Shown here: positions 1 through 64,000 of the stretch, one piece after another
How positions within the stretch are numbered: position 1 is the first letter of the stretch
Layout: each line of letters starts with the position of its first letter
Assembly (NCBI GenBank): GCA_032821775.1
Contig: JAVLRN010000017.1
Coordinates: forward strand, 124,001 to 188,000
Direction of reading: 5' to 3'
Length of the DNA: 64,000 nucleotides
Source: Sanguinoderma infundibulare
Taxonomy: Eukaryota > Basidiomycota > Agaricomycetes > Polyporales > Polyporaceae
The notes under the pieces: model-generated
What the model saw: the letters and a program-made list of their open reading frames with translations, nothing else
Told to the model about the DNA's origin: nothing
Database searches by the model: none
Made by a program: the position numbers and the translations under genes

Positions 1-234
1 GGGAAGAAGACCCCGCGCGGACACGATTATCGGGGGGCTGAGGCCCAGCTAATATGGAGCTACAAGGCATCTCTTGATTGGCACACTCAACGAGCGCACT
101 GTCCCAACGGCAACCTCATGCCCATTCCCCGTACCTGACCATGCATCCGTGAATATAGGGTACGGGTTGAATGGACATGATCAAATAAACCGGTGTCTTC
201 TCGCACGAATACGGGAGGACAGAATCAGACTTAC

Positions 235-568
235 GGTCAATGCCCGCAGAGAACAGCTTGGGGTTTGCAGAGGCCAACACCACGGCACGTATTGTGGGTT
301 CCTCGGAGATCTTGTCGAATACATGACCCAATTCTGTCCAGAACCTAAGGGTACAGGTTATGTATGCACTTGCGTTCAGACCACGAAAGGAGACACTGAC
401 GGTTCATGGAAAGCGTTCACTGGGTTCCTGGCGAAAGTTCGCTGAGTCACTTGCCCTCGCGCAATCCAACTGCCACAGTACCTACCGTGCGAGCTCTACG
501 AGAGCGATGTGGGGTCCGGGAGACGAAACCTTGACGCAGGTTCCTGAGAAACGATCGTAAGGCGACAT
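235..568 (-). pseudogene. Enoyl-CoA hydratase/isomerase-family gene, truncated
   Basis: Three minus-strand exons splice cleanly: 486-568, 401-427 and 235-344. They read from an ATG at 568 into a start typical of the crotonase superfamily: HIALVELARNPVNAFHE, then FWTELGHVFDKIS, then RAVVLASANPKLFSAGID. The last block is the oxyanion-hole strand of dienoyl-CoA or enoyl-CoA isomerases, which act in peroxisomal or mitochondrial beta-oxidation. Introns are 56-58 nt with GT-AG ends. After AGID a GTAAGT donor is present, but none of the acceptors tried downstream (toward position 1) restores the next conserved block. The best one gives about 20 unrelated residues and a stop. I therefore see only the first quarter of the family. 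It may be a decayed copy, or the rest may lie beyond the window after a long intron. Confidence 0.6.
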
Positions 569-1540
569 GTGGGAGATATGTGGACTAGTGTGAAGGTTTC
601 TAGGTCGCTGACGAGTCAACAGCCAGCAAGTATGCCTGCAATCGATGAAGGCCAGTCGGTATAAAGCACGTACGCTAGCCACGTTGCTAGCGGCTGCACC
701 GCGAGAAAAATAGGCAAGAACCCGTCGGCGTTTAAACAATTTTCACATGCCACCGACAGGCGTCTATAGTACCAAAAGGAGCGAATCGTACGTACCCAGT
801 GAACCATCTTCAACTTCTTGAACTCGTTTCCTGTGATGACACTCTGCTTAAATATGCCCTGCTTCTCCTATACATGAACCAGACGTCAAGTGAACAAATG
901 AAAAGCAAGTTTAGACGGTGAAGAATGCATCAAACTAAGCATGGTCACCGTCTTCCGAGTCGGTACCCAGCATGTCACCGACATTAAACTTTGTCGATCT
1001 CTGCGATTCCTGACAGAGCACGTTCCTTTTGATGACGTACACACCACCTCTAACAGATCGTTGCGTCGCCAGGTTTGAGGCCCGGGGACCGTTCGGAGAC
1101 AGCGCGCCACGATGTCGTTTCGTCATCGACACTCGGTGACCTCCTAAGTCTCCATTCACAGCGGCATTGTCAACTACTGATTTCTAAACGTGGCGAGTAC
1201 TCCAAGGGCCCAGGTGGTGGTTTCCGCTTACTCATTTATGTTCCGTTGACCACCGCCCCTAGAATCTCGTGTCCAGACGCAGTGTTGCCAAACATAGGTG
1301 ATCTCGAGAGGAGTCGTTGCTCATCGCGCCACCCTCGGGATCTGACCTAGCCACTCCCTGCGCAGTTTCTGCTCGCCGGTGTGGGAACCGACCCCTTCCC
1401 TCACCCATTCCGCGACTGCCGATCTATCTCGCCGAGCACCACTCTCAGCGGAGCAGCGGGGCTGCTATGAAAACCTCTGTCAACACTGACGCCGCCGAGC
1501 AGCACTGACGATGCGCAGCGCTCATGGAACGCGCAGGAAC
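569..1540. other. Intergenic, no gene seen
   Basis: Short overlapping open frames occur on both strands, but none has a family motif, a convincing exon series or consistent codon use. I see no repeat or RNA gene here. Confidence 0.5.
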
Positions 1541-1547
1541 GGGACTG

Positions 1548-1557
1548 TTAATATAAG
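1548..1557 (+). promoter_or_regulatory. Probable TATA element of the small secreted protein gene
   Basis: TTAATATAAG lies about 110 bp upstream of the ATG at 1661. The DNA between the two is pyrimidine-rich, as in many basidiomycete promoters. Assigned by position and composition only. Confidence 0.4.
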
Positions 1558-1660
1558 GAGGAGGAGTGCTGGAACGTGAACGATCTACAGCAGCCAACCC
1601 GACTGTTTTCTTCGTGCCCCTCCCCGCCCTCGTATCCTGCTCTCCTGCTCTCCTGCCGAC

Positions 1661-2235
1661 ATGTTGCGCACGCTCAGCCTCGTTCTCGCCGCCCTCTTCG
1701 TCGGCCAGAGTACGTCGCGTTCACTTTCGCATCCGTCCCTGCTTCCTTTTCTCGCGGTCCCATCACGCCGTCCGAGGCTTCCGACGCAGCAATCTGACCC
1801 CCTTTCCGTCCCGTCGTCTCCCGCAGGTGCTGCTAATCCCAATCCCGATGTCAGGGCGGTCACCACCATCACCACGTCGAGCGATGGTACGACGACGACG
1901 ATCACGTCCTCCTTCAGCGGTCTCATCACCAGCACTGGCGCCGCCGGCCAGCCCGTCATGACGATCGCGACCGAGGTCCCGCTCACGACAATTATCCCCT
2001 TCACGACGACCGTCACGCCCACCGCTGGGCCCGCGAGCGGGTCCGCCATCCCTCTCTCCGCCAACTTCACCACCGTCTTCCAGCTCCCGTTCCTGGGCGT
2101 GCTCACGTTCGGCAACGGCTCCGCCCCAACGACTACGCGTGGCGGGTGAGGTGAGGTTCCGTTCGCGGCGTGGCCCTCTCTTACTGACTCCGTCCGTTCT
2201 TCCTTCGTTGCAGGACGTGCCCGCGCGAGTCGTAG
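1661..2235 (+). CDS. Small secreted Thr/Ser-rich protein
   Basis: Three exons (1661-1709, 1827-2145, 2214-2235) with introns of 117 and 68 nt that keep phase. The first 15-17 residues (MLRTLSLVLAALFVGQS) form a classic signal peptide. Intron 1 sits right at its end, a common arrangement in fungal secreted proteins. The mature part is dominated by Thr, Ser, Val and Pro (VTTITTSSDGTTTTITSS-like runs), which suggests heavy O-mannosylation and a cell-wall or extracellular location. The last exon adds only TCPRES after a Gly-Gly. I see no catalytic motif, so no enzymatic role is proposed. The product is about 129 residues. The first intron is a multiple of three, so an unspliced reading also stays open. 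Confidence 0.7.
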
Positions 2236-3080
2236 CTTTTCGTCGTCCGTCGTCCATCTATTGCCTCACGTCAAATTACGCATGGATGTGTAAAAGCGAG
2301 AGTCGGGTTGTGTCGAGTTGTATAATACTGTCTATGCCTATGCCTTCCGTTCGCTGCTGGTTATGCCTATGCCCTCCGTTCGCTGCTCTATTTCTTCTGA
2401 TGCTTTGGCTGGGTCGTCGTACACGAGTCCACTCGCTTTCCGATTTTGGAGTTCTTCGAGTAGCAAAATCTGCGCTGTCTGGCAGACCTAGTGCGGTCTA
2501 GTAACTTCTCTGTACTACTTAACTACTAGTCGCGACGCTTAAGTCGCGCGAAGGTTCAGGATGTGTACCTGCTCGGAAAAAACGGCTAGCTTCAAAGGGA
2601 AACTCGTGTACACGGACGTGAACGTCCGGGTAGCTTATCGCCAGGACGCTACCCGCTTAGAGGTGGTCGAGACCGACGTGATTACAATCCGCTCACAGCC
2701 GTACCACACATATCGTATGGACGGACTCGGTCTCGGAGCGGATCAATCCGAAACAAACTTCACCTTCCAGCGAGTACACGCAAATAAACTGAAGGGTGAC
2801 TGTAGCGCGTATGCAACCCGGGTTGGCTTTGTGGAGGTCCCATTTCGCACCGGGTCGGCGTCTGCATCCTCTTCCTCGCTTTCCGCGTCCGAGCCTGTTG
2901 AATGGAGGAGCTGGAGACCGTCTACTGTACCGCCGTCTTGGCTCCAGAGACTCGTCAGAACGACCTGAGGTTGCCATCAGCCCGCCACTGTTAAGTATCG
3001 CAACGGAGAAGGAATCAAATGACAAAAATCACGCACATGTATGTTCAGGTACCGGGCCTCCCGATGATGAAAGACATCCC
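2236..3080. other. Intergenic with an unassigned open frame
   Basis: An open frame at 2561-2968 (plus, 135 aa) has no recognisable motif. From about 2940 the sequence resembles the flank at 33.95-34.06 kb (shared stretch around CCTCCCGATGATGAAAGACA). This is the 3' flank of the duplicated 416-aa family gene rather than a new gene. Confidence 0.4.
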
Positions 3081-3086
3081 CTTCCA

Positions 3087-4330
3087 CTAGACACCTTGCT
3101 CTACCGCTGAACCGTACAGTTCCTCGTTCTCAAAGAACACTCTGAGGAAACTCCCTATCGGTCCTTCCGCCTTGTGTGGTTTGTCCACATCCACAGCCCA
3201 TACGCTTGTCTTTCCCGGCCGCCACCTAACCCTCAGCAGCTCCACTTGACGTGGTATCAGCTCCTTACCGCGTGCCTAATTCGATCAGGGACGGCACAGG
3301 GCGTATCTGATCGCGGTCCAGAAGACGCTTGACGCGGAGCACGACGACGCGTCTCTCTCGGTGCTCAAGAACCGTGCAGCGCTCGAAGCAGCACACGACC
3401 CAACCTGTTAAGCATCGTGTGTGAGATTCAATCCACTTGGAGGTTGTTTAAGGGGTCGCTAGGAAGGCAACTACCTTCTAATGGAGTAAAGTAGACGAGC
3501 TCGCCGTGCTCAGCCGCTTTAAAGGTCCTGGTGAGGAGCAGCTGCCGCTTCCGCATCGATTCGGCTCGCAGGAACAGGCAATAGGCGTTGCAGCTGAGCC
3601 GAAGCGGAACTCCTGGCCGAACGTTCTCAGCGTGGCCGTCGAGAGGTTTAATGAGATCACGAAGCCGGCCGTCCGAGCCTTCTCTTGACGGCCAAGTGGA
3701 CGAGGTCCAAGGTCTGTTTAGCCCATCCTGGAGCAGGAGGGGGAAGGAAACCCTAGACCTCGTTGAAGTGATGGATGTTGGGAAGGGAGGTTCTCCAACG
3801 AATGCCGCTTTCGGCACGTCGGAACCCTCCGCGAAGCTGGCGGGGTCCGGGCCGGCCGTGAGGCGAAAGCGAAGCTCGCCCGCGAGGGGCGGGCTGCCCG
3901 GAGGGAAATGGTAGTACTAAAGAAAGCCACGAGTGTCGGGAGGAAACCCCTTACCAGCCCACCCGGTTGCCCGAATGCGCACAGGAGACGTCAGAGTGGC
4001 GCCTTCGGCAGACCGGTGAATAACACTAACGGCGGGGAGGGCTAGTGAGGTGAACTCGACGAAGTCGTCCGGGGTGAGCTTGGCCAAGGCTGAGTGCGCG
4101 TATGCTCCGTCCCGAGCCTACCGGCGACCCGCCGCGGCGCTTGGTAACAGCCTTTGCGTCTTCCTCGAGATCGGTGTCCTGCCGGGAACCGGTTGAAACC
4201 TTGGCATACGAGCAAGACTGTAGGATGGCGGAATTGCTTCAAGTCGGGTCGAATGAGAGCGGAAAAATGACAATAGTGACATGGAGAGTGTGAAGGAAGT
4301 TGAAGTGGGGCTAAACCATCCCTTCAGCAT
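3087..4330 (-). pseudogene. Decayed copy of unknown 416-aa duplicated family
   Basis: Reading minus from an ATG at 4330, the sequence matches the intact family member at 41443-42754 block by block. The matching blocks are a start like MLKGWFSPTSTSF, a middle (FPSPSCSRMG / SFPLLLQDGLNRPW), a cytosine-rich exon border near 3415-3480, and a C-terminal FENEELYG end with its stop at 3087-3089. The blocks sit in three different frames, and the last exon has an internal stop near 3270, so it cannot encode the full protein. The intron before the last exon is longer here (about 70 nt) than in the copy at 34 kb. The large KDZ element lies immediately upstream of this copy's start. Confidence 0.65.
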
Positions 4331-4383
4331 TGTCACCCTCCAGGGTGCCTGAGCGCACATAGTTACACCACTATATATAGGAC

Positions 4384-4430
4384 TTACCAGTTACCCGGCG
4401 GTAACATAACCCTGGGGTTGCTAGGGAATC
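4384..4430 (+). repeat. Left terminal inverted repeat of the KDZ element
   Basis: Pairs with the reverse complement of about 23576-23622. The identical core blocks are TTACC, GTTACCCGG or ATTACCCGG, GTAACATA and TTGCTAGG. Identity is about 75-80% by eye, with one small gap. Confidence 0.65.
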
Positions 4431-4730
4431 GGGCCCGGCCGGAATACCGCGTATCATAGGGTTAGGCAGGCCGGCCGGTCGCGTGCCCCAGTTAACCACA
4501 GATTGTCATGCTCATGTATCCTGACTGTCCAATTGTTGTAAATACATGCCCTCTATAGCGGTATTCACAAAAATGTACAACAAGTTCGAATTTACGCGGT
4601 CTAGGTGTACTGGGTGAAGTCACCGGCCGGAAAGCATCTACAGGGCAGAAGTATCTCGGCCGGTGGGTAAGGCTTATTACAGCTGATCCTCGGCCGGTGT
4701 AGTGAAGCAATTCCTTTCAGTTTCCGGCCG
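4430..4730. repeat. Left subterminal GGCCGG repeats
   Basis: At least six CGGCCGG or GGCCGGC-type motifs occur in about 300 bp (near 4437, 4471, 4623, 4658, 4691 and 4725). Similar clusters lie inside the right end. Repeated subterminal motifs of this kind are usual transposase-binding sites in large DNA transposons. The binding role is inferred. Confidence 0.5.
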
Positions 4731-4875
4731 ACTACTAAGCCTTGGTACCAAGTATTGTGAGTACCTTGCATTATGAGCACTGGCACACCCCCCAATCTCT
4801 TCCCCAACTGACAATATCATTGAATTTCAATATGCAATGGCGAGATACAATTACAACGAAACATAATGCCCAAAA

Positions 4876-6224
4876 TCACTCCTGTAGACTCTCCCATACT
4901 GTATCCACTGCCGTGACTCGCCGGGCCAGTGAATCTTGGTATGCTCGCCAATATTGTGGACCACTGGTGAAAGCGGCGCCATGCAACTGGCGAGCGATCA
5001 ATTCAGCCTCCGTCAGCCCTTCTATAGTAGCTGCAAGTATTTCTCGATCAGCACGCATGCGGGATAAGCGAGAATGTACCCCAGCTTGGGGGTCATGCGT
5101 CACCACGGCAGGCTCCTTAGCCTCTTCGCTTGGGGGTCCCAGGGACATGTTACCCTGGCCTGTAGATTCGATAGTGGGCACAGGGCGAGCTGCCGGATCA
5201 AATGGGCGAGTGGCAAAGAGACCGTGCATGTTGATCGGATCGTTCATCACTTCAGCAGGCCCCCTAGCCTCTTTGCTTTGGGATCTCCGGGATGTGTCGG
5301 TCTGAGACGGCGATTGAATGGGGGACATTGGAGGAGCTGCCGATTCGAATCCACGATTGGTGAACAGACCGTAGATCATCTCCGGAAACACCGACTCTGC
5401 CAGCGGCCCTATTCAACACAATTGCAATTAAATGTCAATTGGCCAAGTAGATCCAAAGTCCACTCACTCATGATTGTGATTTGGGATTCTTGGACGACAA
5501 GCGCACCGTCTGTCTGGTCATCTGACCACATCAGCTGGTCCTCGCTGAGCTCTCCCATTATTGGCAGGTCAAACGTAGCATCAACGGGCGAAGGGGACGA
5601 CGGCGGCTCGTCCTCGCTGAGCTCTCCCGTTATCGGCAGGTCGAACGTAGCATCCACGGGGTAAGGGGACGACGGCGGCTCGTCCTCGCTGAGCTCGCCG
5701 GTTATCGGCAGGTCGAACGTAGCATCGACAGGGGAAGAGGACGCCGGCAGCTCATCCTCGCTGAGCTCGCCGGTCATCGGCAGGTCGAATGTAGCATCGA
5801 CAGGGGAAGAGGACGCCGGCAGCTCATCCTCGCTGAGCTCACCGGTCATCGGCAGGGCAACGTCCATGCCGACGGTGGAAGGGGACGACGGCAGCTCGTC
5901 CCCGCTATGGGTGCCCGTCATCGGCAGGTCGATTTCGCTGCCGCCAGTGGAAGGGGATAATGGAAAGGGCACCACCGGCTCTCCGGAGAGTGGTGAAGAT
6001 GGATCAAATGACAATGAGGACTGCGACGGTGGTGCCGATGTGGGTGAGATGTCTCGTCGGCAGTCCAGAAATCCTGTCGTTGGATCGTGTTCTTGCAGCG
6101 GAAGCTGCTTGCTACGTTCCGGAGATGCTTCACCAATTATGCCGGCCAAAGATGGAGGTGTTTGAGGTGGAGTCGGAGACCTGATACGAACTTGTTTCAA
6201 TCCTGTATTAATTTCCAGTCGCAT
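4876..6224 (-). CDS. KDZ passenger protein with 24-residue acidic repeats
   Basis: Two exons (5468-6224 and 4876-5408) joined by a 59-nt GT-AG intron give 429 residues from an ATG at 6224. Residues about 115-240 consist of five near-identical 24-aa units of the type TGELSEDELPASSSPVDATF, matching a 72-bp DNA tandem repeat. They are rich in Ser, Pro, Asp and Glu and look disordered and acidic. The C-terminal exon (about 175 aa) is not repetitive. It has an alpha-helical look (RADREILAATIEGLTEAELI) and ends RVTAVDTVWESLQE. I do not recognise the family. It is the leftmost gene of the KDZ element and is transcribed outward, sharing a 494-bp bidirectional intergenic with the next gene. A role in DNA or chromatin interaction is only a guess. 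Confidence 0.6.
5555..5870. repeat. 72-bp coding tandem repeat
   Basis: Four to five in-frame copies of a 72-bp unit begin around CTCGCTGAGCTC on the plus strand. They encode the GELSEDE repeats of the minus-strand protein. The copies are nearly identical, so they arose recently or have been homogenised. Confidence 0.75.
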
Positions 6225-6718
6225 GAGTACATTTGATTTCGCAAATTAAAACTGTTAGCGCACCTTCGCTTGGGGCACGGGAGATGCTGCGGTTCCGCAA
6301 GACGGGTGCCGGAAATGTTTGTGATTGAGCTACCTGTTCAATATGACCTATCCGAAAGGGCTCAATGTAAATGTTTTACTTCAATATGGGCAAATTGACG
6401 ATCGTTACACACCTGCTGTAGGGTTTTTTGAGGTCCCCTGCCTGGACTCTCTGCCCCTAGCCCCCCCTCACCGTGATGATCCTGTAAATAGTTTCAGCAA
6501 CTGATAGACATTGGCAGCTCTCGATATACATTCCTTTCCTTGGTGCCATATGCCTCCGGGACCTGCGAGAGTTGTGATGAAGGTACCGGGACAGAATCGA
6601 TGGGCGCTAGTGTGCCACAACCTTTCCACTCGCGTTTTGCCGCTGATCTGATTGCGATCAACTGCCTTCATCCTCTGGCAGCTTTCACTTTTTTCGTATC
6701 AATGAGCTCACTATCACA
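6225..6718. promoter_or_regulatory. Divergent intergenic region inside the KDZ element
   Basis: A 494-bp gap lies between two divergently transcribed passenger genes and must contain both promoters. I see no clear TATA box or repeated operator. Confidence 0.4.
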
Positions 6719-7325
6719 ATGGCTGAAGCAGACGCAACAATGAACAAACAGCTGCCGCCCCCGAACAAACAACAGATCCAAACCATGCGCGAATATGCAA
6801 GCCGCCTTGAATATGCCTTCCGGTGCCGTCCCCCTGTCAACCACCGCAAACGGCGTTCTTGGCATGTCCATTTCCTGTCGGACTTTGCTGCCTTCCTCCA
6901 GGCTCTCGCAGTCGCAGATTTTCCGCGTATTCCACCATTCGCTGCTGGATGTATTTGGGCCAACAATCTTCGGCAGCATGCAGGAGAGATGACGTTCGAT
7001 CCAGAAACGATTACGTTCGCTGGCCCTGGGCATAAGGTGTACAAGAAGGGAGTACTCGGCCGCCTTAAATGGGAGCCCGCCGGTGAGGAGGGCGATCTGT
7101 ACGGGACCATTCCCGAGGATCAGCTGTATAACGTTTGGTGGGATCAGCATCGACACGGTACGTAGCGGTCAGACTGCATTGATCCTACTCTCGCTAATTT
7201 CTATGCTACATTTAGTGCTGAATGAGCCGCATCTGTCGCTCCCGATTAAAGCTGTGGAGAATGCGGAACGCTCCCGCCTGGCTGCCGCAGAAACGCAGAA
7301 TACAAAAACATCCCGCCATGCATGA
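6719..7325 (+). CDS. KDZ passenger protein, 182 aa, possibly 5' part of the next gene
   Basis: Exon 6719-7157 from an ATG, then a 58-nt intron, then exon 7216-7325 ending in TGA. The product starts MAEADATMNKQLPPPNKQQI and contains RSWHVHFLSDFAAFLQALAV and YGTIPEDQLYNVWWDQHRH. It is Trp-rich, with no motif I can name. The next exon (from about 7411, with a good TTTCAG acceptor) looks like a continuation of the same protein. However, no phase-compatible GT donor exists before the TGA at 7323-7325. Either these are two genes, or this copy has acquired a stop or lost a donor site. Confidence 0.5.
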
Positions 7326-7445
7326 CCGGCCACCAGCGGGACGATAGGGAAACAGGGTACGGGTCATGGCTTCGGCACTGCAGTGATTCACTACTTACAT
7401 TCTATTTCAGACACAATTGGCAGTGGTGCCACTGACGACGACGAG

Positions 7446-9869
7446 ATGGCCGTCGATGGCGGTGATCACGACACCGGCACCTCGAAACCGACATCGGCAC
7501 GTCGTGTTGACGCATCGATGGCCGTCCTTGATCGGGACACTTCCAGCATCACCGCTAGCGGGCGCATGTTGCGCTCGTCATCTCGCCAGACGGCCGCAGA
7601 ACCGGACTCAGATGGGGAGAGCGAAATCGATGTGGATGACGAGCCAGAGGCCGTCGGTACCTCGAAGAAGAAGTCGGGACATCACGGCCGCCAGCCCGCA
7701 AAGGCTGTGAATCGGAACCCGCCAACAGACAGCTCTGCCAGGCCTCGCTTGCGGTCCGTCTCTCGATCCAGAGGTGCCGGTACCTCTACTCCACGCTCCA
7801 CCGCTACTGTGCGTCCATCATCCACGAAGCCGCGCCCGAGACCTGCCGGAAAGGCTCAGTCCAGTGCCGGCACCTCCAGCAAGCCTTCCGGAAAGGTAGC
7901 GAAGACCCCGAATGAGCTCACGGAGGAGAATTCCGCAGGTGCCATCGTGCCGCGATCGGGGCAGCGAAGCAAGGGTCTTCGAACCTTGTACGATATTGCG
8001 CCGGAGCAAATTGAATTCCGATGGGTACCGCACGTACGTGTATTTGTCTTCTACCATGTGTTTTTGACTGATATATTATCAGCCGCGTCCATGCGAGCGG
8101 TGCCGGGGAAGGGACGAGCCGTGTCTTGTTATGCTGTTGATGTCTTCCGCTTGCAAGAGATGCCTATCTGCAAAGCACGGCTGTTCACTCGCGTTCAACG
8201 TCAAGATCGAGGTTCCTCTCGCGATTTATCTTGGGTTTGCCGTCTGGCGCATGCGTTCCTCTCCTGACCTCTATGAAACTCCAAATTTCTCCCCTACGAA
8301 GCTCCCGAAAACGTTTCCTGCCCAGGAAACATACAAGTGGTTTTCGAAGCAGTGGCGCGCGATTCCTCGGATGAAAGAGGCGAAAGCCAGTGCTCTTCGC
8401 GGAGCCACTCGACCCGAGGCTGCCGGTGATGCTCATGATGATGCTGAACAGTCTGCTGATGAGCCGGGACGTGGTTGCAGTAGTCGGGCAAGGAGGGGTT
8501 CAGTCACTCGGGCATCTCGTTCTCTGTCACGGGCACAATCACGCGATTTGACTACTCTTCCCGGCTCCTCTCGTGTTTCTGCAGAGCCGCCTCCGGCTTC
8601 TCCAACAACAGTATCCCGCCGCACATCACCATCGTCGGCAGGTCGCATGTCGGTCGACCGGGAGGATGCAGACGACGAGCTCCGACTTGCGGCAGATTCC
8701 GGGACGACTGGGACATCGCGTACGTCTCGTGCAGCTCTTCGAGGAGTGGCGCAGACCTCAAACTCGCGTCCCGGACGGTCGAGAAGATCGCGTGCATCCG
8801 TGCCAATCGTGGTACTCCCGACCAAGGTGGACGAGGCCACATTTTCTACAACGCTTCAGCGTGCCCCTCCTGCTCTCCCACTCAGGCACCGGAGCTCTGG
8901 ACCTGCCACTCGGACCGAGTGGACTGTCGGTAGCATCAAAGGTGCGATTTGATTGCACATATATCCGTTGGCAGCTTGCTGATCTTGCGCTGCACAGGAT
9001 CATGGAAGGATCTGCCGCGGGTGACGAAGGACATGTATCGTGGACTGTATCGAGTGGCCGACCTGCCGCATGCAGACGGAACCGCAAACGCGGCACTGAT
9101 CGTGCCTCGCATCAATCGCGATGGTTTCGAGATCCTGGACAGCCTTCGAATCCATCCAGCCGACCTGCCGGACGGGTCGGATGCGACTGATTTCCAGGCG
9201 TTCCGATTCATGGATCCCCTCGCGCAGATGATCGAGGCGACAAAAGCTAAATTCGATGAAATTGTCTCACTGGGTACCGCTCTCACGCGCGACGCCGTCA
9301 TGTTGCGACGAGAGGCCAGCATTGTTACCAACACTCGGAACGAGATTCACAGCACTGCCCTTGCATCGGAAGACGGCTGGGATGCTTATCATGGCTTGGT
9401 TCGATACAGCGACCTTCTCGGTGACCATCTCGTCAATGCCCTGGAGTCCATTGCGGCACTTCGCGACATCCTTGCTCGTTTCTCGGCAGCATTCTCGAGT
9501 ATCCCGCCAGTTCCGTTGAACTGGATCGCGATGCGGGACATGCTGCAGCTCGTCCAGGACCTTCGAACCCTATACGCAACAGCATTGGAGCGCATGCATA
9601 TGTTTGAGGAAGACTTCCGTCCTGTCCGGGAGCGGTTACGCCGTGTGCAGGTCCAGGTGGACCGCAATGAGGACGAGTTGGCAACGTTTGCGAACATGGC
9701 CGCCTCCACATGCGAGCCGATGGTGCGCAATCTTGGCCAGCATCTCGCCGGCAGCATCGCGCTGCTCGACAGCCGTGTGCGGCAGCTCGAGGGAGTGGAG
9801 ACAGAGGTGCCGGATGCCTCGCGCATCGGAGAGGAGGCAGAGGCGGAGGTCGTGCGGCAGCTCGAATGA
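7446..9869 (+). CDS. KDZ passenger protein with Zn2Cys6-like motif and coiled coil, prematurely stopped
   Basis: Exons 7446-8033, 8083-8941 and 8998-9869 splice in phase to 772 residues. After about 190 residues of Ser/Arg/Pro-rich disordered sequence comes the cysteine array CERCRGRDEPC, nine residues, then CKRCLSAKHGC. The spacing (C-x2-C-x6-C-x9-C-x2-C-x6-C) fits the fungal Zn2Cys6 binuclear cluster, so DNA binding is plausible. A second low-complexity stretch follows, then a long helical region with heptad-like character (SDLLGDHLVNALESIAALRD, RERLRRVQVQVDRNEDELA). A TGA at 9867-9869 ends the frame. The same frame then stays open for 178 more codons to 10406 with matching composition and a repeat of the preceding segment, so the full-length ancestor was about 951 aa. 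Confidence 0.6.
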
Positions 9870-10406
9870 GTGGAGAGCGAGGTGCCGGAAGCTTTTCGCA
9901 CAGCCGAGGAGGCAGAGGCAGAGGTCGCAGAGCTCGCGATGGAGGACGTGCCGGTTGCTCAAGGTAGAGAGGCTGAGGTTCCTGGACTGCGGGACGCAAC
10001 GGTTGGTGAACTTTTCAGCGTGGTCAAAGACTTGTCAGAACGTGTCGACACTTTGGAGCATGGACTTCCCCAGCATAACGAGGATGACATGAAGCTCGCT
10101 GTCTCGACATACCTCACAGAACGCAGTCTCTCAGACGACCTCCTGCGCGGACTCGCGGTGGCTCTGACCACTGGTACTGGCGATGCCCCCACAGGCAGCA
10201 GCATCAGCGTTGGGCCCCAGTCCTTCAATATCCAGGTGATCGCACGCCGTGGAGGAGAGCGTGAGGATGACGATGGTGGCGGATCATCATCGCAAGCAGC
10301 TCCTCCCGCTGGTGAGCAGCCGCCAGATCTCGGCATAGCTGCCTCTCCTTCTTCACCCAGACCTGTTGCTAGAGGAACGCGAGCTCGAGCTGCCGGAGGA
10401 AAGTAG
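9870..10406 (+). pseudogene. In-frame 3' continuation of the Zn2Cys6-like passenger gene
   Basis: Directly after the TGA at 9867-9869, in the same frame, the sequence continues VESEVPEAF and on to a stop at 10404-10406. Its first 28 residues duplicate the segment just before the stop (RQLEGVETEVPDASR). At the equivalent place the first copy has GGA (Gly) where the second has TGA. This indicates a single G-to-T nonsense change, unless the stop is edited or read through. Confidence 0.6.
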
Positions 10407-10571
10407 AGGATGCATAAAACGAAAGCGCTGTGTACAATGTACGTTACATATGGAGTGGTCGTGAATGTCTCTGGAATCAATGCCTTAGCGAATTTCTACA
10501 TGTACATATCTGAATGAGATGCTGAATACGAGGAAATGTGGTTGGAAAATTAACGGAGGGGGACGAGAGTT

Positions 10572-13547
10572 CTACGTAGCCGTTTTCTTCTTCTGCGTCG
10601 AGCGCCGCCTGGTGGCACCTCCTGCGGCTGCCGAAGTGCTCTCGGCAGCTGGCGGAGGTGCCGCTACCTGTTTTCCCTTCCCCTTCAACACTGGCGAATC
10701 GCGCGCAACATCTGCCGAATGCGTAGCCGACCCCAAGGCGTCAGAACAAGCCTGCAACACGATCACCCGATGTCCAACCACCAGGTTCGAGTTCGCCATG
10801 TAGTCCGGCAGGCGAGTCGTCTGCATGTTGGATTTCTGAGCCTCTGCGAGAAGCGACAAATCACGCAGCACGATGCCCAGGACGAGGCAGTAGCGTTGTG
10901 TGTCTGCCGGTCCAGCGGCGGCCTCAACGCCTCTCTTGATCCAGTTCAAGAGGGTCTCGACGGTCTTCGCAGACGCCTGCACGGTAGCCGGCACATGTGC
11001 GCCCTTGAACGCCCAGGTTCCCCAGAGCACGGGAGCTCTCGTGGGAATACCACAGAGCTGCTGGAGCTGAGATGTATGTCAGTGAGACTGTGTACCATGC
11101 AGCGATACCAACCGTACCTTGTCACCCATCCGCATGATCATACCTTGATAGTCCTGTTCATCGGACAGCCCAACAAGAAATTGGTGGCGCGCATACGCAT
11201 TGTAGCCTACGGCCGTTGGTGTGAGCAGTGGAAGGGTTTGCGGCTGTTCCGGACATGTGTTGCCTCTTGCGTCCGTGGTCGCAGCGTCGAAGCTGTCACT
11301 TTGAGCCTCTGGGGCGTTGAATGGTTCGGGATTGGCTGCACGACCTGCATAACCAGCCACAGAGTCGGTCTCAGCAGAAGCCGACACAGCGGGAGCTTGA
11401 ACGCGCTGTGGATCGGATGAGGGAACGGATGGATGAACGGGAGAGGTACGGTTTCCGAGAGAGCCGACATCAGCAGCGGTTGCGGTGCCGATTGTAGGGA
11501 GTGTGCTCACCAGTGATCCGAGATGATCGGGAGCAGGAGCTGAAATCCGAGAGACAGTGGGGGCACGAGCAATTGGTACCAGTTGCTCGACAGGGAGAGA
11601 GGCAGGTAGGATGTCCCCGATGCTCTCACCATCGCTCACCATATCGTCTGCACCCTCCAGCAACCAATCTTCCACCTCGTCATCGGACACCTCCGGCTCG
11701 TCTGCGGCATCCGGAACAAATGAAGGGTCACCGTCGTCATCACTTTCTTCAGCATTCTCGGTCGCGGCAGCATCCACATCAACTTCGGAAGCGAGCCACG
11801 GCCGGGGTCCGCTGTTGTCCCATCCGGAGGCCTTCATCTGCCGACGCGGCCGTGATGGTCCAGGCGTTGGAGGGGGTGCCGGAGAAGAGCTCGCTCTCTC
11901 TGCCTGAAGCGCAGCCCGGACCTTTTCGATATCCATGGAGAGGGCACGCTGGACTCGTGATCCGACATCCGGCACGGTTGGCTGAGATGGCGCAGGGCTG
12001 CCGGGAGCGTTCGACGGGCTTCCGGGAGTGTTTGATCGAGTGTTGTCGCCAGCGGCAGGGGGACCGGTCTCGAAGTCAGGAACACGAACCACTTTTTTCG
12101 TGCGCCGAGTTTCCGAAGCGGCTTCGAAGCTGCCGGCATACACGGCAGGGATGTAGATGCGATGGGTGCGGGGGCCAGACTCGTAGTGACTGAAGCAGAA
12201 GCGGCGGGGAGGGGTGTCCAGGTCAAAACGATCGGGAGCTTCCATTCGGATGACATGGTTGAAGAACGCGAGAAGCTCCGGCTCGTTCAGTTTGCTTGGT
12301 TCTTGAAAGCTGAACCCTTCCGGCAGCATACCAGGCTCGAAGAAGGACACAGGATGCTGCCCCAATGACTGCCATGGCGCTGAGCGCACCTCCCGCCCAG
12401 TCGCGTGACCTGCATTGTGTCGGTGAGACAATACATGGCGGGGAAGGGCATGTCGAGCACGTACTGTAGTGTTGCTTGAAGTATTCCCGGAATATGTCCT
12501 GCCGACGGCTGTTCAGAACGCCGTTGCCGTTCTCCTCGTTCACCAGGATAGGAGTGCCGTCTGCATATAATGCGAACTGAAAGGGGGCTGCACGAACGCG
12601 CTTGATTCCTTTGATGAACTCGAGCGTATCGGGCTCAGCAAGGTCGGGACGGAGTGCTGCTTGAAAGAACGTCCATGCCTGCCGGTGAAAGTCTTTGTCC
12701 CATCCCGGCACGTTCCGAAACAGCGGCGAACTGCTGTCAGACTGATTCCAGAGCTGGAACGTGTCGTAGCTATCGGAATCCGTATGTCAGTTTGTATTGC
12801 AAGCTGCCGGGACATCGATAGACTTACACGGCAGCACGCATCTTGCCATTCGTATCCTCGAACATGCCATAGATGAAGATCGGCATGTTGCACTGTTCTA
12901 AAAAGAGGCTTGCGACGGCACGCATCCACGATGGTGCCCTCCTCTCAGCCATCCTGATAAATGTACCGGGAGGGTCAGGCTGGCGGCATGCATGGGCAAC
13001 TGTGAACGTACATTGGCTTCAGATCCTCGTCTGGACCCTGCTGACTCCAAAGCTCGGCCAACCTGTAATAGACCAACTGATCCTCTGCTGAGAGCTGAAG
13101 CCACAGGTTTCGGCAGGTCGCGTTCCAGGCGACAATGTATGCGCGATCGTTGGGATCGCCGCTCGATTGTTCCTCGCCCAGTGTCTGTCGAATGAGGTCT
13201 GCGTTCTTCATGCCGAAGACACACTGAGGATGAAAGGATTGGTTGATGCGGAGTGGAAGGCGAACGCGCTTGCGAGTGTCGGCGTTGTTTTGGAACCAAT
13301 TTCGCACCTTCTGCTCTGCGGAATCAGCAATTTGTGAGCGTACTCCAGGAAAAAATGGACATACGGCAACAAAGAGGTCAACAATGTAGACGTTGGTGGA
13401 GTCTAGATTGCGGCTCTCGATGATGACCTTGGCACACTCCTCGCGGAGAGCTTCCTTCCCGGCCGCTGCTGTGTTGCGATAGTCGATGAGGCGCGAGTTG
13501 AGATACGTCTCATCCGCATTGGACAGATCGCTAGGGCGCGGAGGCAT
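10572..13547 (-). CDS. KDZ passenger protein, 917 aa, unknown function
   Basis: Five exons (13012-13547, 12828-12953, 12465-12769, 11118-12409 and 10572-11066) with 51-58 nt introns sum to 918 codons without a break. This is strong evidence for a real gene. The N-terminal third looks globular (IIESRNLDSTNVYIVDLFVA, LWLQLSAEDQLVYYRLAELW, FIYGMFEDTNGKMRAAVYD). Next comes a 400-residue acidic Ser/Pro-rich linker (SDDDGDPSFVPDAADEPEVS). The C-terminus is compact (QLCGIPTRAPVLWGTWAFKG) and ends in a basic tail (ATRRRSTQKKKTAT) that could be a nuclear signal. The start is the ATG at 13547, because the frame upstream lacks an earlier ATG. It is divergent from the TET/JBP gene across about 350 bp. 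I do not recognise the family. Confidence 0.65.
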
Positions 13548-13899
13548 TGGCAAAAGTTACAGCTGGATTAGGAGGTCAGAGAGAATACTAGCCGGAAGAC
13601 AACATAATCAATATGGAATGGACGTACAGACGTGCCACTGAATAACGGCTCGTAGGATACTGTGGAGGGTGCGTGCCGCCTGTCTTTGAGTCAAATAGCG
13701 GAGGTCAGAGCGGTTGCGCTGGGTGCCGACACAGGGGGAGACAAGTGAGACATACGGTGGTGGCAGAGAAATGAAGCTGGGCGTAAGGGAACGGCGGGAA
13801 AGGTGCTCTGCCGGTCTAGCTTTCGTCGGATCGAGGGGGTAGGCTAATAAATGTCGCGCTGTTCCGTGCAACTAAGTAACTGTATTTGGTAAGTGGATA
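13548..13899. promoter_or_regulatory. Divergent promoter region between the 917-aa gene and TET/JBP
   Basis: 352 bp separate two ATGs on opposite strands, so this stretch must carry both promoters. No obvious TATA pair is seen. Confidence 0.4.
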
Positions 13900-15669
13900 A
13901 TGCCGGCCGGGTGCACAGCTTTCTTAAGCGATCAATCAAATCATGTTTTCGGCTATTGGGATCCTCTGAATATCCAACTTCGCCCCAAGTGCGCATTTTC
14001 GCAGCTGTTTGCACGGTCTCCTGTCATGGACAACGTACTCCACACCCCATCTGCCCAATTCCAATGCCGCGCAGCGACTGCACAGTTTATAGTCGACCTC
14101 GAACAGTATTTCACAAAGCACGGTGATAACATAACGCCCCACCAGCAGCTCATTTCGCAATGGCCCTTGCCCCCTGATCACCTGGATCGAGTTGCGGTGG
14201 ACGACTGCCGAACCGTCGCCTTCACGCTGTCCAAAGCCCGCTCCAATCAATGTATGTATCTGATTCATTCCGATAGCACTGTTCACACTGATTTCTTCCA
14301 GATTCCGTGAATTGGGATGCAACGGCGTATGCCCATGAGGTCTCCCAAAAGGTCATTCCTGACCTGGAGGTGGAGAATCGTCTGATGCAGAAGTATGAAC
14401 CGCTCATCGGCGTCGAGGAGTTCCATGCCCGATGCGACTGGAACCTTCCGTTGGTCGTCGACCCAGCCGTCTTTACAGATAAGAATGGTCGAGTTCTTGC
14501 CTGGTCGCTCCCGAACGTTCTCTCCGAGAATCGGCAGGTATGTATTACGTTGCGGCAGCTGCACCGGGGGTGCTGATCATCGGAAACAGCAAAAGATATT
14601 AAAGACGACGCGGATCCTTGAGGCTCAGCTGACAATCAAGACGGCGGAAGCCAACCAGCCGATCATGAAAGGATGGCGCACAGCGGACACCTTTTTCTCA
14701 AAAGGGGCCGAATGGGACTCGGGGACGGTTCTACTCTATCCAGCGGGGTTTCAGCAAGGGCACACGGTACGACCGGCAGCTGAAATTCATTTCCGGCACC
14801 TACTGATCTCCACAACAGGGTCAACGCTTTGATCCGGCACCTAGCATGGACGTGCGGTCAGCCCGAGCTTCCGACTGGATGCTGGACTTTGAGGAGTCTG
14901 GCGGTATCCTGGACGGGATCCTCGCGGTAGCTCATCCAGAACTATACGAGGCCAGCCAAGACCTGATGGAGCGGTGTGTCATGAGACACGCATCTTGCGC
15001 TTCCCTCATGGCCACCTGGCCCACGACTTTCACATCTGTGCAGATCATTGTGAATCGCTCGACTCTCCGCCACCGCGACACCAGTGCGATGCCAGGTTGG
15101 CTCGACCTGCTGCTCACGCTCGGCAGCTACGGTGAGACAGGTATCTTTGAGATTCGTAATCTCGGCATCTCGCTCCCGTACGGTTCCGGCTCCGTGGTTT
15201 TGCCAACCTCGAGGCTTCTCATTCACGGCATTCCGAATGTGCTGAAGGATCGCATTGCATACGCGTTGTACATGAACAAGGCCGTGTACGAGTGGTTCAA
15301 GGTGCCGATGGTCGGCACAACGCAGCTAGCCACATCCGGTGAGTCCTTCGTTGGCTGAGCCGGTCCACATGATTCACCTCCTGTTCAGAGAACGCAGACG
15401 TTGTGGATGACGTGCCGAGCGGAGCTGGACCACACGCGGCAGATCAGCAGGACCTCCCGGCACCCATCGATAAGGGAAAGGGCAGGGAAATCGAACCGCC
15501 GGCTCCCATGGCACCGGCAGCTGACGGGAGAGGGGATGGAGGTGCCGGTGCGGAACGCGATGAGCCGATGGACGAGGAGTCTGATCTGACGGAGGAAGAG
15601 GAGTCAGATCTGACGGAGGAAGAGGAGGATGCAGATGGCGAAACAGACGGCAATGACATGGAGGAGTAG
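13900..15669 (+). CDS. TET/JBP-family 2-oxoglutarate/Fe(II) dioxygenase
   Basis: Exons 13900-14251, 14302-14537, 14590-14766, 14819-15338 and 15389-15669 join in phase to 521 aa. The family oxidises 5-methylcytosine or thymine in DNA using Fe(II) and 2-oxoglutarate. The core in exon 4 shows the double-stranded beta-helix landmarks: NRSTLRHRDTSAMPG with the metal-binding H-x-D, WLDLLLTLGSYGE, the strand GSGSVVLPTSRLLIHGI with the distal metal-binding His, and DRIAYALYMNKAVYEW with the Arg expected to bind 2-oxoglutarate. Upstream, GGILDGILAVAHPELYEA matches the helix that precedes the core in fungal TET/JBP proteins. The C-terminal exon is an acidic low-complexity tail (ESDLTEEEESDLTEEEEDAD). 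All expected catalytic residues are present, so the enzyme looks functional. It lies 70 bp upstream of the KDZ transposase on the same strand. Confidence 0.88.
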
Positions 15670-15739
15670 AGTACCAACACGGCATCAAACATTTGTCGCT
15701 CCCCATCCCCCTGCGCGCGCCACTGTCTATGATACTGTG

Positions 15740-18700
15740 ATGGCTAGACGACGATTCTTAAATGCACCTACTGGCTTTGATGAGATCACGGTGGGTACTC
15801 GAAAGACGAAACGGGGAGTTCAGATTGTTACAAAGAAATCAAAAGTACATTTCACCGCGCCCGAAGCCGTGCGCGAGCTGTCGACATCGACTTCCCGCCG
15901 TACACCGCAAGAGGCTGCCGAAGCCCCGCCCCCAGCAGCTATCGATGACTACAGCGAAATAACACTGGAATCACACATACGTCCTCAGCGCAAAGGGAAG
16001 GTAAGGAAATACTTTTATGAAATAATACGCTAAGCATTGACATCGCCGGGACGTCCAGTCGCAAAACGATTTCCAGCGCGAGTACCTCATCGTCCAAGAT
16101 GAATACATCGACCGGCAGCTCATGCTCGAGGCTCAGCCGCCCGGGGGAGTTGGAACATGTGGTCATCAAGCCCTCTGGAGGTGTCTGACATGCCATGCGA
16201 CACCGACCTTCTGCAGCAGCTGCTGCCGTGACGCTCACCAGTCTCATCCCCTTCACCGCGTCGAATTTTGGGGCGGCACATTTTATAGACCAGCATGGCT
16301 ACGGCAGCTCGGACTCCAAGTACACTGTGGCCACCGCGGTGCGCGGTGCCCCGCGTTAGGTGCATACGACACTGCCGAAGAGCAGCAGCCGCGAGTTCCT
16401 TCCATTGTCGATGATCTGCCGTCCCTAGATCCCGCCAGGCAACCACCCACACCGTTTCCCTTCCTCCCCCTTGCCGAATCCGTAGCTACCGACGATGAAG
16501 ATGGGAATGAAGACGATGAGCTGCCATACCTGGAGGAGGAGCCTGACTCTGAGATGGAAGATGAAGACAGCGACTTCTACCTGGGTTCTGGTGACACTCT
16601 GTTGCCTGAGGTGTCTGACCTACCGTGGGTCGGTGAAGGCCCTCGCCGTCCTGCACCGAGCACCTCGCCTGCTGCCTCTGCATTCTACAGCAATGACCGG
16701 ATGATCGTCGTTGTTGACACGGACGGAGTTCATGAGTTGCCGTTCACCTTCTGTGCTTGCGCAGCTGCCGAATGCCAGGACTTTCAGCTACTCGATCTCG
16801 GCTACTATCCCGCCTCTATCACTCAGCCAAAGACAGTCTTCATGACTCGCGTTCTCGACGATTTCTTGCTCGCAAACAAGGAATGCAAGACTTCGGCACG
16901 AAACTACTACAACAAGCTTCGTCGGACAACCAATGCTGCCTTTCCCCATATGGTGCCGGTGTGTTGCCCAGACCCTCGTTGCATATAATGGATTGAAACG
17001 CTGACAGACAGTGCTAGGATCGATACAAGGAACTGCTCCGTGTATCTCGTCAATGGCGCAACCAGCAGATGCGGAAGCTGGCGGGTTTTGCTCACCGGCA
17101 GCAGGCGATTGGGCCCGGCGATTTGGCAGTGCGTTGTCCCGCATGTCCCCAGCCAGAGGTCAACCTACCTGAGTCATGGCGAGATGATCCTGAACAGTAC
17201 ATCACCTACTCCTCCTCTCGGCTGATTGTGATCCTCATTTGATTAGATGGAAGTACACCCGATCCGTCGTTCTCGATGGCAATTTCAGCGCGCAACATCG
17301 GCACATGCGAAATCCTGAGGATGACGTTTCCTTTGCCGATGGACACGCCTTCATGGTAACTGATGCACCGTACAAGCAACACCTCAAAACTGCAACTGAA
17401 TACCAAGAGGTGCGTCACGTAGTCGCATCGGCTGCCTCGCCTAGACGTTAAGTGAGATGCACTGTCTTGGGCAACTCAGAAGTCAACATGCAATGATCAC
17501 CGTGCAGTGCTGAATGCAACCGTCGACCACGCAAAGCTGGAAGCTACCGGGATTGGCGCGGCAGCGTGTTCTAGGCATGGCTTTTTCGCCCCACACGCAT
17601 CCGTCGACTTCCAACAGGGCGAGCGGTATGCATCTATGAATTCAGGAATCGTTCTGACAGCCACACTAACCTGCCGATAGCCAGCGGAACATGGACTACG
17701 TACTTAACTGGGTCCTCGCATATCTCAACGGCCTCACCCGCATTCTCGTCCTCTATGACATTATGTGCCAATATTTCATTCATTTGTACGCCAGGTTTGA
17801 GAAGAGCCCGTCGCTTCACATGCCCGAGGGCCTCACATTCCTGCGCGGTATTGGCCAGTTTCACGTCCATGGGCACATCCCGCAATGCTTCCCTCGCTTC
17901 TCGTGCAACTTTGTCGTTGGAGCCGGTGTCCAGGATGGTGAGATATTGGAGACACTATGGAACAAGGTCAATGCGATCGCAGATAGCACCAGGGGAATGT
18001 CGGCAGCACACCGTCGGGAGGTCATTGACGACCACATGAACGACTCCAATTGGATGAAGGTCACCAGAATTAGTAAGCTACGTATGACCCCATAATTTTC
18101 GGCAGCTTACTGACCATCGTATCAGCCGCACTACTCACTCGGAAGTGGAAAAGGGCATGCCAACAATGGAAGCCTGCAGTATCCGCATTCGAGAGCCTTG
18201 CGGCAGCTACCGATGCCACCAAATGTACCGAGTGGAAGGCTGAGGCTGATGCCACAGATGCCGAACGATTGCGGGACCCATCAGCGATGGACATCTATGC
18301 TGTCTCATCAAATCCTTGTGAGTAGTTCGAGGTACACTGTGAACGAGAAATGAATTTTTGTCAATAGTGCCGACGAGGAAGGAGGTGCAGGTCATGCTTG
18401 CACAGGAAGAGCTCACCGATGCTGGGGCGTCCGATGAGACTCTTGGAGCTGCGGACTGGATTGCACATGGGCTGATGATTGAGGAAACAAAGTAGGTTTC
18501 TGAAGCGTGCCGAAAACGCACACTAATGACAGTGTTTCAGACTTGCGATTGCTCACACCGCTCATTGCACCAAGGACAGTGCCGGCACCCAGGCAAGGCT
18601 GTCACTCGTGCAAAAACGGCAGCACCTCGCTTCCGCTATTAGCGCATTCCACAAGACGGGACGGAAGCATCTGCCGGGCCACCTACCGGGCGATGGCGGA

Positions 18701-19471
18701 GTCCTCGGTGCAGATCTCACGATGTTTGGTGACGAATGGGATATGCATAACGTCGTCGGTGAGGCCATCCGAGAGCTGCCGGCAGATCGTCCTGAAACCC
18801 ATCCAATTGGTCTGCCGTCCACGTTCGGAATCGACTTCCTTGCTCAGAATGATATGCTGGACCTGGCAAAGAAGGAGCGGCAGCTCCGTGAAGGTCAGCT
18901 CAACGACGCCCTACAGGGAATACGCACTGGAATCGGGTACAAATCTCTACTGTACCGCGCTAAGGTCCGTAACGCATCATCATACCGGGCGAAATTGCGC
19001 AGCTTCGACGATGTCCACGTTGCCGACGAGGGAGTCCGGAAGCACATCCGGGTCTATCAGCAAGCTCGAGCAGCGATGGGACGGCTATTCTATCTTGACG
19101 ACCCTGAGGATGCGACAGCATTCGAACGCTTCCGAACAACATACAAAGACATCAAGAAGGAAGATCTGAAGACGACAACCGCGGTCATGGAATCCTTTAC
19201 ACCTGGGCTTCGCAACGAACATTCGGCCTGGTTCTGGAACATCTCAGACACTGAGTCTGGAGAGCAGAGTACGTGGATGCGAGACTGTGAGTCGATCGTG
19301 GTACCGATATACCATTACAAAGCACTTACCAAATCCACAGACCGTCGCATGCTGTGGCTTCGGGCATATGCTCGTAAGTCCCGATGGGATGAAGAGGTTG
19401 TCCTGGTGCCGTTTGAGATGGACTGCACGGTTCGCACATTCGAACGGAAGGCTGCCGATTGGGAGAAATGA
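15740..19471 (+). CDS. KDZ (Kyakuja-Dileera-Zisupton) transposase
   Basis: Ten exons (15740-16000, 16059-16958, 17018-17196, 17247-17409, 17480-17625, 17681-18072, 18126-18317, 18368-18491, 18541-19268 and 19341-19471) sum to exactly 1072 codons. The N-terminus carries the CxC2-like cysteine cluster found with KDZ transposases (CGHQALWRCLTCHATPTFC, SSCCRDAHQSHPLHRVEF). It is followed by an acidic linker and the HELPFTFCACAAAECQDF block. The catalytic region has KYTRSVVLDGNFSAQHRH with the first Asp, STCNDHRAVLNA, EATGIGAAACSRHGFFAPHA, LVLYDIMCQYFIHLYARF and VHGHIPQCFPRFSCNFVVGA with GVQDGEILETLWNKVN. The C-terminus ends in the usual RAYARKSRWDEEVVLVPFEM helix. No frameshift or stop is seen, so this is potentially an active transposase. 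In-frame codons extend 5' of 15740 but overlap the TET/JBP end, so the first internal ATG was chosen. Confidence 0.9.
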
Positions 19472-19904
19472 AGCACAACAGCTAAAACGCCGGGTCACTT
19501 GGCGTATGCTCACCGGCAGGTCTCAATGTGGCGCAGTCTCAAAGACCATGCGGTCGGAGTCTTTTCTAGTGCACGGAGTAAATACGTACCGTAGAAAGCA
19601 GTATGTTAGACCGTCTTCGGAAGCATTGACTGGAATATTGAGTGCATGAATAAGGTGCCGCAGACGGCCATAAATCATGGATATGACGAGAAACGCTGCC
19701 TGCAATGAAATCCTGGCACTTACAATCGTAATAGCGGAATTAGCATCATTTTGGGCAGCCTTGACTGAGACAGAGTGCGGCAGTGAGGTGCTATGGTCGG
19801 TGCCTCATTGTTGAATGCCATGTGACGCTTGGCCCGGGCCGGGACGGCTACAATACCATTATGTACCTTCGGCAGCGAAGCTTGCTATCCCAAAAGCCGC
19901 CATC
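19472..19904. other. Intergenic within the KDZ element
   Basis: 433 bp between the transposase stop and the next small gene. No coding signal is seen; presumably terminator and promoter. Confidence 0.4.
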
Positions 19905-20676
19905 ATGATACCGGCACCTCAGAATCCCGCTGGTGCCCCGTACCTCAACGTACGCGGTACGGCACGTCTTGAAGTGCTCCTCATTACACGCCGAATCTCC
20001 TCTGCGCTGCAAGCAATGCCGCAACCTCCAAATGACCTCACGATACGTCGATGGAACCACGGAATCGGTCGGGAGATGGTACGCACTAAATCTAAGAAAC
20101 ACCTCGGTTTGGTGTTGATATACACTCTAATGGTTCCGGATTTATTTGTAGTGGACGGCGATGTGCGCGATCGGTCTCACAGCCGCAATGGAGATGACAC
20201 TGGCAGACTACAATACCGTCGAGCGTGTGTGGTGCAAACCACTCGCGTATCTCCTTCGGGCCTCTGTTTGGGAGAACCGTCGGCTTCACATCGATGTCGG
20301 CAACATCAACTTTGCAATGTATCAATGCCTTGCAACATTCAACGAGCAGGTTTTCCTCGGTATGGAGGACTCATGGATCTATCCGCAGTGGTGGACGTGG
20401 GCAGAAGATGGGCCTGGTCAGGGACACCGCACTCCCGGGTGGTGGATTAACCCTGCTTCAACTGTCGTACGTCGACACGATCCCATTTCAGAAGATACCA
20501 GTGCTGACGCGCAACAGGGCGCCCCGATTCCTATTTTTGAGTCTGACAGGGACGACCTCCGTGCGCTCGCTGGTGAGGTGTATTTGTGTATTGGTCGTAT
20601 CGTTGAGGAGAAGGAGGAGGAACGGCACAGACTCGATGTTCGCATCATTGAGGAGGAGATGGAGCTTAGTCGGTAG
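19905..20676 (+). CDS. Small KDZ passenger protein, 232 aa
   Basis: Two exons (19905-20078 and 20152-20676) with a 73-nt intron sum to 233 codons. The N-terminus (MIPAPQNPAGAPYLNVRGTA) is basic and Pro-rich. The centre has RRLHIDVGNINFAMYQCLA and a Trp-rich patch (MEDSWIYPQWWTWAEDG). The C-terminus is a charged helix (EEKEEERHRLDVRIIEEEME), probably a coiled coil. I do not recognise the family. It follows the transposase on the same strand and precedes the repeat-rich right arm. Confidence 0.55.
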
Positions 20677-20756
20677 GCGGATGCACTTGCTGTTTCCGTG
20701 CACCAAGATTTCGATGTACAACAAGCACCCGAACCAGTAGAATGTATCACCGCGTT

Positions 20757-20950
20757 ATTGTTCAGCCCTCAGACGTTAGCGCTATAAAACAGTTGTTGGT
20801 GCCGAAGCACTGACCACGTGCTGGAAAGGCTGCCGTCGAGTTGATCAAAATGTAGACCCATCTTACTGTTCAGCCATCACACTTGAGTGCTATAAAACGG
20901 TTGTTGGTGCCGAACCACTGACCACCGGCTGCGACGGCTGCCGCGGAGTG
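20757..20950. repeat. Direct repeat of about 109 bp, two copies
   Basis: Units start near 20757 and 20866. They share TGTTCAGCC, GCTATAAAAC and GTTGTTGGTGCCGAA, and CACTGACCAC. GCTATAAAAC is a TATA-like stretch in both units. Non-coding, at the start of the element's right arm. Confidence 0.65.
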
Positions 20951-21444
20951 AATCTATGGATATTCAAGGACCGGCAGTAGAACACTCTGGTCGAAATCGT
21001 GTCCGCCATCGGCGGTCAACGAATGAATAAAACGGCGATACTACACAGTAATTATCGTCGTCAAAGCGGCCAACGAATGGCCGTGGCCCACGGCGTAGAC
21101 CCTGAAGTGTAATACTTGAGTCAATTAATTCTCCCGGCACTGCTCTCGTGGTACTGCTCCTGCGGCAGCTCCGTCCCCTGTAGCTCCGGTCCACCCGAGG
21201 TCTTTGCGGCAGCCCGCTAGCGGCAGCTAAGGCACCTTCCGAGGAAGTCGAGCATGTCATGCCCGATACGTAAATTATGTACCGGTAATGCTAGAATGAG
21301 AATAGTAATGAGCGTAGTCCCAAAACAGAGAAGAAACCTACTTACATCTTCTATGACCACCGTGGTAGAGTGGGACCGTGTGACTGCAATTAGACCTCAG
21401 CTTGCAAGACTAACCTTGCATAGTCTCACAAGCTGATGACTAAT

Positions 21445-21538
21445 CCACTGCGGCAAGGTAGGCCATACCACTGCGGCAAGGTAGGCCATACCACTGCGGC
21501 AAGGTCGGCCATACCGCTGCGGCAAGGTAGGCCACATC
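21445..21538. repeat. 23-bp tandem repeat, four copies
   Basis: Four head-to-tail copies of CACTGCGGCAAGGTAGGCC-type units. The last two differ by single bases. Confidence 0.75.
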
Positions 21539-21635
21539 GCGCGGGCGTGCCCCAGCAGCACCGCGACTACTGCGGCGATGGAGGAAGCCTCCCGGGCCTA
21601 CCCATACATGGTCCTGCTTGAGCATAGGATAAATT

Positions 21636-22190
21636 CACATTGACTAGAAGGTTGACTCATGCAGTACACTTCAGGGTCTACGCCCTAAGCCTTGTATGAT
21701 CCGCGGGGGTTGAGCCAAAGTCCGAAAACGAGAAGAGGGCTAGAGGCCCTTACACTCGGGACAGCCTCCCGCGGGCTAGGCGAGTAGCCGTGTTCGGACG
21801 GGGACGATGGCTGCAGTGAGCAGCCGGAGGATGAGGAAGGCCGTGGACACTGCCAAGGAAGGGAGCTGCCGGGGTGAGACCCGAGCTAGACCACAGCTGC
21901 CTGGGAGAAGGCTGCCGCAAGAGCACTACCGCGAGAGCGGTGCCTGGAGAATCTAAGACATTTGAATCAGCATTGGCTCAGTTCACATTGACTAGAAGGT
22001 TGACTTACATTGTACACTTCCGGTTCTACGCCCTAAGCCTAGTACGACCCGCGGGGGTTTGCGTGGACGTGCGAAGGCGAGAATAGAGCAAGAGAGAATT
22101 TACACTGAGGATTGCCTCAGATGGGATAGGCGAATAGCCGTGTTCGGCAGGCAACGATGGGCTGCGGTGAGCAGCCAGAGTACTACCTTA
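21636..22190. repeat. Direct repeat of about 200 bp, two copies
   Basis: About 21636-21835 and about 21981-22190 share TTGACTAGAAGGTTGACT, TCTACGCCCTAAGCC, CGCGGGGGTT, GCCGTGTTCGG and GAGCAGCC in the same order and spacing. Confidence 0.65.
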
Positions 22191-23229
22191 GCTGCCGCAC
22201 ACTTTTTATACTATTCTGGCATGGATAGTACCATGATGAGATTGGAGAGAGAGATTGGGGGCAGTGGACAATGGCTGCCGCTCGAGAGCTACCGTCGAGA
22301 TCTGCGGTAGACTACAGCTACCAGGAGAGAGCTGCCGCAAGAGTGCTGCTGCGAGAGAAATATTGTCTAAAGCTACCGTCGAGACCTGCAGTAGACTGAA
22401 GCTACGGGGGAAGAGCTGCCGCAAGAGTGCTGCCGATCAAGCCTAGCTCCCGTTGAGAGCTACCGTCGAGACCTGCGGTAGACTGCAGCTACCGGGGAAG
22501 AGCTGCCGAGAGCAACGCACGGTAGACGGCAGCTACCTGAAGAGCTTCCGCAATAGTACTACTGGGAGAGTGCTGCATGGAGAGAGCTACCGCGAGAGCA
22601 CTGCCAGGAGAGAGATGCCGTGAGTGACAGATTGGATAACTAACAGCCGGCAGCTAACGCAGCTGCCGCAGACTTGATATGCTGCTGTGCGACCTGTGAT
22701 GCGATGGTGAGATTGGAGAGAGAGATTGGGGTCAGTGGAAAGCGACGTCACAGCTGCCATAAAGTCAGGCTTTCAATGTCCAATGAACGGCAGCCGGGAT
22801 GGCTGCCGTGGACCATACTTTGGTTTCGGGAGTTTGCGGTGGCTCAGGCCGCTGCTATGGAACGGTTGTTGGCGCAGAAATGAATCCGCGGGTCACGGGT
22901 GGGACCTGAGGATGTTGAGACGCGTGTGCATGACTCCAGTACTGACATCTATGCTGCGTCCGGGTGATCAGTGATGTCAACAAGATAGAAATGTGCCAAA
23001 TACAAAGTGCTCCCACTGCAAACCTTCCGGAAAGAGTCAATACCCCACACGCGCAATCTATGTCAACCACTGTACCCAAGGTAGGGTATTGATAAGATCG
23101 ATTTGGGGAATCGCAGGTGGTGTTGTGTATGAGATATGTGACATACAATAAATAATACACATGTATTAATATGTTGTGGACAAACCGAAGCGTGTGGGGG
23201 TTCGTGGACGGTCGTACAATTGAGACTTA

Positions 23230-23575
23230 ACCATGTCGCCGGCCGGCTGGCAAGAGCTTGGAGGGCAGCCACCGGGCCGGCTAGCAAGCACTGGTATAAT
23301 GTCTCACGGCCGGCTGGCAAACACTGTGATGTCATTTAACTGTCTACAGAGCTTGAAAACAAGAGCAACAATAGTATACCTCTGTTTTACATATGTAACA
23401 GAGTTTTTAGAATGAGGAATCGCACACAGGACCACTGGGGAGGTATCTGCGTTCATAACCGGCCGGTCAGCATAGCCACCTATAGACGCCGACCGGCCGG
23501 GGCGCTAAATGCAGCCACATCGGCGCGCCCGGCCCGGTAGCAAAGGTGGCTATGATGTGGGTTCCGGCCGGCGCC
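23230..23575. repeat. Right subterminal GGCCGG repeats
   Basis: Three GGCCGGCTGGCAA or GGCCGGCTAGCAA units lie at 23.24-23.32 kb. More GGCCGG motifs follow at 23.46-23.57 kb. They mirror the cluster inside the left end. Confidence 0.55.
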
Positions 23576-23622
23576 TGCTGCCTAGCAAAGCCGGGGATAT
23601 GTTACAACCGGGTAATAGGTAA
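23576..23622 (-). repeat. Right terminal inverted repeat of the KDZ element
   Basis: The reverse complement aligns with 4384-4430 (see the left repeat). The outermost shared block is GGTAA at 23618-23622. Confidence 0.65.
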
Positions 23623-24795
23623 TATAAGCAATTGTGATGGAATGGTCTCCTGAGCGAGGGAGAATTAGCGCAATAATGATGGGCGTGGGGATGTTATGCA
23701 CAAATGTACTTCTTTATGTTATCCGCCACAGCATCGACAGAGATGCGGGCCAGCGCAACTTGCGGTTCGGTAGCCTTCGGCCCGTGGACCACGTGGAGAA
23801 GGCGCTTAAGCTGTGGCCGTCCAAGCGTTGGGATTGGCAACTTCGGCCAGCCCCTGCAACTCTATGTCCGACCTTGCATCCACACCGCCATTGACTTGGA
23901 GAGCAACTTGAACAGTCAATAGTACTACAACAGCTGCTAATAACCCCGTGGGTTTTCCCTTAGTTCAATTGCAATCAAAGATTTTGTCAACTTAGTGATT
24001 CCGCTTGCCAAGTTGTTCCAGGCACTCTGCAGTGTGCATGCACCGCTACTTCCAAGGCACGCTTGCTTGTTTGAGGTGAGTTTAAATGCTATGCACGTGG
24101 AAAATTCATTGTGTTTATTCTTTGGAAGGTAGGAACCCATACGCCCAAGTTGTTGGGGACGATGCCAGTGTCGTGAGAACTACAATACACCTCAATATTC
24201 CAGAAATCCCTAGCTTCTCGGTCCGAGAACGGCGGTCCCGACACTTCGAGGACGCAAGTTGTCGTCGTCTGCCGCTGTTCAGCGCTGGCCTCCTGTACTG
24301 CATTGAATCACTGCCCGCAGAAGCTCTACGGCGGTTCTCTTACTTCAAGTCTGGGTCGTCGGCCAGCGAGTTGTAGCAGCTCAAATCCTGCTGATGCAGA
24401 TGCAGCCACTGGCGTACCGGATGCACCAACTTCCCAGACGTTAGCACCCAATTCAACAGCCAGGGCATCCCTACTCGGCACTTACGGGGCGCAACACGTC
24501 CGCGCCGCCTGCGGAATGAGTTACGAAGGAAGCTACTTACGGACAAAGCTCGTAATCTCGGCTCAATCAAGCTCCAAGTCGGCCTCTTTCACGAGTCTTG
24601 GAAGTATATCGAAGAGTCTGGGACGGTCCGACTGCCAGATCGGGTTCCCGTCGACGTCGGCGCGGCGCCCGCTTGGAACCGGGGCCAGGGCACCAGAGCG
24701 TCTGCGGCTCCCATCGACGTCAGCTGGCTAGCCGACCTGAACGAGGTTGCTTCCAGAGGGCCTATCGTTCTGAAAAAGGCTGTAGGTACATATAT
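23623..24795. other. Intergenic between KDZ element and GMC gene
   Basis: The first about 120 bp (ATGTTATGCAC...TATGTTATCCG) resemble DNA just upstream of the 416-aa family gene at 35.33-35.39 kb. They therefore continue the flank of the decayed copy on the far side of the transposon. At 24.5-24.8 kb a plus frame reads plausibly (KLLTDKARNLGSIKLQVGLF, then WLADLNEVASRGPIVLKKA) but has no start that I can place. It may be the end of another decayed gene. Confidence 0.4.
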
Positions 24796-24878
24796 GCCCG
24801 CAACAGCAATGTCTACAGCACCTCCCCTTCTTTCGCTTTCCCCATCTCTCCCCGATACTGCCCTTCTTTTCCTCCCTG

Positions 24879-27280
24879 ATGCCGTCTGCGTCCGCACACT
24901 CATCGACGTCCGGATCCAACACGAATCTGGACAAACGCACGGGTCGGGGGGTGACGGCCGACGTGAGCGGGGTCAGCGGACAGACCTACGACTATATTGT
25001 TGTCGGGGCGGGTCTCACCGGAGTCACTGTCGCCGCGCGCCTTGCCGAGAACTCGTCCGTGTCCGTCCTGCTCATTGAGGCAGGCGGCGACAACCAGACG
25101 AACCCCCAGGTATACGACATCTACCAGTACAGCAGAGCGTTCAATGGACCTATGGATTGGGCGTGGGCGTCCGACCGCCACAAGGTTATTCACGGGTCAG
25201 TAACCTGAGCCATGCCTGCGATTTGTACAACTGAATCATGATCATCTAGTGGCAAGACGCTGGGCGGAAGCACATCCATCAACGGAGGCCACTGGACTCG
25301 CGGGTTAAACGCACAGTACGACGCGATGTCCAGCCTGCTCGAAGATTCCGAACAGACCGTCGGATGGAACTGGACAGGCCTCTTTGCGTACATGAAGAAG
25401 GTCCGCCACCTTGTCTTCGCACTTTCTCCCGATTGCCTACGGAGCGCTGTACTGACCACATTGACGGTCAGGCTGAGACGTTCTCCGCTCCCAACGCCCA
25501 GCAGCAGGCCAAGGGCGCCCAGTCGATTGCATCGTACCATGGCACGTCTGGCCCTGTCCAGGCGACATTCCCGGACCTGATGTATGGCGGACCGCAGATG
25601 AAGGCGTTCGTAGACACCATCGTCAACGTCACGGGCATCAAGCACTACAAGGATTTGAACGGCGGGACGCCGAACTGTGTTTCATTCACTCCCCTGGTGC
25701 GATTTTCCCCCGCGCTTGTTCCATAGGGGCGTTGCAGGCTGACACGTTAACGTACGGTGGACGTCGTAGAGTCTGGACTGGCACAGGAGCGACTACCGCT
25801 CGTCGTCCATCGAGGCATACTATACGCCCGTCGAGGGCGCACGGCCGGGCTGGACGCTTCTGATTGAGCATCTGGTCAGTCATGCGGTCTTTGTTCTTCG
25901 GACGAACCGCGATGCTGTCCGTCAAGGTTATGTGGAGCTTAAGCTTCCCTACCACAGGTCACGAAGGTTCTCTTCCAGAACGGCACCAGTGTGCCCCACG
26001 TTGCGACCGGTGTCGAGTTCGGACGGGCGGACGGCACGGGAAGCCGACAGGTCGCGTACGCACGCAAGGAGGTCATCCTCGCCGCTGGTGCTATCAACGT
26101 ACGCCCTGCCTGACACCTGCCTTCGAGTGCCGATACGGAAGCTGATCTACGTTACTGCGCTATTTTCAGACCCCAGCACTCTTGCAGCATTCTGGCATCG
26201 GGGACTCTGCCGTCCTCAGCGGGCTCGGGATCAACACGGTTGTCGACCTGAAGACCGTCGGCAGGAACTTGCAGGAGCAGACCATGACCTCTCTCGGCGC
26301 GTCGGGCAACGGCTTCAACCCGGGCGGCCGCGGACCGACTGACGCCATCGCGTATCCGAACATCTACCAGCTCTTCGGGTCGAACGCGAACGCGTCGGTC
26401 CAGAAGATCCAGTCGTCGCTCGCCACTTGGGCGCAGTCGCAATCCAAGAATGCGCTGTCCTCCTCCGCGCTGGAGACCATTTTCAACATCCAGGCTGGGC
26501 TTATCATTAACAACAACGGTGAGTGTTGAGCGCCCTTGGTGGGAGAAGGAGCCGAGCTGAGAACTGTTTCTTTTCTAGCGCCTGTGGTCGAGATGTTTTT
26601 CGATAGCGGTTACCCCGAGTACGTCTGAAGTCATTCCAGACTAGCGTTCATCGCACAGAGCTCACGCCCGTATGCTCGTTCACAGCGCCCTCGGAATTGA
26701 CATGTGGCAGCTCCTACCCTTCTCCCGCGGCAACGTCACGATCACGGTTCGTCGATTTCACCCCTTCTTTCCACCCCCTTCCATCTCTCGTCCACGTCGA
26801 CGCTGATGCACGATCCTCATTCTGCAGTCCGCAAACCCGTTCGAAAAGCCGTCGGTCAACGTCAACTACTTCAGCGTCGACTGGGACCTCGACGTCCAGA
26901 TCGCGGGCGCCCGGCTCTCGCGTAAGGTCCTCTCCACGGCCCCCCTCGCGGGCCTCCGCGGCGCCAAGGGCGAGACGGTCCCCGGGCTCGCGACGGTGCC
27001 CGACAACGGCAACGGGGGCTCGGACGCGGACTGGAAGAAGTGGATCGACCAGGACGGCACCGGGGCGGGCTTCGCGGCGGTCTCGCACCCGATCGGCACG
27101 GCGGCGATGATGAAGCGGAGCCTGGGTGGGGTCGTCGACGCGCAGCTGAGGGTGTACGACACGGCGAACGTGCGCGTCGTCGACGCGTCGATTCTCCCGC
27201 TGCAGATCAGCGCGCACCTGGCGAGCACGCTGTACGGCGTGGCGGAGAAGGCGGCGGACCTTATCAAGGCTGCTCAGTGA
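24879..27280 (+). CDS. Secreted GMC oxidoreductase (AA3, glucose/aryl-alcohol oxidase-like)
   Basis: Nine exons (24879-25195, 25250-25400, 25472-25696, 25770-25874, 25958-26098, 26170-26518, 26579-26618, 26686-26746 and 26828-27280) sum to exactly 614 codons. The FAD-binding start [20 protein letters not shown], then [25 protein letters not shown] and [16 protein letters not shown] are GMC signatures. The C-terminus has [13 protein letters not shown] with the catalytic His, and [20 protein letters not shown] with the second active-site His. Such flavoenzymes oxidise sugars or alcohols and supply H2O2 or reduce quinones in wood decay. Codons upstream of the ATG at 24879 read as a signal-peptide-like stretch ([14 protein letters not shown]). 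The true start may therefore be an upstream exon or an altered start codon. The exact substrate cannot be read from the sequence. Confidence 0.85.
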
Positions 27281-27674
27281 ACCTACTACGACGACGTCCT
27301 GCTTACCGTGATGTACGCTCGGCACGACTTCTCATCCTCCATCGTCAAAAAAGCCTTCGATCCTGAGACATTCCTGACTCTTACAAGTTGAGTAATTTTA
27401 CAGTGGAAACCGTGGTGCTCATACGAGCGCGAGTCGCTGTCGTTAACGAATCCGTGCGATGCTGCGCGGCCGCTTACCCTGACGACCGCCGGCGGGTCGA
27501 CGTTGTGGTCCAAGTTGGGTTGGCTGCAGATCCGCCCCCGAGTGAATTCGTTGATCAGACATGTGTACCGAATGATATGTACAGGCTATTGACCAATTTT
27601 CAACTAGAATTCAATTCCTTCCTCCGTCAACCCCAAAAATCATCCGTTTCCCACAGATTCGTTTACGACGGTTC
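27281..27674. other. Intergenic, duplicated flank of the F-box genes
   Basis: About 27.4-27.62 kb resembles 42.83-43.1 kb (shared GGGCTGCA, TCCGCC, GTTGATCAGACA and CAGGCTAT), so the duplication includes the 3' flank of the F-box paralogues. No gene seen. Confidence 0.4.
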
Positions 27675-29267
27675 CTACGGATTCATTTCCCACGAATTTT
27701 GGGCGCGTGGTGGTACGCCTGAGTGCTCGGGCTTAGCACTGTCCCAGTGCACGTTGTCTCTCGGCGTCCAGAACTCCTCACCGCGATCCCAATCTCCCTC
27801 GTTCTCCATCGTACGTAGGTGATCCACGTGCTGGTGGAGGGCAAAGATCTCGCCGAGGAACGCATCATCGCTCCAAGAAACACCGAAGATCCGGAGCAAC
27901 TTCAGACGCATCCCCTCTCCGAGCCCCTCCCGCGCAGCGACAGCGCGCGACAAATGAGGCCATGGGAATCCAGGCAATTGGATGTAGAGGTCGATGGAAG
28001 TCAGGAGCGGACACCGGCTAGGTGCCTGCGAGCCCAGTAATTCGCAAAGCGCGGAGAGGTTTGCTTCCGGTTCGTAGGATACTTGAAGCACGAGCCGCGT
28101 CAAGAATGGCATGTGCACAGCCAGGAAGAGGCTCTCCCTCTTTGCCGAGCGGAGGCGGAACTCCGTGATGTTGGACAATGGAAACGACGCCGCACCGAGC
28201 CACACGGGGAGCGATGGGACCGAGAGCGAGAGACCGTAGCGGCCTCCGTCGAGTTCTGCAAGAAAGTGGTCGGGGGTATCGTCCAGGTACAGACGATGGA
28301 CGGCTTGTCGGAGTTGCGTCCGGAGTAATGAGGGCGGAAATTGGAGTACGCCACCGCTGGTGAAAGATTCGAGGATCATGGTAGTGACGTTCGGAATGTC
28401 CACATGGGACAGGATGGAGTGTGCGATCGTAGAAGCAACATTGCGCATGGTAAGATGCTCCAAGGAGGGTAACGTCAATGTATCAAAGGTGGACTGTTCC
28501 AGATCCTTCCTAACGGTCCAGATCCATGGGACACGCCATGTGCGGATATCCAACACCTTCAGCGCGGGTATGTTCCCCAGGAGTCGCAACATTGTCCCGA
28601 CCCCGACAGAGTCGAGTTTAGAGACATGGAGGTGAGTGAGGGACTGGAGAGGGCTTTGTGGGATCCACAGGATGCCTCGCAGCACCAATCCCTTGAGCGA
28701 AGGAAAGGTTACCGAAAGCTCGTCGTAGATGAATGTGGATGCAGGCGCGTCAACGAGTGACTGTTCTCCTGTATTTGTGTTGAAGTTGAGACCCTCGAGG
28801 AGCGGGGTATCCAACTTAAGCACCTCGTCCACCTTCCAGGCGTCCCTTCCGGAAACCAACGAAACGTCCAGTTGACGTAGGCGAGTGCAGTTCGTTCGTA
28901 AATACTCAAGTCCCCGAGAAGAGCCTCCGTTGCATACGCGAAGGTATATGGGTACGAGGTTAGATCTCGCCAGTAGATGCATCGTAGCTCCCGGGTTGTT
29001 GATATCGTCCACCTCCGTCCAGAGCGAGGACTTCTCCAGAGCGACGGCATTCCACTTGTGGCATACCAGCATCGCGGAAATGAGGGGATGATACGAGTCG
29101 AAGACAGGCGCACCGAGGCGTTCTGGAGAGGGGGCTTTGACGGGGTCTCGTAGGTAGTCGAAGACAATACCGATGAGCTCCGGATGGAGTCGATTGACGG
29201 GGGAAGCGGGAGAGAGGTTGTACCATCGACGGAGGTTGGCTATTGCAATGGATATCTCGTTCTCCAC
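27675..29267 (-). CDS. F-box/LRR-like protein, paralogue 1
   Basis: A long uninterrupted minus frame of 530 codons. The N-terminus holds NRLHPELIGIVFDYLRDP and LISAMLVCHKWNAVALEKSS, an F-box of the basidiomycete type (L-P-E-L-x-x-x-I-F ... C-x-x-W). F-box proteins recruit targets to SCF ubiquitin ligases via Skp1. The rest consists of irregular Leu-rich segments (LTHLHVSKLDSVGVGTMLRL, LEHLTMRNVASTIAHSILS). The frame opens with GTG, so the true ATG must lie in an upstream exon. The best candidate is at 29401-29522 (starting MVAVLSRMSESHPMMGDIVA), but I could not find a phase-perfect junction. Compared with paralogue 2 the stop is lost, and 20 extra residues are added at the C-terminus. A second paralogue lies at 43.2 kb. 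Confidence 0.65.
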   Translation of the reverse strand: MENEISIAIANLRRWYNLSPASPVNRLHPELIGIVFDYLRDPVKAPSPERLGAPVFDSYHPLISAMLVCHKWNAVALEKSSLWTEVDDINNPGATMHLLARSNLVPIYLRVCNGGSSRGLEYLRTNCTRLRQLDVSLVSGRDAWKVDEVLKLDTPLLEGLNFNTNTGEQSLVDAPASTFIYDELSVTFPSLKGLVLRGILWIPQSPLQSLTHLHVSKLDSVGVGTMLRLLGNIPALKVLDIRTWRVPWIWTVRKDLEQSTFDTLTLPSLEHLTMRNVASTIAHSILSHVDIPNVTTMILESFTSGGVLQFPPSLLRTQLRQAVHRLYLDDTPDHFLAELDGGRYGLSLSVPSLPVWLGAASFPLSNITEFRLRSAKRESLFLAVHMPFLTRLVLQVSYEPEANLSALCELLGSQAPSRCPLLTSIDLYIQLPGFPWPHLSRAVAAREGLGEGMRLKLLRIFGVSWSDDAFLGEIFALHQHVDHLRTMENEGDWDRGEEFWTPRDNVHWDSAKPEHSGVPPRAQNSWEMNP

Positions 29268-29400
29268 ACCACGAAACTTGAAGACACACCGTCATGAGCA
29301 ATCAGATCTTGTTAATCCAACTGATTACGCACCAGATCTGGACTTCACACAGCAATGAGCACGTAGTCTCAAAGAGAAAAGAAGATTAAAAAAGGCGTAC

Positions 29401-29522
29401 TCTATCGTCTCAGCGCCGCGCTCAAGGAGTTCCTGAGTCTTCGCCCGCAGTTCTCGAGACAGGGCAACGATATCGCCCATCATCGGATGCGACTCGGACA
29501 TTCTGCTCAACACAGCCACCAT
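29401..29522 (-). CDS. Candidate first exon of F-box paralogue 1
   Basis: ATG at 29522, about 40 codons (SRELRAKTQELLERGAETI), followed by a GTACGC donor at 29400. The same exon is conserved at 51.28-51.4 kb for paralogue 2. Conservation supports coding use. The exact splice to the F-box exon is unresolved. Confidence 0.45.
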
Positions 29523-30089
29523 ATGTTCATTGTACTACATCAGCCCGATTTTCTTGGATGGTGATGATGATACGGCATGCTACTTACTGTTGACTTTGAG
29601 ACATGGTCAGATTTACAGTCGATGGCCGAGGTCGAAGAGCGACGGCGGACTAGCGCTGGGGCGTGCTGGCAACCATCGACGTAAGCTTCAAACCTTATAT
29701 ACGGTTTTACCAGCGGCCGTAAGACCAAATTCTAGACAACTGAAAATAAAATAGAGCGACAATGAAAATAACCCGATTCGTTAGGCCCACCAGCCATTCA
29801 TCAATCGTGTATGAGGGTCACCATCCCATCCGGGGCACCTCCCAAAACTCGTTCTCCTGCCTCCACAGCGCCTCATTCTGAACCCAAGAGGTGTTCCCTT
29901 CATGGTCAACTTGCCCACGCCAACATACTCCGCAAGTGCATCCTGAATGTCCTTGGGCTCCCTCTCCGTTTCTATCTCTGTTCCCGTCACCGTCTCTGGG
30001 TCAAGGTGCCGACTTCAATGAGAAACGCGAGTCCTCAGTTCCACGCGTGCGTCGTCAGTGCGGAGACGTGCACCGCGGGGGCCTAGTCA
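29523..30089. other. Intergenic with a duplicated gene-end fragment (minus)
   Basis: Minus-strand reading near 29.8-29.95 kb gives WVQNEALWRQENEFWEVPRM and a stop. A similar piece lies at 51.6-51.8 kb. Upstream parts are in another frame, so this looks like the decayed end of an unknown gene duplicated along with the F-box region. Confidence 0.4.
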
Positions 30090-30290
30090 CACTACGCGCC
30101 CCAGAGGTCGGGATAAGTACGATGAAAAGCAGGGGTAATCGCATTTCACGATCATAGGTCGGGGCTAATTCGGACTGGTGGAAAGTTCGGAAGTTTTACG
30201 ACATAGGGATAAATCAAGGAAACATGTACATTTTCGCCACCATATTTGCCGCCGAGAGATTCGAGGAATACATGGCGATTATGGCGACTA

Positions 30291-31366
30291 CAGTACTTTG
30301 CATAAAACACTGCAGGTCGCGTGCTCGCAAAAACCTATTTGTATCTATTTGTACCGTACCCAAACCCTAGGGTTTGCGTGACAATTATTCAGTTTTCGCA
30401 CCCTCGGCACTGTTGCCTGCCGCCGCCTGCTTACCTAGCCCTTGACTTCATCATGGTTCCCCCTCTCAACGATACACACTTTTATATATCCCAATGGCAC
30501 CGCGCAATCCCACCCATCCTCTGTTCCAAGTCGTTGTTCGTTCAACAACAGGACTGCCTGACCAGATTAAACGCGCTCTTTCTGAGTTTGTCGCAAAGCC
30601 AGAGAGCCCGGGCATTCTTGTTTGGCCTGGAGACGGCGTGCTGGCGTGCTTCTAGTGTACGTACTGTCATCAAACCACATCCCTTAGCCAGATCTCGAGG
30701 TCATTGGGGCTCAATGTTCTGCGGGAGTCTCCGCCTGAACACAATTGCAAGCTCTCGCGTCGCCTGCAGCCTTGTGCACCTTGTATGAAACGAAAACGGT
30801 GCACCATTGTTTGGCGCCCATGTCTATGTCTGGACAACAAATAGCCGATACACTGAGACGAATTGTGCCTCTCTCTATCTTTACTAGCCCGGTACCTCCA
30901 CTCATACTCCCAACCTACTAGGCTGTCCGGAGGATGATGTGGAAGCGACACATGGCTGGCCATCCTCGCCGCTGTCTGCAATTGGGCTTGGCCTCTCTTT
31001 GTCGGTGTCCAGATTGCGCTTGTTTGTTGTGACTGGGGCGGAATTGTTGTACCGGAGCTGATGGAAAAGATTGGGGTGGCAGGGGACAAAGTGGGTTGAC
31101 TTGGGGCGAAGGATGACAGCATAGGTAGCTTAGAGAAGACGCAGCAAGTGTAACAGTGAGGGATGGACCGAGGGAGACGTGGATTGGGCAGGAGACGCAA
31201 GCTGAGGAGTGTGATGCGTATCATCACGATCATTAATCACAAAGAATTGTCATGCGGGGATAAGCTGTCTCCCCAAAATGGTAAATCACCCCGTTTGTTG
31301 ATGGAACAAATAGATACAAATAGATTTTGCGGGCACGCGACCTGCAGTGTTTTATGCAAAGTACTG
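30291..31366. mobile_element. Non-autonomous Tc1/mariner-like element, 1,076 bp, nested in CACTA copy A
   Basis: Long inverted repeats of about 63 bp start CAGTACTTTGCATAAAACAC on both sides. The insertion is flanked by TA at 30289-30290 and 31367-31368. CACTA copy B shows the uninterrupted site (GGCGACTAAGTACC at about 44981). TA duplication and CAGT ends are hallmarks of the Tc1/mariner group. No transposase is present. Confidence 0.8.
30494..30658 (+). other. 54-residue open frame inside the Tc1-like element
   Basis: ATG-started frame MAPRNPTHPLFQVVVRSTTG continuing to a TAG. It has good codon texture but no known motif. Possibly a captured host exon; function unknown. Confidence 0.25.
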
Positions 31367-31639
31367 TAAGTACCAGATGAAAAATGACACACAGTTACGA
31401 GTGATGAACCCAAGAGTAGCGCACGCACGTGTGGTTGACGGACAGCGACAACGCACCGGCCCTAAACCTCCATGTGATCTCCTGACCCGCCAACCGATGC
31501 CAAGTTACCAACTGACAGCTCTCTTTGTCCGTGTCCGTCTCTTTTCCTCTCCGACTCGCTCTGAGCTGCTCCATCCCACCTCTCACTGCATGCAACCAGC
31601 TCACTGACCACTTATCTCTCTCCCTGCCAGAAGAGGTCC

Positions 31640-32733
31640 ATGGACACTGTTGGCGGTGCTGATGCCAGAGTCCAAACATGGCCGGCCTGTACATGCCCCA
31701 GACCCAACAACTCGAGCCTGTACGACCCCTTCAACGGCTACAACATGCTCACCATGGGTCTCCCCGCTATGGGCATCCTTGGAGGTTTCTCCCACAATGG
31801 CCAAATGGCTGCTGGTTTCACTAACGTGAGTCTACCTTACTTCTCCTTCAGACGCATTGCATTTGTCGCCTTTCCTATCCCTCATTCCTGTTCTTGTTCC
31901 TTGTCGGCTATGCCCTCACATGGGGCTGTTAGCTTTGGATTGGTGAGTCTGCTACGTGCTCAACACTGCCCTTCTCATGCACAACTCTGAGCCATTGATC
32001 ACATATGTCGCCTTCTTCAGCGATGTCTGCGCACAGTCGCGATGAAGTTTCCCTCTCTGGAGACATCCTCCTTGGGGGGACCCAAGGACACGGGTGCGTC
32101 GCGATGTGTTTTGCCTCCCTCCTCCCGCTCACCTCTCCACCCTGTCAAATTTTGCCTCCATCCCCCCTTGTGTGCACCGTGGGGCTGTGACCCGTGAAGG
32201 ATGACGAAAGAAGTGTACGTCGTCCTCGTTGGCATCAGGCCTGGCGTGTATAAGGAATGGTGAGTCTTGTCTTGTCTTCTGGTGACTTGTTGGTGAGCAG
32301 CCGCAGCATGCTTGGCCATGTGGGGCCCTCTCCCACCCCTCCCTCGCTCGCTCATGCGAGGCTCCAGGGGGGCTTCATGGCCTATGATTGGGTGCTGTTG
32401 AGCATTGTGGGATGGACGTTGACGTGTTTTGGATTGGGTTATAGGCTAGATGTGACGCAGAATACCGTCGGTGTGTCCGGGGCGCAGTACAAGGGCGTCT
32501 CGGACTGGCACCATGCCCAAGACTATTATGACAACACCTATAGGAATGGTAAGACATGGGTGCCCTCCCAGTATGTGCATGGTGTTCACTGTGCAAGGTT
32601 TTGCTGTTGTCTATATATCATGTATCAGCTCTGTGTATGTAGGTTCATTAGGGGACAAAATCAATATCAAATTTCTATTTTATTTCGAGTGTGCTACCAG
32701 AACAGATCATCGAAATACAACACCCAAGCCTAA
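31640..32733 (+). pseudogene. Remains of a multi-exon gene in the CACTA core (copy A)
   Basis: Segments PNNSSLYDPFNGYNMLTMGL with GILGGFSHNGQMAA (about 31.7-31.83 kb), a hydrophobic stretch SFLFLFLVGYALTWG (about 31.88 kb) and WVLLSIVGWTLTCFGLGYRL with SDWHHAQDYYDNTYRNGKTW (32.38-32.55 kb) are conserved in copy B. They resemble exons of one membrane-associated protein, but I found no complete model. The family is not recognised. It may be a captured gene or an element-specific gene. Confidence 0.4.
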
Positions 32734-33595
32734 GGCTGAACACGGGTGCAGGTCTTTTGGCGGGTAACCCGATCCGGACCTGCCAAAAAACCTGCGGATC
32801 CGGGTGCTCCGGGTGCGGGTTATCCATTATGCAGGTATCCTGTGGATCCGGGTAGGGCTTTGCATATTTTGACACAAACCCGCAGGTACCCGCAGGATCC
32901 GCAAGGTATATGGGCACCCTTGACTTAACGTGTATGGCCCTCGATATCTTGTCTATACCAGGTAGGCCTCTCATTGTCCAAGTACTACACGAGTTATATT
33001 GCTAACAGCACACACATGACACCGCCAAACATCCTCTGATCCCTGCAGCAACGTCCATGGATGCTGAGCACACTTTCTCTCATGGGCGGCTGACAGTCTC
33101 TCCTCTGCGGCACACTCTGTCTGACCAGACAGTGCGTGCGAGCACCGTGCTGGGGTCTTGGGCTCGGTATTCTTATCTTGTTCCCGAAGCTGAAGCTGTT
33201 GCGTTGTTGAAGAGGAAAGAGAAGGGAAAGGGAAAGACTGTCACTGCGACTGAAACAGTGGCTGGTGGAGCTACCTCAACTGATGCTATTACACTCTTGG
33301 ACTAGAATTTATGTAGTGATGTGATCTGTAGAGTAAAATGCATCTCATTGACCCATGATTTGTTGGGCTATGTGTGATATTCTGTATCAATTATCCACTG
33401 ACCCGCAAAACCCGCAGGTTGTTTGGCGGATCCGGGTTATTCTGCAGGTAACCCGCTGGTTACCCGCACCCGCACCTGCGGGTGCGGATCCCCTGGCGGG
33501 TCGGGTCCCTGCGGATCCGGGTAGCGACTTTGAAAGTTGAATTACCCACGGGTCCGGGTCCGGGTAACCCATGGGTCGACCCGTGTTCAGCCTTA
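32731..33595. mobile_element. hAT-like element remnant, 865 bp, nested in CACTA copy A
   Basis: 17-bp perfect inverted ends (TAAGGCTGAACACGGGT) are flanked by an 8-bp duplication CCCAAGCC (32723-32730 and 33596-33603). An 8-bp duplication is the hAT signature. Copy B has the empty site (CACCCAAGCCCAGATATTC at about 50960). CGGGT/ACCCG motifs fill both subterminal regions, as in many hAT derivatives. Confidence 0.8.
33057..33305 (+). pseudogene. hAT transposase C-terminal (dimerisation) fragment
   Basis: About 80 codons inside the hAT remnant. EHTFSHGRLTVSPLRHTLSD with ASTVLGSWARYSYLVPEAEA matches the hAT C-terminal pattern (ERLFSRGRL...LRH.LS....R...VLGSW). The catalytic core is missing, so the element is a deletion derivative. 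Confidence 0.7.
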
Positions 33596-34088
33596 CCCAA
33601 GCCCGGATATTCCGCCCGGATCCCATTTTGAGAAAACTGGTGAATCGGAAAGTAATCCATCAAATTTCGCTGAGTAGAACCCCCAGCTAACTTTGTCAAT
33701 TCCCACAGGCCGAAAGTCGACTATTCCCCGACCTATTGGTCGGGGTTTGGACGTCTCCATTTTCACTACCTACGGGGCGCGCAGTGTCATGGATGCACGC
33801 GTGCATCGTGGTCACGTGCGCCGGCACTCCGAGCACGGGGAGCGGCCGACTGTCCTGATCAAACTTGAGCACCTTGTTCATAGCGGAGGCGGCACCCCGA
33901 CCATGTATGCAACTCGAGGTCGCTTTCTGGAGGCTAGCTCGCCCACTGGCAGAGACACATCAGAACGATCTGAGATTGCCATCAGACCTCCGGTATGACC
34001 CCAGCAGAGAAAGAATCAAATGACGAATTACGTACGTATATGTTGAGGTACTGCAGTGCCTCCCGATGATGAAAGACATCCCCTTCCA

Positions 34089-35302
34089 CTAGACACCTTG
34101 CTCTACCGGCGAACCGTACAGTTCCTCGTTCTCAAAGAACACTCTGAGGAAATTCCCTATCGATCCTTTCGCCTTGTGTGGTTTGTCCACATCCACCGCC
34201 CATACGTTTGTCTGCCCCCGCCACCTAACCCTCAGCAGCTCCCCTTCACGCGGCACCAGCTCCTGCACCGCGCGGGTGACACCATCGGGGGACGACACAG
34301 GCCGTATAGGATCGCTGGAAAGAAGACGCTTGACGCGAAGCACGACGACACGTTTCTTGAGGTGTTCACGAAGCGTGGAACGCTCGAAGGAGCACACTAT
34401 CCAGCCTGTTAAGCATCGTGTGTGAGATTAAATCCACGTGGAGGAGTAAAGTAGACGGGCTCGCCGTGCTCAGCCACTTCAAAGTTCCTGGTGAGGCGAA
34501 GCTGGCGCTTCCTGATCGATTCGGCTCCCACGAACAGGCAAGTGGCCTCGAAACTCCTAAGTCTCAAGCGAAACTCCTGGCCGAACGCGCTCAGCGTCGG
34601 CGTGGGCTGTGTTGGCCCGACCGTTGGCTTATCGAGGGCCAACTTGACGAGGTCCAGCGTCCGTTTGGACGCCAAGCCATCTTGGAGCAGCAGAGGAAGG
34701 AATACTTGGAAATCATGTTGGTAAGCGATCGTGGGAAGGGAGACGCTCCAGCGGATGCCGGTTTCGGTGAGCAGGTCGGAACCCTCCGCGAAGCTCGCCG
34801 GGTCTCGGGAGCGCGTGAGACGGAATCGAAGCTCGCCCGCCAAGGGAGGGTAGCCTGGAGGGACGTGGTAGTAGAGAAAGCCACGAGTGTCGGGAGGAAA
34901 CTTCCTGCTAGCCCATCCGGTTGCCCAAATGTACGCAGGAGACGTCGAAGTGGCACCATCGGCAGATCGGTGGGTCAGGATAACACCAACGGCCGGGATG
35001 TGGAGTGAGCTGAAGTCGAGAAAGTCGTCTGGGGTGAGCTTAGCAAGGCTGAGTGTGCGTATGCTCCTGCGCCAGCCTACCGGCTGTCCACGCCTGGTGA
35101 CAGCCTTTGCACCTTCCTCAACATTGGTTGAACGGGTTGTAACCTCGTGTACTGGAGACTCGGAAACGTGGGAATATGGGCGAAACCGTGACGTCGAGAT
35201 AGACCCGAAACGAGTCGAGAGAGGGCGGAGGAGTGACAATAACGACTCGGACTTGGAGATCCTGAGGAAAGTTGGGCTCAACGATCCCTTCATCATTGTC
35301 AT
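34089..35302 (-). CDS. Unknown 416-aa duplicated family, copy 2
   Basis: ATG at 35302, long frame to 34409 (MTMMKGSLSPTFLRISKSES ... GFLYYHVPPGYPPLAGELRF, FLPLLLQDGLASKRTLDLVK). A C-terminal exon follows down to the stop at 34089 (FERSTLREHLKKRVVVLRVK ... FLRVFFENEELYGSPVEQGV). It matches the intact copy at 41443-42754 throughout. The spacer between the two parts has shrunk to about 34 nt (34398-34431), against 61 nt in the intact copy and about 70 nt in the decayed copy. That is shorter than any other intron here. If it is not spliced, the protein ends after FNLTHDA at 34409. Function unknown; no catalytic motif seen. Confidence 0.55.
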
Positions 35303-37158
35303 CCTCCGAGGGGCCTAAGAGAGCGATGATCAGCATGATATATGCGGTACTGTTATGCATGAATGTATTTCACTATGTTATCCGTCACGGTGGATGGCCA
35401 ATGGCAGCCTAGGCGCCAGAGATACAGTGCGAGGTTGACCGTAAACGGTTCTAACGTCACGGTTCGTTTTTGGAAGCGCCCAATGTCGGCAGATCTCGGC
35501 CGCTCCGATGCCGATCCGCCGCTCATCCAAGTCGAAACTTTCGTAAATAAAACTTGTTGATATAGCGGCTCGGTAGCGGTTACGTATCCCGCTACCATCA
35601 CGCTCGGAGCCCGCCTGTCCAAAAAACTAACGTTCCCCACAGCCCAGACTGCAGAGATACGGGACGCGTGTCCACAGAAGCGTCGACGTTTGCTTTGGGA
35701 AGCAACGACTTCGGAGTTCGGCAGAAGCCGAGCGCTTGACATACCGAATTGAGCAAATCCTGGCTTCCGAACAACAAACCGAGAGACTCAACGGCAACCG
35801 CAAACACGTTCTGTTTGGAATTTCTACAGAGACGGAGGGTATATAACAGGTCGAGTCTGCTCCTGCTTTTCAACCCACTTTCTTTCCTCCTTCTACCTCT
35901 CTTACACAATCCCGCGCTCTATTGAAGCGTGCCCGGTCGCAGCGGTCGAAGCCTGGAGGCCACGAGGTCTATCATAAACGGCTCTACAATACCTAGGAAG
36001 GATGATGATGCAGATATCCATGCTAACTGTAGAGTGATCTTCACCAAATTTCGGGGCTGCTTAACCTGTTATACGTGCCCTGGTCATGTGAAAGTGATCA
36101 CAGATTACATCTGACAAGAAAACCAGGCTATATGCGCGAACAAAGCCAAGTCCTCCCAGCGATCTCAGGCGTCCGATGGGGTCCCTTAGCAATATTCCGA
36201 TCTAGATCAATATAGGCGTGCGTTATTCCTGCAGGACAGTATCTGAAGGATGAGAACAAGACGGGAAAGCGGGACCAGTGCGCACGTCCGCAATCCATTA
36301 GAGGAGACGGGTCGCCGTCCGTATTCCGTGGGTTGATCAACTCTATCCATGTTCGAAGGCGAGATTTTCGGCAACAAGCAGCGGAGGCCGTTGACGCTCC
36401 GTCTGGACGGCGTTGAGAAGACGAGGGAACCCGCGGTATTCTTTGTGCAAGGAGTACAAAACTCACCGCGCGCGCCCCAAGTGAACGTGGACAAGTTCAA
36501 GTTGAACCGGTCATTCGACACCATCCCAATAGGCGAGTCTTCGACATATGTCAACGTCAGAGACCACGGCAGGACAATATTCGGCCATCTGGGAGGCATT
36601 GTGATACCCGCACCAAGGGTGTCGTATTCATCGTCGTTTCAACAGTCACTACCTGCCACTACGAGTGCGACAACATTCAGAAACGGACGTCAGATTACGT
36701 GAGTGTGCTCACCATTCTGGGGTTGAGGACTTTGCTCGGTTATCCTGCCTCGCAACCCGCATGCTTAGGCAACGGCCATGCGGTGCACATCCCCAATTCC
36801 AGTCACCCAGCCTCCAGGCCGGTCTCCTTGCCATTGAGTCGAGGGTTGCTTCCTGCTGCTTCCGACGCTTTAACAGCCCGTTCCGGTGGTGAGGACGGTT
36901 CAAGCACCAGGTGCAGTAGATCGCCACTCACCAAGGATGCTTGAGGTAGCGATGCTACGCACAACACCCGCGAGCATTCAACTGGCCTGTCCGCGACATC
37001 GGAGCCCTATGTGAGACGATTAGAATCGCTGAGCGGAACGACTTGGTGGCAGAGGAACAAGTGCGGAAAGTCCGTTTTGGCGCCGAGGAGGGCCCATCGC
37101 ACCGCACCGGCGACGCCCGCGCTCAACTCTCCTCCCATCGACGACAACGACGACGACG
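35303..37158. other. Intergenic
   Basis: Contains short frames on both strands. The largest, 36349-36702 plus (117 aa) and 36207-36599 minus, overlap and lack motifs. No confident gene, repeat or RNA. The last 200 bp before 37159 should contain the ATG4 promoter and 5' leader. Confidence 0.4.
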
Positions 37159-40100
37159 ATGTCCTCCAAATCATCGCGCGCATCGCCCTCGCCATCGTCC
37201 CCGACGGCCTCGAGTCATGGCCCCAAGCTCCCCAAATTCCTCAAGACCAACCGCGACAGATCCAGGTCGATGGTAGACCCCGCCGGCAGTCCCACCCCCA
37301 GCTCCTCATCCAGCCCTGCCCCTCCCGAAACGCCAAAGCACAAGAAGCCCAACAGACGCGGCTCGCTATTCAGAGATGCCGGAAGTCGCAGGCAGTCCCA
37401 GGACGTCGATCCGGCCGACGTCTCCCTTTCGAGAGACGGTGAGGACACCCCCGACGAACCGCCCGTCATTGTCGAGCCCTCGAGTGCGCCCCGGCCACGC
37501 ACCCGTTCCGAGCGCCCCTTATCCGACAACTACCCTTCCGTACAGTACTATTCGCCCGGATCGAACACCCGGTTGACCGACTTGCCGACCCGCTTGTCCG
37601 GCTGGTTTGCACACACCTTCTCGACCTCTTCCACCGACCTCAGCCTTCCCTCTCTTCTCTCCCAGCAACACCTCTCCGCGTCCGTCTCCCCGAAGGGAAA
37701 GGGATCTTCTCTCCTCACTGCGGCACGACACGGCAAGGGCCATCTCGACAAAGCCATGCGGTATCTGCTCGACAGCGACGCGACGCCCGATAAGTGCACC
37801 GAGCCAATTTGGATACTGGGCGTGCAGCATCCTGGCTACGAGCCCACACCGCCTCCAGATCCTGACCTACACCCGAGCCCCTTGCGGCGCAGCTCAGCGG
37901 ACTCGCGCCGCGGTTCGGCCTTTCGCTCGTCGCCCTCCTCGCCTGGCTCCCCTAACTTTGATCCGCAAGACCCCTCTCTGTCCCAGTCTCAGCCGTCGTC
38001 GTCCACTGCGAACGCAAGGGACGCCAAGGACCCATCCAAGAACTGGCCGCCCGTGTTCTACTCGGATTTTACATCCCGGATATGGTTAACATATCGCTCG
38101 CAATTTTTCCCGATCCGCGACACGACACTGGCCGCTCTCGAGGCCGAGGTCCATGATAGCCCGAACGGGCTGCCAAGTAGTCCTCCGACGAAGCGGTGGA
38201 ATTGGCCATTAGGCGGGGAGAAGGGATGGACGAGCGATGCGGGTTGGGGCTGCATGCTGCGGACGGGTCAGTCGCTGTTGGCGAACGCGTTGTTGCATTT
38301 ACATCTTGGCCGAGGTACGTCATGCACCACTTCTGCTGTGGCGTTGGTTCTGAGCGGCCGCAGACTGGAGAAGGCCCCCGCACCCTGTGTATACGGCCGA
38401 CTACGCGACGTACGTGCAGATCATTACCTGGTTCCTTGACACGCCTTCCCCGCTATGTCCGTTCAGCGTCCACCGTATGGCCCTGGTTGGCAAGGATCTC
38501 GGAAAGGACGTGGGGCAGTGGTTTGGGCCTAGCACGGCTGCTGGGGCGATCAAGTATGTCGTTGCTGTCCGCAAGCCCCGCGCGCGCTGACATGTTCGCT
38601 GCCAGGACTCTTGTACAGAAGTTCCCTGACTCCGGCCTAGGGGTCGCGGTGGCGACCGACAGCACGCTTTACGAGTCGGACGTATATGCTGCCTCGCGCT
38701 CGACTGTGTACCCGACGAGAAGACACGGACAGGGACGTATGGAGTGGGGCGACCGAGCTGTCCTGGTACTTATTGGCATCCGGCTCGGTATCGAAGGAGT
38801 GAACCCATTGTACTATAACACCATTAAGGTGCGCCAGTCGCCTCCGCGCGCGTTGCCATACTGACGGCGTTCCCCGCAGACCTTGTATACCTTCCCGCAA
38901 ACAGTCGGCATCGCTGGCGGCCGTCCTTCCTCGTCGTACTACTTTGTCGGATCTCAGGCCGACAACCTCTTCTATCTCGACCCTCACCATGCGCGCCCTG
39001 CCGTTCCCCTCCGTCCGCCACCCCGCGAAGGTTACGAGCGCCAATCGTCGCCAGAAGCATACGCCTCTGACCGGGAGCGGGACAAGGAGCGGCAGTACCG
39101 CACTCTTCACCACGTACGTTCGCCCACGTCTCCTATGTCTATCCGTTCGAACTCGAGCGCTGGTTCCGCTTCGTCGTTCTCGTACCGTTCCCCCACTCTC
39201 GCGCCGTCTCCACTCCAACAGCAAGTCTCGACGTCCTCTAATTCCACATCTCACTCGGACTCTTCCCAATCGTACAACACGCATGCGCGTTGGCAGTCCG
39301 CGAGCGTGCTGCCGGACGAGTCGGCGGAGATGGACTCGCGCGAGCTCGGCCTTGGGACGGACCTAGACCCACTCCAGCGTCACTTTGTCACGGCGTACCC
39401 GAATGCGGAGCTCAAGACGTTCCACTGCGACCGCGTGCGCAAGATGCCGTTGTCGGGCCTGGACCCCAGCATGCTGCTCGGCTTCTTGTGCAGGGACGAG
39501 GGCGAGTGGCTGAATCTGAAGGAGAGGATAACGGAGGTGCGTGCGCTGGGTTGCCGTCACGCTTGCCAAGAGATTGACCACGGGATGGACAGTTGTTCCG
39601 CATGAACAAGTCTATCTTCTCGCTGGCAAACGAGCCTCCGCAGTATCCATCGGACTCGGACGACATGGGATTAGAGTCTATCTCCGAGCCCGACATCGAC
39701 ATGCCCGACGACGACGAGTTCTCGCTCGGGAACTCGCCGCGTGACTCCCCGGCGGGCTCGATTCAAGGTTATGCCGTCGGCGGCTCTGTCAAGTCGGAGG
39801 TGGACACCGAGGAAGACCCGATTGCGCCGCTCACGCCGAGTGCGGGCAAGCCGTCGTTCGACATGGAGGCGCCGGAACGGATGAAGCGCGCGACGTCGAA
39901 CCAGTCGACGCAGGACTCGCTCAGCTTCGACGACGAGGACGACGAGGAGTGGGCGGACCCGCCAGAGTTCTCGGACCCGCATCTGCCGCTGTCGCAAGCC
40001 GCGCCTGTGGCCAGGGGATCATCGAGCCCCGAGTCGCCGCCGATCGTCGCGGCGACGCGTTCGACGGCTTCGACGGCGAGCAGGGACACGACTGGGACTG

Positions 40101-40345
40101 GCAAGACGACACGACGGAAGGCGAAGAAGGGCACGTCCACGAAGGCGTCGCGTGCGTCGCAACATACAGAAGCGCAAGTGCAGTACCCGTTCCCGGCGGG
40201 GGCGCCTGAAGACGAGGAGCCGGCGCCCGCGCAGGTGCAGGGCAAGCGGGTGCCGCAGATGCGGACGGCGAAGGCGCGCGACGGCGGACGGACGCAGAGC
40301 GGGGGGATCAAGGGCGTGCTGATGGACGACGCGGACGATTTCTGA
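37159..40345 (+). CDS. ATG4: Autophagy cysteine protease ATG4 (peptidase C54)
   Basis: Five exons (37159-38314, 38364-38553, 38606-38828, 38880-39536 and 39593-40345) sum to 993 codons. ATG4 cleaves the C-terminus of Atg8 and later removes it from lipid, both needed for autophagosome formation. The catalytic Cys lies in [19 protein letters not shown] and the Asp-His pair in [53 protein letters not shown] and [19 protein letters not shown] are further conserved blocks. The protein is longer than yeast or human ATG4 because of a 250-residue Ser/Pro-rich N-terminus, a Ser-rich insert after the Asp-His strand, and a long acidic C-terminus ending [14 protein letters not shown]. Such extensions are usual in basidiomycete versions. 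Intact and single copy in the window. Confidence 0.95.
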
Positions 40346-40865
40346 TACGACACTTGACTCTCCTCGACGACATGAATACCAACGGCATCGTCGCATTACA
40401 TGATCTTCTTCAAGCTGAATACTGGACCGCGAGGGGCCGCGCCGACGTTCGATTGGAGACGGCGCGGGCGTTGATGCGTTTTTGCAGCGGGACTCGAACT
40501 CGAACTCAACCTTCGACCTCATCCCTTCCTACACTTGGGCATGCCTGTATTTATTTAGTCTCCTCTCCGTTCCTCTTCTCCTCCCGTAGCCATATTGTCC
40601 TTTCCGTCATCCCTCTCCCCCATCCACGGCTGTAGATGCCCACGCCCGATATGCGCGTGCTTCTGGCCGATCCGTGTATGTTGTTGTATTTCTCGGTACT
40701 TCCTCGTCTATTTTACGACCCGCCCCGTTACGCTTGCGGTCGCGCGCATGCCCTGCCGTCGAGCTCGAGCTCCCGCACGCTGGACCTTGGATATGTGCAG
40801 CTTGTAGGTCATGTCTTGTGCTCTTCCTTGATGTCATCACAAGATACCCTCCAGTGTTTCATGCC
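40346..40865. other. ATG4 3' flank
   Basis: No gene seen. A B-box-like stretch near 40488 (minus) does not fold as a tRNA. Confidence 0.4.
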
Positions 40866-40965
40866 TCTGACCCTGGGGAAGTCACTGAGAGTGTTATTTG
40901 AAAATGAGGAACTGTACGGTTCGCTGGGGGAGCGAGGTGTATAGTTGAGGAGGATGTGTTTCATT
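40866..40965 (+). repeat. Duplicated 3' end of the 416-aa family
   Basis: About 100 bp (around GTCACTGAGAGTGTT and GAGGAACTGTACGG) repeat the 3' end of the family gene found at 42620-42715. It includes a frame for ENEELYGSLGERGV and a stop. It is joined directly to a retrotransposon fragment. Confidence 0.6.
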
Positions 40966-41275
40966 GTGTGGAAGGCACGTTCCGACAACCTTGTGGCATG
41001 ACTGTCCACTCATACAAGCCAAAGGGAGTTGTAACTGCAGTGTATTTCACGTCATCTGGATGTATGAGAGTCTGGAAATATATGTTCGTCATGTCAATCT
41101 TTCCCCATATACGCCCTTTCGTGCAATCAGCAAGGATGTCGTTGATGCGCAGAAGAGGATACATGTCTGGCACGGTGTTCGCGTTAAGGACGCGATAATC
41201 ATTTACCCACCGCGGCATAGCAGCCGGGTCCGTCTTAGGCACTAAGGAAACACTCGGCTGCGAACAGACAGGCAA
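40961..41275 (-). pseudogene. Ty3/gypsy-type reverse transcriptase fragment
   Basis: Minus frame with PRWVNDYRVLNANTVPDMYP, IWGKIDMTNIYFQTLIHPDD and YTAVTTPFGLYEWTVMPQG. These match RT motifs of Ty3-type LTR retrotransposons (VDYRxLN, KxDLxxAYxQIxI, T.FGxYEWxVMPFGL). Only about 95 codons remain. The frame breaks at NVPST, and the usual catalytic FVYLDD box, which should follow, is absent. No LTR found. Confidence 0.75.
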
Positions 41276-41280
41276 AAGAT

Positions 41281-41385
41281 CTGCGTTGTGGTCAGAAGAG
41301 ACTGAGTATGTACATGGATCGGGTGTGTACCTGCGTTGTGGTCAGAAGAGACTGAGGACCAACAACGCAGGCGTGCGGGAGTATA
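41281..41385. repeat. Short direct repeat
   Basis: The stretch CTGCGTTGTGGTCAGAAGAG occurs twice, 50 bp apart, between the RT fragment and the 416-aa family gene. Confidence 0.6.
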
Positions 41386-41442
41386 TCTACTGGTACAAAT
41401 ATGTACAAATAGCCTAAAAGAGTAAGCGATGTAATCGAGACG

Positions 41443-42754
41443 ATGGGTCGAGGTTACAAGGGATCGTTGAGCCCAACTTTCCTCAGGATCTCCAAGTCCG
41501 AGTCGTTATTGTCATTCCTCCGCCCTCTCTCGACTCGCTTCGGGTCTATCTCGACGCCATGGTTTCGCCCATATTCCCACGTTTCCGAGTCTCCAGTACA
41601 CAAGGTTACAACCCGTTCAACCAATATTGAGGAAGGCGCAAAGGCTATCGCCAGGGGTGGACAACCGGTAGCCTGGCGCAGGAGCATACGCACACTCAGC
41701 CTTGCTAAACTCACCCGAGACGACTTTCTCGACTTCAGCTCACTCCACCGCCCAGCCCTTGGTGTTATCCTGATCCACCGATCTGCCGATGGTGCCACTT
41801 CGACGTCTCCTGCGCACATTGGGGCAACCGGATGGGCTGACCGGAAGTTTCCTCCGGACACTCGCGGCTTTCTCTACTACCACGTCCCTCCGGGCAGCCC
41901 TCCGCTTGCCGGCCAGCTTCGCTTCCGCCTCACGCGCTCCCCAGACCCGGCGAGGTTCACGGAGGGCTCCGACTTGCTCACCGACGCCGGCATCCGCTGG
42001 AGCGTCTCCCTGCCCACGATCGCTTACCAACCGGATTTCCGAGTATTCCTTCCTCTTCTGCTCCAAGATGGGCTAGTGTCGCGACAGACGCTGGACCTGG
42101 TCAGGTCGACCCTTGACAATGTTACAGGCTACCTCGTGATCACATCACAGCTGTCGACGCCCACGCTAAGCGCGTTCGGCCAGGAGTTCCGCTTCGGGCT
42201 TGGGAATTTCAACGCCTCTTGCCTGTTCGTTGGCACCGATGCGATATGGAAGGGGGAGTTGCGAGGCATCACGACATTTAAGCTTGGCTTGCTTCCGTAC
42301 CATCCATTCAGCGGTGAGTTTGTTCTTCACCTGCGCGCGAACTCAGGCTTGAACTGACTCACGGTGTTTTACAGGCTCGGTCGTGTGCTGCTTCGAGCGT
42401 TCCACGCTTCCCGAGCACCGAGGGAAACGCGTTGTCGTCCTCCGCGTCAAACGTCCCCTCGAGAGCGACCCGATACGGCCTCTGCCGTCTCTGGATGGAG
42501 TCACGTACCCGCTCGAGAAGTTGATGCCGCGTGAAGGGGAGCTGCTGAGGGTTAGGAAGTTTCGCGTGACCAAGGTATGGGCGGTGGATGTGGACAAACC
42601 ATACAAGGTGCAAAGATCGATGGGGAGGTCACTGAGAGTGTTCTTTGAAAACGAGGAACTGTACGGCCCCGGTTCACCCGGGGAGCGAGGTGTACAGTTG
42701 AAGAGGATGTGCCAGTGTCTCATTATCGACAGGTCCCATACCTGCAGGTTTTAA
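41443..42754 (+). CDS. Unknown 416-aa duplicated family, intact copy
   Basis: Two exons (41443-42313 and 42375-42754) with a 61-nt GT-AG intron give 416 residues from an ATG. Recognisable conserved blocks across the three local copies are GSLSPTFLRISKSESLLSFL, FLDFSSLHRPALGVILIHRS, DTRGFLYYHVPPGSPPLAGQ, FLPLLLQDGLVSRQTLDLVR, SVVCCFERSTLPEHRGKRVV and KVWAVDVDKPYKVQRSMGRS. The alternating hydrophobic pattern suggests a beta-rich globular fold. There is no signal peptide or transmembrane segment. I do not recognise the family and propose no function. The C-terminus runs 21 residues past the usual GERGV end because the stop codon there reads CAG. Confidence 0.65.
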
Positions 42755-43199
42755 AAACTGCTTTACCTGTTGGGGTAATATTGAACTTCACCGACAATAC
42801 GTTCTACGCTGTCTCTGTCACTAAATTCCGAGCCCACAGTGTCGTCTTGGCCGCGGTGAATGTATGCACCGGGAGGAATGCCCACCGTCAGCCGGAATTC
42901 CAGGATTGCCGTGACGGTGTTCCGGTAGGAGTTCGTGTTAGACTGGAGCGGAATGTACGCCGAACCAATCGTACCGCATACCCTATTACTGTGACGGATG
43001 ATGCTAATGCCGTTCCATTTTGGTGGGCTGCAAATCCGCCTCAGAATCGATCCGTTGATCAGACAGCTAGTGGTAGTACCGAATACAGGCTATTTACCAA
43101 TCGTCACATAACTAGAATTCCGTTGCATTCTGCGTCACCCAAAAATATTCCGATTTGGTTGCAATACTGGTAAGTCCTTCTGGCGAGATTGCTTCGGCT
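42755..43199. other. Intergenic, duplicated flank
   Basis: Corresponds partly to 27.4-27.62 kb. A plus frame at 42709-43173 is probably incidental. Confidence 0.35.
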
Positions 43200-44765
43200 T
43201 CAATTAGCACTGTCCCAGTATACGTTGTCTCTCGGTTTCCAGAACTCCGCACCGCGATCCCAATCTTCCTCGTTCCCCATCATCCGTACGCAATCCACAT
43301 GCTGGTGGAGGGCAGAGACCTTCTGGCGCGCATCATCGCTCCAAGAGGTGCTAAAGATCCTGAGCAGCTTCAGACGCATCCCCTCTCCAAGCCCATTCCG
43401 CAAGGTGACGGCATGCAACAAACGAGTCCATGGGAATCCAGACAATTGGATGTGGATGTCGATGGAAGTGAGGAGCCCGCATCGACTAGGTGCCTGCGGT
43501 CCCAGCAAATCGCAAAGTGCGGAGAGGATCGCGTCGGGTTCGATGGATATTTCAAGCACGAGTCGTGTCAAGGACGGCATGTGCACAGCTAGAAAGAGGC
43601 TCTCCCTCTTTGCAGAACGGAGGCGGAACTCCGTGATGTTGGACAATGGAAACAACGCCGTATCGAGCGTTAGCGAGGGTTGGACGCCGAAGCGGGTCAG
43701 TGGACGAGTCACGGCCGCGAGGGAGAGACCATAGCGGTCTCCCTCGAGCTCTGCAAGAAAGTGTCTCGGGGAACCTGAATCGTCCACGTACAGACGATGT
43801 ACGGCTTGTGGGAGTTGCGTCCGGAGCAATGAGCGCGGAAGTTGGAGGATACGATCAATGTGGAAGAATTTGAGGACGATGATGGTGACGTTGGGAAGGT
43901 TCAAATGGGACAGGATGGAGTTTGCAATGTCAGAACCAACATTTCCCATGGTAAGCTTAAGATACTCCAAGGAGGGTAAATTCAACATATCAAGACCTGA
44001 ATTTTCCGGCGGCCAAACGAGGAAACCCCGGCCCGTTGTACGGATATCCAACACCTTCAGCGCGGGTGCGTTCCCCAGGAGTCGCAACAGGGTCCCCACC
44101 CAGACGGAGTCGACTTTAGAGACATGGAGATGAGTGAGCGACTGAAGAGGGCTTTGTGGGATCCACAGGATGCCTTGCAGCACCAATCCCTTGAGCGAAG
44201 GAAAGGTTACCGAAAGCTCGTCGTAGATGAATGTAGATCCACGTGAAGCGAGGGGTACGTGTCGTCCAGCTGTCTTGTAGAAGACGAGACCTTCGAGGAT
44301 CGGGGTATCCAACTTAAGCACCTCGTCCAACTTCCAGGCGCTCCTTCCGGAAACCAACGAAACGTCCAGTTGACGTAGGCGAGTGCAGTTCGTTCGTAAA
44401 TACTCAAGTCCTAGAGAAGACGCTCCGTTGCATACGCGAAGGTGTATGGGTACGAGGTTAGATCTCGCCAGCAGATGCATCGTAGCTCCCGGGTTGTTGA
44501 TATCGTCCACCTCCGTCCAGAGCGAGGACTTCTCCAGAGCGACGGTATTCCACTTGTGGCATACTAGCATCGCGGAGATGAGAGGATGGTAAGAGTCGAA
44601 GACAGGCGCAAAGAGGCTTTCTAGAGAGGGCACTTTGATGGGGTCTCGTAAGTAGTCGAGGATAATACCGATGAGCTCCGGATGGAGTCGATTGACGGGG
44701 GAAGCGGGAGAGAGGTTATACCATCGACGGAGGTTGGCCACCGCAATGGATATTTCGTTCTCCAC
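43200..44765 (-). CDS. F-box/LRR-like protein, paralogue 2
   Basis: A 521-codon minus frame collinear with paralogue 1: NRLHPELIGIILDYLRDPIK, LISAMLVCHKWNTVALEKSS, LEYLRTNCTRLRQLDVSLVS, LTHLHVSKVDSVWVGTLLRL. It ends at the ancestral stop after YWDSAN. As in paralogue 1, the frame opens with GTG and needs an upstream exon. Here a 6.4-kb CACTA element (44785-51149) has landed about 17 bp upstream of the F-box exon. The equivalent of the candidate first exon is now stranded at about 51.28-51.4 kb. Expression from the original promoter is doubtful unless the element is spliced out as a giant intron. Confidence 0.6.
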   Translation of the reverse strand: MENEISIAVANLRRWYNLSPASPVNRLHPELIGIILDYLRDPIKVPSLESLFAPVFDSYHPLISAMLVCHKWNTVALEKSSLWTEVDDINNPGATMHLLARSNLVPIHLRVCNGASSLGLEYLRTNCTRLRQLDVSLVSGRSAWKLDEVLKLDTPILEGLVFYKTAGRHVPLASRGSTFIYDELSVTFPSLKGLVLQGILWIPQSPLQSLTHLHVSKVDSVWVGTLLRLLGNAPALKVLDIRTTGRGFLVWPPENSGLDMLNLPSLEYLKLTMGNVGSDIANSILSHLNLPNVTIIVLKFFHIDRILQLPRSLLRTQLPQAVHRLYVDDSGSPRHFLAELEGDRYGLSLAAVTRPLTRFGVQPSLTLDTALFPLSNITEFRLRSAKRESLFLAVHMPSLTRLVLEISIEPDAILSALCDLLGPQAPSRCGLLTSIDIHIQLSGFPWTRLLHAVTLRNGLGEGMRLKLLRIFSTSWSDDARQKVSALHQHVDCVRMMGNEEDWDRGAEFWKPRDNVYWDSAN

Positions 44766-46309
44766 ACCACGAAACTTGAAGACACACTACGCGCCCCAAA
44801 GGTCGGGATAAGTGACAGGAAAGGCCGGAAGAATTGCGTTTCACGATCGTAAGTCGGGGCTAATTCGGACTAGTAGAAAGTTCGGGAGTTTTACGACGTA
44901 GGGATAAATCAAGGAAACATGTACATTTTCGCCACCATATTTGCCGCCGAGAGATCCGAGGAATACATGGCGATTATGGCGACTAAGTACCAGATGAAAA
45001 ATGACACACAGTTACGAGTTGATGAATCCAAGAGTAGCGTACACACGTGTGGTTGACGGACAGCGACAACGCACCGGCCCTAAACCTCCATGTGATCTCC
45101 TGACCCGCCAACCGACGCCAAGTTACCAACTGACAGCTCTCTTTGTCCGTGTCCGCCTCTTTTCCTCTCTGACTCGCTCTGAGCTGCTCCATCCCACCTC
45201 TCACTGCATGCAACCAGCTCACTGACCACTTATCTCTCTCCCTGCCAGAAGAGGTCTGTGGACACTGTCGGCGGCGCTGATGCCAGAGTCCAAACACAGC
45301 TGGCCTGTACATGCCCCAGACCCAACAACTCGAGCCTGTACGACCCCTTCAACGGCTACAACATGCTCACCATGGGTCTCCTCGCTATGGGCATCCTCGG
45401 AGGTTTCTCCCACAATGGCCAAATGGCTGCCAGTTTCACTAATGTGAGTCTACCTTACTTCTCCTTCAGACACATTGCATTTGTCGCCTTTCCTATCCCT
45501 CATTCCTGTTCTTGTTCCTTGTCGGCTATGCCCTCACATGGGGCTCTCTGGAAAAACCTTCCCAAGCTACTTTGGTGAAAGTACAACTAAAAAGTAGAAA
45601 TTAGTGCCATTAGAAAAGCATTAGTGAGTTAGGGAAAATTAGCCTAAGATTCTGTAGGTCCCCCTTTTCCTTTGTTCTATCTTAGAAGGATTAGGGATAA
45701 AGTAGCACTACTGGCCCTAATCCTTCCCTACAGTAGTGCTAATTTTTTCCTAATCCTTCCTAATGGTTGCTAATGCAGAACTACAGGTTCAATATCTCAG
45801 AGATCTGCTGGACTGTCCAGAGCTTGCACACACCACATAGAAGATAGACACAAAAAGCTAGTATTGAGGGTAACTAATACATTGCTGTAGCTATAACTAG
45901 CAAGCAGATAACCAACAGTAACAACTGTGAGCAACAGCAAGCAAGAACAATGTAGTTAGCAACATGTACACTGGTCAGAAGGTGCCAGGTGAGCACAGGG
46001 ACAGCACGAAAACAAGGGAGCAAGGGAGAATGCAAAAATCATGGAGCAATGGAGAGCATGAAAATGACAGAGTGACAAAGGGAGCAAGAGAATGACAGCA
46101 ATGAAGCATGCACAAACATGGACAGCGCTTAGGGGCCCTGGTGGCGGAACAAGGTTCAGTACTGTACAGTCCCATCAGCCACCCGGCCGCGCACATGGCT
46201 GCTGGCCCACCAGAGATCCTTGGGGATTTGGGGCGCAAGGCCTGTATGTCCAGTGATAAGTCCCCATACAAGTCCCCAAGTCCCATCTCGAACTGCAGCC
46301 TGATGTATG

Positions 46310-46565
46310 CACATGGATGAGAAACTCACCATTCGACTTGAGGATACAAAGGATCTTGTTACCGGTCATGAAGCAGACCTGGGGGATACCGTGCGAATCA
46401 CGGAGGGTGACACCAGTCTGGGAGACGGCATAAGACCCTTGTGGGCAAGCTTGGTGATGTGCTCGACGACGTCCTTGTGCGTGGTTTTGAGCCAAGAAGG
46501 GGGAGTGCAGTGGTAGGGGAGGGCAGAAGACAAAATGCCCTTGCCGGGAGCGTGCATGCGACCCA
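46310..46565 (-). pseudogene. Captured fragment of ribosomal protein uS15 (RPS13)
   Basis: Minus-strand reading from an ATG at about 46565 gives [20 protein letters not shown], then [20 protein letters not shown] and AHKGL. After a 2-nt shift it continues [20 protein letters not shown] with [10 protein letters not shown], ending at a GTGAG donor. This is the eukaryotic 40S protein S13 (bacterial S15 homologue), N-terminal half only, cut where an intron began. The frameshift and Arg-to-Cys changes show it is not functional. Confidence 0.8.
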
Positions 46566-46982
46566 TGGTGACTCTGTCAGACAACAGCCAAGCACTTGTG
46601 CGAAACGAGCAGCACACCATCAACCACGCACAGTTTTCAGATGAAGGGGAGATCTTGAGGTCTTGTTGTGGTCGTTGAGCATGCCATTGGGTGCGGGGAG
46701 TAGCAACTTTGCGGGCACCTCAGGCTACTTGGGACGGAGTGGCCACTTCCTCCGGCAGAGTGCATGCCCGCATCATGGCCACCGCTGCCGTCGTCCATCG
46801 CACCTCCCGAAACACCAATATTCTCCATCCTCCCGCTCCCGAACGACGACGAGTGGGCATTCCCAGACAGTGGCGAAGACGACGATGCACTGTTCATCAC
46901 CGCGGGCCGTCGTAGGATAGGTTGCAGTTTTCTCGCTTGGAGACCTTGGCAAACTCGACTGCCTCTTCATGTGGTGCGTTCA

Positions 46983-47708
46983 TCGGGCCACCGAGGGAAT
47001 GCGAAAAGGGCTCCACAGGACACCTATCATGGCTGTGTGAGCGTGGGGACTGGCTACGACTGCGCAGAGAGCATGAGCGTGAGTGTGAACGATGACGGCG
47101 TTGAAGGGAGCCTAACCGTCAGCGAGAGTGAGACCGGTGGGGTGCGCAGCTCCGTGAGTGGCGAGATTGGCACTGAAATACATCATAAGTTAGCAACTGG
47201 CACGGTCCTCAGATGATGGAGTGGGACGAGATAACAGAGGGGGAACGACAGGTGTGGTACTCACATCGCTGTTGCGTCTCTTGTCGGGCTCCCAGTGGTC
47301 GCTCCTGCGAGAGCAGCCGGACTTGCGACGGTCATGGTCCCTGTCATGGTCGCGGTCCCATTCCTTGTCGCAGTTGCGCAGCTCCCTATCCCAGTCGTGG
47401 TCCCTGTCGCGATCTGCATCACAGTCCCTCTCCCGGTCTCTCTTCATGTGGCATGTTCATGGGGCCACCGAGGGAATGCAAAAAGGCCTCCGCCAGACAC
47501 CTGTCATGGCTGCGTGAGCATGGGGACTGGCTACGACTGCGTGGAGAGCGTGAGCACGAGCGCGAATGATGACGGCATTGAGGGGAGCCTGACTGTCGGT
47601 GACAGCGAGACCAGTGGGGTGTGCGGCTCCGTGAGCGGTGAGAATGACGCTGAAATACAAGTAAGTTAGCAAATGGCATGGTCCTTGGATGACAGGGCGG
47701 GACGAGAT
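46983..47708. repeat. Internal direct repeat of about 245 bp in the 4.16-kb element
   Basis: About 46983-47232 and about 47460-47708 align over their length (shared GGGCCACCGAGGGAATGC, GGGGACTGGCTACGACTGCG, CTGAAATACA, GGACGAGAT). Between them is an Asp-Arg repeat-coding stretch on the minus strand (47250-47447). The repeats themselves read as Arg-Ser-rich on the minus strand. This may be a captured piece of a splicing-factor-like gene; unproven. Confidence 0.6.
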
Positions 47709-47752
47709 ATGCCTCGGGCGTGGTGATGAGGGATGCGCTCGAGGAGAGAGAT

Positions 47753-47867
47753 GACGTGGCGAGTGGGAGGAGAGGTCGAAGTCTTTGACGCTCGACGCGG
47801 TGGCACCACAGGCGTGCCACCAAATCAAGCGTCAAAGACTTCGACCTCTCCTCCCACTCGCCACGTC
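47753..47867. repeat. Perfect 40-bp inverted repeat (potential hairpin)
   Basis: The left arm (47753-47792) and right arm (47828-47867) are exact reverse complements separated by a 35-bp loop, which itself holds the near-palindrome GTGGCACCACAGGCGTGCCAC. Confidence 0.9.
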
Positions 47868-48080
47868 GCCTCCTCATGCAGCACCCGCCCAACGTCCCTG
47901 GTGGGCTCACTATCGGTTCCAGCTCCGCCTCAAAGGAGTAGGAGGCGCAGGAGGAGAGTGAGGATGGTCCCCCATCAGGCGATGTGTCAGGTCGCAGCAA
48001 CCCTCGTAAGTGCCATTGCGCGTCCTCGTCTGTAAACCAACCCCGCGGTAACACGTCTGCGGCCGTGTCTGGTTCGTCTG

Positions 48081-49047
48081 GTGCGCCTCAGGCTGGCGCA
48101 CCTGGCCAGTCGCCACATGCTCGTCCAGGTCAAATTCCTCCCGGTGCTCCCCCAATCTCTATACCTGGCATCCCACCTCCCATGCCCTTCGAAAGCTCTC
48201 CTCGGCAAGGCACTCAGGCCGTTCCACCTCCGACAAGTCCCGGTTACGCTCAACCCCTGGCTCGATCCCAAGAACTTCCTTGAAGGTCCACTGTCATGGA
48301 ATCCTGCCACTCGCCTCCGCCAAATGCTCGCTCGCCCCGGCATCGTGGTACGTAGCCGGTCGCCACGACTGATTGTATGCGTGTTCCTGATCGTGATATG
48401 CTTCTCTTCAGGTCGCACCCGGTATTTGCGATGGTATCAGTGCGCGCTGCGCCCTCGAAGCCGGTTTTGACTGCCTGTATCAGAGGTCGGGTCCCCGTCC
48501 ATTAGCGGTCGATCTCCTCCGGCTGACCTGCTCATAGTGGCGCTGCAACGGCTGCTTCTCGGCTCAGTCAACCTGACTTGGCGATTGCAACCCTGAACAA
48601 CTTTGTCCAGGTACGCTTCGGCCATTCACCCGCTTATGTTGTTTGAAGCTCATCATATACAATCACCCTCAGAGCGCCCAAATGGTCTGCAGTCTCGACC
48701 CCACCACGCCAGTCATTGCCGACGCAGATACTGGGTGAGCATATTTTGCCCCCTACACGTGTAATACACCCCAACTGACTCCTTTGTGCATGTTCGACAG
48801 ATTTGGCAGACCGGCGATGGTGGCCCGCACGGTGACCCAATATGCACGCGCAGCTTCCGGAGGCTATCCGCCTCCACGAGCGAGCGGGGACCCCAACATG
48901 TATGCTCAGCACAGCGGCTACCCTGGTGCCCCTCCCCCTCAACCATATGCTGGCTTCGCACATGACAGTTCGCCCCAAGCGGCTGTCAACCAGAACCCTT
49001 GGGTTGCACCGGGAGTACAGCACAGAGGGCAGTATGCGAGAAGATGA
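48081..49047 (+). pseudogene. Captured PEP-mutase/isocitrate-lyase-family fragment fused to a Pro-rich tail
   Basis: Exons ending at 48347, then 48412-48485, 48538-48610, 48673-48734 and 48801-49047 splice in phase. Introns are 51-66 nt with GT-AG ends. They read NPATRLRQMLARPGIV, VAPGICDGISARCALEAGFD, GAATAASRLSQPDLAIATLN, QMVCSLDPTTPVIADADTG and FGRPAMVARTVTQYARA. This is the first third of the family that includes oxaloacetate hydrolase and 2,3-dimethylmalate lyase, with the metal-binding ADADTG loop. Where the family should continue GVAGLHIED, the frame instead runs into a Pro/Tyr-rich tail (SGGYPPPRASGDPNMYAQHS ... HRGQYARR). A Pro-rich stretch also precedes the fragment. It is a chimaera, possibly still expressed, but lacks most of the active site. 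Confidence 0.75.
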
Positions 49048-49737
49048 CCTAGATGTGTTTGCGAATGGGTTGCTAGGCAGGGTGACACACGGACCCTGCC
49101 ATATGGACCAAGGCTTGCTCGTGTGTGCTGTTTCACTCATGACTGGTTTCGTGTAGCCTGCTAACGAAGGGTGTGTATCTGATGTGCTGCTTTTGCTTCT
49201 CGTTTTCTCGCTCTTCGACTTCTTGTACAAGTGTTAACATTCCACCCGCTTCTTCCCCCAACGACGCGTTCTGATATCCTTAACCCCCTTCAATGTTATT
49301 CGCACCCCATGCTTCCCCTGTTCTTTTTCCTGAGTCCCAACATATGATATGATGTATGCTATCATTCTCACCCCTTCTTGTGCCCAGTATGTGATTGATA
49401 TCGTGCTGCGGCCGCATGTCCGAGTATCAGTCCCGAGCAGTGTGTCTGAGTGTCGTTGCTGTGCTTGTGTCCCGTTCGCGAACATTGCTACAAATCAAAT
49501 TGCTGCAATGTATATAGTAGTGTGAAGTATTGCAAAAGTAGTATAACTGCTGTTCCTGTCCATGCAATAGTGCATGTTATTGCTATCTTAAAGATCCCTC
49601 TGTATATTAGTGCAAATTAGATGCAATTAGTTCAAATTAGTTTAAATTAGATTGACAGTACCTTCATTAGGTCATAGTACATTGAATTAGCTTGGGAGGG
49701 TTTTCCTGATGCTGTTAGCTTTTGATTGGTGAGTCTG

Positions 49738-50900
49738 CTACATGCTCGACACTGCCCTTCTCGTGCACAACTCTGAGCCATTGATCATGTATGTCGCCTT
49801 CTTCAGCAATGTCTGCGCACAGTCACGATGAAGTTTCCCTCTCTGGAGACATCCTCCTTGGGGGGACCCAAGGACATGGGTGCATTGCGATGTGTTTTGC
49901 CTCCCTCCTCCCACTCACCTCTCCACCCTGTCAAATTTTGCCTCCATCCCCCCTTGTGTGCACCGTGGGGCTGTGACCTGTGAAGGATAAAAGAAGCATA
50001 CGTCATCCTCGTCGGCATCAGGCCTGGCGTGTATAAGGAATGGTGAGTCTTGTCTTGTCTTCTGGCGACTTGTCAGTGAGCAGCCGCAGCACGCTTGGCC
50101 ACGTGGGGCCCTCTCCCACCCCTCCCTCCCTCCCTCGTGCAAGGCTCCAGGGGGGCTTCATGGCCTACAATTGGGTGCTGTTGAGCGATGTGGGATGGAC
50201 ATTGACGTGTTTTGGATTAGGTTATAGGTTAGATGTGATGCAGAATACTGTTGGTGTGTCCGGGGTGCAGTACAAGGGCATCTCAGACTGGCACCACGCC
50301 CAAGACTATTATGACAACATCTACAGGAATGGTAAGACATGGGTGGTGACGAAGGTGCCACACAAGCGTGAAGAGCAGCCCCAGCATCTCAAGTCCGGAC
50401 ATAGTCAAGAGCAAGAGAAGACAGCCCAAAGCGTCGAGGCGTGCATCATCAGCCGAGCGTGCACACCCTCCTCCGGCTCCAATTCAAGAGTCGATCCCTG
50501 CACCCCCACATTGCCCTATTCGACGGATGATCAAACTCCCTTGGTTTTAGCCCGAACCCAAGTCTCCGCTGTGGCATCGGCCACCAACCCCAGAGGCGAG
50601 CACCACAGCGGGCCAGCCCTCGATGTCATCCTTGCCTCCTACCGAGGTCACTCAGAGGAGGAACCGGTTCACCGATACCGACTGTCCCTACAACTCCTTG
50701 CCTACTGTGCGGTACGCCCAGTTGCTCTCATACACATCCAAGGCGTCCCCTCAGCATGCTCAGCTGAAAGACAGAGGACGGGAAGGGGGTTTTTGGGTGC
50801 CCTCCCAGTATGTGCATGGTGTTCACTGTGCAAGGTTTTGCTGTTGTCTATATATCATGTATCAGCTCTGTGTATGTAAGTTCTTAGGGGATAAAATCAA
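49738..50900 (+). pseudogene. Remains of the multi-exon gene in the CACTA core (copy B)
   Basis: Continuation of the gene remnant that begins at about 45.26 kb left of the nested element: WVLLSDVGWTLTCFGLGYRL, SDWHHAQDYYDNIYRNGKTW, then a longer tail than in copy A. The 4.16-kb element separates its 5' and 3' parts. Function unknown. Confidence 0.4.
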
Positions 50901-51279
50901 TATCAAATTTCCATTTTATTTCGAGTGTGCTACCGGAACAGATCATCAAAATACAACACCCAAGCCCAGATATTCTGCCTGGATCCCATTTTGAGAAAAC
51001 TGGTGAATCGGAAAGTAATCCGTCAAATTTCGCTGAGTAGAACCCCCGGCTAACTTTGTCAATTCCCACAGGCCGAAAGTCGACTATTCCCCCACCTATT
51101 GGTCGGGATTTGGACGTCTCCATTTTCACTACCTACGGGGCGTGCAGTGACACATCATCATGAGCATTCAGATCTTGTTAATCCAACTGATTACGCACCA
51201 TATCTGGACTTCACACACTAATGAGAACGTAGTCACGAAGAGAAGAGAAGATAAAAAAAGGCGTACTCTATCATGTCAG

Positions 51280-51402
51280 CGCCGTGCTCAAGGAGTTCCT
51301 GAGTCTTCGCCCGCAGTTCTCGAGACAGCCCAGCAATATCTGCCATCATCGACTGCGACTCGGACATTCTGCTCAACACAGCCGCCATTCATAGTGCTAC
51401 AT
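51280..51402 (-). pseudogene. Stranded candidate first exon of F-box paralogue 2
   Basis: The minus strand reads SRMSESQSMMADIAGLSREL and AKTQELLEHGADMIE, matching 29401-29522. It is separated from its F-box exon by the CACTA insertion. Confidence 0.5.
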
Positions 51403-52173
51403 CAGCCCGATTTTCTTGGATGGTGATGATGATACATGCTACTTACTGTTGACTTTGAGACATGGTCGGATTTGCAGTCGATGGTGGAGGTCGAAGAGCG
51501 ACGACGGACTCCTAGCGCCGAGGCGTGTCAACGATGGACCCGGACTTTAAACCTTAAAATGGTGTTTACTACCGAGGTAAAATGGCGCGACAATCATCCA
51601 AATTCACTGGGTCCAGCAGCCATTTACTAGCGAGTATAGAGAGTCACCATTCCATCCGGGGCACATCTCGAAACTCGTTCTCCTTGCTTCACAGCGCCTC
51701 ATTCCAGACCCAAAACGCATGGCCCTTATGCTCAAACGTTGCCCCGCTCCAACGTACTCCGCAAGTGCGTCGCCAACCGTGTCCATGGGCTTCCTCTCCG
51801 GCTCACCTCCGCTCCTGTCCCCATCTCTCGCTCGGGCGCGCCGTGCCCACTCGAAGGAGAAATGCTCGTCCTCAGCCGCTCCACCCGTCTTCCGTCCCTC
51901 CTCCGCTTCTTCAGAGCCGCGAGGAGTGCCGTGAGACGTGTGCCAGTGACCCCGGGCCCCTGGTGACCCCACAATTTGTGGGCGCGGATATTCAGTATTA
52001 ATGGAGTAATAGCTAAAGCTCTGTTGCGTGGGCATTTTGCTGGAAAGGAAGTTATTCGACATGACCATGGGCGAAGGTGGCTGAAAGGGAGGGCGATTGT
52101 CGTTAGGATCACATCTGCTGCAAGGAATATCAAAATGCTAACGCTAGCGAGCTACCGAGGCACTGTACTTCGG

Positions 52174-53004
52174 CTACTCGCGATGAGGCACATCGCGAAA
52201 GATGTCCGGCAGCTCCATCCACTGGCGGCTCGAAGTCATGGCCAGCTCCAGTGTCAGCATATGGCTGCGGGTCTCCTGCTCAAAAGTCCGGATAAGCGTC
52301 TGACGGGACGTCCACCACGAGATGTGCAAGACGGCGACCCCCAGCCTCCACTCTCTCCCGGAGTCCGCGCCACACGGCAATGGGTACGTTGCCCTGGCGC
52401 AAGCACAGGCGAAAGTAGGACACGGAGTTCGGGATGTGGAAGCGGTCTCCGTACTCGTCCATGCCGGCGATTGTATCAACGCGCAGGACGAGACGCGACA
52501 CATTCCCAAACGTCGACACAATCATCCACGATGGTGTCTTAGCGGCCCTCTCCCTGTACCGATTGGGGTCGGTGAGGGGAATATGCAGCCAGAGTTCGGT
52601 CACTGCATCCCGGGGCAGCCACGTGAGGGCGGCGAGAGCTGCCCCGGGGTGCAGTGACCGAAGAAGCCCAAGCGCGCGATGCGCGATACGTAGACCGCGG
52701 AGGTGTCGCTGGCGGCTAGGACGCACAAGCTTTCGTCCGAAGACTCGTACGACGTGATGTGCACTCGCGTCGCGGTCTTGGCTCTGGCAGAAAGCATGTT
52801 CGGCTCGGGGTTTTCGTGGAGGGTGTATGGTTGAGGATGGCGATGGGCGGTCTCGGTCGACACTGCAGTACTGTCCGGAAGGACTAGAGACGACAGCAGG
52901 TCGTTGACGTCTCCGAAGCCCCGAGGGTAACGGAGGGCAAGGGTCCGAAGGGAAGACAAGGTGGCAGGGGGCCAAATATTGCGAAGGAACTGGAGCATTC
53001 CCAA
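52174..53004 (-). pseudogene. Truncated LRR-like gene, paralogue of the 61.5-kb gene
   Basis: Minus-strand blocks ATLSSLRTLALRYPRGFGDV, NDLLSSLVLPDSTAV and LSARAKTATRVHIT, then in another frame LTWLPRDAVTELWLHIPL, VSRLVLRVDTIAGMDEYGDR and SVSYFRLCLRQGNVPIAVWR, then in a third frame QWMELPDIFRDV. All three match the gene at 61508-62480 in order. Frame changes near 52650 and 52290, and the loss of the N-terminal half, mark it as a pseudogene. Confidence 0.65.
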
Positions 53005-53700
53005 GCTGAGGCTATTGATAGGTGGTCAGTGGCTTCGATGACGGAGAGTGCAAGACACCGAGGACACGTCGACCACTCAGCTGTAACTTATCAGCAAAAG
53101 CGCAACCTGCCTGCAAGGCTCCACTAAGCGCTAGGGGGCTATGCTAGATTTCGCAGGATCCGGCCCCACCATGTAGGACTCTGTAGGAAGTCGTCGGATA
53201 CGATGGAATGCTGGAGGGTTCAGCCATATACGAGTAATCATTGTAGAACCCTGTAATGCAGCCGCCGGGTGATAGTAATTACTACAGAGCAATGTAGCTG
53301 TTGCGACGGATGCCATCAATCACTGCAAAGTGATGCAATTCATCCTTGGCGTGCGGCCAATTATTGCAGAGCAATACAGCAGGTATAGCCTGGGAGATAT
53401 ACTTCGCAGATATTCAGTGCAGTAGGATCCGGGCGCACAAGAGAGATATGCAAGAGAGACTGGAAGGTTTCGTAAGGGCGCATAGCCCATACATGCATAC
53501 AGTGTATCTACGTCATCATCGTCATCCTCGGCACCATGACGACCACCGCCTTCAATGCCCGACTTGTCACCACTGCCCTCGTCCGCGTCGCTGTCCACGA
53601 GGTCAAACGTCTATTAGGGTAACTTGATCGCAACCAAGGACGACCAGGGTGCGGTAGGCGTGCGCCGAAAAATAGAACCAACGAAGCAGGAACGAGGAAC
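53005..53700. other. Intergenic with dispersed short repeats
   Basis: The stretch 53.15-53.43 kb contains related motifs (TACAGAGCAATGTAG, TTGCAGAGCAATACAG, GTAGGATCCGG and GCAGGATCCGG). This looks like a degenerate small repeat element. No gene. Confidence 0.35.
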
Positions 53701-53822
53701 AAGCTAATGTCCGGGCGCAGCGCAGAAACAGCAAAAATGATGAATAAAAATGAATACAGAAACAGGGAGCAAGAAAGAGCGCAGAGGTACGCACACAAAA
53801 TTACGCCGCCTTTCCCTCGTCC

Positions 53823-54790
53823 TCAATCGACCACAACGTTCACGTCCTCGCTCACCACCCTCAGCATCATCCCTTCCGACATCTCCACATTGACGACGAC
53901 CGTGTTGGACATGGATGGTCCTGGCGGGTGTTGCACTTGTACCATCGTCAACGTCGCGGTCCTCTCCATCGCCCAAGCACTCATAAGTTCCCGTGCGAGT
54001 TGCCGCCACGTCACGTCTGGCTCCTAGCGAAGCAGACTCACGACCCTCCGACTCTGGTCCCCAGCCTGACCTTGACCATTCGCTCCATCGTTCAGCCATT
54101 GCGGCGATGGTCCGTTGCTCGGCCGGTACATTCACGTCCCATCGACTGGTGCAGCTGCAAGAACCAGTAATGGCGTCCAGCTTGCGCCCGCGCCCGCGAG
54201 TTGCGTTTGTGTTGTTGGTGCTGACGGTCCAGTCTGTGTCTGCGTCGCTGTGACAGCCGTGGCAGTCGACGTCGACACATTCACGCGCACCGTCAGTTGT
54301 TGATGTTGCGTCTCCTGCGCCAACCTCAACTCTGCCGCCAGCACCAGCGCCTGCCTCTCCCTCTCCTCTCTCCTCTCTGCGCGTCCCTGAGCTGTAGCTG
54401 TAGTCCCAGTCAATGGCGCTGTTGCAGTAGCCGTAGATGCAGATCCTCCCCCAGCTCCGCCAGTGCCCAAACCCCCGCTTTCCCCACCCAGCAAGTGCTC
54501 ACCGCTGTGCCCGTGATGATGGTGGTCCCCATCCTCCTCCGGGTCCTTCGCGCTGCACCAGAACCGATGGCCTTCGCTCCATGCCATGCTCTGGCACTCC
54601 TTGCTGCAGTACTTGACCTTCCGACACAGCCGGCACTTGACGAACTCGCGCGGGAATGACTCGACTGGCCGGGATGAAGTTTGCAGAGTAGCAGCGCGAG
54701 TGGAGGCTCCAGGAGTGCCACGTTTGGAGAGATGGATGAGAAGGCTTACTCGGCAGGCACTGGACGTGGGTCCATCGGACATGGTCACAT
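53823..54790 (-). CDS. MYND-type zinc finger protein
   Basis: The minus strand reads LLIHLSKRGTPGASTR ... EFVKCRLCRKVKYCSKECQS, MAWSEGHRFWCSAKDPEEDG: a MYND finger (C-x2-C ... Y-C-S-x2-C-Q ... W ... H-x3-C), normally a protein-interaction module. A His/Gly-rich linker follows (GDHHHHGHSGEHLLGGESGG), then a helix with Gln-rich parts (AELRLAQETQHQQLTVRVNV) and ASWTPLLVLAAAP. The last exon reads EPDVTWRQLARELMSAWAME and ends VVSEDVNVVVD at 53823. The intron between these parts and the 5' exons are not fixed; upstream coding probably starts right of 54800. Confidence 0.65.
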
Positions 54791-54907
54791 GACCAGGCTG
54801 TCCCCATACGTGTGGAAGCACCTGATTCTCTCTCTCCCCAATGACATGCGCCCTCGACTTCCCCATAAAACAACCCTCGCGCACCCCACCAATCTCCGAG
54901 TCACTTC

Positions 54908-56164
54908 TTGACCTCTTACATCCTCGATCTCACAGACCCGTCCAACATGTCCACCAGGAACGGCCTCACACAGATGCAGGGTCACGCGGCGACTTGCGCC
55001 AACCTGACGAGGCCCCCAAAACCCCCAGCCTCAAACTCCCAACCCATGACCAAGAAGGCGGTACCAGCCCCGGCCAAGAAAACACCGAATGTGACCACAA
55101 AAACGTCCACCATGCCCAAGAAAGTGTCGACGATGATGAAGAAAACAGCTGCCTCCAATGGCGGGCCGAAGGCTGCATGGAAGCCTCCTCCGAGTCACAG
55201 TAAGCCCTTCATTGACCCCTCTCTGGACTCTAGTGACGAAGGGGAGGCGGACGAGAATACCCCAAATGTTGTATGACATGGTGAGGGCAGGGCAGAGGAT
55301 GGGCAGGATGAGGGTGAGGGTGAGGCCGAGGGCGGGGTAGCGGATGGGCAGGGCGAGGATGTGTCCATCCAGCTCCTTTGGAGGCTGGATCACAAAGCCA
55401 AGTGAGTCGTCTAATGTCAGCTACTGTGTACATGGCTGTATGCGCGCATATAGTGAGAATACATGCGCGTACCTCAGGATCGAGAAGATATATCAGGATG
55501 CCCGCATTCTTGGCCGCCATATGACCGAGTTCTGCAATGTATCTCACGTCTGGCGCACTGCTGATGGACATACCCCGCTCGCAGTGGTTTTCCCAGTCAG
55601 TAACATCCGCATATATTCCTCTCTTGTCTATTTGACACAAGCATTTCACAGGACCTCAGACGAGTTCGCCGATGACAACATCAGCGAGATCCTCTGGCCC
55701 GAAGTTGGCAAGTGGATGCCCGACGTGGGGAAAGTTGCATCTTTCCATCTATCCGAAGGACCTTTCTTCCGTCTCCCTTGCCTCCCATGTGCACAGTTGT
55801 CGAGCTAACTGTTTGTTAGATGCGCAACCTTGTGTGCTCTCAGCATGGATGGGCGGCGGCTGATGGTCAATTTTGGCAGGGCAGGGAGTTCACACGAAGT
55901 GTATTCGAGGCCGCGTTCGAGTCGCCGATGTGGGCAAAGGAGCTCCTCGCCTGGTGGACATGGTAAGTGAATTCCCACATTCCTAGTCCAGTTCAACTTA
56001 CACAACCATCTCAACAACCAGCGTGGTCTTCGGGACAGGGGGCACGGAGCCAGTCGAGCTCCGCATCCTGCGAGGGATCACCACGCTGGTGCTCTTCAAA
56101 AAGACCAGCGAGCACGCCATCGCGCGTGCTGAAGAAGAAGCCTGCTCGCCCCTCGAACAATGCG
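54908..56164 (+). CDS. Unknown multi-exon protein
   Basis: Exons inferred from splice sites: 54908 to about 55199 (Lys/Pro/Thr-rich, SNGGPKAAWKPPPSH), an acidic Gly/Glu-rich exon ending VSIQLLWRLDHKAK near 55400, KIYQDARILGRHMTEFCNVS (from about 55483), TSDEFADDNISEILWPEVGK (from about 55650), MRNLVCSQHGWAADGQFWQG with AAFESPMWAKELLAWWTW (55820-55963), and VVFGTGGTEPVELRILRGIT ending about 56164. The spliced frame stays open and the blocks look globular, but I do not recognise the family. The acidic Ser/Asp-rich frame at 55967-56500 may be an alternative 3' end. Confidence 0.45.
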
Positions 56165-56499
56165 CGTAGCACGGACAACGACGATGGCAACCGCACCAGT
56201 GACAGTGCAACCAAGAGCGGCAGCTCGGAAGGCGCAAATGACAATGGCGAGGACAAACGCGGCTCAGACGACAGCAGCGGTGAGGACAAACACTGCTCGG
56301 AAGGCACGAACACCAATGGCGACGAGGAAGACGTGACCAGGAGCGGCCCGGGCGGCACCAAGTGCAAGGAGCCGGATACCGAGGCTGCGGCCCCCCAACC
56401 CGCGATGAAGCGTTCCCGCCAAGAGAATGAGCCGGCTGCAGACACCGAGCACCCTCAGAACACCACGCGCGAGGACATGGATGAGATGTATTCGGAGTA

Positions 56500-57730
56500 G
56501 AGTACGCACTCCAGCTAACCTTCCTGATCTCGCTGACCTCACGCTCCATTCAGGTCCTCCACGACGACCTCCTCCCTGCCCATTCTGGCTGCTTGCTCTC
56601 TTGGTGGCTCTCTCTGTCCTGCTCACCTGTTCTCGCTCTGGCTGTCGATTTGCAAGTGCCTCAGTCTCTTTGTCTCGCGGCGGTCTCACGCTGGTCCATA
56701 AATTGCGTGCTCGCACGCTCTCTCCTTTCGTAATAGATATCGTGATGTATTGTTGTTCCGCCCGCCATAATTGATGATTTTGACCTTTATTAAATTTTAT
56801 GTGCGTCGCATGGTCGTGGGCGAGTACCAGAGCAATGCCCTCCAGGAAGCCCACTATACGGCGACTACAGCCTTTCACCGTACACTACCATACACCGGGG
56901 GGACTATTGTAGTCCTCTACCATATCTCCGCATCATTCCTATATGCTGCTACCATATCTCCCCATCAGTCCTGCATGGTGCTACAAAATATCCCCATTGA
57001 TCCTACATGGCACTACAGCGAGCACGCACCTATCCGGCAGGCCACCACAGTATTTCCCCCGGCTCCGGCGAAATCCTACAGCGCCCCGGAGCACGCTCAG
57101 CTCTAAACTGTAGCCAATCAGCATGTCCGCCGGAAGGCTGCAGAGCCAGATTCTAAAGTGGAATATCGGGTGAGGCACCTACTAACCACTACCATGGCTA
57201 CAGAGCCAGTTGCATTATTACAGGTCTTTCTAAACCTCAAACCCGGTTTGCTGATTGGCACTCAATCTGAAAACGGCGGCGAAATTGCCCGAGTGGCTGT
57301 TAGCCGTCGTTTATGCGTTTAACAAAAAATATTGACCGTGAATGATGTGGAAAACTGTGATGCATAACCTCTCGAGGTCATACTTAGGCAAAGCAAAGCG
57401 GGGCGATTTGTGGGCGATCAGACGTTACAGTACGCTCTTAGTCGGGGAATCCTCGCGTTGAACGGCCGTCGGTTTGTTTACCAAATAATGCACCGCCACA
57501 CCTCATCCAAAATAGCAACACCCGTTTCCTCCGAGTCCGACTCGGACGAGTTTGTCACGGCTACTATTACGACTGGTGTTTTTCCTAGCGGCGTCCCAAC
57601 GTATGAAGTTCATCCAAGGTGGTCCACATTACTGGTTGCTCGAATGGTGGGTGGCATCTAATTTGCCCTGTAAGTACTTGATTATTCGCTCATTTCTGGC
57701 ATACCAAAATGACACGATGCAAAGCACAGT
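56500..57730. other. Intergenic with short repeats
   Basis: 56.91-57.02 kb has three degenerate units of 32-33 bp (ACCATATCTCCNCAT followed by CCTNNATGGTGCTAC). A tRNA-like A box at 57288 lacks a B box. No gene. Confidence 0.4.
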
Positions 57731-57734
57731 CACG

Positions 57735-57895
57735 GTTGTAAAGTGCACGCGACCCCCCGCCGGCTGGAGGCCATGGATGCGTTCAAGGCCTCCAATATCG
57801 AGCAGTTGACCATGGACGTGACGAAGCAAAACAACGTGCAAGGTCCCGAAAACCATCATCGAGAAGGCGGGCCGGATCGACGTCATCCCCGTCGT
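57735..57895 (+). pseudogene. Short-chain dehydrogenase relic
   Basis: The plus strand reads RRLEAMDAFKASNIEQLTMD and VTKQNNVQ, then, shifted by one base, KTIIEKAGRIDV. This is the beta-3/alpha-4 region of classical short-chain dehydrogenases, closest to 1-acyl-DHAP reductase-like proteins. The Gly-rich NADP site and the YxxxK site are absent. Confidence 0.55.
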
Positions 57896-58924
57896 GCGTA
57901 GTGAGGATCATGATGCACTCTGGTTCGTTTCGCGCCATACTTGAATTTTTGCTGCGTACGGCGGCGGCACGCGGAGGCCTCGTCCTCATCGTGCGCCGGG
58001 ACATGACAAACGATTTGTTTTTCTTGGCAGTTTTTTCTTGACACCACGCGCGCAATGTCAAGACGTAAGTTCGGATACCGTTGCACGTGCAGTCGCTTTT
58101 GAATACTTAACCGAATGATGTAGCTTACCAAGGCGTAGAAAACACAAGCTCCAGGGTCCGTGGGAGCTTGAGCGGGAAGAAGAAGCATTGAAGGAGTCCC
58201 GGCCGGGTTCTCTACTCAAAACCCTCCCCGCTGCCTCTCTTCCACCGACCTTCTCTCAGGGCAGCAATCTCATTGTTCCCGATGTCGTTGCGCGTCTTTG
58301 TCCGCCGCTTTGGTGGATCGACTCGAACCGGACACGCATATCTGTTGATTCGGTGGCGACTGCATCTCTTGTGTCCGTAGATCCAGTCTCGACATCGCTC
58401 AGGCTTCGATATAATCCTCTTTTCGAGTCATCTACGAGGACAGACAGGTGAGTTCTTCCATACCGTGGCGCTTCGTCGTGCTTCTCACGCGTCTCTGAGT
58501 TCGAGCAGCGGTTCACGAGTCCCACGGCTGCAATCCGGTCCCTCCGGTAGAGCTCGAGTGTATACACCTCGACGGAAAGTGCGTGGCTCGAAGGATCAAG
58601 GTTTGACAGCTCAGCATGCACCGCCGAGGACGAGCTAAACTTTGCAGGACATACCGACCCGGTATCCCGATATGCAAGATACGGCGCTACGGTCTCTGAG
58701 GGTTCTTTAGCTTCGACCGGAGGCTTCTTTTGGGGACCCCCCACGCGGTCGGTTTGCATTAAACTGTATTGGGGAAGAGTTCGCTGTGATAGCGATTTCC
58801 GGAAGCATGGCTGCAGTGCAAAGGGCGGCATCCACCGTCCGCGTTATGGGCGAATGCTATATCTTCTTCCAGGACGCGGATGAGGGTTCCTGCTGCCCCA
58901 GAGCATCCACACACTCCCGACAGC
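57896..58924. other. Intergenic
   Basis: No convincing coding exons. Should contain the promoter of the downstream membrane protein gene. Confidence 0.35.
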
Positions 58925-61231
58925 ATGGACTCGCTCTCGCTCGACAGCACCTTTGGCGCGCTCTTGATCAGCACTTTTGTCTCGCTCGTGTAAGTCTGTC
59001 TTCGTGCTTGTGGTTTAGTCTGAAACTAAGAGAACGAACAGTCTTTTTGGCATAGCTACACACCAGACTTATGTGTACTTTCGGTCGTACCCCAATGATG
59101 TCCCTCTTTTGAAAGCACTCGTGAGTACTTCCCGTTCGTCGGTCTGAACCGCCTAGTACTCAGATATTGACATGTGCGTGCGAAAACGCTAGGTCGTCGC
59201 AATACTGTATGGCCGCCCCTCCTTCAGATTCATGTGCGTCTCGTTGACCACGCCTCGTTCTCAGTATCGCGGAGGCATTCCACTCGTTGCTGATGACGCA
59301 TATCTGGTGCGTCGCGGTGCATGTATCGCGCATCGAGCTCCCCGGCGTGACTTCGCTCCCAGTTATTATACCTTGGTTTCCAACTACGATAACCCTCAGG
59401 CCCTTGGTAGTAGCGTCTGGTACGTTGCCTGTCAGGGATAATGCGGTCCTGATCCTCATCTCGCTCGATTGAAAGGTCGTTGCAGGTGCGCATTTGCTCT
59501 CAGTGGTTCGTGTACCCCAGGCTCAACAGATCGTCATCGACGCTGTATGGCAGGCTCTGCCTCTAGTCACCGTAAGCAGTCTGGCCCTCCGATCCGATAT
59601 GTCCCGATATTGACACGATAACAGGGAGTGATCATCATGCTGGTTCAAGGGTAGGACGAAGTCGAGCTAGCTACACCCTTTCACTTACCCTTATCCTTCT
59701 CGCAGGTTCTATGCTAGGCGAATTTACCTATGTCAGTCCATCGTGCTAGTTAGCGCCACGTCCTTTATTGATCATCTCTTGTAGTTAACAAAAAGTACCA
59801 GTTCGTCATTGTCGTCGTGGTAAGTAACTGTCTTGGCCGTTGTCAACATATCTCACCTGCCCAACAGGGGGCTTTGATGATGGGCACGATGGGTAAGTAA
59901 TACAGCATTCTGTACGCTCAGCCGGGGTTCTGAATTCGCTTCTCGCACGCAGCGTTGATTATTGGTGAGCAATGGCAGCCATACCCAAGTGCAATCGCCC
60001 CAACTGATCCTCTTCGAAGCTTCTTGTGTCATGGAGTAAGCTCGGCTTGTCTGCATGCGAGGTCGGCACTCACGTCCGGACTATCGTCGCAGCATACTAG
60101 GGACCAAAGTGAATGACTGGAGCTTCAACACAGTGCGCACCTACCCGTTGCCACGCATGATTTCGGCTGACGCGGGTTCACAGAACCTCTTTGCGGCCAC
60201 TCTTGGTCTGGTGGTGCTCACGGACGTCACCATGACCGGCACGCTGGTGGTCATGCTCAGCCGAAGCCATAGCCGCATCAGACGGTACGCGCGGCTCCGA
60301 GGTTCAGACCGTCTGCGATGCTTACTGGTGCTCTTTCAGCACGAACCAGACCATCCATTCTCTCATAGTATATGCGATCGTTGCGAGTAAGCCTACTTAC
60401 TGTTTCATGTCCTCCGACGGCAGCCGAATGCTCATGCCGCTTTCAGCGTCTATTGTCAGGTAACTTGCTCTGTACACGCTTCTTCATCCGTCTAGACAGG
60501 TTTAGTTCTAAGCTGTATCGATAGCCTCATCACGGTACCTGGTCTGGTCCTGGCATGTACTCTCGTTCCCGTCACCTCAGACGCGCTCCTGACGACTGAC
60601 ACCGTACAGTGCCTTGTGCGTCCTCAGCAGCTGCTCTACGTCGCAGTCACCGTCGTTGCAATCAAGCGTGAGTGCCCCGCTTCGTGGCCGTGCTGCATTC
60701 CCCGCTGAGCACGTCGTATACATCTGCAGTGTACTCGAACTCTGTTCTCGTTTTGTGCGTCATCTCGCCATCGCCTCCAGACGGGCACCCGGCTGAGCGA
60801 TCTCTGGATATAGCTTGAACTCCCGCAAGTATCTCACGCGGAGGGGGCCGACGACGTTCGTGGAGATGACTGGGCTCGACCGTTGCCCCTCGGATGCTCC
60901 GGAGAGTCCGGTCGAAGCGAAGAAGGTCTGTCGTCCATTCATCGGCATGAAGGGCTGTCTGACATCGGCCCGGTTCTGTGTCTCTCTCGCTGTCGGACGT
61001 AGACGCCGTCGCACTCGCATTCGCACTCGCCGATCAAAATCAAGGTTACTAGTGTCTGCGCCGACGATATGGATGAAGGAGGGGACGTGGTTGGCCAAGG
61101 AGCTACCTTCGGGAGTACTCCGGAGCATGATCTTTCCGGCACGACTATCACTGGGACGGCTACTGTGTGAGGAAGAGAAGAGGTGTGTGCGTGCGCTGTT
61201 CTCTATCCTGCCTTGTGACGGCTCTGACTGA
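58925..61231 (+). CDS. DUF6534-like multi-pass membrane protein
   Basis: Many small exons. It starts MDSLSLDSTFGALLISTFVS, then FGIATHQTYVYFRSYPNDVP, VVAILLIAEAFHSLLMTHIW with YYTLVSNYDNPQALGSSVW, IIMLVQGFYARRIYL, NKKYQFVIVVV, LFAATLGLVVLTDVTMTGTL, TNQTIHSLIVYAIVASLITV and QLLYVAVTVVAIKLYSNSVL with NSRKYLTRRG. This is the order found in the large basidiomycete DUF6534 family: about seven hydrophobic helices, a conserved Phe-Tyr-Ala-x-Arg-Ile-Tyr after helix 3 and a basic loop near the C-terminus. Function is unknown for the family. The exon after SSVW (about 59486-59570) is hard to fit, so the model there, and integrity, are uncertain. The end at 61231 is the first stop after the conserved part. 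Confidence 0.65.
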
Positions 61232-61507
61232 AGCGGGGTAGATTGTATGTACAAAGTATCACAGCAAGGTTAACAGGGAATTGCTTGGGTGTATATTTGG
61301 AATCATTCCGTTCGGACCGTGTACGAGCCGCCCTCGGATCACCGCAGAAGTATCGCCCGACAACGATGCTCATCGCGTACCATGACTATACTGCTGGAAC
61401 GCCTTTCAACTCTCGTATCGCTGCTGAACCTTTGCTGTCATTCTCTATGCATCTACAGGGCCGCTATCTTTCCGTTCAGATCGTCATCGGCACACTCGCG
61501 ATCGCAT

Positions 61508-62640
61508 CTACATGTCCCACCGTTCCAAGGGAATATCGAAGTTCCAACTCCACCGGTCCATCTCGGCGTAGTACTCCGGCCAGTCGCGCTGGGGCGCATC
61601 CCGAAAGTTGTCCGGCACCTCCATCCACTGACATCTCGACGTTGCAACCAAATCCACGACGTCCGCGTACGGCTGCAGATCGGCCGCCGTAAATTCTGGA
61701 TAACCGTCTTGTGGGATCTCTGCCACGAGATGTGCAAGGCGGCCCCCAGTGCGCACCCTCTCCTGGAGTCCGCGCAACACAGCCATCGGTATCTGCCCTT
61801 CGCGCAGGCACATGCGAAAGTAGGACACAGAATTCGGGATGGTGAAGCATTCCCCGCCTTCCTCCATGCCGGCGACCGTGTCGACGCGGAGGACAAGGCG
61901 GGACACGTTGGGGAATGAGGTCACGATCATCCACGGTGCTGCGTCACGGTCCTCCCGACTACCATAGACAACACGCAGCCATAGCTCGGTCACCGCCTGC
62001 AGGGGCAGCCACGTGAGCGCTGTCAAACGCTGCGCGGTATTATCTCTGCGAAGTTGAAAGTTGGCGATGCGAGAGACGTAGATTGAGGAGCCGCTGCCGG
62101 CCGCGAGCACGTCCAAATCCCGGTTCCGGGCCTCCGACAACGTGATATGAACCCGCGTCGCAGCCTTGGCTCTTGCAGAGAGTATACGGGAGTCCAGGTG
62201 TTTGTAGAGGACGTATCGGTTGAAACAGTAAGGGCCGGGGTCAATGGCCACCGCGGTGCTGTCCGGCAGTGTGAGCGATGACAGCAGATCATTGACCCCA
62301 TGCAAGGAATCAGCTTCGTTGAGGGCAAGGGTTCGGAGGGAGGACAAGGTGGCGACTGTGGAAATCTTCTTCTGGGACTCGAACCGTGGCAAATGGGTAA
62401 TGGACAGGTGTTGGAGTTGGGGGCACCGGGATAGAAAGGCAATGATGTCGTCGCAATTGACTTGTGGACGTGGGCGTCCACTCGGATGGATAGATAGACG
62501 GGTCAGAGTGCCGAAGTGGTTGATGGGAGCGCATGAATCGCTCCACGGAGGTTGAGTTCGCGAAGACACGGTATGACGCCGCCAAAGAGCTGACAGCCGG
62601 TCAGCGCGATCACGGGGAATCTCGTGTGCATGGTGCAAAT
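61508..62640 (-). CDS. F-box/LRR-like protein lacking an F-box
   Basis: The minus frame reads NHFGTLTRLSIHPSGRPRPQ, DDIIAFLSRCPQLQHLSITH, LSSLRTLALNEADSLHGVND, LTWLPLQAVTELWLRVVYGS, MIVTSFPNVSRLVLRVDTVA, SVSYFRMCLREGQIPMAVLR and ends WSWNFDIPLERWDM at 61508. The Leu-rich pattern is that of basidiomycete F-box proteins. Upstream, FPVIALTGCQLFGGVIPCLR with ELNLRGAIHALP (62.52-62.63 kb) belongs to the same protein but lies one base out of frame. The region where the F-box should be is a minisatellite. The only long in-frame start is GTG at 62953. I think it is a 5'-damaged gene; the part below about 62.52 kb is intact. Truncated paralogue at 52.2-53.0 kb. Confidence 0.5.
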
Positions 62641-62654
62641 CTCCCGGATCGATC

Positions 62655-62885
62655 AACTGCCTCTGTACTCTTGGGGGGGAGTATAGTTGAGTCGGGGGGT
62701 ACTCTCTGGGGAAGGTATAGTTCGGTATGGGCTCTCTGGGGGAGGTGTATTGGAGTCGGGGGGTACTCTGTAGGGAAGGCATAGTTGGGGGCATAGTTGG
62801 GGGCATATTTAGGTATGAGCTCTCTAGGGAAGGCATAGTTGACTGGGGACGGCATAGTTGGGTAGGAACTCTCTGGGAGGTATAT
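62655..62885. repeat. Minisatellite replacing the 5' part of the LRR-like gene
   Basis: Irregular units of about 22-30 bp built on CTCTCTGGGGGAGGT, GGTACTCTCTGGGGAAGG and GGCATAGTTGGGGGCATAG, at least eight in a row. Confidence 0.65.
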
Positions 62886-62953
62886 CGGCGTCCGGGAGGC
62901 GTAAGCACTCTGGCATGCTCAGCGGAGAGCACACTTGGTGGTGTTGCCCGCAC

Positions 62954-63504
62954 ATCGAGTAAATATTTCCGCGCACACAGGCATACATTGCGAGCTGACT
63001 ACGACCCCTCTGCACTTCAGATAGACCGAAAGCGCTTGCGGCCAACACTGCGATCGTGCCAAGTCCACGAGCGCCTACTCGTCCCGCAAGCGAGGCGCGT
63101 CTCTCACGCATCCGTCCACCATGACCACCACGACCAACGCCGGCTTCTGTCCACCGCCTCTTACAGTTCTTACAACTCTGCGCTTGGAAGCACCTGGTCA
63201 ACACTCGGACATAGACTTGGCTGGCAACTCACCTCGCTCGCCATGACACACTCGCACTTGCGCTTGCGCCGGGACGCTGCATGAAGAGGCTTTGGCGCAT
63301 GAGGGGATGCGGCGTGGGACAGGTGGAATCTAGAATCTGGGCTTCAGGATGGTTTGGTGGTGGAGCGGTGGCAGCTTCAGGTGGAGGCGAGGAACACGAA
63401 TATGAGAAGTCGAAGGATTTTGACCGTCAGTGGCCGTCGCACTCGGGCTCTTCATCAGGCACGGGCATGATGGCATTTGGGAGCTCGAGATGGGCACGGT
63501 ACGT
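62954..63504. other. Intergenic
   Basis: Small frames only (a 40-codon ATG frame at 63120 starts MTTTTNAGFCPPPLTVLTTL). No family recognised. Confidence 0.3.
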
Positions 63505-63957
63505 CTACATTGGTGCTCTCTTGACGTGTTCTAGCAGCTCGCGTGCTGTGTGCGTTGGCGAAGAAGGCTGCATTGAACAGACGACCACCCGTTCCAGCAC
63601 GCGCTGATGATACTTTGGAGTGGACAGGTTCTCAACCCTCGAACGCGACCGCCGCCCAGCATCAGGAGTGCCGGGGATGTGCGGGGCATGGAGTCTCTGG
63701 AGCTCGGGAGTATCAGGAGTGCCTGGGGATGTGAGGCGAGCGGATGAGTGTCGGTTAGAGTGTGCGCTGATGTTGATGTCCCAGTTGATAGGTACCGGAG
63801 CCCCAAATGTAACGTCAAGGAGTGCCGAGAGTCCCGAAGTCGTCCGGCGAGCAAGTACCGAGTACGAGAGGCCAGGGTCGCTGTATACAATTGAAGTCCG
63901 GGACATTGAATGCGCGTGGGCGTGCGAGGGTCCGGTCAGCGAGGAGACGTTCGGCAT
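63505..63957 (-). CDS. Hypothetical protein near the window edge
   Basis: A 150-codon minus frame from MPNVSSLTGPSHAHAHSMSR through ARRTTSGLSALLDVTFGAPV and PINWDINISAHSNRHSSARL to a stop at 63505. Ser/Pro/His-rich, no motif. It may be spliced to exons beyond 64000. Real-gene status is uncertain. Confidence 0.3.
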   Translation of the reverse strand: MPNVSSLTGPSHAHAHSMSRTSIVYSDPGLSYSVLARRTTSGLSALLDVTFGAPVPINWDINISAHSNRHSSARLTSPGTPDTPELQRLHAPHIPGTPDAGRRSRSRVENLSTPKYHQRVLERVVVCSMQPSSPTHTARELLEHVKRAPM

Positions 63958-64000
63958 GAAGGCGTTCGGCCATGGAGGAAGAAAAGGGCAGCCTTATGCT

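Follow-up and report, generated by a model that had tools for sequence, protein, structure and literature searches.

The window, a 64,000-nucleotide stretch of a Sanguinoderma infundibulare contig, holds a complete basidiomycete KDZ-class transposon with 7-bp target-site duplications, in which a TET/JBP dioxygenase, a transposase and four passenger genes are inherited together and whose inserted copies decay by CpG-to-TpG mutation, a reading to which we assign a probability of about 0.97. TET-carrying KDZ transposons and CpG hypermutation in Ganoderma are already known; the exact ends, the shared gene set and the unmutated tips are added here. With five near-identical full copies, an open TET gene, likely DNA-binding companions and largely spared tips, the question of anti-silencing becomes directly testable.

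Extent, ends and copies

The features of the window copy are given below.

4349..4355, left target-site duplication CTGAGCG
4356..23649, whole transposon, 19,294 bp, with tips 5'-CACATAG...GGTCTC-3', where identity between the five aligned copies stops
4384..4444, + strand, left subterminal inverted repeat, starting 28 bp in from the left end of the element
4435..4729, left GGCCGG/CCGGCC cluster, 10 sites
4876..6224, - strand, gene1, 429 aa predicted, exons 5468-6224 and 4876-5408
6719..10406, + strand, gene2, 1,156 aa predicted, exons 6719-7157, 7216-7356, 7411-8033, 8083-8941 and 8998-10406
10572..13547, - strand, gene3, 917 aa predicted, exons 13012-13547, 12828-12953, 12465-12769, 11118-12409 and 10572-11066
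13900..15669, + strand, TET/JBP dioxygenase, 521 aa predicted, exons 13900-14251, 14302-14537, 14590-14766, 14819-15338 and 15389-15669
15740..19471, + strand, KDZ transposase, predicted 1,098 aa in the window copy and 41 aa longer in the other copies
19905..20676, + strand, 232-aa gene, predicted, exons 19905-20078 and 20152-20676
20741..22600, stretch dense in short direct and inverted repeats, outside all gene models
23239..23571, right GGCCGG/CCGGCC cluster, 11 sites
23562..23622, - strand, right subterminal inverted repeat, starting 27 bp in from the right end of the element
23650..23656, right target-site duplication CTGAGCG

Four further copies of the element, ~98.5% identical, lie in the same genome beyond the window. 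Both tips are common to all five copies, the left tip being present also in a diverged relative on C8, and each copy is flanked by its own 7-bp duplication: CTGAGCG in the window, where the original prediction had called for a target-site duplication to be sought, and GAACGCC, GGAGTCT, ATGGGCT and, for the C7 copy, CCGCTTC elsewhere. The boundaries had been predicted at 4384 and 23622, but identity between copies stops at 4356 and 23649, with the duplications adjoining, and these are the true ends. The inverted ends that had been noticed are present as a 61-nt repeat (4384-4444 against 23562-23622, 77%) that begins 27-28 bp inward, the extreme tips themselves not being inverted. The mirrored GGCCGG repeats were likewise borne out, with GGCCGG/CCGGCC, counted over the outermost 405 bp on the left and 450 bp on the right, reaching ~24-25 per kb, against 0.38 per kb in the interior of the element and 0.60 per kb at 24000-64000.

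Differing boundaries or a gene order that is not conserved had been named as grounds for abandoning the idea of a single mobile unit; the tips agree in 5/5 copies and the order is kept in diverged families (see below). That the genes belong to the host and are enclosed by unrelated repeats through chance is accordingly a negligible prospect, contradicted by five copies with identical ends and their own target duplications as well as by the conserved order, and we rejected it.

Genes carried by the element

The dioxygenase matches the Tet_JBP domain (PF12851) at 50.1 bits against a cut-off of 34.9, and its reading frame is open in all five copies, in agreement with the unbroken enzyme originally described. 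It belongs to the same family as CcTet of Coprinopsis cinerea (7vpn, 8jkk; E ~1e-18), to which it is distantly related. Residues of the Fe(II) site fall within the alignment: the HxD motif, HRD in both proteins, and the distal His, in LLIHG here and LVLHG in CcTet. The position of CcTet Asp337 is conserved (residue numbers from PMC12730594). The element's TET is a candidate 5mC oxidase.

The transposase carries a KDZ domain (PF18758, E=8.3e-48, 163.4 bits against a curated cut-off of 26.6) and a CxC2 domain (E=2.8e-21). The original prediction of an unbroken 1,071-aa KDZ transposase holds as to the domain; the protein, at a predicted 1,098 aa, lacks its last 41 aa in the window copy, owing to a stop that is private to it, and the other four copies read on to a predicted 1,139 aa.

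Besides TET and KDZ there are four passengers, of 429, 1,156, 917 and 232 aa. Those of 429, 917 and 232 aa were modelled as separate genes, as predicted, whereas the proposed 182-aa and 772/951-aa proteins are fragments of the single 1,156-aa gene2. In the window copy this gene is interrupted at codons 183 and 978 by premature stops, neither of which occurs in C2a or C2b, and at codon 183 all four other copies read through; alignment with a 1,090-aa relative from Ganoderma covers 93% of gene2, and we rejected a separate 182-aa passenger on the strength of this continuity. The Zn2Cys6 pattern is C-x2-C-x6-C-x5-12-C-x2-C-x6-8-C. Cysteine spacing of this type occurs in 3/3 gene2 relatives and in 0/20,000 shuffles. 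Against the Pfam library no family was recognised for the window reading frame at E<=1, and none for P0011, so we label gene2 Zn2Cys6-type rather than a member of that family.

In gene3, HMG- and GTF2I-like regions weakly resemble known DNA binders, and a homeodomain is possible on modelling, the homeobox match arising in one of two structure models (7.8 A) that share one alignment. A profile search of solved structures with gene3 returned four weak matches (best E 0.026), with no HMG-, GTF2I- or homeodomain-type DNA-binding domain among them. Gene2 and gene3 are likely DNA-binding passengers. The occurrence of their relatives points to a polypore close to Ganoderma as the probable host. Gene1 contains a 72-bp in-frame repeat whose copy number varies; its relatives were found only in the family of the window element and in the C8 relative. 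For the 232-aa gene, relatives at 28-30% identity occur in other TET families, and in a protein search none of 338 candidates reached E<=0.001.

Gene order in other loci and known relatives

There are 29 Tet_JBP matches. At 16 of these loci gene3 (located by its first 443 aa) lies 1.7-2.8 kb upstream on the opposite strand and KDZ 2.2-2.9 kb downstream; at 15 of the 16 the gene2 N-terminus (first 182 aa) is found upstream, at 7.2-8.7 kb in 14 cases and 18 kb in one, and at 15 the 232-aa gene is found 4.7-5.4 kb downstream. The full set gene2-gene3-TET-KDZ-232aa thus recurs at 15/29 TET loci belonging to diverged families, once with the last gene inverted. In a second TET family homology extends through most of the stretches compared, and for the other TET families, among them two with 7 and 3 copies, the evidence is the co-linearity of genes. 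Exon pN/pS against other families was 0.18-0.76 in 39/39 comparisons, which covered 17 of the 19 exons.

KDZ elements are reportedly found with an additional, divergent HMG-domain protein (Iyer et al. 2014, PNAS), which gene3, with its HMG-like region, would fit. The window element further has a GTF2I-like part in gene3, gene2 and the 232-aa gene. Zisupton makes 8-bp duplications; those of the window element and its copies are 7 bp long, and extending them to eight would bring in a mismatch for the C2b and C7 copies.

The closest known counterparts are the TET+ Kyakuja elements of Agaricomycotina, Polyporales included (Kojima 2025, PMC12730594), through which the KDZ-TET/JBP linkage that the original prediction took as given in basidiomycetes is already documented. 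Kyakuja is described there with a 7-bp target-site duplication, 5'-CA..TG-3' tips and no terminal inverted repeats. The window element resembles it in joining KDZ and TET/JBP, in its 7-bp duplications (5/5 copies), in its 5'-CA tip and in retaining the CcTet Asp337 position, and differs in its 3' end (...GGTCTC in 5/5 copies), its subterminal inverted repeats and GGCCGG clusters, its conserved extra genes and an Ala at the position of CcTet Gly331, for which PMC12730594 gives Gly or Ser. As the 3' tip is TC rather than TG, we class the element as Kyakuja-like only. The main text of PMC12730594 has no occurrence of HMG, passenger or subterminal, and the function of transposon-borne TET enzymes is, according to the same paper, not experimentally validated.

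The CpG scar and the spared tips

Across the five copies, 653/711 C>T/G>A changes fall in CpG context, and the body of the element is heavily scarred by CpG-to-TpG changes in every copy although the TET gene is open in each. TET has therefore not kept the body of inserted copies free of methylation-type damage, which speaks against a simple form of the original suggestion that the dioxygenase may remove silencing methylation from the element, and the occurrence of this damage independently in all copies implies methylation despite TET. The changes mainly postdate the last shared copy, since 627/678 variable columns are 4:1 or 3:1, that is, private to single copies. Among gene models (the 232-aa gene excluded, and gene2 taken as two parts without the intervening piece) we counted 285 nonsynonymous, 203 synonymous and 8 stop CpG transitions against 299, 186 and 11 expected, and no purifying selection on internal genes after insertion was detectable.

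Assembly base-calling errors at modified bases would also concentrate in CpG context, but such errors should recur at identical k-mers in all copies, and the 3:2 columns number 47 against ~50 expected from independent hits by arithmetic from the observed rate; the same CpG pattern is, moreover, described for Ganoderma TEs (PMC4457147), which leaves this explanation highly improbable. We also rejected strand-clustered, RIP-like bursts (adjacent same-strand changes were no commoner than in shuffled data in 5/5 copies) and a TCG-type hypermutation context (per-base rates of 6.1% for ACG, 3.8% for CCG, 3.9% for GCG and 2.7% for TCG).

At both ends of the element ~300-400 bp are largely spared: in five copies of one family the terminal 300 bp hold 2 CpG mutations against 15.4 expected, and the terminal 400 bp hold 6 against 20.0. 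This would be consistent with demethylation, or some form of protection, that acts at the ends only; there are other explanations as well. We tentatively propose, at somewhat short of even odds, that the transposase acts at the GGCCGG-rich ends and that TET, aided by gene2 and gene3, counters methylation there rather than element-wide. The transposase would bind both subterminal regions and mobilise the element; the sites contain CpG, and host methylation could block them. By oxidising 5mC, TET would lower methylation at the ends and at promoters close by for long enough to allow expression and transposition, with the likely DNA binders gene2 and gene3 assisting by binding the ends. The body, meanwhile, would be methylated and decay. 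Anti-silencing would then matter at the ends, and the enzyme would not be a whole-element demethylase.

Methylation might instead stop short of transposon borders beside unmethylated genic DNA, irrespective of gene content, with TET working elsewhere, weakly or not at all. We regard this as rather unlikely; the deficit of CpG mutations is indeed greatest within 300-400 bp of either tip. The sole unrelated insertion compared (5.1 kb) has too little CpG in its outer 300 bp to serve as a control for the ends. Selection in cis, by which continued cut-and-paste movement is restricted to copies whose ends still function and the tips look protected with no local role for TET, is in our judgement unlikely. 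It would accommodate both the few changes in the tips and the decay of internal genes free of detectable purifying selection, as in trans-complemented copies, but with changes mainly postdating the last shared copy it needs every copy to keep moving.

A narrower form of our proposal, in which gene2 and gene3 bring the self-encoded TET to the CpG-containing GGCCGG arrays, so that methylation is erased exactly at the transposase-binding sites and the rest decays, is speculative and doubtful. If true, a single mobile unit would combine sequence-specific anti-silencing with active oxidative demethylation. VANDAL/VANC transposons are not known to carry a TET gene. Although of another transposon class and host, the window element would, as proposed here, share with VANDAL/VANC of Arabidopsis (PMC5735166, PMC10398659) an element-encoded, sequence-specific protein that counters the element's own silencing.

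The transposon as a mobile unit

The unit, mobility and gene set of the transposon are established. Using its left end as query against the genome containing the window (48.9 Mb, 87 contigs), we recovered at least five near-identical loci, including the window copy (C17), and at least one diverged locus, C8. The window copy, two copies on C2 (C2a and C2b), C9 and C7 align at ~98.5% mutual identity, compared over 19.2–19.3 kb for three of the other copies and over ~16.7 kb plus the right end for C7, which is interrupted by a 5.1-kb insertion. All five copies share a left tip, 5'-CACATAG, beginning at window 4356, and a right tip, GGTCTC-3', ending at window 23649; their 7-bp flanking duplications are site-specific (CTGAGCG, GAACGCC, GGAGTCT, ATGGGCT and CCGCTTC). 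The C8 relative has the same left tip. TET-carrying KDZ transposons with a 7-bp duplication are a known kind, described in PMC12730594. The original prediction set the ends at 4384 and 23622, which are real as the outer ends of a 61-nt inverted repeat (77% identity) lying 27–28 bp inward of the tips, and are not the tips themselves. GGCCGG/CCGGCC sites number 10 in the left 405 bp and 11 in the right 450 bp, versus 7 in the 18.4-kb interior.

Splice-aware models, compared across the five copies, predict six genes from sequence alone.

Predicted genes of the transposon (strand, length)
gene1, reverse strand, 429 aa
gene2, forward strand, 1,156 aa
gene3, reverse strand, 917 aa
TET (TET/JBP dioxygenase), forward strand, 521 aa
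KDZ (transposase), forward strand, 1,098 aa in the window; 41 aa more as read in the other four copies
232-aa gene, forward strand, 232 aa

None of the five copies has all six genes intact. The window copy has gene2 disrupted at two points and an early transposase stop absent from the other four. In C2a, gene1 carries a stop. In C2b, gene3 carries a stop and has lost a splice donor. In C9, both gene3 and KDZ contain stops, and gene2 has a 1-base gap. In C7, gene2 is disrupted by the insertion and a stop, and gene3, KDZ and the 232-aa gene each contain stops as well. The TET frame is open in 5/5 copies, which is not significant, as only ~1 stop is expected. An in-frame 72-bp repeat in gene1 (window 5452–5955) varies in unit number among copies (+1, -1, +4). 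The C7 insertion (L037:3222–8315) has one further full-length copy at 99% on another stretch of the genome, L062, and many partial matches; its first 300 bp contain zero CpG.

A gene cassette at TET loci

Genome-wide, we found 29 Tet_JBP and 87 KDZ matches, counting exon pieces separately. At 16 TET loci, comprising the five near-identical copies, the C8 relative, a seven-member family and a three-member family, gene3 lies 1.7–2.8 kb upstream on the opposite strand and KDZ 2.2–2.9 kb downstream. Of these 16, 15 additionally carry the gene2 N-terminus upstream on the TET strand, at a distance of 7.2–8.7 kb in 14 and of 18 kb in the C8 relative. The same 15 have the 232-aa gene 4.7–5.4 kb downstream, in TET orientation at 14 and reversed in the C8 relative; at the 16th locus, matches to both genes are only distant. 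Gene1 was detected solely in the five-copy family and the C8 relative, and the remaining 13 TET loci are without the gene2-gene3-TET-KDZ-232aa set. Compared with other TET families, pN/pS is 0.18–0.76 in 39/39 exon comparisons, with dS saturated or nearly so in many of them and gene1 represented by a single comparison, so the passengers seem to be maintained by selection on transposing lineages. Among public proteins, we found 10 gene3 relatives in 7,997 scored candidates, every one from Ganoderma, and 1 gene2 relative in 7,987, from G. leucocontextum. The contig carrying this gene2 relative matches in length the one carrying gene3 hit P0002, and the two may be one contig. From these relatives the host is probably close to Ganoderma.

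Five further loci (whole genome, G000, C12:81386, C10:363559, C3:3972227, C2:4724729 and C18:207423) show a second architecture, pairing a Tet_JBP match that has a 137-aa open frame with a KDZ match 18.8–19.3 kb away, and at two more of eight such loci the distance is 16 and 25 kb; this arrangement may be a further TET+KDZ element of larger size. At C3:4098091 and C17:434693, two weak Tet_JBP matches have open frames of 257 aa and no KDZ within 45 kb among the matches listed; they are possibly host TET-like genes.

CpG mutation in the copies and at their tips

The four uninterrupted copies differ pairwise at 287–303 sites, two per pair being non-transitions. C>T or G>A accounts for 711 of the 729 derived changes, and 653 of the 711 fall in CpG. 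Variable columns split 4:1 (568), 3:1 (59), 3:2 (47) and 2:2 (4); the 47 columns at 3:2 are near the ~50 expected under independence, which speaks against systematic base-calling error. Because we found no strand clustering of changes, and because contexts rank ACG > CCG, GCG > TCG, plain deamination of methylated CpG would be a better fit than a TCG-type or strand-wise process. The footprint is not peculiar to this transposon, since CpG-type changes also mark the seven-copy TET family (210/275), the three-copy TET family (277/345, one pair) and the unrelated 5.1-kb insertion (53/54 differences transitions, 45/54 at CpG). Published work describes methylation and CpG-biased mutation in Ganoderma sinense transposable elements (PMC4457147) and CpG hypermutation in Tricholoma matsutake (PMC6980582). 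Cytosine-methyltransferase matches in the genome number four. The element retains a near-expected CpG content (0.98), so CpG loss seems slower in the transposing lineage than in settled copies.

Mutated sites per CpG base amount to 660/15,132 (4.4%) in the interior, 3/230 in the left 405 bp and 7/300 in the right 450 bp (Fisher p=0.003), a deficit of few events with end limits picked post hoc. Ranked from the lowest rate upward, the two ends take the first two places among 64 windows of 300 bp, 48 of 400 bp and 32 of 600 bp, and places 1 and 4 among 42 windows of 450 bp. Adjusted for context, the terminal 300 bp have 2 observed changes versus 15.4 expected, and none of 20,000 random draws of interior pairs was equally low; a rotation test preserving clustering gave 7/1,593 (300 bp) and 10/1,593 (400 bp). 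This deficit is compatible with targeted demethylation, with an edge effect and with selection acting on the ends; an anti-silencing mechanism of the element is a proposal. We found no description of tip-limited CpG protection, or of the five-gene order, in the literature listings searched; Iyer et al. 2014, the likeliest source, was outside that search.

Older repeats in the window have a weaker CpG pattern. Other repeats, at window 27733–35290, 41458–51527 and 2945–4125, have stretches in common, including DNA immediately left of the element, and the two closest repeat pairs in the window differ chiefly by transitions (19/19 and 38/42).
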